A stretch of 64,000 nt of DNA from Heliocidaris erythrogramma (Eukaryota > Echinodermata > Echinoidea > Camarodonta > Echinometridae), in NCBI GenBank assembly GCA_025617745.1, contig CM046870.1, positions 5,027,285-5,091,284 of the forward strand. Direction: 5' to 3'. The notes beneath the pieces are model-generated. The model saw only the letters and a list, made by a program, of their open reading frames with translations, was not told the DNA's origin and did no database searches. Both the position numbers and the translations under genes were made by a program. Positions 1-64,000 of the stretch are shown piece after piece. Position 1 is the stretch's first letter. Every line of letters starts with the position of its first letter.

Positions 1-929
1 GAACACCAATAATGAATTAGATATTTTGACGGCACATTTTTTCTTTTTGTCGGCAGATGTTAGCTTTTGAATCTTGTTCATATTGTCGGCGCAATCACTT
101 CGGCAGCCCGCCCCAACCTCCCTTCAAAGTATAAAACTGCCTATGCTATTGACAATAAAAATATTTAAAGAGGAAATCTACAAAGTAAAACCAAACCTTC
201 CTTAGATTCTGACATGTCATGTCAATATTCATTTTAGACTTATCGACGAATAGTCATAATTATGAAAGATTTGTAAATATTGAATTAGTCATGATTAATC
301 GGAAATAAAATGCCTATCTGCGTTAAGTCCTAATCAATCATTTTATTTTTTTATTTCTACTGCAAGGATAATTACATGTATTTGATGTATGTATATTAAG
401 GCTTATCTCTTGTATTATTTTGTGCTGTAACAATGCTCTTCGTAATAGTAACTTCTTCATAAATGAGACAGAAAATGCTTCCATAGTCCGTCCAAAACAC
501 TAACTGCGTTCTTCCTTACATAAGATTCATTTGATTTCGTGATTGCGGTGTGTATATTCAAGGGATAGTTCTATTAGGATCATATTCAACAGCTCTTGAG
601 TGGATTGAATCATCGAAGTGTTATGTGTGGTAAATGATGTTTTGGGATTGTTGTTTTTTACAGTGGGGTATCTACGGGGGGTGCAGGGGGCACGTGACCC
701 GGACGGCACTTGAAGAGCGCGAAAAACGCAAAAGAGAGAATTTGGAAAAAGGGGAGAAATGAATTATAAGTCTTAAGGATTATGCGCCCCCAATCTGCAG
801 GGTAAATGCAAATAAATACAGTTTTTGAGTGCTTGAAATGCGAAATTGTTCTAATCCTCGGTCGCTTTGCTCCCTCGCATAAAATTATGTTGCTTCACGA
901 GCTCGTAATTTTTAAATAGCGTTTTTAAA
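1..929. other. No gene seen
   Basis: AT-rich sequence with a short GC-richer patch at 660-730 and a GGTCGCTTTGCTCCCTCGC motif (858-876) that recurs inverted near 5,200-5,300 and 5,630. Nothing codes convincingly. Confidence 0.5.
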
Positions 930-1267
930 GGGAATCTTGAGTTCTGGGAAAGGTGAAAAATAATTTGTGAGCTTTCTCATTCCTATATTGTATGTCAGTT
1001 TGGAAGATCATCATGGTAGAAACATCCCCTGAAAATGATTGCTCTTCAAATGCTCATTTCACTTGTGTGTAGTCCCATATACCCATTTCTGTGTGCAGTA
1101 CATGTGCTTTTCAGTGAGATTGGGTAATTTCTTATCTATTTTGATGATTCCAAAACAACACAGTATAAAACAATTCTTATGTAGACATGGTCAACCTTTC
1201 CCAATTCCTTTGAGACAGTTTCTTTCACAATGTAATTGCATGACCAGAGCTCTTCTTTATCTTTAAA
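930..1267. repeat. Dispersed ~350-bp repeat, copy 1
   Basis: Shares AATAATTTGTGAGCTTTCTC, TTGCTCTTCAAATGC, CCCATATACCCATTTCTGTG and CAACCTTTCCCAATT blocks with 19,695-20,066 and 34,198-34,573. No coding potential or clear ends. Confidence 0.75.
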
Positions 1268-3600
1268 GGGTTCAAATTTTGAAAAATTAAAATATAATTC
1301 TCGTAGCTTTGCTACTTATCTTGTAATTTTCATCACCCTCCAATTAAATATTGCACCCCAATACTGGATGAAGTGTATAATTATATAAAACAGCACTTGC
1401 AAAGGTTCAACATTTGAAAGAAATCTTAACTTTCGGTTGCTTTGCTGAAATTCCTCGAGTATTTATCAAAGAGTTTTCGTTAATTTTGCGCCCAATTTGA
1501 GAAGGGAGTGAATAGACAAAAGTTTATCAGTGTACAGGGGGGGGGGGGGGGGGGGGGTGCAACTTCATCTTTTGTCCCGTGCGCCATAATCCGTAGATTG
1601 TTTTGTTTGTTTGTGGTGGGTTTCTTTGGGGGGGGGGGGTTATATTCACTTCGCAGCAATTATTTTTGTAGGATTAGACCGAATTTAAGAGTTTACTTAC
1701 AATTTTTTGTAGATAAGAATGTTATAAAGGAAGGCAAATTTTAATTTCTATGAATGAAAAGAAAATAGATTTAGAAATTGATTTAATTCTTGTGAACTTG
1801 GGATATTCTTTCCATGTCTCGTTTTACAATGTTATACAAAATTATTGTTGAAATTAATTTTATTTCTTATCACCGATTCGAATGTCACCAATCATTGCCA
1901 GCAAATTTGTTTTCTTTAAAAAAAAATCACATGTGGGTTTAACTTTACGCCTGTTATTAAATTTGCAATTTTCCGCTGGAGCATGCGTTGTCTCATTTGT
2001 GCTTTATTCGTATTATCGACGATTTCGGACAAATCCGAAACAATGCGCCAGACCATTCTACCCCTACATGAAGACGTTTCGTCTGTGTCTAGAGACAACA
2101 GCAGGTTCAGATAATATGAATTCTATGTTCCGATTTTTATATTGGTCTGTTCTTTTCTTCTTTAAGTGTGCTTTATATTATTTTGTCCGATAACTTTAGT
2201 AGACGAAAACGCGATAGAGTAGTTAAAAATATAGATAATAATTATGATAAAGAACCGATTCAATAAAAGTACTCGTACTACCGTAGTAAATATTTCAATC
2301 AATTCATGCATAATTTTTTTTAATACAAATAAGTGATGACTTTTTTATATCAACTTGTAAAACCAAATCTGCGAGAAAAAAAATTAAGACCAAAATATAT
2401 ATCTCCCAATGTTTTGCCAAATTCATATTTCACTGCACAATGTATATTGATTCATTCACTTAACTTTTCATTTTAAAAAGCATACAGCATACAAACAGTA
2501 GAAATACAGAAATGTGTACAGAAAAAGAATTAATCCTCTTCTATAGAAAGAGAATAATAGGAAATAATGATAAATAAGCCCTAATACAGCAATCCTCGAC
2601 AATGTGCACATGAATCATACTAAACAAATAAGTTAATAGGCTAATCTATATGCAAATAAATCAAAGGTCAAACACAACCAAAATTCGTCAGATCATCTTA
2701 TCTACAATGAAAAAACATGCACGTAACAAGACAACTATCATTCGAACTATCGCCCCCGAAAAACTATCTTTTGAAAAAGCACCGCTATATAGGACAACTA
2801 CCACGAGATAATTTACCCCTTAGGACAATATCCCCCTTATAGTGGTCGTTGTCCGGGGCTGTCGTCAAATAAAGCTACGGGTCAATCTGCAGACAAGAGT
2901 TACGCTAGAAACGAAAAAAACAAAACAAACCATCCTATATTATATAGTTTCTTTTGAGGTACTTTTTCGAGTATCATTTGGAATCATATTCCATAACGTA
3001 ATACTCTGATAATATGCATAATATAAAACATTAACAAAATATTCGTATCGTTGGCGACAAGCTACACGGTGTTCTAGCATAGATTTATTAACTCCCTAAA
3101 AAGTAAAATGTTAAATCACTGACCATCTATAAAATGGCCAGGGAGTGACAGTGGTTTCAAAATGGCAGATCAACATTTTAAACATGCTAGATACCACCTT
3201 TATAGTGTTGGATCCAGCATGTTAAACGAGCTCAGCTACCATTATCATGATTATGTAAACGCTATCACTTCTCAGCGCTTTTTAATGATGATTTGACACT
3301 TTTATTTTATTCGATTATTTTATTTTATTTTATTTATGTAAGGCACTCTTTACACAAATTTTAAAGAAGTGATAAACATGCAAAATTAATTGTATGGAGT
3401 TTTAAAAACATCCCATTGATTCTCTTTGTAATTAGTACAGCATTTTCCCCTGGACTTTAATGAGAATAATAAATAGACTGAGGTAAGAAAAAGGTTATAT
3501 ATATATATATATATTGTAATTATAAAGAGAAGATGAGGAGGCCTGCTATATACGGTCAAGAATGAATGGTGGATGCCTTCCCTGTATAGTTTGGTAAAAA
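1268..3600. other. No gene seen
   Basis: AT-rich, G-runs at 1540 and 1629. Frames at 1,882-2,193 have no recognisable domain or splice context. Confidence 0.5.
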
Positions 3601-3643
3601 CAAGTGACTATATAAGCCTGAAATGATTATACCGTCCGGCCGT

Positions 3644-3713
3644 GTCTCGGTAGCTCAGTGGTAGAGCATTGGTACGTTAAGCCAGTGGCCCGGTTCGATT
3701 CCCGGTTGGGTCG
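3644..3713 (+). tRNA. tRNA-like sequence (degenerate, anticodon position GTT)
   Basis: Cloverleaf-like: acceptor GTCTCGG against TTGGGTC with one mismatch and several G-T pairs, A-box TAGCTCAGTGG, anticodon arm TTGGT/GCCAG around loop ACGTTAA, B-box GGTTCGATTCC. C at position 33 instead of T and a mismatched T stem make it unlikely to work in translation. It is flanked by an 11-bp inverted repeat (AAGCCTGAAAT at 3614, ATTTCAGGCTT at 3715). Confidence 0.45.
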
Positions 3714-3867
3714 ATTTCAGGCTTTATTTAAAAAAAAATATTATATATATACATATACATATATATAATATTGTGAAAGAAATTGCGAGAATAACGTTGC
3801 CTAGCTCAATCAAAGTTCCCCAGAGCTGTCCTCCCTTTTTGAAATTTTTGCAAAGGCTGAAAAAAAT

Positions 3868-3937
3868 GTCTCCGCCGGAATCGAACCCGGGTCGTTGGCT
3901 TAGAACGCCAATGCCTTAACCAATAGACCACGGAGAC
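3868..3937 (-). tRNA. tRNA-like sequence, anticodon TCT (Arg), probably a pseudogene
   Basis: Perfect 7-bp acceptor (GTCTCCG / CGGAGAC), good D arm, anticodon stem TTGGC/GCCAA with loop GTTCTAA (T33 present). The T stem lacks one base (CCGGG against CCGG), leaving 70 nt. B-box GGTTCGATTCC is intact. Either a decayed tRNA-Arg or a tRNA-derived repeat head. Confidence 0.5.
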
Positions 3938-3999
3938 GGGTTAGTGGTTTCGGCGACACCAGATTCAATTGACCGACAGATTACGCGGACATCGAGCAA

Positions 4000-4169
4000 G
4001 GTTATGGGGACATTGCATGGGCGTTAATCGTTACGTAACTCTATTCATCATGGGGGGGGGGACGACACAATAGCCGTCCCCCCCCCCCCCATGATGAATA
4101 GAGTTACGTAACGATTAACGCCCATGGGACATTGGGATGACGTATAACAATGCGAATGTCCCCATAACC
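4000..4169. mobile_element. Palindromic MITE with poly-G/poly-C centre
   Basis: Ends GGTTATGGGGACATT / AATGTCCCCATAACC. Arms include GTTACGTAACTCTATTCATC and its inverse; the loop region is flanked by G9-10 and C13 runs. Confidence 0.85.
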
Positions 4170-4499
4170 ATATATATACAAGTATATATACATATATATA
4201 TATATATATATAATTACAAATCAAGACAAGCCTATCTGGAGCAAGGTGCCTCCTTAAAAAAAGATTATCCCCACTTGCTAATGCTTTCAAGTTGATAAAG
4301 CTCTTAGCCGCGAATTTGCGCATTACACTTGAGCAGTCCAAGCAAGTAGTTCTGTGATAACTCCTTGGTCAAGCTATTTTGTCCCATACGCCCAGGCGTA
4401 GCCAGAATTTTTCAACAAGGGGGGCCAGACGTGAAGGATCCAACCGCATAGCCAGGATTTCATTTTAGGGGGCGGTTGTGGGGGCACGCTAACGGTGCG

Positions 4500-5190
4500 A
4501 AATTGGTGATGAGCACGCTAAGCGTGCTCCCACGGAGTGGGTGCAGGGAGTTTTCCTCCTCCCCCGCGAAGCGCGAAAGCTCTTGCGTTTTACAGCAAAT
4601 TTGAGAAAAAGATAACGGTTTGTAACACTTTTTGTAAAGGCGGAAGGTTAGTTCGACTTTTTGCACTGTATGTAACAGGGGTGGGTGCAGGGAGGGGGAG
4701 TTTCCCCCTTCCCACGCGAAGCGCGAAAGCTCTAACGTTTTTAGTAAATTTTGAGAGAGAGATAAACGGCTCGTAGCAAACATTTTTTTAGGCGGAAAGT
4801 TATAGTTCGACGCCCTGACTGCTTTTCAGTTATTAGGACGTAATACTGCGCACTACATATTATGTAACAGGGGTGGGTGCAGGGAGGGGGAGTTTCCCCC
4901 TTTCAGCGCGAAGCGCGAAAGCTCTGACATTTTAGCATCTTTTTCTTTTAGGCGGAATGTTAGTTCACCGCCCTGGCTGCTTTTCAGTTATTTTGGACGC
5001 AATACTGCACTGTATGTAACAGGGAAGGAGAGTTTCCCCCTTCCCACGCGAAGCGTGAAAGCTGTGACATTTTTAGCAAATTTGAGAGAAAGATAACGGC
5101 TTGTAGCAAACAATTTTGAGGCGTAAAGTTATAGTTCGACGCCCGGACTGCTTTTCAATTATTTGGACGCAACATTTCACATGCGAGGGA
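4500..5190. repeat. Tandem repeat with GCGAAGCGCGAAAGCTC
   Basis: Four diverged units of about 150-190 bp (near 4,530, 4,672, 4,864 and 5,016), each with GGGTGCAGGGAG, a GTTTCCCCCTT block, GCGAAGCGCGAAAGCTC and GACTGCTTTTCAGTTATT. Confidence 0.82.
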
Positions 5191-5659
5191 GCGAAGCCAG
5201 TAGGGTATCTAGGGATTATCTAGCCCCCCCCCCCCCCCCTCCCCCGAGTGCCCAAACTTATCTACGTTATTGTACAAGCGAGGGAGCAAAGCGACTGAGC
5301 GGGAAAATTTGCCATTCTTAACCCTAAAAAACGCAATTTCTTGTGCATTTTACCCAGGAAATTTTGTATTTGACCACTGCAGTTGAGCGGTAGAGAAGCT
5401 CGCATTTTATACATAGATAAATGGTTTTCTATTCACTCACTTCTACAATCGAGAAATTTAGCAAGGCGACCTGAACTTGATATTTCTTTCAAAAGAAAAA
5501 ACATGATATAGTGAGCAAAGTAATTACATCTTCATTTTTTAAAACTTTTTTTTAAACCCTTTAAGCTATTTAAGAACTATATGCTGGGGGAGTGAAATTA
5601 AGAGGTCCTGAAAGAAAATAATTATGCGAAGGAGCAAAGCGATCGAGCTTTGGAAATAG

Positions 5660-5897
5660 TCACTATGAACATGACGAACAAAGAAGCGGACAATTTATGC
5701 AGCTCCTCATTGTACCCTTCACAATTGCACTGGTTAATAAAAGAACATCCATTCATTGCTATCCTGTAAAAATATGTAGAACAGGTGTCACATAATAGCA
5801 GTGATGGCATGTCCTTTTGTCTACTAGAGCTATTGTGGAGGGTACAATTAGGAGCTGCATAAATTGTCCGCTCTCTTTGTCACCGTGTTCATAGTGA
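5660..5897. mobile_element. MITE with ~60-bp terminal inverted repeats
   Basis: Left CACTATGAACATGACG...GCGGACAATTTATGCAGCTC, right the inverse ending CACCGTGTTCATAGTG. Short unique centre. Confidence 0.8.
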
Positions 5898-5954
5898 GTA
5901 TACACATGAACAATATATTAAAAGTATGGATTTATGAGTGATATCCATGCATAA

Positions 5955-5960
5955 TTTATT
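5955..5960 (-). promoter_or_regulatory. Candidate polyadenylation signal of the death/B-box gene
   Basis: AATAAA on the minus strand, about 315 nt beyond the stop codon. The intervening stretch is a GA-rich simple repeat (6,020-6,160). Position and hexamer fit a 3'UTR end, but no transcript evidence is available. Confidence 0.35.
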
Positions 5961-6273
5961 CAACTTAGAACAGTGAAAAAGAATCACAGATGAAAAGAAA
6001 TCAAATGGTGAAATATGAGGCATGCAGAGAGAAAGAAAGAAAGGAAGAGAGAGGGGGATAAATTGGATGAGAAGAACGGAGAAATAGGGATGGATGAATA
6101 GTGGCTAGAGATAAAGAGAGGCCATGAAAGAAAGAGAATGAAGGAATGAAGTAAAAAAAAGAGGGCTGAGTGCAGCGTGGATAGGCAATCGAAGTGACTT
6201 GCGATAAACTTAAGTGAGGGACTTAATTTACAGAGTTAAATCATGCTTTGCGATGGAAGATAACGTCAGACAT

Positions 6274-7742
6274 TTACTCCATTAGAGCTTTAAACTCAGC
6301 GAGGGATGGACGCCGTCGGAAGAAGTAAATCTGTTCTTGATCAGCAACGGCTAGTCGATTGGGTGTCAAAGACACTACCTGAATCCAATTGTTCCAGGAC
6401 GGCAGTTGACTGTTCACCTCCATGTTGTCCACAATGCTCTCTATCTTCAAACCTTTCTTGGAGTACTTGGTGATAGACATTCTCTCTTCATGTGATACCA
6501 TGGCAACGTAGATGTTTCCATTTTCATCGCACGTACTGATAGGACAGTGCGCAAGTGAACCTTCTATCAGCGTCTTTTCCTTACCATCGGTCGTCAAAAC
6601 ACGGACAGCATCCTGTACGCCAAACTGAGAATGCGTGTAAGCCACGTTTCCAGATGGCAAGGGAAGCAAGAGCCATGGTGCGAGAGTGGTCTTCAGAGGT
6701 GCTTTGATAGGAGCCCCACCTGTACAATCATACTCGACGACCTCCCTCTTTGTACAGTCACCCCTAATAACATTTCCTGTCGCAGATACGCGGATTGACA
6801 CCAAAAAGTCGCTCTTTTCGGTCTGAAACTCGGTGGGTTCCATTGTTCCATCGAGATTGTAAATCTTGATGGTTCTTGATGGTCCTCCACATATGATTAA
6901 CTTATCGTTGGGAAGCTGATCCATATAACGAACTTTAGTGTCATCAAGAATTCTAGTCGTGGAATTCGATTCAAGATTTATGACATCGATACCTCCGTTT
7001 ACATATCCGACTGCAATGCGACCATCACGAAGTTTCACCAACGAATTCAAGTTCCTCATCTTATCCAGAGGAAGAGTATAGTTTTCTCTGTCTTTTTGCC
7101 ATCCTGAAACATCTTGAACACGACCGAATGAGGCACCTTTATCTGGAACAAAAGAAACTCGAAGGCCATCAATATTTCGTAGGACACCTTCATCACTGAG
7201 GGCTTGTTCTAGTCTTTCAAGATGTGTCAATATTTGGCGGTTTTCTTTCTCTTCCTTAAGGCTCTCATCGGTTGTGAGGACACGAGTAAGATGATTTTCA
7301 GAATCTCGGAGGTAAGTGATTAGCTTCATGAATACACCATTCTTATCTTCATCATAGAGGGATTTAAGTAACTGTACTTGTTCTAGAGCGATGTCCTTTT
7401 GTTTTGTCATTTCTGATATGAGATCCACAAAGGTCAAATTGATTTGGTTGGCGATATCATCAACAAGCCTCCTTCTAGATCCGAAATGAGGAGAAGATGA
7501 AAAACGACGATGACATGCCATTAGCTCTCTCTCAATGTCAGGAATCTTGCCCAGAGCTTCGGTAATTGTTTTTCTCCTTTCTGTCTCTGCGCCTCTCGCT
7601 GACTTGAATTGATGTCCATTGTGAGACTCCAGATGACATTCGCTGCAGTAGATGTCATTGCAATCGATGCAATAAATGGACGCCCGTCTATCCATGTGGA
7701 GTTTGCAGTTGGCTTGGGATGCATCGTTCGACATGTTCGAGG
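6274..7742 (-). CDS. Exon 2 of the death/B-box gene (B-box, helical region, propeller-like C-terminus)
   Basis: An uninterrupted frame runs from a TTTCAG acceptor to a stop at 6276-6274. If translation began inside this exon (ATG at 7734) it would give a 486-aa B-box protein without the death domain, so an alternative short form is possible. Zinc ligands in that numbering are C10, H13, C22, C25, C30, C33, H38 and H41. The long intronless 3' coding exon is typical of invertebrate TRIM-NHL-like genes. Confidence 0.85.
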
Positions 7743-8514
7743 CTGAAACATAAAATAGACAGTACCTTTCCCACTATATAGGCTTATGGGTCACTAAATG
7801 TTTCTACATGTAGATACAAACAATATTATAAATCAACTAATCATCATCAAAGCTGCAGCTACCATCATGACCATACGAACTGCTACAACCCACCCGGCAA
7901 CCCACGAGATAGATAACGAAACGGATGGCGCACTCGTGAGACTGACATCCCACACGGGCCTTTAAGTGACAACTGTCCTGAAACGAATCAGAGGTGTCGG
8001 AACGTAGGACCAGGACAATGCATGGGGGGACATCTTTTGTCCGCCAGACAAAAGATCCCCCATCCATTGTCCGAGCCCGACGTTCCGACGCCTCTGTCCT
8101 GAAGGCCTACCAACCTAGACCATCATTTTATTTATTTAAATGTTCAGTTTAATAAACTTATGGATGAAAAAGTGCATCATGGCAGAAATAAAACATTATT
8201 TAAATAATGACTAAAATACCTGAATTGGGCCTAATGATGTTTTGAGCAAGTTCTTTTTTGTTGATTTTATCTAAAGCCTCTGCAAGGTTCCTGCGACAGC
8301 TTGATGGAAGCTGGTCGTTCTTCCACACCGTAAGCACACGTCGCACGGCACTACGAATATCGCCGACATTGTTATGTTTGATTTGGTCCAGATGAGGTTG
8401 TTCCAAGCCCAGATGAAGACCAAGTCTATTGTAGTCCTGAGGTTCGATGTTTCCCGCCACCCAGTCAATTTCGATATCCTCGATCGCGCTTTGTTCACCT
8501 CCGTCTGCCATCAT
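6274..8514 (-). CDS. Death-domain / B-box / beta-propeller protein (TRIM-like without RING), two exons
   Basis: Two exons join cleanly: 8514-8220, then 7742-6274 (minus strand). The donor at 8219-8218 follows CAG and the acceptor is TTTCAG before 7742; phase 1 plus 2 nt makes an Ala codon, giving about 587 aa. Residues ~16-95 resemble a death domain (Trp near its start, the helix motif LGLEQPHLDQI, a later VLTVWKND). Residues ~111-142 are a complete B-box with eight zinc ligands in the pattern C-x2-H-x8-C-x2-C-x4-C-x2-C-x4-H-x2-H. A helical region (~155-285) follows, then a C-terminal half with short strand-rich repeats (e.g. NSLVKLRDGRIAVGYVNGGI) like an NHL/WD-type propeller. Known B-box proteins of this shape act in ubiquitin or innate-immune signalling, and death domains recruit adaptors; that role here is inferred. 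There is no RING, so ligase activity is not implied. The start is one of two adjacent ATGs (8514 or 8511). Confidence 0.82.
7989..8095. repeat. Long fold-back in the intron of the death/B-box gene
   Basis: CAGAGGTGTCGGAACGTAGG...CATCTTTTGTC, spacer CGCCA, then GACAAAAGAT...CGTTCCGACGCCTCTG. Arms near 50 bp with few mismatches and a very small loop. Either a MITE or a hairpin-forming insert. Confidence 0.8.
8220..8514 (-). CDS. Exon 1 of the death/B-box gene (death-like domain)
   Basis: 98 codons plus one base. It opens MMADGGEQS and ends ...NIIRPNS before a GTATTTTAG donor. Two ATGs are adjacent and the second (8511) is followed by GCA. Reading past the donor gives only four codons before a stop, which supports splicing. 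The fold call rests on the spacing of hydrophobic and Trp positions, not on a database search. Confidence 0.78.
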
Positions 8515-8524
8515 GCAAGACAAG

Positions 8525-9424
8525 AATTGACTAATTACTATACAGCTTTATAAGATATCATTGAATAACATGTAAAGAGGGCAACACCCAGAAAAGATGA
8601 TGAACATAATAGTCTGGTGTAGGTATGCGTGTCAAGTTATATGTCAAGTGTAGGTGATGTGATATAATCGCGGTCTATGTCAATATACTTTACAGTAGTA
8701 TTTTTTACACTTTAGACTGCCGCAGTCTAAAATAAATGAAATATCAATTATTAAATACTAACCCTTGGCGGTGGAACAGGGTTTTCTCCTGGGGGGGGGG
8801 GGGGGGGGGGGGTGTCTTATTGAGACCTGTACATCATCCGCGTACACGAAAACGGATAAAAGGGTACTTTTTCAGCATTAGGTGCGTAACCCGGGTTACG
8901 CGTTTAGGGTATCAAAAACAGCAAAAATTAAGAAAAAGGGTATCAAATTCAGAGGTGATAAGAAGATCCGCGGAAAGGGGGGGGGGGGGTATAGTTCGGT
9001 AATGTGTTCCAAATTAGGTTGAATTTCTTATACGGTTCCCCTCAAATAGGATGTAAAATACCACGCAATTAGATATAAAATCGCCGTTAAGGGTATAAAA
9101 ATCAGAGACGGGTTTCCCTGTTTAGGGTATCGAACTACTCCTACGGCAATCCCCGTTTAGGGTTCTTTTCAGAAAGTGATTTACGCAGATGTACAGGTCT
9201 CATGGAGACATGCCTCCCTGGGCCCTGGGGTTTTCGTTTTCGTTTCTAGGGGTGGATGGGGAAATACGTCACAATCTACATGGCTAAATTTTCGGATTCC
9301 CATCAAATTCACATGAGAAAATGAAAACAGGTACAAACGAACAATCAAAAGTTCGAAAACAGAATGACAAATCTCTCCAACAGAAAATTAGGCCTACAGC
9401 TCAGCTGCAGAATAGGCTAATCAA
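8525..9424. other. No gene seen; upstream flank of the death/B-box gene
   Basis: Expected promoter side of the death/B-box gene. Contains G-runs at 8791 and 8979 and no recognised motif. Confidence 0.4.
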
Positions 9425-9522
9425 CCTCCTCCTCCTCCTCCTTCTCCTTCTCCTCCTTCTTCTTCTTCTTCTTATTCTTCTTCTTCTTCTTCTTCTTCTT
9501 CTTCTTCTTCTTCTTCTTTTAA
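9425..9522. repeat. CTC/CTT microsatellite
   Basis: CTC units followed by about 20 CTT units; yields a spurious poly-Leu frame. Confidence 0.95.
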
Positions 9523-9960
9523 TTATTATCTAAATAGGGGAGGGAGCGGCACCCCCCCCCCCCCGATCCCCCTATGCCTGATAAATATAATAGTAAATTT
9601 TTAATGTTGGGATTTAAAATGGTTGATACGATCATTAAACTTTGATCCATATATACATATTTACTCAATGAAATGCTTATTCTATTACACTCTTCTGCGA
9701 ATTTCGGCGTCGAGTCAACATACTCCCTATAACCTCTTACATAGAACATGATGATTACTTTGGGAGATATGAGAAAATATGATCTACTTTTTTAAAGTAG
9801 CACTACAGAAAATACACTGACGGAGTATGACCTCTTAAACGATTTCAAGAATATATTTAGATATTATCCATTTGATTGTATTAGTTCCATAAAACAAATA
9901 AATACATGTACATACAAAACCATGTCAAATACATGCGCAGTATATATACTTTTGGACACC

Positions 9961-10100
9961 TGGGGAGTGTTTCATCAAATGTTTTGTCAGTGAATTTTAC
10001 CGACTAATTTGCTCTCAGTCAATCAAATGCAAGGATTTCAGTAGCTTATAACAGTTGTCGGTAAAAATCACTGACAAAATGCTTGATGAAACGCTCCCCA
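9961..10100. mobile_element. MITE, GGAGCGTTTCATCAAG family
   Basis: About 140 bp, almost fully palindromic: GGGGAGTGTTTCATCAAA ... TGATGAAACGCTCCCC. Inner block GTCAGTGATTTTTACCGAC with its inverse, and CAGTAGCTTATAACAG in the middle. Confidence 0.85.
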
Positions 10101-10550
10101 GATACATAGGCCTACACGCTCAAACAAGCTTCTTGACATGGCTCCCCTTTTCCTTCTTTTCATTCTCATGTTTCCTTTAATGCATTTGATAGTAATAAAT
10201 GCCCGTGTGTTTTTATGTATTATGTTTAACTTTCTGTATTTATAGCTATGTCTATTTATGAAAGGTTTTTATTATCAAATTCTTTGCTCACATGCAATAC
10301 ATCCTGTAAAAACGATTAGAGTGAGGTTAGTAAAATCATTTTATAATGTGTCAACAAGTGATAAAATAAAATACGAGTAGGATATTACCTCAATGTTTGA
10401 AATTCTGGATTCTTACGTGACCATGCTTAGAGTACATCTGCCCCATCCACAGTTTGGGATTCCAAATTTCTGTCTGCCCTCCGGACAAAAAATATTATTC
10501 TTGAAAAAAAAAAAAGAATTTCTACAACGTATACATATACAGTACATACT

Positions 10551-10754
10551 GGCCCGAATTCACACAGGAGGTTTAAACCGTAGGTTTAAACCATGGCTAA
10601 GGTTTAAACCTCTGTAAGCGTACTAAAATAAGCGTAAGTAAGCGCTCAAAGAATATACATGATCGGATCGGATTCCGTGCGCACGTACGCTTAGAAAACC
10701 CAGGAGGGGGTTTAAACCATGGTTTAAATCAAACCTCCTTTGTGAATTCGGGCT
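10551..10754. mobile_element. MITE with GGCCCGAATTCACA ends
   Basis: Terminal inverted repeats GGCCCGAATTCACACAGG / TTGTGAATTCGGGCT followed by several GGTTTAAACC palindromes on each side. Confidence 0.8.
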
Positions 10755-12749
10755 ACAATTTTTACGGAGGGCACGGGGCACGTGTAAAATGAGCTAACGC
10801 ACCCCCCCCCCCCCCCCCGCTCCCTCATTGAATGACAAAAAGAAATAAAAATAGGGAAAAGGGAAGAAAGAAAGACAGAGAGAGGGGACGTAAGATGATG
10901 CGATTCTCCTTCACCCGATAATCCATCTATAATCCATCCCCCCCCCTCCCATAACCAGACAACAATGCCCCTTCAATGGCTGGATGATAAATTATTTTTT
11001 GAATCTATAAATCTCTCATACCCAATGGTTACGATACATGTAGTAAAATTTCTGTTTCAAATGCTATTAAAACACAAAGATAGGCCAGAAATAATGTAAA
11101 AGTAATTTCATCATCTATAAATGTTCTCGGGTCTTCTTTCGGAATCTCAAAATATTTAGAGGGCACCTATGTATGTGTATAATGATATAAAAGGAGGATG
11201 GCGGAGTATGTGTGTGTGTGTGGGGGGGGGGGGGGGGGGGCGGGTTGCTTGTGTATATAATCGATCAGCTCCCCCCCCCCCCCCCCCAATGTTAATGTAT
11301 GTAGGCCTCTCCATTTTTATTCTACATTGGTATATATTTACCCAAACTCCACTCATGACATTAGCCAATATTTTTCTTAGTGTCCCTCTCTCGCTCTTTT
11401 TCTCTTTCTCTCCCTCTCTCTCTCTCTCTCTATCTCTTTCTATCTTTATCTCGCTCTCTGTCTCAGCATTTTATCAAAGATAATATCACCCCTATTACAC
11501 ATTGCCGTCAAAGCATTGCCCGAAAGAAAGCAAGTAACATTTTTCTTTTGCCACCATATTTTAAATTGTTTCTCAATTATTTTCCTTTCAGCAGACAATC
11601 ATGATTTTAAAAAAATCCACAAATCTCTCACCATTCTGTTCATGAAAATACATGTACGTCTATTAAGAGAGATGTGTCCTGCACACGTCTTTTTTTCTGT
11701 ATCCATAACGGGTCAGAAACCCCTTTTTGAAGACTTTGAAAGAGACAAGTATCGGACTTGTATTTTCTTTATACTCAGTCACCTTATTTTTAAATCAGCA
11801 AAAGAAAATTTGCCTGCACACTTTGAATCAACAATAAATGTTTCAAAATGAACATACTAAATAGAATTCTATGATTCATATTTAATAGGTTTTCATACTA
11901 CCATATGATGGTCACATTTACAAAACAAAGTGCGATGAAAACAAAACACTATTCAGCAAAATATGGCCTCCTCTTTGAAAGAAGTAGAGTTCATGAAGCT
12001 TCTAACTACATGTAGTACTGGGGATTTTTCTACACCACAAAAACATTCTACATGCATGTCATAAACCTATTCAGATAATCAAGACCTATGTAGAATTTGA
12101 TCAATATTTTCATATAAAAATGTCTATTTATAATCATGTATCACTTTTCATACTGTGCATCAGCTGAATAATTATTTTCCACATTGCAAGCCTATGGGGA
12201 ATGGAATGAGTGAACCCAATATACTTTTGATTCTTAAAATCAAATAGAGTCTAGTACGCATAGCATAGCATTTGTACATGTTGTTATTATATCGGTATGC
12301 TCTGGTGATGTTTCACACTGAATAGTTCATAATGGAATCTCCAGACCTGAAGGGTAGCCAACCAAAACGCTAAAAAGGCAATTTATCAACATGACCAAGG
12401 CAATTTATCAACATGACCGAGGCAAGAGTTGACCTATTCACTTTGTTTCATTGCACAATAGACCGCTTCTGTAATGTATACAAATTTATGCACTTATATT
12501 CTCTGAGCACCTAGTGATGAGCTATTCCATGAACCTGCTTTTCATAAATGAGCCTCAATGCTTGGAATCCAGTTTGCATACATTATTTGTTGCTCTGTCT
12601 GGCAAGCCTCCAGCAAGCTTTCAGGTTGTCAAGAACAACCTTTGTTTGAAAGGTATGCATAAAATGTGCATAAAATTTGCATACATTACCAAAGCACTCT
12701 ATTACACATGGTGTCCAAGGCTTTGCATCTGATTGAAACTGTCTGCAGA
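10755..12749. other. No gene seen; intergenic
   Basis: Between the death/B-box gene and the 3' side of the sorcin-like gene. Poly-C/poly-G runs at 10,801, 11,222 and 11,271, a CT microsatellite at 11,385-11,465 and an exact tandem GGCAATTTATCAACATGACC at 12,380-12,422. Confidence 0.5.
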
Positions 12750-12920
12750 TTATTAAATGAGATAGTTGTGACATGTGTACACGAGCACAGTCATAAGTTA
12801 GATCCAAATAATTCTCTCCAACATACAATCTCTATGAGAGGGACTATTTGGATCTCCACTAATTTGACCTTTGAATGAGTGCGAATCTGCATGTCACAAC
12901 TACCTCTCTCAATACGCTAT
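12750..12920. mobile_element. MITE with TAGTTGTGACATG ends
   Basis: GAGATAGTTGTGACATG at 12,758 and CATGTCACAACTACCTCTC at 12,892 are inverse. A second inner palindrome AGATCCAAATA...TATTTGGATCT encloses AACATACAATCTCT. A related copy surrounds the 290-bp array (CATAGCGTATTGAGAG at 21,269; CTCTCAACTAGCTATG ending 23,459). Confidence 0.65.
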
Positions 12921-13794
12921 GAAACCGTTCAAACATATACTACAGAATTAATGTGAACACATCCTCTGATCTTACAGAATATCTTAGATAAATAAGTTAC
13001 TCTGATACCAAGCATAATAACACAGTAGAATAGACATCGCATTTTAAATAAAACAAACAGCTGCTTCTTCTTGGGTTTTACATTTAATAAAACTCATTCT
13101 CCTTGAATCTTATTTACCTCATTTATCCTTCATAATTCTACATTTATCAATCCTAAATCCTTTCACAATTATAACACCTGATCACAGAAGAACCCAATGA
13201 CAAGTTTTTACGAGAGCTACAAAGCAATGACAAGGCTATACAGTGTATCATACTATGTATATTTCACAAATATATTACATCCAAACAAGGATTTGGCTAA
13301 TATTTCACGTCAAACTTTTACACAAGAGTTTATCCTTCTGTACTAAGGCATTGTCACATGTACATTATTAAATACAGCAGACCAATGTTTTGCCTTAAAC
13401 TACCAGCAGTCAAAATTAAAGAGAAGAAATCTTCCAACTTAGATTTGCATAATTCCAATGTCCATTTGAATTGCTGTGTTTATTTTCTTGATTCGAATGT
13501 AAAGAGAAAGAAATATACATGATGATTGAAAGACAAAGGATCACTGTAAGGCAATGGGGGGTTAACCTAAAAGTAGATCTATGAGTTTATAAAGAAATAT
13601 GTATTCAAACACACATCACATTTCACATATAACTGACCATGACAAAGGTATTCTTATACAATATTAAAAATCATTAATCAAATACATTTATACATATTTG
13701 TTAATATTATCCACATAACCCCCAAATGCAGAAATATTTGTCATCAAAAATTGAGTATAAATAATCACTACTGTTCATCTGGTTTGCACCATAT

Positions 13795-13995
13795 CTAACT
13801 GAAGAGAGTGAGAGGAAGAGAGAGAGAGAGAGAGAGGAAGAGAGAGAGAGAGGAGGAAAGAGAGAGGGAAATAGAGAGGGTGTACAGAAACAAGAGAAGG
13901 GGTATATATAGGAAATAGTGAGGTAGAGATTTGGGAGATAGGGTGAGAAAAGGAAATGGTGAGAGAAAAAGAAAGAGAGATTGAGAGATCCAAAC
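13795..13995. repeat. GA-rich simple repeat
   Basis: (GA)n and GGAAGAGAGA words on the plus strand, in the 3' flank of the sorcin-like gene. Confidence 0.9.
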
Positions 13996-14232
13996 TTTGG
14001 TAAAAAGCAAACATATATTAACCATTAAAGAGTGTGTCTAAGCAGGCTCATATTACATTAAAAACAACCAGGAATTTACAAGCACTTAAATACTAAAATC
14101 TTGATGAGCCAACTAACTGTTAACACCTGGACTTTGACCTAGATGTAGCACAAGTTGATATGAATGCAGGTTACTAGTAAATAATCAATTCTAAGATCCA
14201 ACTGGAAGCTACAGTCTTGCTGCTTGCTAGAC

Positions 14233-14259
14233 TCACATAGACATCGTTCCTTGGATGAA
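14233..14259 (-). CDS. Sorcin-like gene, last exon
   Basis: 27 nt after CACTAG: FIQGTMSM and a TGA stop. The eight residues match the end of grancalcin (FLQGTMAI). The 3'UTR probably extends into the AT-rich stretch below 14,233; no clear polyadenylation site was fixed. Confidence 0.9.
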   Translation of the reverse strand, partial: FIQGTMSM

Positions 14260-15098
14260 CTAGTGTATAAGATAAAAGAAAAGAGAACCAAATATTTAAA
14301 AAAACGTTACATTTTTACTAAACAAAACAAAACGAAACAAGAACTAAAGAAGATGCAACAGTGAGAGAGAGAGAGAGATAAACAGAGAGAGAGAGAGAGA
14401 TAAACAGATAGAGAGAGAGATAAACAGATAGAGAGAGAGAGATAAACAGATAGAGAGAGAGATAAACAGATAGAGAGAGAGATAAACAGATAGAGAGGTA
14501 GATAGATTATCGAAGGTAGATTTCACTTTCACGACTGACGGGTCTTCTACACACTACATGCATTCTATTAATAGAACAATCGCCCTAGCCAGGGGACTTT
14601 GTCATAAACTTCTTCACAAGAACCAAACTTAATGCTCTCGCAAATCGCGAAATTCCTGTGAAAATGGCTGTCATTTTCAGTAGTGTAAATGTGGAATATT
14701 TCATAGTGTGGAAATTTTCACGCATTTTGCGGGGTATGAAATTGGTGTAGAAATGGAAACATATATTTTTGTTTACATCACTTTTTGCCCATGAGCCTAG
14801 CGCATTGGCTAAATCAAAAACACATGAAATTCACTTTACTTGGCTGTGCGCAAAAAATTAACTGCTTGAAAATTTCCACTGTTCAGTATTCCTACTCACA
14901 TCATCATACTGCATGGCAGCGGAGCCAGTCTGTGAGGTGTCCCTTCTTCTGAAGAAATCTAGAAACAAACAAATATCACAATAAAAGATGTATAAAATAA
15001 GCATTCACTCATTTTATGCATGAATTTTGGAGAAAAAATCTGTAGGTAATAATATATATAACATTTTTAATGATTGTGCATGTGCATGTGGCGTGTGG

Positions 15099-15140
<42 letters not shown>

Positions 15141-18100
15141 GTGTTCTAAAAAACATTGCAAAGGTGCTTAAATTTTCAAAAACGAATATAGTTGGTCTTC
15201 ATTCCCCTGAGAAAGATTTTAACATATTTATTTATTTGCAGTTTTATTTATACAGGGTAACAATGTCAGTTTCAGAACTGCTTTCCACAATGGCCCTGTC
15301 AGCATTTATTATGTAAATGACAATACTTAACCCTTCCTACTGGGGGGGGGGTCAATTTGACCCCCCCCTCGACATTTTGCGCGATAATTCTGCAACGCGC
15401 AATGATTTTGCCGCGCCATTTCATGACTTTTTTCTTTGAAGTCTCCCGCATATTTTGAGACCAAATTTGCGATGTCGGGTAGACCGTTCCGAAATTACAT
15501 AATGTTTTGTACATGGACGTCGGCCCCAAAACAGCTCAAATTTGTGATTTTGTGTGCAAATCCAATGCAAATTCTGTTTTGGGGTTAAATTGATATTAAT
15601 TAGATTATTTCAAATTTTAATCATTGAAATTAATTTATTCTAATGTAAATAAGCTTGAAAAACTGTCCCCAACAAATTTCGGCAAAAAAAACAATAGAAA
15701 ACAAAAGATCGAAAAAAACAATAAAATACATAAGAAATTAGCAAAAAATAATAAAAAACATAAGAAATTAATTTTGATTGTCGATTTTTTTTGCAAGGAA
15801 ATTGTTCAATGTGTCTTGAGGAATACTGACACAAAAAATTAGCGTTCTTTCAGCCTTTTTTACGGAGTTACAGGCAAAAACATAAATTCATGCATAAATT
15901 TGCATAATTAGTTAATTAGAACTAGAAAATCAATAATTTCCTTAAATTTAACTTTATAATCTTGTAGCTTACATCCGGCTCTATGTTCAGGCAAAATTTG
16001 CGCGCAATCGCGCGATCAGCGGCCGAGATCTGAAGGGGGGGTCAGATTGACCCCCCCCAGTAAAAACAGGGGGTCAAATAGCCCAGTTGGAATAGGGTTA
16101 AGATTGACATACAGAAAAAAGAATATAATTCCTTGTAAAAATTAGAAACAAAAAATATCATATTGCGCTAAAAAGAGAAAGAGATGGAGAAACAGAGAAA
16201 GGGAGAGAGGAAGAAGAGAGAGGGTGTGTGTGAGAGAGGAGAGAGAGAGAGAGAGAGAGAGATGGAGAAAGAAGAAGAGAGTAAGAGAAAAGAACTGAGA
16301 GAGGGGAGAATAAATGGAGACCAAAAATATGATAATGCATACAAATACTAAACATGAAATTAATTTTGGTTTTTCAAACTCATATTCTTTATATAATTTG
16401 ACTTTGGTATGATAATGTCAGTTTGATGCAAGGCATACTCTTCCTCATTTTTAATTTCTTTCTCAGAACTTAGACTTAGAATTGCCTTGAGGAACTGGGT
16501 GGATTTTCATTAAGTGTTTTGTCAGTGATTTTTACCGACAAATTTGCTCTCAGCCAATCAGATGCAAGGATTTCAGTAGCTTATAACAGTTGTCAGATAA
16601 AATAACTTCCTTTCAAGAAACACTCCCCAGGAATGATCTGGGGAGCGACTCATCAAGGGTTTTGTCAGCGATTTTTACCAACAACTGTTATAAGCTACTG
16701 AAATCCTCGCATCTGATAGGCTGAGAGCAAATTTGTTGGTAAAAATCTCAGACAAAACACTTGATGAAACGCTCCCCTGGTTCCCATAGAATTAGAAAAT
16801 GCAATAATCAACAGGTTCATAAAAGATCACAAGCCTTGGTGACCAGCTCTCCATACTGTACCTGTAAGGCCCCTGAGACGTACTGCGCAGGAAACAAAGG
16901 CATCGAAAGGGACATGTCCGTTGACTCCGTAACGCCTCAGTAGACATCCCATTGCCTGAGGAGATAACCTGTACCCTGCATAATCATGGGAAATCAAAAT
17001 CAACAAAATCTGTCATTTATATCAGTAATCATGGATGAATAAACCTAGAGATACTTCAGAAATGATTATTTTCTGGCATGCTCATAAAACTGGAGACAGA
17101 CTTCAGCTCGCCAGTACACATCTGAGCAAGGTATCTGAACCATAGACATCGTAACTGTCAGAGGTATATACCTCTCAAATGTGTCATGCAATTAATTCTT
17201 TTTAAATGAGGAAAGCAAGAAGCAATAATAATACAACAAAAAGGGAACAAGAGGAAGAAAAAAAGGAGCAGGGAAACACACAGAATGATAAAAACAAAAT
17301 GAGAGAAAGTGTTAGAAGAGGAGAAAAAGAGAAAACAAAGAAAAATAGGATGTAGAAGAAGAAGAAAAGTGAGAGTAAATAAAAGAGATCTGAAGAAGAT
17401 GATGAAGAAAAGAAGAAGAAAAAGGACAGAGGAGGAAAAAGAAGATAAGAGGGAAGAGGATATGAAGAAGAAGAAGAAGAAAGGGAAAACAAAAGAGAAA
17501 AAAATGAAAAAATACCTAATAGGAGAGAAGAAAAAGAAAGAGATGAGGAAAGAGAAAAAGAGGAAAGAGAAAAAGAGGAAGAAGAAAGAGCAGAGGATGA
17601 AAGAGACAACAAAAAGAGAAAACAAAGAAGAGAAGTGAAGAGAAGTGAAGAAGAAGAAAAAAAAACAAAGAGGAGGAAGCAGTATAGGACTAGAAAGAAA
17701 AAAAAACAATGAAGAAGTAGAAGCCATACCAAAAGCACCAAGTGCCCCAGCTAGCTCGTTGCCATCAATTAGACCTGACCTGTCTCGGTCATAGGTCGCG
17801 AAGGTCTGTTTCCACTGGTTGAGAACGGTCCAAAGTTCCTTGAATTCTGTGAATCCCATCTTTCCTGAGTAGTCACGCTGGAGGTAGAACTCGAGTCAAA
17901 GAAAGTTACACTGATGTCACATCATGAGAAGGTTACTATAAGTTGATAGGATTATAGGAGGGAGTATGGTGGTTTAGTGGGTGCTCCAACATATGCTCCA
18001 GCGACACTTGCTACAGACTTCATCTCATCAAAGATAATAATGGCCACGTATATAGCGCTCATATCCGTCACGCAGTGATGCTCATGGCGCTCAGACATTA

Positions 18101-21100
18101 TTACCCTGGTTATACCCAAGCCGCCAAAGTAACTAGCGCTCAAGCATATCAGGTACCCGTTTACACCTGGGTGGAGTGGTGGGATTCGAACCCCGTACCT
18201 TATGCTCTGCATTCCGGAGCCGGAAAAGTAAACAATTAAAGAGGCAATTTTTTTAATCGTGTACCTAAGGTATGCCAGTTGGGTTTCAAAATGGGGACCA
18301 TGGCCGATTCTGCCCTCCCCCCCCCCCCCCCCTGGATCCGCCCCTGCATGTAATATTTACATATATGTGCGTTACCCCTTTTGAGACAATTGATCACATT
18401 TTGTGGTTTGGCTCAATAACTTTTGATCAGAGCTCTAAAAATATACAAGATGCATGAGTAGAAAGAACAAAAAATTTCTGCACACACTGTGTCCATTTTT
18501 GTTGCATGACCATATTGCATTTGATGCCAGGTATTTAAAAAGGAGAATAAGCTTTAAAATCCTTAAATTGCCAACACACTGAGAGGTTCAAAATCATTGT
18601 TTTTCATCAAAATTGGCAATTTTTTCACCTTTTTGACTAAATTCCTTACCTATATTGTTTTCAAAGACATTACACCTTATTAGAACCATGTAGCACTAAA
18701 AGGGAAATTTTATTGTTGCCAATTTGAAGAACAAAATGTGATCAATTTAGCTTTAGCGTTAAATAATTCCAAGTCCTAAAAGGGTTAACAATGAGGAAAA
18801 TAATGTATCAAGTTCAAACTGAAGTACTGAGAAAGGATACATCCAGCATGTTGATCATCAGGATACACGTCTCAATGCTGAAAGCTGCAATAGAGATAAA
18901 CAAGAGTTGATACATTATGATCAAATGTATCATTCAGCATTTTGCCCATTGAGTTACATCATTTTCCAAATGTCTACACGTACATGTATAGGTATGAAGC
19001 ATCTTTGCCTCATATCCTGATCGGTTAAGAGTAGGCATTTTGTCTGTCTGTGGATTATAATTTTAGTAGAAGACCATGGCAAACAAATTTTATCAAATTT
19101 AAACCCCTTCAATGATGCCCTTCACGCTGAAACATAAAATAGCTCTCTGCAATGAAATACTTATTTTCTACAGGCCTTCAAACTTTCAAAATTTGTTAAA
19201 TAAAATGTCCATTCGTGACTAACCGATCAGGCTCCTCATTCAAGTTAATGATGAGTGTATTTTTCTGCGTACATGTACTACCAAGTAATACTCATTTTAT
19301 TCTTCCCCACTATCTGGCTAGTCTATTTATCAAATACAATTTAAAAAAGTGAATTCACAAAATCAGATTGAACTTTTAGTCCATGTAACTTTTTTAAGCA
19401 CCTGTGGTTATGCCCAGGAGGAGCTTTAGAAATATCAAAGATGAAAAAATAGGAAGGAAAAGAGAAATGAGAGGAAAAAGACAAGCATGAGGAAGCTCAA
19501 TCGCATGAAGAGGTGAGAACGAAATGAAGACAAGGAAGATAATTACGTTGATAAGTTCCCGAGATCCCAGATGAGGTCAGGCATTGTTGTAACTCCTTCT
19601 GATCAATCTGCTGATCCTGCAGGAATAAAATCAAGATTTCAAATTTACTGCCACTTGAGTGGAAATATGAACACACGCCCTCTATTGGCGATAAAGGGAA
19701 GGTTGAATTCTGGGAAAGGGAAAAAATAATTTGTGAGCTTTCTCATTCTTATTATATTAGTTTGGAAGATTATCATAGTAGATAGGTCCCTGAAAAGGAT
19801 TGCTCTTCAAATGCCTTCACATTGAAAATATGACAAGAAACAGTTGAAATGTTCAGGCCGAACAGTTGTGTGTAGTAATCCCATATACACATTTCTATGT
19901 GCAGTGCATGTGACTCTCAGCAGGATTGAGTCAATTTATCATTTTGCTGATTCCAAAACCTACAGCATACACTAATTGTTATGTGTTCTAATCAACCTTT
20001 CCCAATTGCTTTGAGACGGTTTCTTTCACAATTTTATCTCATGACAAAACTCAATTTTGTCTTTAAACATGGCAATATAAACTCACAACTGAATGCTAAG
20101 TCAATAATAGGCACTACCAATATAAATGTAAATATAATAATGAAAAATAACACTTTTTCCAAATTGTAAGAAGGGGGATTCCAGCTTCATTTTAAAAGTA
20201 TCACAATGTTGCAGAGTGTAATACATGTAATCTAAAATTTCTAAAGAAAAAAAAGAAGGTACAGTGTATGTACAGTCAGTGTTCTCGCCAGTATATGACA
20301 CCCTTGGTGTTGATACCAAGGGTGTGGAATTTCAGAAAATAAAAACCATGTGTAGATTCTCTCAACAAGGGTACCGACAAGGGTAATAAAGCAGTTAATG
20401 CCTACTTTCTATCTCCAAAGTCGTTTTGGTCCTCCCAAACCACCTCCCTGGGATGTCATAAGACCATATTTCACTCAATATGGACCAATAAATGTTTTGG
20501 TGCACACTTTCAACCTGCAAAGTTGCTCTGGGGAGCGTTTCATCAAGCGTTTTGTCAGTGATTTTACCGACAAATTTGCTCTCAGCCAATCAGATGCAAG
20601 GATTTCAGTAGCTTATAACAGTTGTCTGTAAAAATCACTGACAAAATGCTTGATGAAACGCTCCCCTGGTCAGATCACCCCCATGGGATTTGGTAAAGCC
20701 ATATTCCCATCAATTTGAACCATGTATGAACTTTTTTCTGCCGGGAAGCCTGTGTACAGTGACATTCAAAAGTTCAACTGCCAACCACAAATAAAGTATA
20801 AAAGACTGAAATCATTTCATTAAGGATTTCCCAGTGATTTCAAATGAAAACTCCACCACCGGACAACATAGTGCCCTCCATGGTGAACTACTACATGATG
20901 TACATCATCAAGGATTTCACAGCAGTTTCTAATGAAATAAATTAGCCACTAAAGTACAGAGTGCTGTCAATTCCAGAAGAAATGATGCATTTCATCAAGG
21001 ATTTCCTGTTGATTACCAGCAAAAATTGCAACATATGGGTACATTTCTGGTCATAATCATATCGCGTTAATTTACAACACCTACCAGTAACAAAAGTTAG

Positions 21101-24100
21101 TCCATAAGTAAGAATACAACATGAACATTTGTAAGCATTTAATATTACAATTTTGTTGCTAGTATAGTGGATAGTGAGAAGTTATCTACATGCATAATTT
21201 GCGCATATCAATTAACCAGGTTCAACACTTTCCATGCCGAGTCAATGAGGATAGCATGTCCATCTAACCATAGCGTATTGAGAGAAATACATGTGTATTG
21301 TAAGTAAACGAAGAAGCTTGACTGGGGAGGAATTTTTAATTTGTAAACAAATCTTTCGGCATATTACTCCCAGTGTTAAAGATCGTATGCTCGATCTATA
21401 ATGAAAAACACAAGTCAGAAAAAATTGGAACCAGCGGGATTCGAACCTGTCATCTACTGCTTGCCGGGCAGCGACCCAACCACCAGGCTATTCTGGTTCA
21501 CGGCCAAGTCACGACGAACTAGAATCAAATACCCAAGATCCTCTTCTTTCTGACTCATTAATATTCAAACGGTCCGCCGTGGAACAATGGTTAGTAAACG
21601 AAGAAGCTTGACTGGGGAGGAATTTTTAATTTGTAAACAAATCTTTCGGCATATTACTCCCAGTGTTAAAGATCGTATGCTCGATCTATAATGAAAAACA
21701 CAAGTCAGAAAAAATTGGAACCAGCGGGATTCGAACCTGTCATCTACTGCTTGCCGGGCAACGACCCAACCACCAGGCTATTCTGGTTCACGGCCAAGTC
21801 ACGACGAACTAGAATCAAATACCCAAGATCCTCTTCTTTCTGACTCATTAATATTCAAACGGTCCGCCGTGGAACAATGGTTAGTAAACGAAGAAGCTTG
21901 ACTGGGGAGGAATTTTTAATTTGTAAACAAATCTTTCGGCATATTACTCCCAGTGTTAAAGATCGTATGCTCGATCTATAATGAAAAACACAAGTCAGAA
22001 AAAATTGGAACCAGCGGGATTCGAACCTGTCATCTACTGCTTGCCGGGCAGCGACCCAACCACCAGGCTATTCTGGTTCACGGCCAAGTCACGACGAACT
22101 AGAATCAAATACCCAAGATCCTCTTCTTTCTGACTCATTAATATTCAAACGGTCCGCCGTGGAACAATGGTTAGTAAACGAAGAAGCTTGACTGGGGAGG
22201 AATTTTTAATTTGTAAACAAATCTTTCGGCATATTACTCCCAGTGTTAAAGATCGTATGCTCGATCTATAATGAAAAACACAAGTCAGAAAAAATTGGAA
22301 CCAGCGGGATTCGAACCTGTCATCTACTGCTTGCCGGGCAGCGACCCAACCACCAGGCTATTCTGGTTCACGGCCAAGTCACGACGAACTAGAATCAAAT
22401 ACCCAAGATCCTCTTCTTTCTGACTCATTAATATTCAAACGGTCCGCCGTGGAACAATGGTTAGTAAACGAAGAAGCTTGACTGGGGAGGAATTTTTAAT
22501 TTGTAAACAAATCTTTCGGCATATTACTCCCAGTGTTAAAGATCGTATGCTCGATCTATAATGAAAAACACAAGTCAGAAAAAATTGGAACCAGCGGGAT
22601 TCGAACCTGTCATCTACTGCTTGCCGGGCAGCGACCCAACCACCAGGCTATTCTGGTTCACGGCCAAGTCACGACGAACTAGAATCAAATACCCAAGATC
22701 CTCTTCTTTCTGACTCATTAATATTCAAACGGTCCGCCGTGGAACAATGGTTAGTAAACGAAGAAGCTTGACTGGGGAGGAATTTTTAATTTGTAAACAA
22801 ATCTTTCGGCATATTACTCCCAGTGTTAAAGATCGTATGCTCGATCTATAATGAAAAACACAAGTCAGAAAAAATTGGAACCAGCGGGATTCGAACCTGT
22901 CATCTACTGCTTGCCGGCAGCGACGCAACCACCAGGCTATTCTGGTTCACGGCCAAGTCACGACGAACTAGAATCAAATACCCAAGATCCTCTTCTTTCT
23001 GACTCATTAATATTCAAACGGTCCGCCGTGGAACAATGGTTAGTAAACGAAGAAGCTTGACTGGGGAGGAATTTTTAATTTGTAAACAAATCTTTCGGCA
23101 TATTACTCCCAGTGTACGAACTTTAACACTGGGAGTAATATGCCGAAAGATTTGTTTACAAATGTGTATTGTAGTTGGGACATGCGCAATACGCATACAC
23201 TAGTGCGGTCATAGGTGAAATACCATAACACTTGTCATCAATGACAAGTTGCAAAAACTGTTATAAGCTACTGAAATCCCTGCATCGATTGGCTGAGAGC
23301 AAATATGTCAGTAAAAATCACTGACAAGACACTTCATGTACTGCCCCTTTCTCTCCCACATACAATTTCTATAGGAGGGAAATGTTTGGAGCTCCAAAGA
23401 ATGACTGACAAATCAGGAGTGACTTCTAGTGACGTGACTACCTCTCTCAACTAGCTATGCTTCTAATAAATTTCATTGCTGTACATGGATACATGTGTAC
23501 ATGTACATGATTTTAAAGAGGATATCATCTTTTTTTTTTCTTCATAATGGGGAACAGGCTTGTATTGTGGACATTATTCTCTCAAAAGATATCTCATATT
23601 TAATTCAAATTATTAAATACAGGAACTGAAATTTAAAAATTCATTATTCAAGGGATAATTGTGATTTTACTTTGTAAACTTTAGTGGAACAGAAGGGGGC
23701 ATGTAATTTACTTAATTACTTCCCTGTTGAGTGCTCTCTATAATTACTTTTGGTCATGTAACTTGGATAATATTGCAAAATGAACAACTTTATCACAGAT
23801 TTATCCGAGTTAAATGCACATTGCAACTAATTAAATTAATGATGTAAAGAACAACTAAAATTCTGCCTTGTGCTGAAATACTGACATGTAGACCTAAAGT
23901 TCTGGCAATATGTTCCAAACCTTTGTTTAGGTACAGACAGATGTTTGGCCCTTATTGTGCCAACAGGTGTTCGATAACATATCAAAACTACATGTAACAT
24001 TTCATCAAGCAAATTTTCAATCATAGTGACTTTTTTGAAATCATGTTTCATCTTGCTAAAATATTGTTCCATGATATCTTCAAGAACACATTTCCAATTT

Positions 24101-27100
24101 TATAAAACAAATACTTTGTTCCAAAATATTTGATGTACTGTCAGTAGGTGGGGGTCTGAAAGTGGGTAAAATCCTACTTTCAACATTATCTTTCATGTTC
24201 CAAAAAAAAACTCTTGGGTCTGAATAAAAAGAAGATGTTGGACCGATAGTGGTCGATAATCCTCATTAACCTCCTTACAATCTTATTTCTTGCTCATCTG
24301 TGCATGCTTTCACTGTGTACTTGTGTGAAGATGTAGTGCCTTAACTCTTACTGTGCCAAGGGGTTTAGCTCTCTTCAAAATTTGTCCAAAATGTGATCAA
24401 TGCTTACTTTTCAAATGTCTGCAACTTCATTAACCATCTATTATTTCACAAAATATTGTGTACCAAAACTTGTAGGAAATTTATTACCATTTCTTGTGAT
24501 ACCAAACATCATTACTTTACCCAACTTTATGCATAAGAATTATTGAAAACTACATTTGAGTTTCTTTTTTGTCCATTATATTTTGGTTTTTCATTTGCTT
24601 ACTATTGTTTCATGTTGAAATAAGGTAATATCTTTTTAAAAATCTGATATTTTCTCTGAATTTCTCTATGGTAGCATAATTATAATCATATATTTAGAAT
24701 GCTTGATTTATGCTCAAAATTTAGATAAACATTGACCACCATATCCCTTTCCTGTGGTCGAGCAATTGGTGAATGCAAATGACAAGTCTATCTGTCAAAT
24801 ATACGTGCCATCGGCACTGAAAGAGTTAAAGAATAATATCAATAAAAAATGTGATTGCTGAACAATAAAAGTAATAGCAGATTGCTGATAGCGTGAAAAA
24901 AATGCCCTACAGTGCAAATTAGTCTTGTTTTGTTATCTACAGAGCTGCCAACCTCTGGCCAAGCTTTTCCGTACACGCCAAGCTGAAAAATCGTATTTTG
25001 GCGATGAAATCCGTAATTTTTTGCAAGTCCCCAAATACCAAATTTTTAAACTGCAACTGCCACCAAAATTGTATAAGTTAGATCTAAAAATGTCCTAAAA
25101 TTACTCTTTATGACACCCCAATAATTATCAATGGGAATAATATAATTATCTAGATCTAGAAACATAAAAAACCAGCTCAAAACTCACGTTCCCTATTCAT
25201 CCTTTCGATTCCACTACGTCTACGCTACGGAGCAGCTCCACATACTGCCGCCTTACACCAAGCAGCAGCCGCGCCGTGCCGCCCGCGGGCTAGGCTGGCC
25301 GGCTGCCTAACGCCTCGGTGTGTAAGAGCAGCCGCACCGCTAGCGCTTGAGCTCATAGCTTGAGCTGGAAGTTTGCGTGTGCGGTGAAAGTACGTTCGCA
25401 GTCTCCTTTCTGTATGCACTTTAGGTACGTACACAGTGCGGAGTTCCGGGAACAGCGAAAATAATACAATATGAGTGTGAAAGTATGAGTGATAACAAAT
25501 ACATGTGCGCAACGTATAATACGAATAGTGCATACAGGGTTCGTACTCTTTCTCATGAATTAAATTCCATGACTTTCCATGACCTTTCTAGCCAGAATTC
25601 CATGACCTTTCCATGACTTTTATACATTTTTTTTACACGGTCGGTAGACTGAAAATTTGATCTCAAATCAAAGCGAAGTAAAGGGCATGTTTCAAGTCTC
25701 CCAATAGAAAAGCAGCTTTTGTTATCTAGTTATTTAGAGGCCGCAGGACGCAAAGCCATACGTTGCGGCTACACTAGTGCATGCCAACTAGATCTCGATT
25801 TGGATTCCATTCAGAATCGACTCCGACCAGGCCCGGCCCCGGCGCGGCCCCGGCCCGATACACTGTACGTTGCACCGCAGCACCGGTGGCTTCACTATGT
25901 CACTGCATAGGGGTAGTGTGCAGTTTAACGACAATTGTCTGATTTTCATATAAAAAGCTCCGCTTTATAAAACAATTATCGAAATTCTACATACATGACC
26001 AGTGTAATCCTAGTCTAAGCTTCACTTTCATAACTGTAATGACGAAAACCAGATTGAATTCGCGGCTATAACGATGAAAATAGATCGTCTTTTTCATTTG
26101 TTCGCAAGGTGGCTGTAGATGACTATGCGTGGTATGACCAAGAGGTGGCGCTATACGGCATGTTCCAGAGCTATACATACAGAGAGTCGTAACACTGATC
26201 GGCATGTTTTAAACACAGACCGTGTACGCGTAGGCTTATTATGCGCGTGTCACAACTCTCTATCAACGCGCTCTGGCATGTTCCTTTTTCTATTTTACAT
26301 GTGACCTACAGGCGCCATTTTTTCTCTGATTCTAACGAACGATAATTATTCTTAGCTTAGTTTGAATTATTATGTTGTGGCGTCACTGTGGCATGAATAA
26401 TATTTATTTCCTCAAATTTTTGAGGGGGTTTTCCTTCATAGTTCTTCCATGTCTTATATTTTTTAAGTGAAGGGCTTGTTGACCATTGCATTTGATATTT
26501 GACCTACGTTTTTTTCTTCGTCCTATACTCTCTTACGGTAGGCCTACTTAAAAAAAAAATTATTCCTTCTCTTAATATTTCTTAATCCTGAAGTACTCTA
26601 ACAATATATTTGGGGTTTTTTTAAGACCTGAAAGCTTTATTTTCATTTTTTATTTTCTTCTCAGACTTTATTTCTTTTTCTGTGATTTTTTTTTTTGTTG
26701 CTTTTTTTGTTGGTTCTTCGAAAGCCGAGTTTCCATTCCGGAGTAAATTTCGTTGATTTGTTTCATTAATTTTTATATCATTTCACCGGATTTAGATATG
26801 CAAATATATTTTATGTTCTGTCCCTGCCCCCTAAATATTCATCTTGCTCCCTCGCTAACGCGCTCTCTTTCTCTCTCTCTCTCTCTTCCAAATTCCAAGC
26901 TCTCCTGCATGCTGACAGTTTCCCTGTCTTGCTAATACATCACAATGAGGTGTGCGCTATTAATGGCGTTGTATACACACCGACACACACATACAGGCAG
27001 TCTGACATGATGCACATACCCCCACATGTATACACACACTGTAGTGATAGTTTTTGCGGAGCCAAGTAGCGTCGCTGATAAGTTCAAACTTTCACTCATT

Positions 27101-30100
27101 CTGGGGCCTATTCCAAGGCTCGTATATATTATCACACAACAGAATCGACTCTCGGAACCGCGGAACCGCGGAACCGCCGGGCACGAGTAGTCGACTCTGG
27201 ACATCACGGAGTCGATTCCTCGGTTCTCGGAACGGGAGTCGAGTAAAATCGATTACTCGACTCTCGCTCCCTGTAGTGGCAAAATACTGTAGTTGAATGT
27301 CCATAATTTTGATATTCCATGACTTCCCATGACTTTTCAATGAAAAAAACAATTTTCCATGACTTTCAAGGCCTTAAAAGCAATAAAGTAAAATTCCATG
27401 ACTTTCCAGGTTTTCCATGACCCGTACGAACCCTGGCATAATCAGATTTCTTCAAATCCGCAATTTGGGGGCGACATTCCGTACTTCCGTAATGATGGTT
27501 AATTTCCGTACCAATTACGGAAAATCCGTACTAGTTGGCAGCTCTGTATCTATACTTCAACTGCAAAAAGAATTTTTTTAAGATAATTTAAAGCAGGGGG
27601 GAAGAAAAGAAAAAACATTAATGTAGAAGTTAGTTTACTGTCTGTTTTTTATGAAAACCGAAGCACACAATGTGTTTCACATTAAAAATTAAACTCTCCT
27701 AAGAGTACCAATTCCAAGTCCAAATATTTATAAGCCTTTGCATACTTTCATATCAATTGCTTCCTCCTAAAATAATAAAATCTGATTCTTATTACCAATC
27801 AAAACTGATAACTGACTTGACAAACATAATGACTGAAATAGAAAGTCGTAAGTAGGCTATTCAAGTATACTTACTGCACCAGCTACAGCTGAGAAGTATC
27901 CAAACAATGGATCCTAGAGAAGGATAAGAGATAAATAGAGAGAAAAATATGATAGTTAAATATAGCAATGACACATAAAAGAGAAAAAAATTGTTTACAT
28001 TTAAAGCCTGCGCAGTCGAAAGCAGATCAAGTACATGTAGATGAACATGAACATACAAACCTCGGGAGCGTTTCATCAAGCCTTTTGTCAGTGACTTTTA
28101 CTGACAAATGTGCTCTCAGCCAATCAGATGCAAGGATTTTAGTAGCTTCTAACAGTTGTCGGTAAAAATCACTGACAAAACGCTTGATGAAACGCTCCCC
28201 TGGCTTAACCCCCTCCTGGGTTATCATTTTGGGGGACAGTTGTCTTAAAAGAATTTTCAAGAGTGAAAATGTCACTTGAAATCCTATGTTTTATTGAGGA
28301 ATTGGGCATAAAATATCTTCCATGGATATGAACTTCCTTTTAAAGGTAACAGCCAATCCGCAGGTCCCCTAAAAGCGCGCTATTTTATTTCCAGTTCTGC
28401 CTGACTATGAATACATAATGAGCAAGAACAGCCAGGAACATCTCATTTGCAAACTATTGAATAGACTACTTATCATTCACCAATTGTCATGAGTTATACA
28501 TCAAATAAGAGCCCCAGGGGGCACGACGCTCACCTGAGGTGGATCAATTCACATCTGGTGCATGTTCTCTCTAGCACCACCAGGAGATATATTAGAAATT
28601 GAAACAACTAGGAGGATGTACATGAGATGATGTTAGAAATTAACATAATTCCCCCCCCCCCCCCCCCGCCTGGTTCTGGAGAAGAAGATGTTTGAAATTA
28701 CATAGCTTTTACAGTTGGGGACCCTCCCCCTGGACCCCCTGGGGGCCACATGTACTATTTTAGCAACTTTGGGTCCCCTACCCCTAAGGATGATTCCTAC
28801 CAAGTTTATTTAAATTCCGATCATGTGTTTTGGAGAAGATCTGAATGTACATTTTGCCTGGCAGCGCTCGCCCCCCCCCCCCCCCCCCCTCCAGTATGTT
28901 ACCCCCACAGGGCCCCTATAGGGCCACTCAGAGAAATTTCATGAACAACATTCATTCTTCATCTATAGAGGTATCTCCATACACAATACCAAGTCTGAGC
29001 TATGCTTGGTTCTGGAGAAGAAGATGTTTGAAATTTACATAGCTTTTACAATTGGGGGCCCTCTCCCTGGGCCCCCTTGGGGGCCACATGTACCATTTTA
29101 GCAAATTTGGGTCCCCTACCCCTAAGGATGATTCCTACGAAGTTTGGTTGAATTCCGATCATGTGATTTGGAGAAGAAGATCAGAATGTACATTTTGCCT
29201 GGCAGCGCCCCCCCCCCCCCCAGTATGTTACCCCCACAGGGCCCCTATAGGGCCACTCAGAGAAATTTCATGAACAACATTCATTCTTCATCTATAGAGG
29301 TATCTCTATACACAATACCAAGTCTGAGCTATGCCTGGTTCTGGAGAAGAAGATGTTTGAAATTTACATGGCTTTTACAATTGGGGGCCTTCCCCCTGGG
29401 CCCCCCTGGGGGCCACATGTACCATTTTAGCAACTTTGGTTCCCCTACCCCTAAGGATGATTCCTACCAAGTTTGGCTGAATTCCGATCATGTGTTTTGG
29501 AGAAGAAGATCAGAATGTACATTTTGCCTGGCAGCGCCTCCCCCCCCCCCCCCCCTCCAGTATGTTACCCCCACAGGGCCCCTATAGGGCCACTCAGAGA
29601 AATTTCATGAACAACATTCATTCTTCATCTATAGAGGTATCTCTATACACAATACCAAGTCTGAGCTATGCCTGGTTCTGGAGAAGAAGATGTTTGAAAT
29701 TTACATAGCTTTTACAATTGGGGGCCCTCCCCCTGGGCCCCCCTGGGGGCCACATCTACCATTTTAGCAACTTTGGGTCCCCTACCCCTAAGGATGATTC
29801 CTACCAAGTTTGGTTGAATTCCGATCATGGGTTTTGGAGAAGAAGATGAAAATGTAAAAAGTTAACGGACGACGCACGACGGACGACGCACGACGGACGA
29901 CGCACGACGGACGACGGACAAATTTCCATCGCAATAGCTCACTCGAGCCTTAGGCTCAGGTGAGCGAATAAAAGAAGAGGGATCAGAGATTTGTGACATG
30001 CTTTTATTGTGTTCAAAATAAAAGACGAAATTGGTAAAAAATGGTGTTCCTTTTATGACAAAAAATGGAAATGAAATGAAATATAAATCTGGCCAAAACT

Positions 30101-33100
30101 ACCATAGTTTTATTGTGAGCCAGGGCAAATTTGACATGAGCGTAAAGGGCATTTTCTGTACTTTCCAAAGATTGAAATAACATTAATGTGCACTTCATGA
30201 CAGGGTCAGGATCCAGCATTATGTAACCAATGTACACACTTTGTCTTTAAAAAAGTCAATTCCAGCATTCCGATTGGTTACCACCACGCAAGATGTTTTC
30301 TCACAGCCAGGCAACAGCTATGCGCATGTTTGCGCAAGGATGAAGCAACAGGTTGCGCATTGTTTCATTCAACGCGCACTTGGTTACAGATGGCTTGCTT
30401 GCCAATCACAGGGCTAAGATTCTATGGTCTTGACAACGGATAATCTGCGGCTGAATATTGCTGGATCCTGCGCTTCCATACATATGTGTCTTGATGGCGG
30501 CTCATATACTTTTTATATGTCTTTTAACAACTTGAAATCTTGTGAAAAAAAGGCTTTTGTATGACTATTTCATCAGTTATATTAAACAACTTATTTCTAA
30601 AATTCTGACTGAAACAAAATATCCCTGTGTTGGTAAACTATTCATTTATTTTTGCAGAAAGTCTAATGAGCATAGCATTAATATTTATTGAAGAACATAA
30701 CTTTAAAGATGACCATGCGATACAGCCGACTGGGTGCAGGGAGAGAGTCCATTTCGGGCACTGGAAATAAAATGTGTGATTTTTGCTCATTTGCATACGA
30801 CCTGCGGTCTGACTGGTAACTTATCCTGTTTTTTTTGGGGGGGGGAGGGAATTCTTGGTGAAAACAAATAGTTCAATGCTCAAACTTCTGGGCAGGATTT
30901 GCGAGCTTACAGCGCAGAAGAGGGTAACCAAGTTTATACAGCCGCAAATATTAACCTCCCCACATGTAATTGCAATCCTGTAATACTTATGAATTGTAAC
31001 TATGCAATTCATAATGGCTTGATATTCAATAATTCAATTCATAGTAACAATTCAATTCAATTCAGTATTTATTTCCAATTCATAAAAATGAACAAAGTCA
31101 TATACAGACAAATAAAAAGGAGAATTAAAACATGTCAATAAAACATGAACAAAGCAATCAAAAGTAATAGGAAAGGTAGAGTTGTTACATGGTTGAACAT
31201 AAATGATTGGAAAAGGGGCATGCACTAAAAAGCCAAGAAAAGGCTTGTATGAACGCACATGCCCAACGTGGATTGATGATTAAAATAATATTGCTACCAT
31301 GGATGCGGTAATTAAGTACAGTACCAAGTAATAATAATTAAAACAAAAACTAAAATACAATAAACCGAGAAAGTAAAACAGGACAAAATATATAAACACA
31401 CAACATACATATAGTCATCCTAACATAAATTAATAATTGCTAAGTAATTTCTTTTTGTATTGTCTTTTAAAAGTATTATTAAACTGTGTATTAATTCTGC
31501 CAAATTCCAAACTATTCCATAAAGTGGGGCCTGTATGTCGTATGGAATATTTAGATCTATCATTTGAGAAGGCCCACCTGTGAAATTGATTACGTGATCT
31601 GGTAAAATAATTGTGAATATTAGAGTTAATTGAGAACATGTTCATTAAATATGGCGATAGAAGTAAGTTGTTCTCTGTGTAATAAATATGATTTGAACCA
31701 ATTAAAAGACACCCCTCTTATACCGTAATATTGCAACTTGTTGAGTAATATATCATGAGAAAGCGAATCAAAAGCTTTGGAGAGATCCATGAAGACTCCT
31801 ATAACTTCTTTGCCGGCACTGAGTTCACTAATTATTCTATCATGAATTTCAATAACTGCCATTTCTGTAGAGTAATTTTGACGGAAGCCATATTGACTGT
31901 CATTGTGGTGTCGTAAAAAACAGTAGAGTCTATTAAAAACTAATTTCTCCAATATTTTGGAGAAACATGGTAAAATCGATATTGGGCGGTAGTTGGTAAA
32001 TTGATTCGGATTGTCCTTTTTAAAAACGGGAACAACTTTGGCTATTTTTAGTTTAGAGGGTACGAATCCAGTTGTGAGAGATGTGTTGAAAATATATAAA
32101 AGTGGATCTATAATAAAGGGCAAGACATATTTCACAACAGATGGATGAATGTTATCAAATCCACTACTTTTACTAGCTTTAAGTGATTTACCAATGTCTA
32201 ATATTTCTTTCTTTGTAACTGGTTTAAAGAACAAAGTATGTGAGAGTGGTTCATTCATATAAGAATGAAACGAATTACAATTGTCTTTATTTAAATCATT
32301 ACATGTACTTGATCCAACGTTGATAAAATATTGGTTAAAGTTTTCTGCAATTTCAAAATGATCACTAATATAACAGCCATTATATCAAAAAGTGGTTTCT
32401 TTTATCAAGATTGTTTTTCTGTTTTCCTAAAATATTGTTTATAAGTTTCCATGTTTTGTTTGAATTTGTTTTCATAGATTCAAACTTGATAAAATAATAT
32501 TTTTTCTTCTCTCGTCGTTGGAGAGTTGAAGTAACTTCATTACGTATCTTTTTATATCTATCATGATGAGCTTTAGTTGGGGAGTTTAAATACACCTTAT
32601 AATATTTATTTTTCTTTCTTATAAGCTTCAAAATATCAAGGTTAATCCATGGTTTTCTATTCTGTTGACGTTTACCGATATGTTTTGTGCTGATAGGTAA
32701 GTGTTTATTATACAGGTTAACGAATGTATCATAAAATATGTTGTACGCCCCCTCCGGGTGGCTCTGGAGACACACCTCTGACCAGTCCACGATTGAAAGA
32801 TCACCACATAGAGAATTAAGACCATCAGGAGATATTTTCCTGTATGAATGTGCTTTTTGTTTATCATTTATTAAAAAATCTGAAAAATGGGACAAATGGA
32901 AGATTGGAAAATGGTCAGAAATATCTGTTAAAAAGGCACCAGACAGAGGGGAACAACTAAAATCATTTGTAAATATGTTATTGATTATAGTAGATGATCT
33001 ATTATTGACACGTGTTGGTCTGTCTATAATGGGATAAAACCCGGATGAGATTACTTGGTTGACAAAATGAAGAATTTGTGTGTTTTCAGATTTTTTCAAC

Positions 33101-36100
33101 AAATCAATATTGAAGTCGCCCATGAAGAAAATACGTTTCTTGATTATGTAATTATCATTCATCAATGTATCAAAATATGAAGTAAATGAAGAAATGCTTG
33201 ATTTTGGTTGACGATATACATGTATATTCCCAACTACAACATTTCTTTCTGATTTGCACTCGATTTTCAAATGCATAAAGAATCAACACCTTCACACTGC
33301 CTTCACACTGCCGCGGCCACTAGGTCGATCAGCATGCAGGAATTTATAGCCTTCAATTGAGAAGGGAACATTAGAGGTTGAATTAATCCACGTTTCCGAT
33401 ATGCCAATCACCGAAAAACAAAATCTGATATTCGAAAGAAAACTGTGTATGTGATCAAAATTTTGAAATAAACTTCTTGCATTGAAGTGAATCATGCTAA
33501 AGTTTCCCGTTATAGAATGTTCAATTATTTCATTGAATTCAGAGGTCAAGTAGTATCTTGCATTGGTGGAGAAGGTATGTTCGTCCTGATCATTCCCAAC
33601 ATGATATTCGTCGTGCCCAGCATTACTACTTGTATTTGCATCAACAAATTCGCCTTTAGAACAAAATAATGACTGAAATTCCGAGTCATCAATTTCAACG
33701 AATGGCAAAGGGTGAGTAAAGTTGACGTTTGCAGAAAGTATATTAGTTACCTTGACATTTAAACTCGAGTCTGCTTTAGAATAATCATTCCACATTACAA
33801 TGACTAATGAGACGTACAAGACAATACAAAATATCCAGAAACTCAATAAGAAACACGTAAAATAATAAGGCCTAAAAGTTTGTTAAATTACTACCTTTTA
33901 TTGATAATAAAAGGGTCAAATAAATGAGTAAATTAGAAAAAATAACTTAAGGAGAGAAAGTGGAATGCATCAGCATTGTATAATTATTCATGTCACAAGT
34001 TTTCCAAGTCTTGTTTACAGCGGATAGTTCTGCGGATCGACTTTCCATTTGTGGTGGATATCAGGACTACGATTCGACCATCAGTACTACAGTCAAACCA
34101 AGGAGTTGATAACTCCTTGGTCAAATCTGCTATAGCAACTACATGTACCTATAGAGAAAGACCACCCTCTTTATAAAGATCACAGTTTTTGTTTCAATTC
34201 GAAGAAATAATTTGTGAGCTTTCTCATTCCATTCATGTCGTCTAGAGGAAAATCATAATAGAAATGTCCTCTAAAAAAAATTGCTCCTCAAATGCCGTTT
34301 GAAATATGATGAGAAATAGCTGAAGTGTTCGGCTGAACATTCATGCCACATGTGTGTGTGTACGGGGCATATACCCGTTTCTGTGAGAATTGCATGTAAT
34401 TTTCAGCGAGATTGGGTCAATTTCTTATCATTTTGCTGATTCCAAAACCTCGCAATATACACCAAACATTACATGTACATGTATACATGTATGTAGACAT
34501 AACCAACCTTTCCCAATCGCTTTGAGACAGGTTCTTTCACAAATGATATCCAGAACTCAACTTGATCTTTAATTTAGTAATTCTCATTGAAATGCGTCTT
34601 TTAGGAACCTGTACATAAAAACCATCTGCTCTAAAGACTGCTTTTCTTGTCTCCCTTGAGCGGTCTTTATATAGAGGTTTCACAGTATCTAGTCATTTGT
34701 AATCGACACTCTTTGAAGCCTCATTCACTGTATGAAGCTAAAAACCATTTTTTTTTAAACCCAAAGACATTCTAAATGAATGTCAAAAGGGGTAAAAAAA
34801 AAAAGTAGTAGTGCACAACAAAGGCCCCTAGCTAAGCGTCCTTAATTACATGTATCTGAGTGTGGAAAGATGCCACCCTATTTCACAGCACCATTCATAG
34901 TTTTCCCGCTATACCGAACAGAGAGTTGTCCGGTCCGAGAGTGACATTTCTACTTATTTCACCCCAAAAAGATGAATCGCTCTAAGTGACTCTTGTAGCA
35001 CCAAACCAAATCTTCATTAATTATTTGTGTGGCTATTCGCTAGTGCTGTCGACAAGCCTTCTGACGACAATCCTGTCGACAAAACCCTTTCTCGCTGTAA
35101 AACAACATGTCAACAAAGATTCTGATATTGGCGATATAATTACATTAATATTTAACTGTGAATTCCACATTAAATAGCCAATGGAATAAAGTCAACATTT
35201 GTCCACATTACAGAGTTATATGTTTGTTATTTTTCTAATACTTCTTTTTAGCTGTTTAAGGGTTTCTAGATTATTTTTATGTCTCACTTCATCGCTGACT
35301 GTGGTAGGCTCCCTGCAGCAACAGTTATTTGTTCTTGCGCATGAAATTTACTGATCATGTATTGTCGAAAACGGTCGACATTGGTCATAAATTGGTCATA
35401 AATTCGACCCATCATGTCCACAATATATATATCTACTCCAGTATTAACCCCCCCCCCCAAAAAAAAAAAGATGGCTTTCCAAGCTTGTTTGAAAACAAGT
35501 ACAATATTTCAAAAGGCTTCATTTTTAAAAGGCAATTGACTCACAATATCATACACACTACAGTATGTACATGTATCCAGGGAGAATTTTTGGGGAAAAA
35601 AGACACCCCAAAATGCTGATGACCATTTTCCCCCTTTTTTTGCTTGTCAGAAAATTGTCAGAAAGTTAGGCCCCTCCCTCACAAAATCCTGGATCCGTCA
35701 CTGCATGTATCACACATTGCTCCATCATGAAATCTTCAAATATCAATGTTTATTTTCCAACATGAACCAAGCATTCTCAATTTCTAGGAAACATTTATAA
35801 AGATAGCAAAAATATTTCTTGAAGAAATGCACATCTTCTAAAAACAAAGCTTTTTATCAGTGTTTACCTTGGAATGGAAAAAATAATAGTGGAAAAGAAA
35901 TTAAGGAGCTTAATCATAAGATCAAAGCTAAACTCATGGGCCCGTATGCTGAACTCTGGTTTAACTTAAACCATGGTCTAAATGTGTGGTTTAACTATGG
36001 GCAGCCAAATGTGACACAAACCTCTCTAACAGTAGATATTCAATTTATCAGCATTTTTGGTACTCAAACTTTTAACAACTGTGTGGAAATGATAAAGTAC

Positions 36101-39100
36101 AAAAGTTTTCTTGACCATTAAAGCTTGAGACCAGAATCCAGTAAACATAAAGAACATACAGTGCAAACAAAGTTTTGACATTTTAGGCTACCCATAGTTA
36201 AACTACAGATTTAAACCATGGTTTAATTATGTTAAACCGGAGTTCAGAATACGGGCCATGGTGTTTTCTGTTCTTATTTTACTCGTAAAATCACGAAAAA
36301 TTAAAATGAAAAATACCTTTTGAAAGGGCACTAGATTAGATTCATTTTTGACATTTTTTTTTTTCATGCAATGCTCGGGAAATCATACAAATGAAAATGA
36401 ATTATCTTAAATATTTTGTTAAAATCTCAAAATACATGTACATGTATGTAAATCACCTTGGCTCAGTAAACAATATTTCAGAAGTCAAAATTTCCTACCA
36501 ATGATGGAGCAGCTACAATTGGAGGGTAAGCGCCAAAGCCTGGAGCCACTACCGGTGCCACTACCGGTGGTACAGCCCCAATGACCGGTGCTACTACCTG
36601 TGGTACAGCCCCAATAAAAGAGTTAAACATATGATAAGAGAAAATAAGTACAGCCCCATTAAAAAGTTTAAAATGTTTCAGAAGTCAAAATTCCTAGCGT
36701 TAATGGAGCAGCTACAACTGGAGGAAGTGCCACAGCCTAGTGCCACAGCCTGGAGCCACTACCGGTGGTACATCCCAAATGACTGGTGCCACTAATGGTG
36801 CCACTAACAGTGGCACAGCTCCAATAAAAGAGTTAAAATAAGATAAGATGAAATAAGCACAGCCCCAGGAAAGAATTTTAAAAGTTTCAAACCTCAAAAT
36901 TTCCTACAACTGATGAAGCAGCTACAACTAGAGGGTAAGCACCAAAGCCTCGAGCCACAACCAGTGCTAATATCGGTGCTACCACTGGTGGTACAGCCCA
37001 AACAAACAGTTAAAAATAAGACAAGATTAAATGGGTACAGCCCCAGGAAGAGTTTTAAAAGTTTCAGAAATCAAAATTTCCTACCAATGATGGAGCAGCT
37101 ACAATTGGAGGGTAAGCGCCAAAGCCTGGAGCCACTACCGGTGCCACTACCGGTGGTACAGCCCCAATGACCGGTGCTACTACCTGTGGTACAGCCCCAA
37201 TAAAAGAGTTAAACATATGATAAGAGAAAATAAGTACAGCCCCATTAAAAAGTTTTAAATGTTTCAGAAATCAAAATTCCTAGCGTTAATGGAGCAGCTA
37301 CAACTGGAGGAAGTGCCACAGCCTAGTGCCACAGCCTGGAGCCACTACCGGTGGTACATCCCAAATGACTGGTGCCACTAATGGTGCCACTAACAGTGGC
37401 ACAGCTCCAATAAAAGAGTTAAAATAAGATAAGATGAAATAAGTACAGCCCCAGGAAAGAATTTTAAAAGTTTCAAACCTCAAAATTTCCTACAACTGAT
37501 GAAGCAGCTACAACTAGAGGGTAAGCACCAAAGCCTCAAGCCACAACCGGTGCTAATATCGGTGCTACCACTGGTGGTACAGCCCAAACAAACAGTTAAA
37601 AATAAGACAAGATTAAATGGGTACAGCCCCAGGAAGAGTTTTAAAAGTTTCAGAAATCAAAATTTCCTACCAATGATGGAGCAGCTACAATTGGAGGGTA
37701 AGCGCCAAAGCCTGGAGCCACTACCGGTGCCACTACCGGTGGTACAGCCCCAATGACCGGTGCTACTACCTGTGGTACAGCCCCAATAAAAGAGTTAAAC
37801 ATATGATAAGAGAAAATAAGTACAGCCCCATTAAAAAGTTTTAAATGTTTCAGAAGTCAAAATTCCTAGCGTTAATGGAGCAGCTACAACTGGAGGAAGT
37901 GCCACAGCCTAGTGCCACAGCCTGGAGCCACTACCGGTGGTACATCCCAAATGACTGGTGCCACTAATGGTGCCACTAACAGTGGCACAGCTCCAATAAA
38001 AGAGTTAAAATAAGATAAGATGAAATAAGTACAGCCCCAGGAAAGAATTTTAAAAGTTTCAAACCTCAAAATTTCCTACAACTGATGAAGCAGCTACAAC
38101 TGGAGGGTAAGCACCAAAGCCTCGAGCCACAACCGGTGCTAATATCGGTGCTACCACTGATGGTACAGCCCAAACAAACAGTTAAAAATAAGACAAGATT
38201 AAATGGGTACAGCCCCAGGAAGAGTTTTAAAAGTTTCAGAAATCAAAATTTCCTACCGCTGATGGAGCAGCTACAACTGGAGGAAGTGCCACAGCCTAGT
38301 GCCACAGCCTGGAGCCACTACCGGTGGTACATCCCAAATGACTGGTGCCACTAATGGTGCCACTAACAGTGGCACAGCTCCAATAAAAGAGTTAAAATAA
38401 GATAAGATGAAATAAGTACAGCCCCAGGAAAGAATTTTAAAAGTTTCAAACCTCAAAATTTCCTACAACTGATGAAGCAGCTACAACTAGAGGGTAAGCA
38501 CCAAAGCCTCGAGCCACAACCGGTGCTAATATCGGTGCTACCACTGGTGGTACAGCCCAAACAAACAGTTAAAAATAAGACAAGATTAAATGGGTACAGC
38601 CCCAGGAAGAGTTTTAAAAGTTTCAGAAATCAAAATTTCCTACCAATGATGGAGCAGCTACAATTGGAGGGTAAGCGCCAAAGCCTGGAGCCACTACCGG
38701 TGCCACTACCGGTGGTACAGCCCCAATGACCGGTGCTACTACCTGTGGTACAGCCCCAATAAAAGAGTTAAACATATGATAAGAGAAAATAAGTACAGCC
38801 CCATTAAAAAGTTTTAAATGTTTCAGAAGTCAAAATTCCTAGCGTTAATGGAGCAGCTACAACTGGAGGAAGTGCCACAGCCTAGTGCCACAGCCTGGAG
38901 CCACTACCGGTGGTACATCCCAAATGACTGGTGCCACTAATGGTGCCACTAACAGTGGCACAGCTCCAATAAAAGAGTTAAAATAAGATAAGATGAAATA
39001 AGTACAGCCCCAGGAAAGAATTTTAAAAGTTTCAAACCTCAAAATTTCCTACAACTGATGAAGCAGCTACAACTAGAGGGTAAGCACCAAAGCCTCGAGC

Positions 39101-42100
39101 CACAACCGGTGCTAATATCGGTGCTACCACTGGTGGTACAGCCCAAACAAACAGTTAAAAATAAGACAAGATTAAATGGGTACAGCCCCAGGAAGAGTTT
39201 TAAAAGTTTCAGAAATCAAAATTTCCTACCGCTGATGGAGCAGCTACTACTGGAGGGTAAGCACCAAAGCCTGGAGCCACTACTGGTGCTACTACCGGTG
39301 CTATTACCGGTGGTACAGCCCCATAGACTGGTGCCACTACCGGTGGAGGCACTGCTCCTACAACAGCTGGAGCAGCAGTCCCAGAGACCATCACAACTGC
39401 CGGCTGCTTAACGGCTTCAACCGCAGCGTCCATCACAGCTTTGTGTGACTTTAACATTCCGCTGAACATGCTATCCATGGTGAATCTAAATCTCTATCAA
39501 ATAAAGCTGATCACTCTTTTGAAGTTAATCTTCAAAGTGGCGCTGGATCCTACTGTCCATCTCCTTTTATTGACATGGTTGGTTTCAAATTTTTATTAAA
39601 AACATCACGTTTATCTTTTTGCACACAGCACCTTAAAAGAGGAAATGACATCAACGTTCATCCAGGGATGGAGACATTCTGGACACAATGAAACCACTAA
39701 ATGTGGGTTTTATTTCCTCATATATTCAGAATTCTACTTTCAATTCTATAATAATTGACATCAAAATATCATCCTGTTTGTCTTGTCAACGTGTCGTGGT
39801 CTAGTGGATGTGTCACTTAAATCTACATAGTACATGTACATTCCATTTGACACCCTTGACCCAAGTGTAGTACATGGAAACTGTTAACTGGTAGGAAGAA
39901 ACTCCTTGAATACTGCAGCTGATTGGCTGAAACTGACGTAACTATACACGTACATGTACATGTAGGCCTAGAGTTAAGAGAGACAGTTACACCACAGGAA
40001 GTTGCTCCTGATTGGTCAAGTCATTTCATAGAGCCCCAACAGGGCTCACATAATGTAATTCAGGTCCCCATTTACATGTACTTATATGTGAAATCGACAG
40101 TAATCAAAAAATCATATTTTGATAAGGTTATGTAGGAATTTCTTATAATGCCCAGAGTACTAGACAAAAAATAGAAATTGCCTAATTTGGGAATTTTCCT
40201 GGCTATAACAAAATTTGTGAAGGCTGAAACGCAGTTTACACATACATGTAACTCTTGCCGACTCGCAAACAGAAACAGCAGAAATACAGTGAGATAAAAC
40301 CCTTTAAAAGTGCACAAAGACAAGCTCACTTCAGCGTAGGGGTAAACCTGAGAACCCTATGACTATAATAATAATAATAATAACTAGAATTTAATTCGTC
40401 ATGAGGACGAATTAGGTGGTCTGTCTTTCAATTTGTATGATCATGATTGTAATCAGGGTGATCATAATGCTAAACTGAAGATAGGAAGTCAAGAATGCCA
40501 CGCATGGAGATGCTTCTTGAGGACAGGAATGTAGAAAAATGTGTGAAACGGTCATTGGAAGATGTGATGATGTTGATGATAATCATAATCATGATGATGA
40601 TCATTATATCATGACAGTGATGATGATAATGATGTTGATGATAATCATGATGATGATCATTATATCATGACAGTGATGATAATACTGATTTTGATGTTAA
40701 TCATCATCATCATCATCATGAATATCATGACAGTAATGATGATAATGATGTTGATGATAATCATCATCATGAATATCATCATGGCAGTGATGATGATAAT
40801 GATGTTGATGATAATCATTATATCATCATGACAGTAATGATGATAATGATGTTGATGATAATCATCATCATCATCATGAATATCATGACAGTGATGATGA
40901 TAATGATGTTGATGATAATCATGATGATGATATAATGATGATGATGGTGATGGTGATGATAATGGTGATGACCATGACTGCAATAACAGTGACCATGCCA
41001 AATATGAAACAGAAATGACATTTCGTTATGAAGATACGACCATAAGTTGATTTGTAGAAAATGGCGCCTAGATGACGTCACAATAATCTGATGACCTTGA
41101 AAAAGATGCGGGAACTTGACCTTATTAGGACTGATGACTAACGAAAATTTTAAGATAATTGACTAAGCCAATTTTGAGAAATTGTGATATCAAATAGGAC
41201 TAATGATATTGCAGGATAGCTTTAATACACGTCAGGGAATCAGATTTTCCATAGGGTTATACATAAACCACTGCACACTACTTTAAAATAGACATAACAC
41301 GCAAAATAAGGGAGTTTATTACTTGGTTTGTGATTGCTTATGTTATAATAGTCGAACAAGATGGTAAAATGAAAGGCAAAAAGAAGCCAAAAAAAAAAAA
41401 AAATTTTAGTGGACCCACCGGGGATCGAACCTGGGTCACCGGAATGAGAGGCAAGTGCTTTGACCAATATACCAAAACATTTCCCATAGAGATAACACGT
41501 AAACGAAAAAACGGGATTCTCAAATCCCATTTTGTAGTGAAAAATTGGGCATGATCCCGACATCTGATCAAAAATTGGAGACCACAATTATAAAAGCTTA
41601 TAGTCTCAGCTATAACATACTAAAATCTGGAAGAAAATAGACCAAAAACAACTGAGATACAGCTCAGAGAACAATGTCATGTAGATTCATGATTCGAAAA
41701 AAAATTATCTTCCATAGACATAACACGCAAATAGGGAAAATTCTGACATGACATCTTTAATTGAATGAAAAATGGTGGTGACTGATTTTGTAGGAAATTG
41801 CCTCAGCTACAACATATTAAAATCTGGGCGAAAAACGACCAATAATTACGAATCTAGAGCCAAATTTGCATAAATGTGATGACGTCAAAACATGAAAAAT
41901 GGAAATTTTGAATTCTGGCGCCATTTTGATGACGTTATAAGGTTTATAAGGGTCAAATGATATATGAAATAAAATCTATGATTCATACCCTACTTGATGA
42001 TGAAAAAAAATTGGGGGGTTTATGGACTATTTAAAGAGCTAGAGTTAATTTTGTAGAGGCATGTTTTTGCACGTTTTTACGTTATTTTCACCATAGACGC

Positions 42101-45100
42101 GCACACGGATTTTGAACTTTGACGCGCCCGTACGACCTTATTATTGATTGAAATTGATTCCAAGATGATTGAAATGAAGAAGAGAAGTGTCAGGATTGCA
42201 AATCAATCGAAAACGTTATTTACGACTTGCGCGCGCGTAAAACGCGCGCGCGGACGCTTACGCACAGAAATTTTTGAAATGCTCAAAATGACCTGAAACG
42301 TGTGCAGACTAGATCCTACGTGATTTTGAGCATTTTAAAAATTTGACGCGCGCGTACGCGCACGTCCTGACCTCTAGATGACCTGTGAGGACATGACTTG
42401 ATGACCCGTCAAGTGAAGTTTATGTGATGTGAATATGGTTGATTTTTGAAGATCGATTATGAAGATATAATCGATCTTGTAAATTTACAAAATGGCGTCT
42501 TGATGACGTCACGATGACATGATGACCTCCAAAAGCTTAATGGACCATGTCCATGATTGACCTCATACATGACATGAAATTCGATGATATTGACCTGGCC
42601 GATTTTGAGATTTGGTGGCCACAACAATTTGTTATAAAAATAAATAAATAAAAATAAAGAAGAAAATGCGGACAAAACTAATAGGTGATCTGTCGATACC
42701 GACAGACCACCTAATAATGTATTTATATAGCGCATTTTCCATATATTATGTTCAAATGCGCTTTCCAATGATAATAACGGAATAAGTGAGTTTTGAGGAG
42801 CTTTTTGAAGGCATCCAGAGATTTTGGGGTAGTTGATTCCACAGTTTGGGAGCAGCAGTTGAAAATGCTCTGTCACCATCTTGGGAGATGGATAGTTAAG
42901 CATGGTGCCTTGTGAGGAGCGGAGAGAGTACCGGGATGGTTGGCTGATAGTTATAAGTTCAGATAAATAAGGAGGGGCGAGACCGTGGATACATCGAAAG
43001 GTGAGTAGCAGAATCTTGAAGTGAATCCTTGACCTGATAGGTAACCAGTTCAGTTGACGGAGGATTGGTTTCATGTGAGAGAATTTGGGTAAACCTGTGG
43101 CAAGTCTGGCAGCTGCATTTTGAATACGCTGGAGTCTTTCAATGTGGGTAGCAGTGGCACCGTAGAGCAGACCATTACAGTAATCCAGGCGGCTGGTGAT
43201 GAAAGCATGGATGAGTGTGAGTAATGATCTCTGGTCCAGATACTTGCGAATTTTACGGATGTTGTGCAGATGGAAGAAGGCTGCCTTGCATGTCATCAGG
43301 ACATGTTGATTCATGTTCAGATTTGAATCAAACATGCAACCCAAGTTCTTAACGTGGCGTACAGGGACGATGTGTGGGATGTTGATCTTTTGCAGTTGCT
43401 GCCGTGTGCCAATGATGAGGAGCTCTGTCTTATCATCATTGATTAGCAATCTGTTCTTTATCATCCAAGCTCGAATATCGCTGAGACAGGACTCCATCAC
43501 TGCAACAGCTTCTCTTTCACTTGTATCACCATCAGGCTTGAACGAAAAGTAGAGCTGAGTGTCATCGGCGTAGCAGTGGGCACATGGGAGATATTTCTCA
43601 AGGACATCGAGGAGGTCTGATGTGTAGATAGAGAACAGTAGGGGCCCCAAACAGGATCCCTGAGGAACACCGCATTGCAGATTGAACTTCTCAGACTGGG
43701 AACCACGGATAATTACTCGCTGACTCCTACCAAGCAAGTATGATCGAAACCATTCCAGAGCACATCCAGAAAGACCGATCTTGGTTTGGAGACGTCTTAG
43801 GAGGGTTGCATGATCGACGGTGTCAAAGGCGGAGCTCAGGTCCAACAACACAAGGAGAGTAACCTGTTGTGAGTTCATATTGAGAAGAATGTCAGTCTTG
43901 ATTTTCAACAAAGCGGTTTCGGTACTGATTCTTCCTGTACGCAGACTGGAAGAGAGGAAAGAGAGCATAGTCGCCCATGTGAAGGTGAAGCTGGTCACAA
44001 ACAGCACTCTCTACCAGTTTGGATAAAAAGCTCAGATTGCTAACTGGGCGGTAGTTCTTGAAGTCACACTCCATTATATCTCTCTTCAACAGTGGCGTAA
44101 TAAGGGCCTCCTTCCAGTCTCTGATGAAAACTCCAGACTCGAGGGACAGGAAAACATAATTTACGTTCTTAAAACTTACAGAGGAGTGCTACCCGATTCG
44201 ATCTGGATTTCTTTAATCAATTTTTATGCTAATAACTTTTCTCCGCCTCACAAGAATGCATTGCCAGTGGATGAATTACTTACATGTGTGCCTAATACAT
44301 AAATTACACGTCTGTAGTTTCCTCTGTGATTTTGGGCCACTGTATTTTCTTCTGCAAAAATGTTTTCTTACTTTTACTAAAATAATTGCTAGACGATGAA
44401 AGTATGGTACAGTGAAACCTGTCTATAAAGACCACTCAAGGGAGACAAGAAAAGCAGTCTTTATGAGCAGGTGGTCTTTATGTACAGGTTCCTTAAATAC
44501 ATGTTTCAATGAGAAACACTTTTCAAGGGATACGAAAATTATGGTCTTTATAGACAGGTGGTCTTTCTATGCAGGTGGTCGCTAAAGCAGGTTTGACTGT
44601 AGTAGGAGTCAAAATAGATCTTTATGTTGCCTAGATGTAGAAATTTATCATGTCTGTTAACAAATTTTAGGTCTGGCTGGGCAGATATTTTTGGATCTTT
44701 AATTACACTGCATTTTCGCATAAATTCAAATACGATATTAGTAATCTACTGTTAGGGAATTTGAATGCTGACATCCAAATCTGTAGTATAAAATACTCAA
44801 ACAGTATATGCTACATACGGGACATCAGATGCCTAGCACAGGCAAACAAGACAACAGACCATGGAGGGAACAAATGGCAGCTCAAAGAACTAAACCCGAG
44901 AGCATACGCTTCTGCATGTCACTTTTGATAGATCGATTACTTGAAAAAAGGAAATATTCACACAATTATTTTTTCGCACTCACTGGAGTAAAACTAATTT
45001 CACGCTTTTAATTTTGCTGATGTCACTAGGCTCATGGGCACGAAAGTACATAAATAAAAACATTTGCATGCTTTTATTTTCCATGCCAATTTCATGTTTA

Positions 45101-48100
45101 CAGTATTCATTTTCATTTTACCCGACTTATGAGAAAGCACTATGCTTGCAGGTAAGGACCTACAGCTTTACGTCCTATCCAAGGGAATTGGTCATAAGGA
45201 TAATGCCCTTACTAAAGGGCACTAGTGCATCGACTTGGGGTCTCCCAGTTACAAGACCACTGTTCTATCACCGAGTCATTATGCTTGCTCTGTATACATC
45301 TATAATTCTTAATTCAATTACATGTAGCTACTTGCAAATTTGTGTATGATGAAAAAGTGCGTGTACATAGATGTATGCACAAGTCGGAGCAGGAAAAGAG
45401 GAAATACTTATAAGTAGAAAGGAGGATACAAATAGTTATGATACTTAACCACAACTATTGTATTTGTATATATATATATTATTAATAAAAATATTTTATA
45501 TCAATCAAGGTAACAGGAAGTTCCCCATCCATCCTCCATCAGATAAACAGGTACAGTGTACGTGTTCCATTAAAGCAACAAATATGACCTACATAAATAT
45601 ATTTCTAAAGATGCCCTGAATAAAAACAAACAGTTACAGAGGTGAAACTAAACATACAAAACAATATTCACAATAAAAATCTATTAAATACACACACTCC
45701 CACAGCTGTTGAATAATTTTTCCGGTTGTGAATATTGTTTTCACAAAAAAAGGAAGTTGTACAAAAAATTATGAAAGTACAAAAAATAATTTGATTTTAA
45801 TTATCTGTCGTCTTGTTGTCAAACAGGTGAAGATGGAAGATAATACAGCTGAATTCAACTTTATCACGAAAGTCACGCTCCCTGTCAAGCTAGTCACAAA
45901 TTCAAGAGGCTGTCATTAATTATTATAAAATGGTGAAGTAGATCCTAATCAAAAAGTACACGTGACCAGGCATTTATTTTGCTTAACATGTTAAATTTTG
46001 CTGCAGACTGGTCATCATACTCTTCATGCACTATCGGGCATGTTAACAAGTGTACATGTACATCACCGCGCATTTATGCTTCATAGGAATTTCAATGCGC
46101 GCACTCAAGCTAAACTACATTTCGCATTTATTCAAAGAACTGTTGTATTCTAGCGATATTGAGTGTTGTGTAGATTCTGCTCTTACCAAAAAAGTGTTAG
46201 CGAGGTCGGACAGTATTACTGTACCCATTAGACTGTTCCAAACTTACCTCATTTTTTAAATTTTATTACTATTCATTTGGCATTTAAAAGGTACAATACA
46301 ATGATAAAGTGAAATACATATTGAGAACAAATGCTTCAGCTTCCACTAATGCACCCCTGAAGTTGCCTGGAAGAAAAAAAAAAGGAATGCGGAATTGTGC
46401 TGATAATAAATGCTCTCACGGATGTCTATTACAGACATGTATGTACTAAGACAATATCATTGAAAGCCAATTTGATATAGAGTTACATGTACCTACATGT
46501 ACTTGTACAGTAAGTACATCAAGAGTGTATAAAAATATGAATTTGATATATTTCCTGTAATTTTATGCATGAGTCATGCCGGTAAAGTTGTGTTTTCTCC
46601 AAGAAAAATATATTTCCAAGTAATTGGGGATGGGGAGGTGGAGGGGAGGGGGATGGGGGATGGGGGAGGGGGAGGGGGAGGGGGATGGGGAAGGGGAAAG
46701 GGGAGAGGGGAGGGAAGGGGAAAGGGGAGGGGAAGGGGAAGGGGAAGGGAAGGGGAAAGGGAAGGGGAAGGGGAAGGGGAAAGGGAAGGGGGAAGGGGAA
46801 AGGGGAGGGGGAAGGGGAAAGGGGAGGGGCAAGGGGAAAGGGGAGGGGCAAGGGGAAAGGGGAGGGGCAAGGGGAAAGGGAAAGGGGAAGGGGAAGGGGG
46901 AGGGGGCACATCTTCCCGTTCCCTAGACCCTTCCTTGCACCTTGAAAACATTTCCTCCAATTCTACCCAAAAACCTGGTTTACATACATGTATGTACACA
47001 TGTAGCTTAATTAAAGCCTACCCCTCCACCTACATGTACCCCAAATGAGCAGCCATTGCATGCATTTTCCCACTGTGCCGATATATACATGTATGCACAC
47101 GTACATGTACTGTCTACATGCATACATGTGTATATTTTTCTCAATGTTATATGGGAAAAATACATATCACTGGCACTTTTGTGACATCATATCCACTTAT
47201 TGTCCACTTCACACACACAGTTGTGTTGATAATAAACACCCTCACGGATGTGTATTATTTGTATACTAAGACAATATCACTGAAAGCAACTCTGATGTAG
47301 AATTACCTATAAAGTACATCAAGTGTGTATAAAAATAGAAACTTCCTTAAGACAAGTACTGTACGTGCTTGTTGTTCACATGATCCTTTTCCTCTCATAA
47401 ATAGTTATTGGGTGAAATTTTAAAACCTTTCTTATCAATCTTTTAACAGTCTTTGAGGGTACTACATTTCGCTTCTCACTTTGTTTACTCATAAATCAAA
47501 ATTGTTTAAGGCAAGGCCTGATAATTAATCATTCATATGATGAGCAGGATTTCACCATCAAAACAGCCATTTATTGTCCTCTTTATGAATTTTGAATTGC
47601 TGAACTATGTCATTTGCATGAATGGAAGTAAAATTGCTGTCGTCCATTTAAACCAGAAAAATTGAAAATTTTAGTGAAGAATGGATATGTACATATACAT
47701 GTAACTTATTAAGTTTTATAGATCAGATATGTTTTCACATGTACGTACCCACTACCCACTTCTCTCTGATTATATTTATATCAATTATTAATCAAGACTG
47801 AAAAATTATTTTAATAAGAATACAGATGTGAAACGTATTGACCAGTTCAGTATACACAGAATTTCCATGTGCAACGTCTCTTTATGACTACGTCTTCCAA
47901 TGTTAACATTAATGTGTCACATCCGAAACACCATTTATCATATGTATCTCGAACCACATATTGGGCCACGAAGTCCAAACAGATTGGTCATACCCAAGGT
48001 AGCAATTTTAGAGGTCTTTCATACGATATATGGGATTATGTACTTTACTTTGGGTTATATTAAGTCAAAAAGTACATGTAGCCTTTTGGAAGTTACACCG

Positions 48101-51069
48101 TTGATCTGAAACAGAGCCAATATATACATGACCATTCTGGACTATTGACCTTCATGGAGGGGTGCCCACAGGATTGACTGCACGTCATTACACTGTACAG
48201 GGAAAACCCCTATCCTCTGATATGGAGATCCACGTGTACATGTAGGTTCTGCATGATAGGTTTCCAAGGTAGCATCTACGTTTTAATACCCACTGGTATA
48301 TATGCACAGGTCAAAGTCAAATTCATACTAATCAACCAAGCCTAGCAGCATAACATTATAAAGACAGCATTGATATCAAACAACCTCAGACTTGCGAAAT
48401 AGGATGTGTATTTCATTTGAAGTTCAATGTACTATTTATTCTGCTTTATAAAGACAACAACAAAAAGTACCCCCCCCCCCCCTTAATCAAAATGGCGTAA
48501 CTTTTTAAGGAAAAGGTTTTGAGCATGTACATGTAATACATGTACATTTACATGTAACTTGGCAGGAGTGTTCCTACACTTATTGACTAACTTTTCTATG
48601 AAATGAGATTGATCCTTTGAGTCATGCATGAGTGAGCAAACATTAAAGGCAAAATTGTCACTTTTCAAAAGTCACAAGCAAATTCGGTTTCTGGTGCATA
48701 TTTATGTGTTGTTGTACGGTTGTTTATCATCCATCGCTTGACCCCCTTCACACCTATCCCGACACTTTTCTCATTATTATGGTTGGGTGAGCACAATTTT
48801 TTTTTTAAATTCAACCCTCCTGAATTTGAAATTGCAAAATCCATTCAGCTTAAAGAAAAAGAAATAACTCCAGATATTTTTACCAAAATGTTACCAATAG
48901 GTTGTGTGAACATAAGAGGTTGTCATCGTGTCATGGTTGAGTGAGCACACTTTAAAAATCGTGCAAGAAATGCTAAAATGCACTGTTAATACAATGACCC
49001 TTTTGACTTCTGAAAAGTGACATTTTTGCCTTTAATGTTTGCCCACTCATGCATGACTCGATGGATCAATATCATTTTTACAGGGAAGTTAGTCAATACA
49101 AAGTGTAAGAATACTCTTGCCAGTTTATTTTGCTCACAATTTTTTCGTTTGATTAAGGAGGGAGTTACTTTTTTGTGTGTTTACTTCCTTCTTTTACACA
49201 AAAATCAAAAAGGGAAAAAAATGGTCTGATTATGACCAAAAGTTGAAGTGTAGAATGATATCAATACAATTCCCAATCATTCTCCCTCTCACCCCTGCCC
49301 CCAATAAAAAAAATGTAAAAATGGGGGTCTTCTGGGCGGCACATACCCACCGCACACTATATACTGAGTGCTCCCCCCCCCCCCCCCCCCCCCACCCCCC
49401 TCCGCCATCCTAAACCTCCATGCAACTAATCAAGGACAAATTCTCAACAGTTTCCTTGTGCAGTGCATCACAGTTTGCATAAGCTGGACCAAGTAATATT
49501 GTGCATACAGTACATGTCTATCTTGCAGGCAGCGAACTCATGTCCCAGGTGGAATGCTACTGTGAGAGACTCAGCTCAAGAAGCATACAGTTATCTTTCG
49601 GATGCGGAATTTATGAGGATGACTCTTCTTCTTTACGGGGCAATTCTCGTTATTAAACTGGGTGGAAGGTGTGCGCATTGCATAAGACTTGTCGGTTGTA
49701 AAAGTGAAGTGAACTCTCGGTGATTGATAACACCCATAATCAGGTGTCACATAATGAGGACCTATAACTACAGTGTACGTGTAGCAGCCTTTTCACACGA
49801 GGGTAAAAGTCAAAGTATGAAAAGCTTTAATAATAGTTTAAAACTTATTAACTAATCAGCCCTAGAGCAAATTTTCCCTGTGTGAACATCGATTTATACG
49901 ATGTTCGACAGATACGAACTCGCGATCTAAAGACGGGTCAGAGCAGCCTACAGATAAAAAGTCTGTATGTAGGAGGCAAGAAATTTTGTATGAACGGATA
50001 TATGGGTCTGTTCACAAAGTTGGGCACCTTTTGAGGCATTTTTTCTGTAATCCCCTGTAATTCGATGAAAAAGTCTAGTTAGAATTTTCTTACTTGGCCA
50101 TTCTATCTCTGGTGAAAATAAAAAGCATCTGAGAATCATAAACATGTTGTTCCACAATGTATTTTGGAAATAATTATGAAAAACCAGCGTGTGGATGTAA
50201 CCGGACATTGTGTCCGTGTTACATCCACAAAGTCTCATTTTGAGACATAACGGCACATCCATAGTGCTCTTGATGATAAGTATTTGCCTGGTTACTTTAG
50301 GCTCTCTATTTAATTCAATGCAACAACAACTGCAATGAGAGTATACTGACTTCAAGAGTTATTGATGAAAGTTGCAGATATTCTTTGGTGTCCCGTTCAT
50401 CCACAACTTGTGACATTTGATTGGAAACCGTTACACCCACAACATTCATGATAAACTCAGGGAAGATAGTTATTCTTTTGTAAAAAGTTTTGCTTCATTA
50501 AGTCAGCACCATAACACATTGTACCCATTAGGATTTAGCTATGTAAGGTATCATGCATGTAGATATGCTGGTAATCTAAAAAAAAGGTGGTTGTGGATGT
50601 AACATGGGACACCAGTATGTTTTTGTCAATATTTTGAAAATGCCTCTCAAAACAATTTGTCTTGTGTTCTTCAAAAGCTTCCTGGAGGCACCAAGTACAT
50701 TCATATAAAACAACTTAATGGTGTAAGTCATAGTGTTAAAACTACAATGTTTTTACGATAAAATGTCACGTTTTGGTGCCCCAACTTTGTGAACAGACCC
50801 ATATACGTCTCTAACTGGGCGGAGCTAAGACCGGGCGCGCGCTTTGATTGACATGACCTGCTATTATTATGGGCAATGGCCCTACTGTGCATTTAAACAG
50901 TAGTGAGTCTCAAACGATCGCACAGAAATTGTTTGTGTGTGAATGACATCGTATGTAAAACTAATCAGCTTTACAGAATTTTACCCCTGTGTGAAAGTGG
51001 GGTAGGTGTCTTTCAATTTACCTGAACTGGTGGTTGTCCTGGGTATGGTGCTTGTCCTGGGTAGGCCAT
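14233..51069 (-). CDS. Penta-EF-hand calcium-binding protein, sorcin/grancalcin type (whole gene span)
   Basis: Coding exons on the minus strand: 51069-51022, 27913-27875, 19616-19547, 18884-18841, 17877-17730, 16975-16862, 14958-14900, 14259-14233. All borders are GT/AG and every phase matches, giving 182 aa (human sorcin is 198). The product starts MAYPGQAPYPGQ, the short Pro/Gly N-terminus of this family. EF1 spans VAGADQQIDQKEL; EF2 (LDRDYSGKMGFTEF) and EF3 (YDRDRSGLIDGNEL) have canonical Ca2+ loops; EF4 and EF5 are degenerate, and EF5 is the expected dimerisation hand. The C-terminus (DDFIQGTMSM) is closest to grancalcin, while the start is sorcin-like, so the call is the shared ancestor type. 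Family members bind Ca2+, dimerise and move to membranes or partners such as ryanodine receptors. Additional cassette exons lie in the large first intron. Confidence 0.93.
14360..14510. repeat. Simple repeat, GATAAACAGATAGAGAGA units
   Basis: About eight 18-22-bp units between the last two exons of the sorcin-like gene. Confidence 0.9.
14900..14958 (-). CDS. Sorcin-like gene, exon 7 (EF5, dimerisation hand)
   Basis: 59 nt after TTTCTAG: D-FFRRRDTSQTGSAAMQYDD, then a GTGAGT donor. The two-residue insertion in the EF5 loop typical of penta-EF-hand proteins is compatible with this spacing. Confidence 0.92.
15100..15139. repeat. Poly-G run of 40
   Basis: Uninterrupted G40, the longest homopolymer in the window. 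Similar runs of 10-23 G or C recur at 1540, 5224, 8791, 10801, 11222, 11271, 18317, 28651, 49375 and 51871. Confidence 0.95.
15326..16102. mobile_element. Non-autonomous DNA element, TTAACCCT ends with GGGGTCAATTTGACCCC hairpins
   Basis: Left CTTAACCCTTCCTACTGG then a G-run/GTCAATTTGAC/C-run hairpin; right the inverse (GGGGGGGTCAGATTGACCCC..., AATAGGGTTAAG). GCGCGATAATTCTGC and ATCGCGCGATCAGC are inner inverse blocks. Confidence 0.7.
16170..16320. repeat. GA-rich simple repeat
   Basis: GAGAGA-rich purine tract on the plus strand with a short GTGTGTGT interruption, in the intron between exons 6 and 7. Confidence 0.9.
16496..16629. mobile_element. MITE, GGAGCGTTTCATCAAG family, diverged copy
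   Basis: Same internal sequence as the 9,961 copy with a degraded left end; 10 bp from the next copy. Confidence 0.75.
16640..16778. mobile_element. MITE, GGAGCGTTTCATCAAG family, opposite orientation
   Basis: Complete copy, inner block inverted relative to the one at 16,496. The pair sits beside exon 6 of the sorcin-like gene (84 bp from its donor). Confidence 0.85.
16862..16975 (-). CDS. Sorcin-like gene, exon 6 (EF4)
   Basis: 114 nt after TATGCAG: YRLSPQAMGCLLRRYGVNGH... to VRLRGLT plus one base, donor GTACAG. Matches the sorcin/grancalcin block GFRLSPQAVNSIAKRYSTNG. Confidence 0.93.
17225..17715. repeat. GA-rich polypurine tract inside the sorcin-like intron
   Basis: About 490 nt, mostly A and G on the plus strand, starting 15 nt below the donor of exon 5. 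The open frame running through it is an artefact. Confidence 0.9.
17730..17877 (-). CDS. Sorcin-like gene, exon 5 (EF2 loop to EF3)
   Basis: 148 nt after CTCCAG: RDYSGKMGFTEFKELW, then the central helix and the EF3 loop DRDRSGLIDGNE, ending ...GALGAFG across a GTATGG donor. Loop positions D-x-D-x-S-G are intact in both hands, so both should bind Ca2+. Confidence 0.95.
17950..18235 (-). mobile_element. tRNA-derived SINE
   Basis: Minus strand: a B-box GGTTCGAATCC at about 18,185-18,195 inside a tRNA-like head, then a unique body (GGTACCTGATATGCTTGAGC...), then a tail GCGCTATATACGTGGCC followed by ATTATTATC. The tail resembles the 3' end of the CR1/L2-like LINE at 42.7 kb, as expected if that LINE supplies the reverse transcriptase. 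Lies just upstream of exon 5 of the sorcin-like gene, inside its intron. Confidence 0.65.
18477..18745. repeat. Dispersed repeat pair, copy 1
   Basis: Shares CACTGTGTCCATTTTTGTTG, GAATAAGCTTTAAAATCCTT and AAAATGTGATCAATTTA with 51,464-51,706, same orientation, about 85% similar by eye. Confidence 0.75.
18841..18884 (-). CDS. Sorcin-like gene, exon 4
   Basis: 44 nt after TATTGCAG. With the carried base it encodes PFSIETCILMINMLD, the family block before the EF2 loop. The donor is GTATCC. Confidence 0.92.
19014..19234. mobile_element. MITE-like repeat with CCTGATCGGTTAAG ends
   Basis: Left CCTGATCGGTTAAGAGTAGG, right TGACTAACCGATCAGGCTC. A second copy is at 62,864-63,104 and a partial one near 61,150-61,255. 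Confidence 0.75.
19547..19616 (-). CDS. Sorcin-like gene, exon 3 (EF1 loop and exit helix)
   Basis: 70 nt after CCTGCAG, encoding DQQIDQKELQQCLTSSGISG then TYQ plus one base, before GTAATT. Corresponds to the sorcin block DGQIDADELQRCLTQSGI. Confidence 0.92.
19695..20066. repeat. Dispersed ~350-bp repeat, copy 2
   Basis: Same family as 930-1267; begins just outside exon 3 of the sorcin-like gene. Confidence 0.75.
20530..20667. mobile_element. MITE, GGAGCGTTTCATCAAG family
   Basis: Full copy with both ends (GGGGAGCGTTTCATCAAG / CTTGATGAAACGCTCCCC), intronic. Confidence 0.88.
21303..23115. repeat. 290-bp tandem array, six units plus a partial, each with a tRNA-like sequence
   Basis: Unit starts (AGTAAACGAAGAAGC) at 21303, 21593, 21883, 22173, 22463, 22753 and 23042; the sixth unit is one base short. 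Units are almost identical. Each carries on the minus strand a tRNA-like segment (next entry) with intact pol III A- and B-box-like sequences. Lies inside an intron of the sorcin-like gene. Confidence 0.95.
21427..22948 (-). repeat. Six tRNA-like segments of the 290-bp array
   Basis: At 21427-21499, 21717-21789, 22007-22079, 22297-22369, 22587-22659 and 22877-22948, minus strand. Ends GAACCAG/CTGGTTC pair over 7 bp. A-box-like TAGCCTGGTGG and a perfect B-box GGTTCGAATCC are present; an anticodon-like stem CTGC/GCAG encloses CCGGCAA. No T at position 33 and an imperfect T stem, so probably not a working tRNA, but internal pol III promoters may be active. Confidence 0.6.
23071..23162. repeat. 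Terminal palindrome of the 290-bp array
   Basis: The partial last unit runs into its own inverted copy: CATATTACTCCCAGTGT at 23099 is followed after a short spacer by ACACTGGGAGTAATATG and on to GATTTGTTTACAAAT. Arms are about 40 bp. Directly outside is ATGTGTATTGTA (23162-23173), also found just left of the first unit (21291-21302). Confidence 0.85.
23253..23347. mobile_element. Partial MITE, GGAGCGTTTCATCAAG family
   Basis: Only the block from AAACTGTTATAAGCTACTG to the CACTTCATG...GCCCC end is kept. Confidence 0.65.
23460..24939. other. Intronic AT-rich sequence, nothing recognised
   Basis: Within the sorcin-like gene between exons 2 and 3. No conserved exon of the family is missing, so none is expected here. 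Confidence 0.6.
24940..27546. mobile_element. hAT-like DNA transposon remnant (CAGAGCTGCCAAC ends), hosting a second element
   Basis: Ends are CAGAGCTGCCAAC at 24940 and GTTGGCAGCTCTG at 27546. TATCTA flanks both sides directly (24934-24939, 27547-27552). Subterminal sequence is AT-rich with several CCGTA/CCGTAATT motifs on both sides. No transposase frame was seen. Lies in the large intron, ending about 330 bp from exon 2 (27,875). Confidence 0.75.
25535..27435. mobile_element. DNA transposon nested in the 24.9-27.5 kb element (CAGGGTTCGTAC ends)
   Basis: Terminal inverted repeat CAGGGTTCGTAC / GTACGAACCCTG, with subterminal copies of TTCCATGACTTTCCATGAC on both sides. GCATA abuts both ends (25530-25534, 27436-27440). 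Inside are a GC-rich patch (25,820-25,860) and tandem GGAACCGC and GACTC-type repeats (27,130-27,260). No transposase was recognised. Confidence 0.75.
27875..27913 (-). CDS. Sorcin-like gene, exon 2 (start of EF1)
   Basis: 13 codons, DPLFGYFSAVAGA, between CTCTAG and a GTAAGT donor. Matches the family block DPLYGYFAAVAGQ that opens the calcium-binding domain. Confidence 0.92.
28073..28200. mobile_element. MITE, GGAGCGTTTCATCAAG family
   Basis: Full copy, 160 bp upstream (in gene sense) of exon 2 of the sorcin-like gene. Confidence 0.87.
28528..29966. mobile_element. Element with GCTCACCTGAG ends and internal 330-bp tandem repeats
   Basis: CGCTCACCTGAG at 28528 and CTCAGGTGAGCG ending 29966. 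Inside, units of about 336, 329 and 337 bp start at TGGTTCTGGAGAAGA (28671, 29007, 29336, 29673); each has a poly-C run. The right end has CGACGGACGACGCA micro-repeats (29,865-29,920). Frames within the units (such as MYHFSNFGSPTPKDD) repeat only because the DNA repeats. Confidence 0.8.
29967..31044. other. Intronic, weak inverted repeat only
   Basis: GTCAGGATCCAGCATTATG near 30,206 and ATATTGCTGGATCCTG near 30,460 are inverse and may bound a small element. Otherwise nothing. Confidence 0.4.
31045..33860 (-). mobile_element. LINE (non-LTR retrotransposon, CR1/Jockey-like group) with internal deletion
   Basis: Minus-strand order: endonuclease start (33846-33292: MIHFNARSLFQNF, ISETWIN), endonuclease remainder (33276-32380: FFMGDFNIDLL, DISDHFPIF), reverse transcriptase start (32258-31630: KSSGFDNIHPSVVKY, NYRPISILPCFSKILE, FMDLSKAFDSLSHDILL), then the far C-terminus (31645-31430: SIRHTGPTLWNSLEF). 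The two endonuclease parts are out of frame around 33,285, next to a short duplicated CCTTCACACTG. Between FNWFKSYLLHREQL and the C-terminal block the RT palm with its YADD is missing, so hundreds of codons were deleted near 31,650-31,680. The 3' tail is TTGAATTGAATTG-like at 31,045-31,075. Dead copy. Confidence 0.9.
34086..34690. mobile_element. Reverse copy of the ACAGTGAAACCTGTC repeat, split by another repeat
   Basis: Left part CTACAGTCAAACC...AAAGACCACCCTC; right part CTTTTCTTGTCTCCCTTGAG...GAGGTTTCACAGT. Between them lies a copy of the 350-bp dispersed repeat (34,198-34,573). Confidence 0.68.
34198..34573. repeat. Dispersed ~350-bp repeat, copy 3 (nested)
   Basis: Same family, inserted in the reverse ACAGTGAAACCTGTC element. 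Confidence 0.75.
35939..36257. mobile_element. MITE with GGCCCGTATTCTGAAC-like ends
   Basis: About 75-bp inverted repeats (left GGCCCGTATGCTGAACTC, right inverse ending CAGAATACGGGCC), both with AAACCATGGT and ACTATGGGCAGCC-like blocks. ATG abuts both ends. Confidence 0.82.
36499..36597 (-). CDS. Cassette exon copy 4 (33 aa)
   Basis: Last copy in gene direction, same borders and phase. From its donor the transcript could splice to 27913, where the next codon (GAT) starts in phase 0. Confidence 0.5.
37085..37183 (-). CDS. Cassette exon copy 3 (33 aa)
   Basis: Near-identical copy with intact CCACAG acceptor and GTAGGAAAT donor, phase 0/0. Confidence 0.5.
37671..37769 (-). CDS. Cassette exon copy 2 (33 aa)
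   Basis: Near-identical to the copy at 38,644, with the same splice borders and phase 0/0, one 586-bp period from the next copy. Confidence 0.5.
38644..38742 (-). CDS. Cassette exon copy 1 (33 aa, Pro/Val/Ala-rich)
   Basis: 99 nt between a CCACAG acceptor and a TTG/GTAGGAAAT donor, phase 0 at both ends, encoding VVAPVIGAVPPVVAPV...GFGAYPP...AAPSL. A TTTAAC branch-point-like motif and a short pyrimidine tract precede it. Inclusion or skipping would not change the downstream frame. Use in mRNA is inferred. Confidence 0.5.
39230..39478 (-). CDS. Alternative exon of the sorcin-like gene: Ala/Val/Pro-rich N-terminus with its own ATG
   Basis: 83 codons from ATG at 39478 (MDSMFSGMLKSHKAVMDAAV..., then repeats built on VVAPV and GAVPP) to ...AAPSA, before a GTAGGAAAT donor in phase 0. 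An in-frame acceptor-like GATAG lies 15 nt before the ATG with only a weak pyrimidine tract, so this could be an internal exon or an alternative first exon. Its 3' part is homologous to the cassette exons downstream. A separate gene using the same EF-hand exons is the same model in other words; an unrelated gene is less likely because strand, phase and donor all fit. Confidence 0.6.
40555..40970. repeat. GAT-rich minisatellite
   Basis: About 60-bp units built from ATGATGATAATGATGTTGAT, AATCATCATCATCA and ATATCATGACAGT. Confidence 0.9.
41411..41480 (-). repeat. tRNA-like repeat head
   Basis: Minus strand: A-box-like TGGTATATTGG, anticodon-like loop CTCTCAT, B-box GGTTCGATCCC, then GGGTCC and a run of T. 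Acceptor arms do not pair, so it is a tRNA-derived repeat rather than a gene. Inside the inverted-repeat element at 40.4-42.7 kb. Confidence 0.5.
42715..44145 (-). mobile_element. 5'-truncated CR1/L2-like LINE fragment (reverse transcriptase to C-terminus)
   Basis: Minus strand from about 44,145: LKNYRPVSN-type block, then LLVLLDLSSAFDTVDHATLL, GVPQGSCLGPLLF and CYADDTQLYFSF with the catalytic YADD intact, then the conserved C-terminal FITSRLDYCNGLLYG and LNWLPIRSRIHFKIL. A frameshift lies near 43,940-44,000 (NYRPVSN block and ISTETALLK are in different frames) and another near 42,885, where the original frame read DRAFSTAAPKLWNQLPQ. No endonuclease remains. The 3' end has GCGCTATATAAATACATTA, a tail shared with nearby SINE-like repeats. 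Confidence 0.9.
44411..44605. mobile_element. MITE-like repeat, ACAGTGAAACCTGTC family
   Basis: Starts ACAGTGAAACCTGTCTATAA and ends GCAGGTTTGACTGTAGT; repeated AGGTGGTCTTTAT motif. A second, interrupted copy in reverse orientation is at 34,086-34,690. Confidence 0.72.
44610..46397. other. Intronic AT-rich sequence, nothing recognised
   Basis: Frames here are short and lack domains. Microsatellite TATATATATA at 45,468. Confidence 0.5.
46398..46545. repeat. Direct repeat, left copy
   Basis: TGATAATAAATGCTCTCACG ... TACATCAAGAGTGTATAAAA; right copy at 47,222-47,338. The GGGGAAA polypurine tract lies between. Confidence 0.75.
46627..46908. repeat. GGGGAAA polypurine tract
   Basis: About 280 nt of almost pure purine on the plus strand made of GGGGAA, GGGGAGG and GGGAAA words. 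Long open frames on both strands here are low-complexity artefacts. Confidence 0.95.
47222..47338. repeat. Direct repeat, right copy
   Basis: TGATAATAAACACCCTCACG ... GTACATCAAGTGTGTATAAA; same orientation as the left copy. Confidence 0.75.
47339..48479. other. Intronic AT-rich sequence, nothing recognised
   Basis: Several ACATGTACATGTA-like palindromes; no exon-like frame. Confidence 0.5.
48480..49166. mobile_element. DNA element with ~190-bp terminal inverted repeats
   Basis: Left TTAATCAAAATGGCGTAAC...CATGCATGAGTGAGCAAACATT...GTCACTTTTCAAAAG; right is the inverse beginning CTTCTGAAAAGTGACA and ending TTTGATTAAGGAGGG. No transposase frame. Confidence 0.75.
49787..51003. mobile_element. 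DNA element with TTTTCACAC/GGGTAAAA ends, abutting exon 1 of the sorcin-like gene
   Basis: Left CCTTTTCACACGAGGGTAAAA, right ...TTTTACCCCTGTGTGAAAG; both contain ACTAATCAGC and a CGATGTTC/GACATCG pair. The right end is under 20 bp from the splice donor at 51,021. Confidence 0.72.
49999..50806. mobile_element. Element nested in 49.8-51.0 kb (GGGTCTGTTCACAAAG ends)
   Basis: TATATGGGTCTGTTCACAAA at 49,999 and its inverse TTTGTGAACAGACCCATATA at 50,785. Internal GGATGTAAC/GTTACATCC pairs recur. Confidence 0.78.
51022..51069 (-). CDS. Sorcin-like gene, coding exon 1 (Pro/Gly-rich N-terminus)
   Basis: 16 codons from ATG, MAYPGQAPYPGQPPVQ, then a CAG/GTAAAT donor. An acceptor-like TTTCCTGTTTAG sits 7 nt before the ATG, so a noncoding 5' exon probably lies at higher coordinates. 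The exon ends in phase 0, so it can join directly to 27913 or to any phase-0 cassette exon between. Confidence 0.88.
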
Positions 51070-51463
51070 CTTGTTTCTAAACAGGAAACGATAAAACAAA
51101 AGAATTATCAAAGTATTTCTACTGCAGCAGCAAATCATCAAATATCATCTTTGTAGAACACTGACCAAAATAAAAGATTTACACACTTGCTCAAAATTAG
51201 GCCTAGTCAAAAAAGTTTTTGCTTCTTCCATTTCCTTTAATAATAAATCTGAGGGCTAGTAGTGACCAATAGACAATGCCTGTGAACCAGCCAATCGACA
51301 AGAAAGGCAGTCAAATGGCCATTTGATTTTTCAAGGAATGCTTTCTAACACTAAGGAGTTGAAAACATTTAGTGAACTTTGGGAAGGTTGGAAAATGTAA
51401 CATCTACATGTATTTAGAACACCTGAACTGCAGGAAGGGATATTTTCCCAACCTTCCCATTCT

Positions 51464-51706
51464 GCAAACACTGTGTCCATTTTTGTTGCATGACCATATT
51501 GTGTTTGATGCTGGCATCAAATTTTTAAAAGGAAGAATAAGCTTTAAAATCCTTGAATTGGCAATACATTGAGAGGTTCAAATTCATTGTTTTTTTTATC
51601 AAAATTGTCAATTTTTTCAACTTTCATTCCTAACCATGTACAGTATATTGTTTTCAAAGACATTACATTTTATTAGAGCCAGGACAAAATGTGATCAATT
51701 TAAGCA
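51464..51706. repeat. Dispersed repeat pair, copy 2
   Basis: See 18,477-18,745. Lies upstream of the sorcin-like first coding exon, so the two copies bracket most of that gene. Confidence 0.75.
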
Positions 51707-52074
51707 CTTCAATAATTCCTGTCATGAAAGCTCACTTTACATTAAGTTTAAAGGACACAATATGACATCTGAAAATGACACACTGACAGCAAGTTAGCAT
51801 CACTTAGGAGCCAGCATATACATGTACATGTACCAGAACAAGAGCAAATGACAGAAAAGCTCTAAAGCCCACCCCCCCCCCCCCCCAAAAAAAAAGAAAA
51901 AAAAAAAAAAGAAGGAAAAGCAAAAGAGAAGGAATGTAATCAGACTTTCTTCTCTATGTAAACAGAATAGCATCCCATTTGAAACGGGCTTTCTCTCTCA
52001 AAGCCATCAGTGTTTCGTTCAGATGCCCAAACATCCTAGGCTAAAGAGTCATTATGGAGTAGTTCAATCATTGC

Positions 52075-52385
52075 TTCTCCTCCTCCTCCTTCTTCTTCCC
52101 TATTTCTCTTCCTACTCCTCCTCCTTCTTCTTCTTCTCCTCTCCCTCTTTTTACTTCTCCTTGTTTCTGCTCCTCACTCCAGTTTTCACCTACACCTTCT
52201 CCTACCCCCTTCCTTCTTCTTCTTCTCTTCCTTCTAACTACTTATTTTGATCCTCCAAGGGTCCCACTCCTTCTCCTTCTCCTCATTCTTATTCTCTTTT
52301 CCCTTCTTCTCCTACTCCTCCTCCTCCGCCTCCCTCTTTTCCTTCACCACCTCCTCCTCCTCTCCTCTTTCTCCTTCTTCCTCCG
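52075..52385. repeat. TCC/TTC-rich polypyrimidine tract
   Basis: About 300 nt of almost pure pyrimidine on the plus strand. Confidence 0.9.
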
Positions 52386-52564
52386 TTGGGAGATCAAAAG
52401 CACTAAGCTTAGAGTTAGCTTTCTACTTTCTAGACCTAAATACTTAACTAGATAAAGCATATTCCACTAAGCCGAGCCGGAGGACCAGGGAATTGTCACA
52501 ATTCCCTGATATCACAGAGCATAATGAGCAAGTGAACAGATAATTGCGGGAAGCTCAGCTCAGC

Positions 52565-54857
52565 TTAAAGGCAATGCAACCTTGGTAATAAGTTGATTTG
52601 TGTGAAAGCAGAAAAATAAGAAACACAGGAGAGTGAAAGTTTGAAAGAAATCGGACAAGGAATAAGAAAGTTATGGATGTTTGAAAAATGAGATCACTAC
52701 ATCTATGCGAATCTCAAATTGGCAATTTGGTCAGTCGATTGTGACAGTCTTGTGGAACAACTCTCTCATTTGTCGTACACAAAAATATCATTAATTTGCT
52801 GTTTTCTCCGAAGGCGAAGCGCCTTTACCCTCGGGACAGTAGTCCCAGTACGGGCAGTAGTCCTACTCAAATTGGAGATAGTATATTTGTTATAATACAT
52901 GATGTACATGTAGATCTAGGTCCTCATGAAAGAAAAAGATCCTGCGAAGTAATACATTTTGAAATAAATGACATTTTAGTCATTTTGTGTGTTGGAGCAA
53001 ATGGGGGAGTTGTCCGCAACTTCATCACAGGGATATTACCTATTCGGCCAATTCAAAATTTCGGCCAAAGTCGTTATTATGCCCAGCCGCCATTAAATCC
53101 GCCTGAACAAGTGAATAATTAGTCAAGTTTCTCGGTTTTCATTGTTGAAATTCAGTTATTTATAACGGAATAAACGCTATCGTTATCGATTCATAACTGA
53201 AAAAATTATCAGCAAGAAAGAGCGGGATTCGAACCCGGGACCTTAAACGCGAGTGCAGTATTGAGTGTAGAAAGAGAATACTCTGACAGTCTGACCAGCC
53301 GCCTTTACCACTAGACCACGAGAAATTGACAGCGAATCTGATCTTGCTGCACTATAGCAGTCATAGGTACACGCCATTGCCGACTGTGTAGGAACGCAGG
53401 CAGAATGCAGGCAGTACTAATAATGCATCACTGTGCATTTTTGGCTATATTTAAGTTAATACCTGCGGTTGAAATCTACTTAAATATAAAGAATTATGTT
53501 GAATAATAGATGATTAAAACTTACCATTTTGTTTTGTGACCTTTGAAGAGGGTTTCCTGAAATTTTGGGTACTTTTTGTCGATAACTCCTATCGAGACTG
53601 TCCCGTCAGCATCCATTTTGTATTTTTCACGATTATGATGAAGGGAGCCCTCAGCGCTCGGTACCGGCGCGATAGGCCTCTTTTATTTTTTTACGTCGTC
53701 AGTTTGGCCCTTTCAGGTCTTCGTAGAATAGCTTGTGTGCGTAACATTTAAGCGTACGTATCTATGGTGCGTAACCATGTAGAGCGGCCTCACTAGTGCG
53801 CAACATATTGAGAGCAGTCGTCATCCGTATGGAGGTGTGGGTAACAAGTACGAAAAACAAGGCTGTAAGTTTTTATAACTTTCTACATTTTGTATCTTAA
53901 CGAACTTATAACGTAAACTCTAAAGAGTGATACTTAAGTATCAGTTTGCCCACAAAAACCTCCATTTCAAACAAAATTACATCTGTATCCCCAATACCCA
54001 GTATACACACATGTATATGATCCTAATGGTCAATATGACCATTGCTTGCTGATGTGCACTATAGTATATACCTCCGCTCCATACAAATCCTATCTATACC
54101 TCCGTTCTGCTGTTTTTTTGATATCCTAGGTAGGATTCTTGCCAATTTGAGGATTACTGGGCATATTACTTAGCTATAAATAATAGCCAAAATTTCCATG
54201 TGTCTGTGAGACTGTGTGTGTATATGATGGGGAGCCCCATGTCTGCGCATCTAAGGTTTTGATCTGAAAATGAACAAGAATTTCTTTAATATTCCTCTAA
54301 AGCTTAATTTTATATTATTCCTGATATTCTAAAGAGTAAGTCTGCAAAAAATCTCATCAAAATTAGAGCAAGAACAATGCCATTTTCACAAGAAACGGTG
54401 GTCGTGTCATTTCAACACTGAAAAAAACAATGGTGCCCATGTCTGCGCACTCATTCATTTTACACGCAGTTCGAGAGTTTTGACGTGAAAGACAACATTT
54501 TAAGGCTTGTGAATAAAATGTCTGAAATAAGACCGTTTTTCATTATTTTGACTCATTTTTTGAATACCTATCGCTATGATAAAGATGAAAAGTTTGTGTT
54601 CGTTGCGTGTTTTGTTTTATTAGAATCGCGCAGTTACGCGTGTGCGCAGACATGGGCACTGCGCAGACTTGGGCACTCTAGCCATACAGACAGTATACCT
54701 AGTCACTGTGATTACAACTTTCAAAAATTCATATCTTTCTTATTATTGCTTGTCCGATTTCGTTCAAACTTTCACCAATCTGCAGTCTGCTTCTCTGATT
54801 TTTCCTCTTTCTTTCAGAGCAACTTGCCATTAAGTTTGGATTTCCCTTTAACTCTAG
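52565..54857. mobile_element. Large inverted-repeat element
   Basis: Left arm 52,565-52,720 (GAAAGTTTGAAAGAAATCGG) and its inverse near 54,690-54,855 (CCGATTTCGTTCAAACTTTC). Interior ~2 kb holds the tRNA-like segment at 53,221 and no recognisable transposase. A 108-codon frame at 52,796-53,122 matches nothing I know. Confidence 0.6.
53221..53332 (-). repeat. tRNA-like sequence with a long insertion
   Basis: Minus strand: A-box TGGTCTAGTGG and B-box GGTTCGAATCC are both good, but about 45 nt extra separate the anticodon region from the T arm. Acceptor arms do not pair. Looks like a tRNA-derived repeat rather than an intron-bearing tRNA. Confidence 0.45.
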
Positions 54858-55173
54858 GGAGCTCCACCACCACCGCCTAACGCCGCGGTGGCGGTGGAGC
54901 TCCCTGGAGCTCAGCTCAGCTCCGCCACCGCCACGCCGAAGCGTAGGCGGAGCTCCTAGCTCGCTCCTTGCTTGGCTAGGACTTGGAGTTGGACTCTTGA
55001 CAAATGCTTGACTTGAGTGAGTGAGCAGACAGCGAATTTGATATTTCAGATTCACAAATTTAATGAAAATTTCCGGAAAACACGAGACTGCAAGGAATCT
55101 GGATGTATTCCTACATCAAGAAAAACGATCCCATTACAAGGAAATAGCTGAAAAGGCTAATATAAGCTTATAT

Positions 55174-55240
55174 TTACCTTTTCTTCCTTGTTGTTTTGTC
55201 TTGAGACTGTGTTCCGGTCGGTCACGCCTAAAAATAGCTT
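55174..55240 (-). other. Possible noncoding 5' exon of the sorcin-like gene
   Basis: On the minus strand AACAAGGAAGAAAAG is followed by GTAAATATA, a plausible donor just downstream of a CpG-richer stretch (55,200-55,330). It would fit the acceptor seen 7 nt before the sorcin-like ATG. Purely positional inference. Confidence 0.2.
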
Positions 55241-55311
55241 AGCGATGCTTCGTATCGATATCGTAGACATCGATCCCGACCCTCGACCGACCGCGAACAG
55301 GCCTCGACCTT

Positions 55312-58300
55312 TGATAACCCGACCATGAACCCGACCACCTCCCCTTGACAGCTCGACCCGCTCGAGTTATCCAAGGACGCCGGATAGATCGGCCATCTTT
55401 ACCTTTCTCATTATTTTCTCGACTAAATTCACTTTTTATGATGGTTTACTCTGCAAAGGCAAACCTGTCTAAGAATGATTTGCTTTCAATACAAGCAGAA
55501 AAATCAGACAAATTAATCAAAAACGTTGACGAAAATGCGACAACTAAGAAGAAAGTTATGAGGAAAAACTATGAAAAACTGACATTTCACTAGATGATGA
55601 TTTTGTCACATGATTCCCTTTCTATTCACTTACTAGTATTGTTTTGTTCATGAATTTCGCACCCCCCCCCCCCTAAAAAATATATTTCCTCATTATTTTA
55701 ACCCAAAGTTGTATCAGAGCGGGGGCAAATGCATATGAAATCAATTTCTTTAGGGCCCTAAAAATAGGAAATTGATGACATCAAAATTTTAAAAGCTATT
55801 GACACAGGGGCGGATCCAGGATTTTGTAAAAGGGGGGGACGCAAATACAGGGCTTGGAGGGAGAACCCTATTTGTTAATTCTCGCCAGCCCTCCAAAAGT
55901 CGCTCAGTGGTGGGGGGTCTTCTCCTTCTTATTAGTTGTCCTAGTTGTCCAATATTCCTCAAACTATTTTTCTCTCTGTCTGATTCTTATTCTTGTATCG
56001 AACGCAAGTTATTCTTGCATGGACCTTGCCCTTTAGGTGTTTTGATCAAAATTTGAAGTAATAAAATGAAGGGAAACAGCAAGATATTCGTTTTCCGTTT
56101 TTACGTGTTTTTTTTTCTTTTTTTTTTTTAGAATTTTACCAGCAGTATCAACTAATTGTATTTAGTAATAGGGGGAGTGGTAATTCCTAGGTTGTCAGGG
56201 GTTGGCGAATGGTTGCCGGAGCATTTTGGTCGGATGGAGGTTAAACCATGGTCTCACTGGCCTTGCGAGCGCTTGCGGACTTCCGACAACATGCACCGGT
56301 CGATAGTTTGTTGTCTGAGATCTCAAAGAGGTTTTTTCAAACTTTATTATGGTTTTCAGCAGTCGGCAACTGGTTTTCAGAGCATTTTTGTCGGCTGGAA
56401 GTTTACGCTGCTGCGTCGAAAACCTTTTGCCGACCGAATTTTTAGTTGTGAAGAGGGTTTTCTTGGTTTCCTAAAGGTGGGCGACAGGTCCCAGACTGAT
56501 CTCCGACTGATATTTAGTGCTTGAAAAGTGCTTGAAAATAAGGTTGACGTTTGATCACCGAATGATATTCTTATTGCTAAATACTGGGAAAGCTATATAG
56601 GCTTCCAGTGACTCTCGAAAGATCACAATTGTGCTATACCACTATAGCTGCGATTCATTTTAAATAAGATAAATATTTTTAGTTCATAAAATTGTGAGAA
56701 AATAATCAGGTCGAGATGTATATCCGGGATGCGATATTTTTTTCGGAGGGTGGGAAAGTCTCTAGAGGATAATCGACGCTCCTGATTGGCTAATAAACTC
56801 CTGAGAAAGGTGTGATTCAGTCGTTTTGTTAAATAGCAGAGTAGGCTTATAGTGAGTCAAGCTGCAGCACATGCAGTACAGCTACACAATGTACAGCGTA
56901 TACCCAACATGCCTCCAGTGTACAAACAGCCGGAAAACTATTATCTGGATTAAAATATCGAACATAATCTAAAGGGTGCGTTCAAGCAATTTTTAAAGCT
57001 AGAATCACATCTCATTTTTCTTTCTTACTCTTCTTTTCCTGTCTTTCCTTATGTTATTTGTCTTTATTCCTCTATCATACTTTTTATATCTTTCCTCATG
57101 CCTTTCTTTATTTTGAAATTTCTACTCTTTCTGTCTTTCTTGTGTTCTTCTTTTTTTTTTTGGATCTTTTTTATATTCTCTTTCTGTCTTTCCTTACGAT
57201 ATTCGTTTTCAAGCTATCATCTTCTCTTGCTTTCTGTCCTTTTGTTATTCTCTGTTTTCATCCAGTATATCATCCTTCTTTTTTCTGGTTTGTTTTTATT
57301 CTGTCCTTCTTTTTATCTTTTCATCTATTCCTTCCTTTTTTTTCTTTTTAATTTTCATCTTTCCTTCTCTTTCTATCTATCCCTATAATGTTATTTCTTT
57401 GTTTTATTGTCCTATCATGTTTTTATCATGTTTCACCTTTCTTTTTATCTTTCCTTATTTCATTCTTTGTTTTGATCTTTCTTTCATCTTCCTTTTCTGT
57501 CTTTCCTTTGTAACACAGGAAAATAAACACCCAGAAGAAGATGGTAACTGAGGGTTTTCCACTTTTATTCCTCCCGTCGTACGGACAATAAAGAACAAGT
57601 AGAAGAAGAAGAACAAGAAGAACACGAAGATCAAGAACCTGTATGAAAATACAACAAAATAACAAATACATGTCACTGCGGTGTACATGCTGTAGCAAAC
57701 AGTTGTTCATCACGTGCCAATGGCAATTATAAAACTTGTCTTGTTAAGATGCTAGACTGAGCCGCTTCAAATATCGAATAGATATATCACTAAGAACAAT
57801 AGACGAGATGCCTAACCTGATTCATTAGTGAAAATTTTAAAGCATTTCATAAATAGCAAATCAATATATGATTTAAAAGTATTATACCACAGAATCTAGA
57901 ACATGTATAGCAATTAAAGAGAAAGGTACACAATAAGAAACAACATAATGTATATCAGAGTACTCTGCTAATTCAGTCTTAAGGAGAAATGAAACAAATT
58001 ATCTTACTTGAACTTCACTGCACTTCATTATTAAAACAAAGTTCTTTATCATGCTCAAATTACAATGATGTGAATATTTGTTTAATTCCAACCCGTGAGT
58101 ACATTCCATACACTCACCCCGACTACTTCATGCCCATAAAGCAAGTAACAAGATCAGCTTTCATTCCTTTAACTCTGACACTGATGACTGTATCTAAGAG
58201 AAACATGACAGATGTACCTCGTAGCGTAACTCATCTTTATAAACATATGACAAAAAACTTAAAATCTAGTGAGAGGATTTCAACTGGTTATCTCAATGTT

Positions 58301-58578
58301 TCAACACATTCCCTTTATAACTAACCAATTGGTCTTTGCAAAGTAAACATATATCCAAAAGTGCATTTACTAAATCTACAATTGTAAGAAGTAGACTTTC
58401 ATCATATTTATTTGAAAATCTCATTTATGCATAGCTAGATAAACAGTATACAGTAATATATAAAAGTCCTGTTCTTTCTTTACCCAGGGCTAGCTAGGCT
58501 AGTAAAGTTACAGATCCGGCGATCGCATCCTGTAATTCTACTAGGGCGAGCTGTCAATGGTAGGTGGTCGGGTTATCG
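55312..58578. repeat. Inverted GC-rich module flanking 55.36-58.55 kb
   Basis: Left GATAACCCGAC...CGACCACCTCCCCTTGACAG (55,312-55,358); right, inverted, CTGTCAATGGTAGGTGGTCG then GGTTATCGAGGGTC (58,546-58,584). The two copies point towards the two divergent genes. Confidence 0.55.
57000..57510. repeat. TTTC-rich polypyrimidine tract
   Basis: About 500 nt of TTTCTTT/TCCTT words; open frames here are artefacts. Confidence 0.88.
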
Positions 58579-58779
58579 AGGGTCAAGTTGTCTGCTGGTC
58601 GAGCTGGTCTGCAGCATGGTCTTCTTCTGCATACTCGATGCGATCGCGACTGCATGATATGTATCATGATGTACGTATGGCTCCATCTCTAGCTCTCCGA
58701 TCGAAGGTGTTGCGTAATTTATAGGAAACGGTACCGTACGTGTTTATCGCACGTGGAAATACGGGCAGAAAGTTTTTAA

Positions 58780-58828
58780 ATGGACGATATTGATTACTGT
58801 TCTCTTGTTGTAAACACGGAGAAAAGTG
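58780..58828 (+). other. Possible upstream 5' exon near the NOM1-like gene
   Basis: A short frame MDDIDYCSLVVNTEKS ends at a perfect G/GTAAGT donor. Joined to the NOM1-like acceptor at 61510 it would stop after two more codons, so it would serve as a 5'UTR exon with a short upstream frame, or belong to another transcript. No promoter motif was established. Confidence 0.25.
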
Positions 58829-59335
58829 GTAAGTAATTTCTTCTACTACTAGATCGGACTAAATCTATATAGATCTATCATGATTACAAACTTCACTATT
58901 TTGGTTTGGAAAATACATTTCTATTCCCTTTTGCAAAGCGCTGAATGGGTGAATGCATCCGGGGAATGCATCGGCGAGTAGCCAGCTAAATTTCCAGAAC
59001 GTCATGAACGTGGCCGCCGCCGCAGTCCCCGGCGCGGCCGGTCCCTTTCCGGGGTTGAAGGGTCAGCGTAAACTTGTTACTTGTTAGTCCGCGTTGTCTA
59101 ACACTAATAGTACTAGTCATGCTAGTCTAACCACAGTCGCAACTAGCCTGGAAGACCTCCTGGAGTATAAAAGAAAAAATGTTATCGCTTAAAGTTACAC
59201 TGCAGTGAAGCCTGCACTTTTCTCTGCTTTTGCAATTTAGCCGGGTTATCAATCTGTCAATAATAATCACGTTCTTCAATTTAAAAAACCCCTGGAAGTG
59301 GAAAATCACTTTCTAACTCACTGGTCCACACTCCT

Positions 59336-59584
59336 GGGGCGGTATTCTGAAAACTGTGTTATCTTTTGTGTTAAGGAAAACTGTGTTAATTGTCATAACA
59401 ATTGAAATTGCGCGCAATAAACACTAATCATTGGTGCTTGCCCAGATGTCTCTGTTAACTTTACGCGGGCACAGCCATCTTTGCGCAATCATTAACCAAT
59501 GACTTGTACTAATTTTGATTTGTTATGACAATTAACATCGTTTTACTAGCATAAAAGATAACACCGTTTTCAGAATACGGCCCC
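59336..59584. mobile_element. MITE with GGGGCGGTATTCTGAAAAC ends
   Basis: Left GGGGCGGTATTCTGAAAAC, right GTTTTCAGAATACGGCCCC; inside, TTGTCATAACAATT-type inverse blocks. Between the two divergent genes. Confidence 0.82.
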
Positions 59585-59885
59585 TGGACGTATTGTCAGG
59601 TTCTCCTAAGGAGACTTTTCATTTTTGATATCTTTTTTTTTTTAATCGGTAAATAAAATATTGGAATATACACGATAAAAGGCGTTGAATTATCCAAAAC
59701 TTATCGAGCGCCGCGCCGATCTCCATGGAGCCTCTTTCTGGCGCATACATACGCATATGCTGTTAGTGTCGGTGATGCAAAGTAACCAAAACTATGTGTT
59801 GTAGAAGATATCTGATGAAATCTCGATTGATGTTAAATATCGAGGTCTCGACCCTCTGATTCTGAATGTGGGCTAAAAGTAGAGA

Positions 59886-60597
59886 GTCCGAGGAGGGCTA
59901 GAGAGAACTTCCCTCCTTAAAGGGAAATTAACCTCAGCGTATGAATTAGCTTATTTTGAATGGTGTAGTATATGCCTCTTATTTGATACATGCAATTTCA
60001 TGTAAAAACACAGGATATAGATATAAATCACTATTTTCCAGCCAAGTTATCGTCTGCTAGCAATAATAAGGGGGCTGCCATTACTTTATGTGTACACGAA
60101 CATATTTTTCATCCCAAGTAAAATTTCCTTCATCGTTAACTTGTAATTGATTTTTAGAGGACAAATATATATTAGATAAAGTCACATATTCTGAAATGTA
60201 AGTTTAGTTTTATATATTTTTTAAAAGGTCTTAATTTGTTCATAAAAAATATACTTCATAAAAAATATACGTCAAGGACGGAGAATTGACGTCAAGGACG
60301 GAGACAATCGTAACAATACCAAAACAAAGCGAGGAATCTGCTTTACAGGATGGCTATTAGAACTCATGGGTCGTCAATTATCTAGGCCCATGGCCAATAA
60401 CAATCGTAATACAATCAGAACAAAGCGACGTATCTGTTGTAAAGGTAGGCTATTATCAATGCATATGGTACCTAATGATCCGTGTCATGCACAAAATGGC
60501 AGCCTCCATGGAAAGACGTAGCAGACAATAGGTGCATCTAGAATATCACGTGGGGTTAATTGTCCTTTAATTCACACTCTCTAGCCAGCCTTCGGAA
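59886..60597. mobile_element. Inverted-repeat element with internal duplication
   Basis: Left GGGCTAGAGAG...TTAAAGGGAAATTAACC, right GGTTAATTGTCCTTTAA...CTCTCTAGCC. Inside, a ~98-bp block (CAATCGTAACAATACC / CAATCGTAATACAATC) is tandemly doubled at 60,305 and 60,402. Confidence 0.65.
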
Positions 60598-61509
60598 GGC
60601 ATACAGTGTATGATCGATTGAATCTCTTCGTCGAAACCTCAACTTTTAGTATCAATTCAGAGTGTGATCAGTTCGCATCACGGACGGACATTTCAAAATT
60701 TTCCAAGTTGGGAGGCCTGTAAAAATAAGTGATTGATTGCTTTATGATTTATTTTGGAAGGGTATCACTAGGTGTACTGAAAACCGATAAAATTTGGTTG
60801 TCATGGTTACATATTTTGTTGAGAATCAATAAAATGCTCCATTTCTTAGAGTGGGCAGGTGGGAGATCAAAATTTTGTGTTTACTTGTCACTACTCCTTT
60901 TTTCTATTAATATCAGAACAACATGATCTTGTCTAATACTTTCACTTGCAAATGTTAGTCATATAAATTGGCTTCCCTATCTGACATTTGGAATTTCAGA
61001 ACAAGATTTAGATTCCATAAGAGATGTGAAATATGTGCATCACAGATGGAAATTTTGCTAAAAGTGTCATTTTTTGACAACACCCCTGCTTAAAAATAGT
61101 TTGGTCCAAGAACTCTGGCACCTTGGAATCCTTTGAAGAAGCAAATTTCTAGTAACTTTTGATGTATTTCATGGTAGTGATAGTCTTTCAATTAATTCTA
61201 TGACAAAATACATTTTGTGTCACAGACAGACAAATGCTCACTCTTAACCGATCGTGCTCTGCAGATTTTTTTCACAAAAATATGATCATCAGTGTTTTCT
61301 GGTGTCTTTTTAGTCAAAAATTCTTTGACAAGCAAAAAAAAAAAGTCATCAGACATCAGCATTTTGGGGTGTTTTTTTTTTGGCCAGGAGAGGGGACTGC
61401 CCCCCTGGATCCACCCCTGCTGACTATTCTGTATCTTTCACTGTTGAGACTCTTAAAGCAAGTACATGTACATGTATGAAGTCATTCAATGTTGTTTAAT
61501 TTCTTACAG
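60598..61509. other. Presumed intron upstream of the NOM1-like start exon
   Basis: AT-rich; a partial CCTGATCGGTTAAG repeat near 61,150-61,255 and a GGATCCACCCCTGC-type repeat fragment at 61,380-61,420 precede the acceptor. Confidence 0.4.
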
Positions 61510-61762
61510 CAAAATGAAATTTGGAAGAAGCCAGCAGGGGTCCCGTCGCCCGATGCAGCAGAACTTGAGAAGAGCTCGCAAAGCCATGAAGAAGATGGTC
61601 CAGATCGCTGAGGATGAACACCAGAACCAGGAAGATGGCTCACTGACACTCTCTGATGGGAGGAGATTCAAGAAGCAGAAAGGCGTTCTGCCCAGGAAAC
61701 AGAGGAGGAAAGAAGCTAGAAGATTGAAGAAGGCCAAAAAACATGCCTTTTTGACAGGAAAA
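61510..61762 (+). CDS. NOM1: NOM1-like exon with start codon
   Basis: Acceptor TTCTTACAG at 61509, ATG at 61514, 83 codons to ...HAFLTGK, then GTAAGA. Basic motif PRKQRRKEARRLKKAKK looks like a nucleolar signal. Confidence 0.85.
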
Positions 61763-63361
61763 GTAAGATAGCATTATTTGCTATTCACTGAATTTTTTTA
61801 GGAAAGTTGCGTTTTCGTAAAGTCAAGTCTTCACATTGATTGTACATGTCCATAAGTCTTATAACACAGAAATGAAGAATGTTCTTTTCATTTGACCTTA
61901 GAGAAAAAAAGAACACATTTTGTCATAAAGGAATGTATAGTTAGTCCCAACTTTATTTTGTATGTTATGTTTTGATTAAGGGTTATTCAGGATTTGTGAA
62001 AGGCTTGTTCATTTGGAAACACTCCTGTAGCATGTTTTGCTTTGTTGATCTAACAAAATAAGGTATTGGACTGAGCGAATTGATTTAACCAAATTCAGGA
62101 TGATATAGGAGGGTTGGGGGTTTAGTTAGAGAGAAATGTCTCATTTCCATTTATGCTAATTTTTTTGGTCTATATGCTTTTATTTTTATGTACTCTTTAC
62201 TTTGTTACTAGAACCTGAGTGACTTAGATGGGGAGAAGAAGAAGGATTCGGCCAAGAAAACCAAGTCACAGAAGAATGTTGCTTCAGCGGATCCAAAGAC
62301 AGCTGAGAAGAAGGCAAGAAGAGAGGAGAAAATCAAGATGGTAATAATATCAAAAGGACGATATCACAGAACATTCTACATGGGATGAAACTAAAAGAGT
62401 TTGAAAGGGTATTAAAATTTAAACTCTAAAACTACATGATTTCTTTTTACACAAGGAACAGAGTGCACTCTTTCAGTAACTGATTTTCACTCTTTGACAA
62501 ACCAAAGCAACTGCAATTTGAGAGTATCAGTAAATGATTCAGAAATATGTAGCAAATTTCATTTTGTGTGATAACACTTGTCATTCCTACAAATATTTTC
62601 ATTACCTGATGTTATTAATCATTCATGATGAGGTGTTGTGGAATGGCAGATGTCATGCACAATGGTATTATCATGTCCTGAATAAATTACTAATACTTAC
62701 AACTTTTGGGGACATGAGTAGTCAAAAAGTGAAAATCAGCTTTTTGCCAAGTTCAAGAACAGCTGAAATCAGACAAGAAATATTATTTATCCCTTTTTTT
62801 CCCCTTTAACACTTGTGCCAGTTTGAAGGGTTAGGGTTTAACCCATTTGACAATATGGCATGAAGAGCCTGATCAGTTAAGAGTAGGCATTTTGTCTGTC
62901 CGTGACATTGAATATTTTATGGATTATAAATTTAGTGGGCAGCCATGTCAACCAAAATTGATCCAGTTTCAACTCCTTCAGTGATGCCCTCCACAATGAA
63001 ACAGAAAATAGCTTTGAATTCTTTAAGTAAATACTTAATTTGTACAGGCCTTCAAACTTTCGCAGTTTGCCAAATGTTCGTTCATGACTAACAGATCAGG
63101 CTCTGGAATGACCTAAACATCTTATGTGTATTCTTGTTAGTGTTTAGTGTATTGAAAACCTGAAACAAATGGATCCTGACAGAAACTATCTTTTTTTCTT
63201 GCTATAGGAGAAAGAAGAGCAGAGAAAGCGGGAGCTCTTAGCAGCTAACGAAGATGAGGACAAAAACATTAGACGACTTGAGAAAGAGCTGAACTTCAGA
63301 AAGAAGAGAAAGACAAAGGAGAAGATTACTCCTACAGCATTCAAAGATGATGGTCTTGATT
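61514..63361 (+). CDS. NOM1: NOM1-like nucleolar MIF4G-domain protein, first three coding exons (gene continues past the window)
   Basis: Exons 61510-61762, 62212-62340 and 63208-63361 join in phase (0, 0, then one carried base). The product begins MKFGRSQQGSRRPMQQ, is strongly Lys/Arg-rich and nucleolar in style, and exon 3 holds LLAANEDEDKNIRRLEKEL and FKDDGLD, matching human NOM1 LLAANEEEDREIRKLE and FARDGLDY; the carried T would complete that Tyr. In NOM1 these precede the MIF4G and MA3 domains, expected to the right of the window. NOM1 family proteins act in small-subunit ribosome biogenesis and recruit eIF4A-type helicases in the nucleolus. The ATG at 61514 lies 4 nt inside an exon that begins at a TTCTTACAG acceptor, so a noncoding 5' exon is expected upstream. 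Confidence 0.87.
62212..62340 (+). CDS. NOM1: NOM1-like exon 2 of coding region
   Basis: 43 codons after TTACTAG, Lys-rich (NLSDLDGEKKKDSAKKTK...), phase 0/0, donor GTAATA directly after ATG at 62340. Low conservation is expected in this part of the family. Confidence 0.8.
62864..63104. mobile_element. MITE-like repeat with CCTGATCGGTTAAG ends, copy 2
   Basis: GAGCCTGATCAGTTAAG to CTAACAGATCAGGCTC, in the intron before NOM1-like exon 3, about 100 bp from its acceptor. Confidence 0.75.
63208..63361 (+). CDS. NOM1: NOM1-like exon 3 of coding region
   Basis: 154 nt after GCTATAG; holds the most diagnostic family block (AANEDEDKNIRRLEK and KDDGLD). Donor GTATCC at 63362. Confidence 0.88.
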
Positions 63362-64000
63362 GTATCCTTTCATTGTGTTCTCCTCATGTTTTATGTAAAT
63401 AATAATAATTATAATAATAATACATAACATTTATATTGCACTTCATACAATATTCCAAGTGCAGGATTGATTAAGAATGAAGAATGTAAATGTATCGGTT
63501 TGTGGAGAGACTAGGCCTAGGAGAGACTTCAGAGTTTGCCCCTCCACTTAAATCACAACAGTTAGTTTTGGACTGTCATAATTTGTGTACAGCAATTCCA
63601 TGGTATAAGTATTGGATTCTCCTTTATTTGGCTCATATGATAGAAGTTAGAAATCATCCATAGTCCAAAATTTGCATTTATAGAGGTACATGTAGTTTGA
63701 TGCAACTCACAAATGCACTTTGTGCAGTGGAGGTCAATGTTCATCTTGATGTATTCTTATTCTTGTACAATTCAGAGTTCAAAACGTAACTTTTTCCTAC
63801 CGGTCCACAGTGAATTATTGGGGATTTTTTCTTTTGCGCAAGACCCTTGTTGACATTTTGACATTCTGGGGATCAGAAATACGATTTGAGTCCTGCTAAT
63901 ATGTTCAATTAATGTTTGTAGAATAACAAACTTAAGCTCCTTCTATATTTCTTTTGAATACAGGCTTGATTAAATAGTAATTATTCTAGATCTGAGGATC

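Follow-up and report, generated by a model that had tools for sequence, protein, structure and literature searches.

A young tandem array of candidate cassette exons in the first intron of a sorcin-like gene of Heliocidaris erythrogramma

Sorcin (SRI) is known in isoforms that, as described in PMC4649501, differ mostly by N-terminal length, and the mouse gene, Sri, is reported to have eight exons, with a last coding exon of eight residues (PMC10502117). Tandem exon duplication, in which adjacent homologous exons with usable splice sites lie in one gene, is said to occur in about 10% of animal genes (2002 work cited in PMC9013439), and the cases most discussed in that source are diverged, mutually exclusive exons. 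The KIV-2 array of LPA repeats a 5.6-kb unit of exon plus intron, carrying two exons of a folded domain, in near-identical copies with subtypes in one array and documented variation in copy number (PMC11201333).

The array described here lies in intron 1 of a sorcin-like gene, in a 64,000-nucleotide stretch of H. erythrogramma contig CM046870.1 (the window, whose first letter is position 1). It belongs to known kinds, namely tandem exon duplication and arrays of exon-bearing repeats, of which LPA KIV-2 is one, and is not a new kind of system. Four 586-bp tandem units each hold a 99-bp candidate exon that is phase 0 at both ends, and whole units keep the frame. As in LPA KIV-2, the repeat is a tandem exon-plus-intron unit with near-identical copies and subtypes in one array; unlike KIV-2, each 586-bp unit pairs a single candidate exon with two copies that are unusable as exons, the encoded residues form a V/P/A-rich tail, and the array was read in one sequence. 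The likeness to tandem exon duplication holds at the level of sequence, where the gene has homologous candidate exons side by side with usable sites; what was copied is a portion of the first exon with its donor rather than a whole internal exon. The four candidate exons are also identical, whereas a mutually exclusive cluster needs diverged alternatives; choice among them would therefore alter number only, not sequence, and mutually exclusive splicing as a source of variety is ruled out. With regard to choice by competing RNA structures, a single 586-nt unit, folded alone, has no unusual RNA fold against shuffles (z = 0.00). Among the matches listed from the PMC literature, none was a sorcin gene with an array of tail exons.

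The gene is complete on the minus strand, with eight coding exons, GT-AG borders and a 249-aa product. Exon 1 (39230..39478; 249 bp, 83 codons) starts at an ATG in strong context, CACCATGG, has V/P/A-rich repeats in the 3' half of its coding sequence and contains the parent-like copy of the repeat. It is followed by exon 2 (27875..27913, starting at 27913; 39 bp, DPLFGYFSAVAGA), exon 3 (19547..19616; 70 bp, EF1), exon 4 (18841..18884; 44 bp), exon 5 (17730..17877; 148 bp, EF2-EF3), exon 6 (16862..16975; 114 bp, EF4), exon 7 (14900..14958; 59 bp, EF5) and exon 8 (14233..14259; 27 bp, FIQGTMSM and the stop), an arrangement like that of mouse Sri in exon number and in its eight-residue last exon. 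Residues 70-248 of the product align with residues 17-197 of human sorcin (PDB 1juo; phmmer E = 1.2e-67), which covers the entire EF-hand part, and three of the five EF-hand Pfam families listed pass their cut-offs (PF00036, for example, at 43.2 bits against 25.4). The glutamates of EF1-3 that sorcin requires for its Ca2+ response (E53, E94 and E124) and the pocket residues W105 and R135, as given in PMC12687447 and PMC4649501, are all the same residue in the product (5/5, counted by hand on the sorcin alignment). We thus predict a sorcin-type penta-EF-hand protein, homologous across the five-EF-hand region. Its candidate variants, like the known sorcin isoforms, would differ in their tails, although the tail here is repetitive and V/P/A-rich where that of sorcin is G/Y-rich, and a tandem array of extra candidate tail exons sets the gene apart. 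Other tandem arrays, with periods of 290 bp and 337 bp, lie in introns of the same gene, and the window is rich in arrays.

The intron 1 array spans 2,731 bp (36499..39229, minus strand), begins right at the exon 1 donor and consists of unit 1 (38644..39229), a 387-bp partial unit (38257..38643), unit 2 (37671..38256, which opens with an exon-1-type donor flank), unit 3 (37085..37670) and unit 4 (36499..37084), the four full units being of 586 bp each. Each 586-bp unit is itself a higher-order repeat, in which the 3' end of exon 1 appears as three diverged copies in the order C, B and A; the three copies measure 177, 210 and 199 bp. Satellite higher-order repeats are likewise built from monomers that differ much, arranged in multi-monomer units that differ little, but here the monomer derives from a coding exon within a gene. 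The initial annotation had reported a 586-bp repeat in the first intron of a penta-EF-hand gene, with exon 1, four 99-bp copies and the start of exon 2 at positions that all hold on the minus strand; the period is exact and the sorcin-like gene complete. What it missed is the partial unit, which separates the first 99-bp copy from the second and has no A exon. At the far end, the flank of copy 4 departs from the repeat about 23 bp past the A donor, and for the next 63 bp of exon 1 flank, in the one version tried, the best other match was an unconvincing 13 bp in the window and 12 bp in exon 1. Antisense frames of 96 to 139 aa cross the array on the plus strand, and we attribute them to the repeat and its codon make-up.

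The full units are 98.8-99.7% identical, and the array is a young tandem repeat. Such identity would also be expected if a shorter array, or two haplotypes, had been misjoined in assembly, and the partial unit, which contains a C copy and a chimeric copy (Bx), could stem from a misjoin too. Any two of the units nevertheless differ, at 2 to 7 of 586 bases, with none an exact duplicate of another, and Bx has its own combination of flanks, so we consider an assembly artefact very unlikely. Upstream, Bx is B-like and matches each of the four B copies at 133 of 133 bp, a stretch that ends with 13 shared bases; downstream it resembles exon 1, matching the stretch after exon 1 at 551 of 553 bp. This crossover-like junction falls inside the 13 shared bases, which start at 38274. 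The pattern suggests that Bx was left by unequal crossing-over with exon 1 itself as one of the partners.

B is broken, with a frameshift, no AG at the place of the acceptor and no donor GT in four of five copies. C is open in the frame of exon 1 in four of five copies, and its CAG is out of phase, so that C may never have been an exon at all. The earlier description of the neighbouring sub-repeats as decayed, with birth and death of exons visible in one array, is thus apt for B, and fair for the comparison of A with B, but C does not fit it and gives no direction. On the whole, that interpretation is partly supported.

The four A copies (38644..38742, 37671..37769, 37085..37183 and 36499..36597, minus strand) are the candidate exons. 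As first annotated, each is a 99-bp open frame encoding 33 residues, with CAG before it, GT after it and phase 0 at both ends, and the four are identical, with 0 changes in 99 bp. Upstream of each lie the in-phase CAG and a pyrimidine tract, the latter broken by GGGG. The matching phase is weak evidence, because the open frame and the donor phase were inherited from the copied exon 1 and only the acceptor phase was free, with a 1/3 chance of fitting. When a 78-bp piece of exon 1 was given 8 random substitutions, the frame was still open in 85% of simulations.

On scores built from human splice-site frequencies, the A acceptor stands at percentile 91.8 of 3,477 AG and the A donor at percentile 94.8 of 3,477 GT on the minus strand. 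Compared with the gene's own sites, the acceptor outscores one of seven and the donor two of seven, the exon 1 donor being among those that score above it (A 4.88, exon 1 6.85). With the array and true exons excluded, a score as high as that of A or higher was reached by 1 of 249 open phase 0-0 candidates in intron 1 and by 4 of 639 across all introns. When both sites had to equal or exceed those of A, the array yielded the four A exons only, and 13 of 2,016 candidates outside it qualified, three of them true exons. In a ranking of 2,148 frame-0-open candidates, the A exons come 49th to 52nd, behind the true exons with the same frame open (2, 3, 7 and 5) and many decoys; a 141-bp candidate found in five places in the array sums marginally above the A exon (10.27 vs 10.15), and inner-donor forms of A, of 33 and 45 bp, score 9.74. 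These scores make the A copies credible exons.

If instead the array is an intronic minisatellite that happens to resemble exons, it would be removed with intron 1 from almost every transcript, and A would be cryptic or used at noise level. Tandem arrays are common in the window and their growth needs no coding reason, an inherited frame and donor often survive drift, the A acceptor is weaker than six of seven and the A donor weaker than five of seven of the gene's sites, and the tests of constraint given below are weak. On the other hand, the A sites fall within the range of used sites and have almost no equal among the intron 1 candidates beyond the array, and A is intact where B has lost its frame, its acceptor AG and mostly its donor GT. 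We regard this reading as possible, with appreciable weight but short of the favoured one. Usage of A is also made less probable by the report that new primate-specific exons enter, on average, less than 10% of transcripts (PMC2592719).

Tests for constraint on A are marginal or negative (p = 0.05 to 0.24), and none is decisive. In a relative-rate comparison, A has 2 changes in the exon against 6 in the flank, whereas B and C have 20 against 10 (Fisher p = 0.050), and the value climbs to 0.10 without the acceptor columns. A compared with exon 1 gives a dN/dS of 0.62, which is not below the 0.50 of C, and as few replacements as in A arose in 24% of neutral simulations (P = 0.24). The replacements in A relative to exon 1 over 33 aligned codons are Y to I, I to V, V to I and A to L, with no loss of proline, while those in C include P to R, P to L and P to S. 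Exon 1 and A share identical 85-bp flanks but differ, in a hand alignment, at 11 of 99 aligned exon bases and by a gap of 12 bp (9 of 93, with 21 gap columns, under the gap placement of MAFFT). Identical flanks around differing exon bases make the array a mosaic, so branch lengths may mislead. A may have arisen as a copy of exon 1 that acquired an acceptor, or it may go back to a second tail exon of greater age, with the array expanding between that exon and exon 1.

The best explanation, to which we give an even chance, is that the array derives from exon 1 and that its A copies serve as cassette exons in variable number. The 3' end of exon 1, with its donor and a short piece of intron, would have been copied in tandem, the copies would have diverged into the types C, B and A, and unequal crossing-over would have multiplied the C-B-A triplet to form a young higher-order repeat. 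The upstream pyrimidine tract and in-phase CAG would complete a 99-bp cassette exon in type A. The pre-mRNA would then most likely splice exon 1 to exon 2 directly or by way of one or more of the four A exons, yielding tails of 83 to 215 residues ahead of an unchanged five-EF-hand domain. Free inclusion of four identical exons would give just five proteins, of 249, 282, 315, 348 and 381 aa.

Two other uses of the A copies can be weighed against variable inclusion. If all four were included constitutively, the gene would make a fixed long-tail protein of 381 aa and no graded series; identical exons offer no sequence reason for unequal treatment, and their identical sites and the introns before them (487 bp three times and 874 bp once, from the coordinates) favour equal treatment. 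The A acceptor is, however, weaker than six of the seven gene acceptors and the units are young, and we think this outcome improbable. If the A copies were alternative first exons, an internal promoter would yield short-tail proteins that start at an ATG lying in frame before the CAG (MFNSFIGAVPQ...), and the stop-to-stop frame does contain YHMFNSFIGAVPQVVAPV in all four copies. The context of that ATG is poor by eye, that of the exon 1 ATG is strong, and we consider this use extremely unlikely.

Should A exons enter the mRNA in varying number, then tail length may alter Ca2+-dependent self-association or partner binding. This idea is consistent, by analogy, with published work on the sorcin tail, which PMC4649501 presents as a probable ligand of sorcin itself, partly obstructing the binding of partners. 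Unlike sorcin, neither the 83 residues of exon 1 nor the cassette holds a strict match to the sorcin-binding motif (aromatic/Gly/Met-aromatic/Gly/Met-x-P), although a look-alike G-x-Y-P (GAYP) occurs once in each. The ALG-2 ligand motifs, type 1 (PPYPX4YP) and type 2 (PXPG[FW]) as defined in PMC4346919, likewise have no match in these residues. We also considered the cassette as a means of adding PEF-binding motifs, since PGFGAYPP, present once per exon, resembles the ALG-2 type 2 and sorcin motifs, and set this aside as the strict patterns gave 0 matches. It is a speculative and rather doubtful extension that the copy number of in-phase V/P/A-rich exons, set by the haplotype and varying from one individual to another, with 0 to n included, tunes self-association or release of the Ca2+-exposed pocket, such that unequal crossing-over would shift the dose-response of a calcium switch and leave the EF hands untouched.

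If the exons are unused, the locus warns that a young array can keep its frame and sites intact through inheritance alone. If they are used, it would show a half-copied exon that gained an acceptor and multiplied through unequal crossing-over, with its unusable siblings alongside. Copy number, inclusion and tail length could then be counted together, and a range from 0 to 4 identical units would offer a clean natural experiment on tail length.

The sorcin-like gene is complete on the minus strand, running from 39478 to 14233 in eight coding exons with GT-AG at every internal border, and its 750-bp coding sequence (stop included) specifies a product of 249 residues, starting at an exon 1 ATG whose context is CACCATGG. 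The last exon was picked among the 10 AG-TTY frames listed, for its sorcin-like end FIQGTMSM. Human sorcin is the top match among PDB chains (E = 1.2e-67, covering residues 70-248), and by hand count on the PDB alignment its W105, R135, E53, E94, and E124 correspond to identical residues in the product. Mouse Sri is likewise described as having eight exons (PMC10502117).

Intron 1 opens, directly at the exon 1 donor, with a 2,731-bp array (36499-39229, minus strand) built from three diverged types of copy of the 3' end of exon 1, which we designate C (177 bp), B (210 bp), and A (199 bp) and which sum to 586 bp. The 586-bp repeat reported in the initial annotation is present as four full units, together with a 387-bp partial unit (38257-38643) made of C and a chimeric B/exon 1 copy, Bx, and the order along the transcript is C B A, C Bx, C B A, C B A, C B A. 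Between any two full units there are 2 to 7 differences in 586 bases (98.8-99.7% identity), and divergence among A, B, and C is 13-19% for the flank and 15-26% for the exon-like portion. The array is a higher-order repeat in which the monomers are old and the units young. The gene also contains a 290-bp-period tandem array in intron 2 (21303-23115, 6.3 copies, 99% matches) and a 337-bp-period one in intron 1 (28668-29856, 3.6 copies, 93% matches). A LINE-like reverse-transcriptase frame lies on the minus strand in intron 1 (31626-33282; PF00078 E = 2.7e-17 in 31626-32384), beside which a Pfam search of the minus-strand frame 32380-33282 returned no match. Upstream of exon 1 are a low-complexity GAT-rich array about 1.1 kb away (40561-40971) and a second LINE-like reverse-transcriptase frame (42457-44010, minus strand; PF00078 E = 6.8e-24). 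Elsewhere in the window, a TRIM-like frame of 499 residues carries a B-box zinc finger (6274-7773, minus strand; PF00643 E = 9.9e-08) and adjoins a Death domain frame (8200-8547, minus strand; E = 8.5e-11), and tRNA genes for Asn (gtt) and Arg (tct) lie on opposite strands less than 300 bp apart, at 3643-3714 (+) and 3867-3937 (-).

All four of the 99-bp exons proposed earlier, with CAG acceptor, GT donor, and phase 0 at both ends, are present (38742-38644, 37769-37671, 37183-37085, and 36597-36499). This A exon is identical in the four full units, is open in phase 0-0 between CAG and GTAGGA, and encodes VVAPVIGAVPPVVAPVVAPGFGAYPPIVAAPSL. Aligned by hand with the final 37 codons of exon 1, minus four codons, it shows 11 base differences over 33 codons; upstream of the homologous point, CCACCG in exon 1 corresponds to CCACAG in A. 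The description of the neighboring sub-repeats as decayed holds for B, which has a 13-bp internal duplication, a frame that runs into a stop, no AG where the acceptor would be, and, in four of five copies (all but Bx), CT rather than GT at the donor position. It fits C less well, since the exon 1 frame is open in four of five copies (with a TGA at 37511 in the other), but the CAG of C is out of phase and would yield a 77-bp exon starting TGG TAG.

On site scores built from human splice-site frequencies, the A acceptor reaches 5.26 (percentile 91.8 among 3,477 AG on the minus strand) and the A donor 4.88 (percentile 94.8 among 3,477 minus-strand GT). Scores for the seven acceptors of the gene itself span 2.73 to 12.39 and those for its seven donors -0.01 to 7.91, with six and five of them, respectively, outscoring A. 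A summed score at least as high as A's is attained, among candidates that are 30-300 bp long and open in phase 0-0, by 1 of 249 in intron 1 and by 4 of 639 across all introns (array and true exons excluded), and, outside the array with true exons counted in, by 42 of 2,016 frame-0-open candidates and 7 of 699 symmetric ones; both sites individually equal or exceed A's in 13 of the 2,016, three of which are true exons. These counts place A among the top few percent, though not beyond dispute. A 141-bp candidate within the array sums slightly above A at five places. Bx carries the donor of exon 1, and with it a 39-bp candidate exon that is open in phase 0-0 (38257-38295, minus strand; summed score 9.85). 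Inner in-phase CCG/GTAGTG donors would yield 33- or 45-bp forms of A with sums near its own (36553-36597 and the equivalent site in the other three copies), so variation in tail length could also originate within a single A exon.

In three-way counts over 90 exon-like and 83 flank columns, the changes private to A number 2 and 6, respectively, against 20 and 10 for B and C together (Fisher p = 0.050; 0.10 without the acceptor columns), a relative-rate contrast that points toward a coding A but is too weak to settle the matter. The dN/dS of A versus exon 1 is 0.62, and neutral simulation gives equally few replacements in 24% of runs; that of C versus exon 1 is 0.50, not above A's, which argues against taking the ratio as constraint on A. 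In aligned codons A has lost no prolines and C three.

Bx matches all four B copies at 133 of 133 bases, through the shared GTAGCTGCTCCAT inclusive, and from there onward matches the stretch following exon 1 at 551 of 553 downstream bases. A single unequal crossover within the 13 shared bases, joining a B copy to exon 1 on a partner chromosome, would produce exactly the observed order, although gene conversion or misassembly could have produced it instead. The 85 bp 3' of exon 1 are identical to the 85 bp 3' of A1, the first A copy in transcription order, and this identity is a further indication that exon 1 and the array have exchanged sequence. The simplest reading is that exon 1 acts as a fixed anchor against which the array expands and contracts.

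Tandem exon duplication is reported to be frequent in animals (PMC9013439), and exon-bearing repeat arrays of variable unit number are known, with LPA KIV-2 as the model (PMC11201333); the full units of this array, too, each carry a candidate exon. As far as the literature searched shows, what is new lies in the composition: within a short higher-order unit a first-exon fragment occurs three times, one copy intact and two unusable, and the intact copies are all identical.

Free inclusion of the candidate A exons would give proteins of 249, 282, 315, 348, or 381 residues differing solely in the V/P/A-rich N-terminal tail. Natural sorcin isoforms are described as differing mostly in tail length, and in the human sorcin crystal a tail peptide, plausibly from a neighboring molecule, occupies a Ca2+-exposed pocket; the same report has the tail lowering PDCD6 binding in the absence of calcium and possibly promoting oligomerization (PMC4649501). 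Reversible Ca2+-dependent aggregation of sorcin is also described (PMC12687447). The cassette is V/P/A-rich and hydrophobic (mean Kyte-Doolittle 1.51), and a search of it for strict sorcin and ALG-2 motifs found none. Rather than supplying known docking motifs, we infer, longer tails would alter the self-association of the protein.
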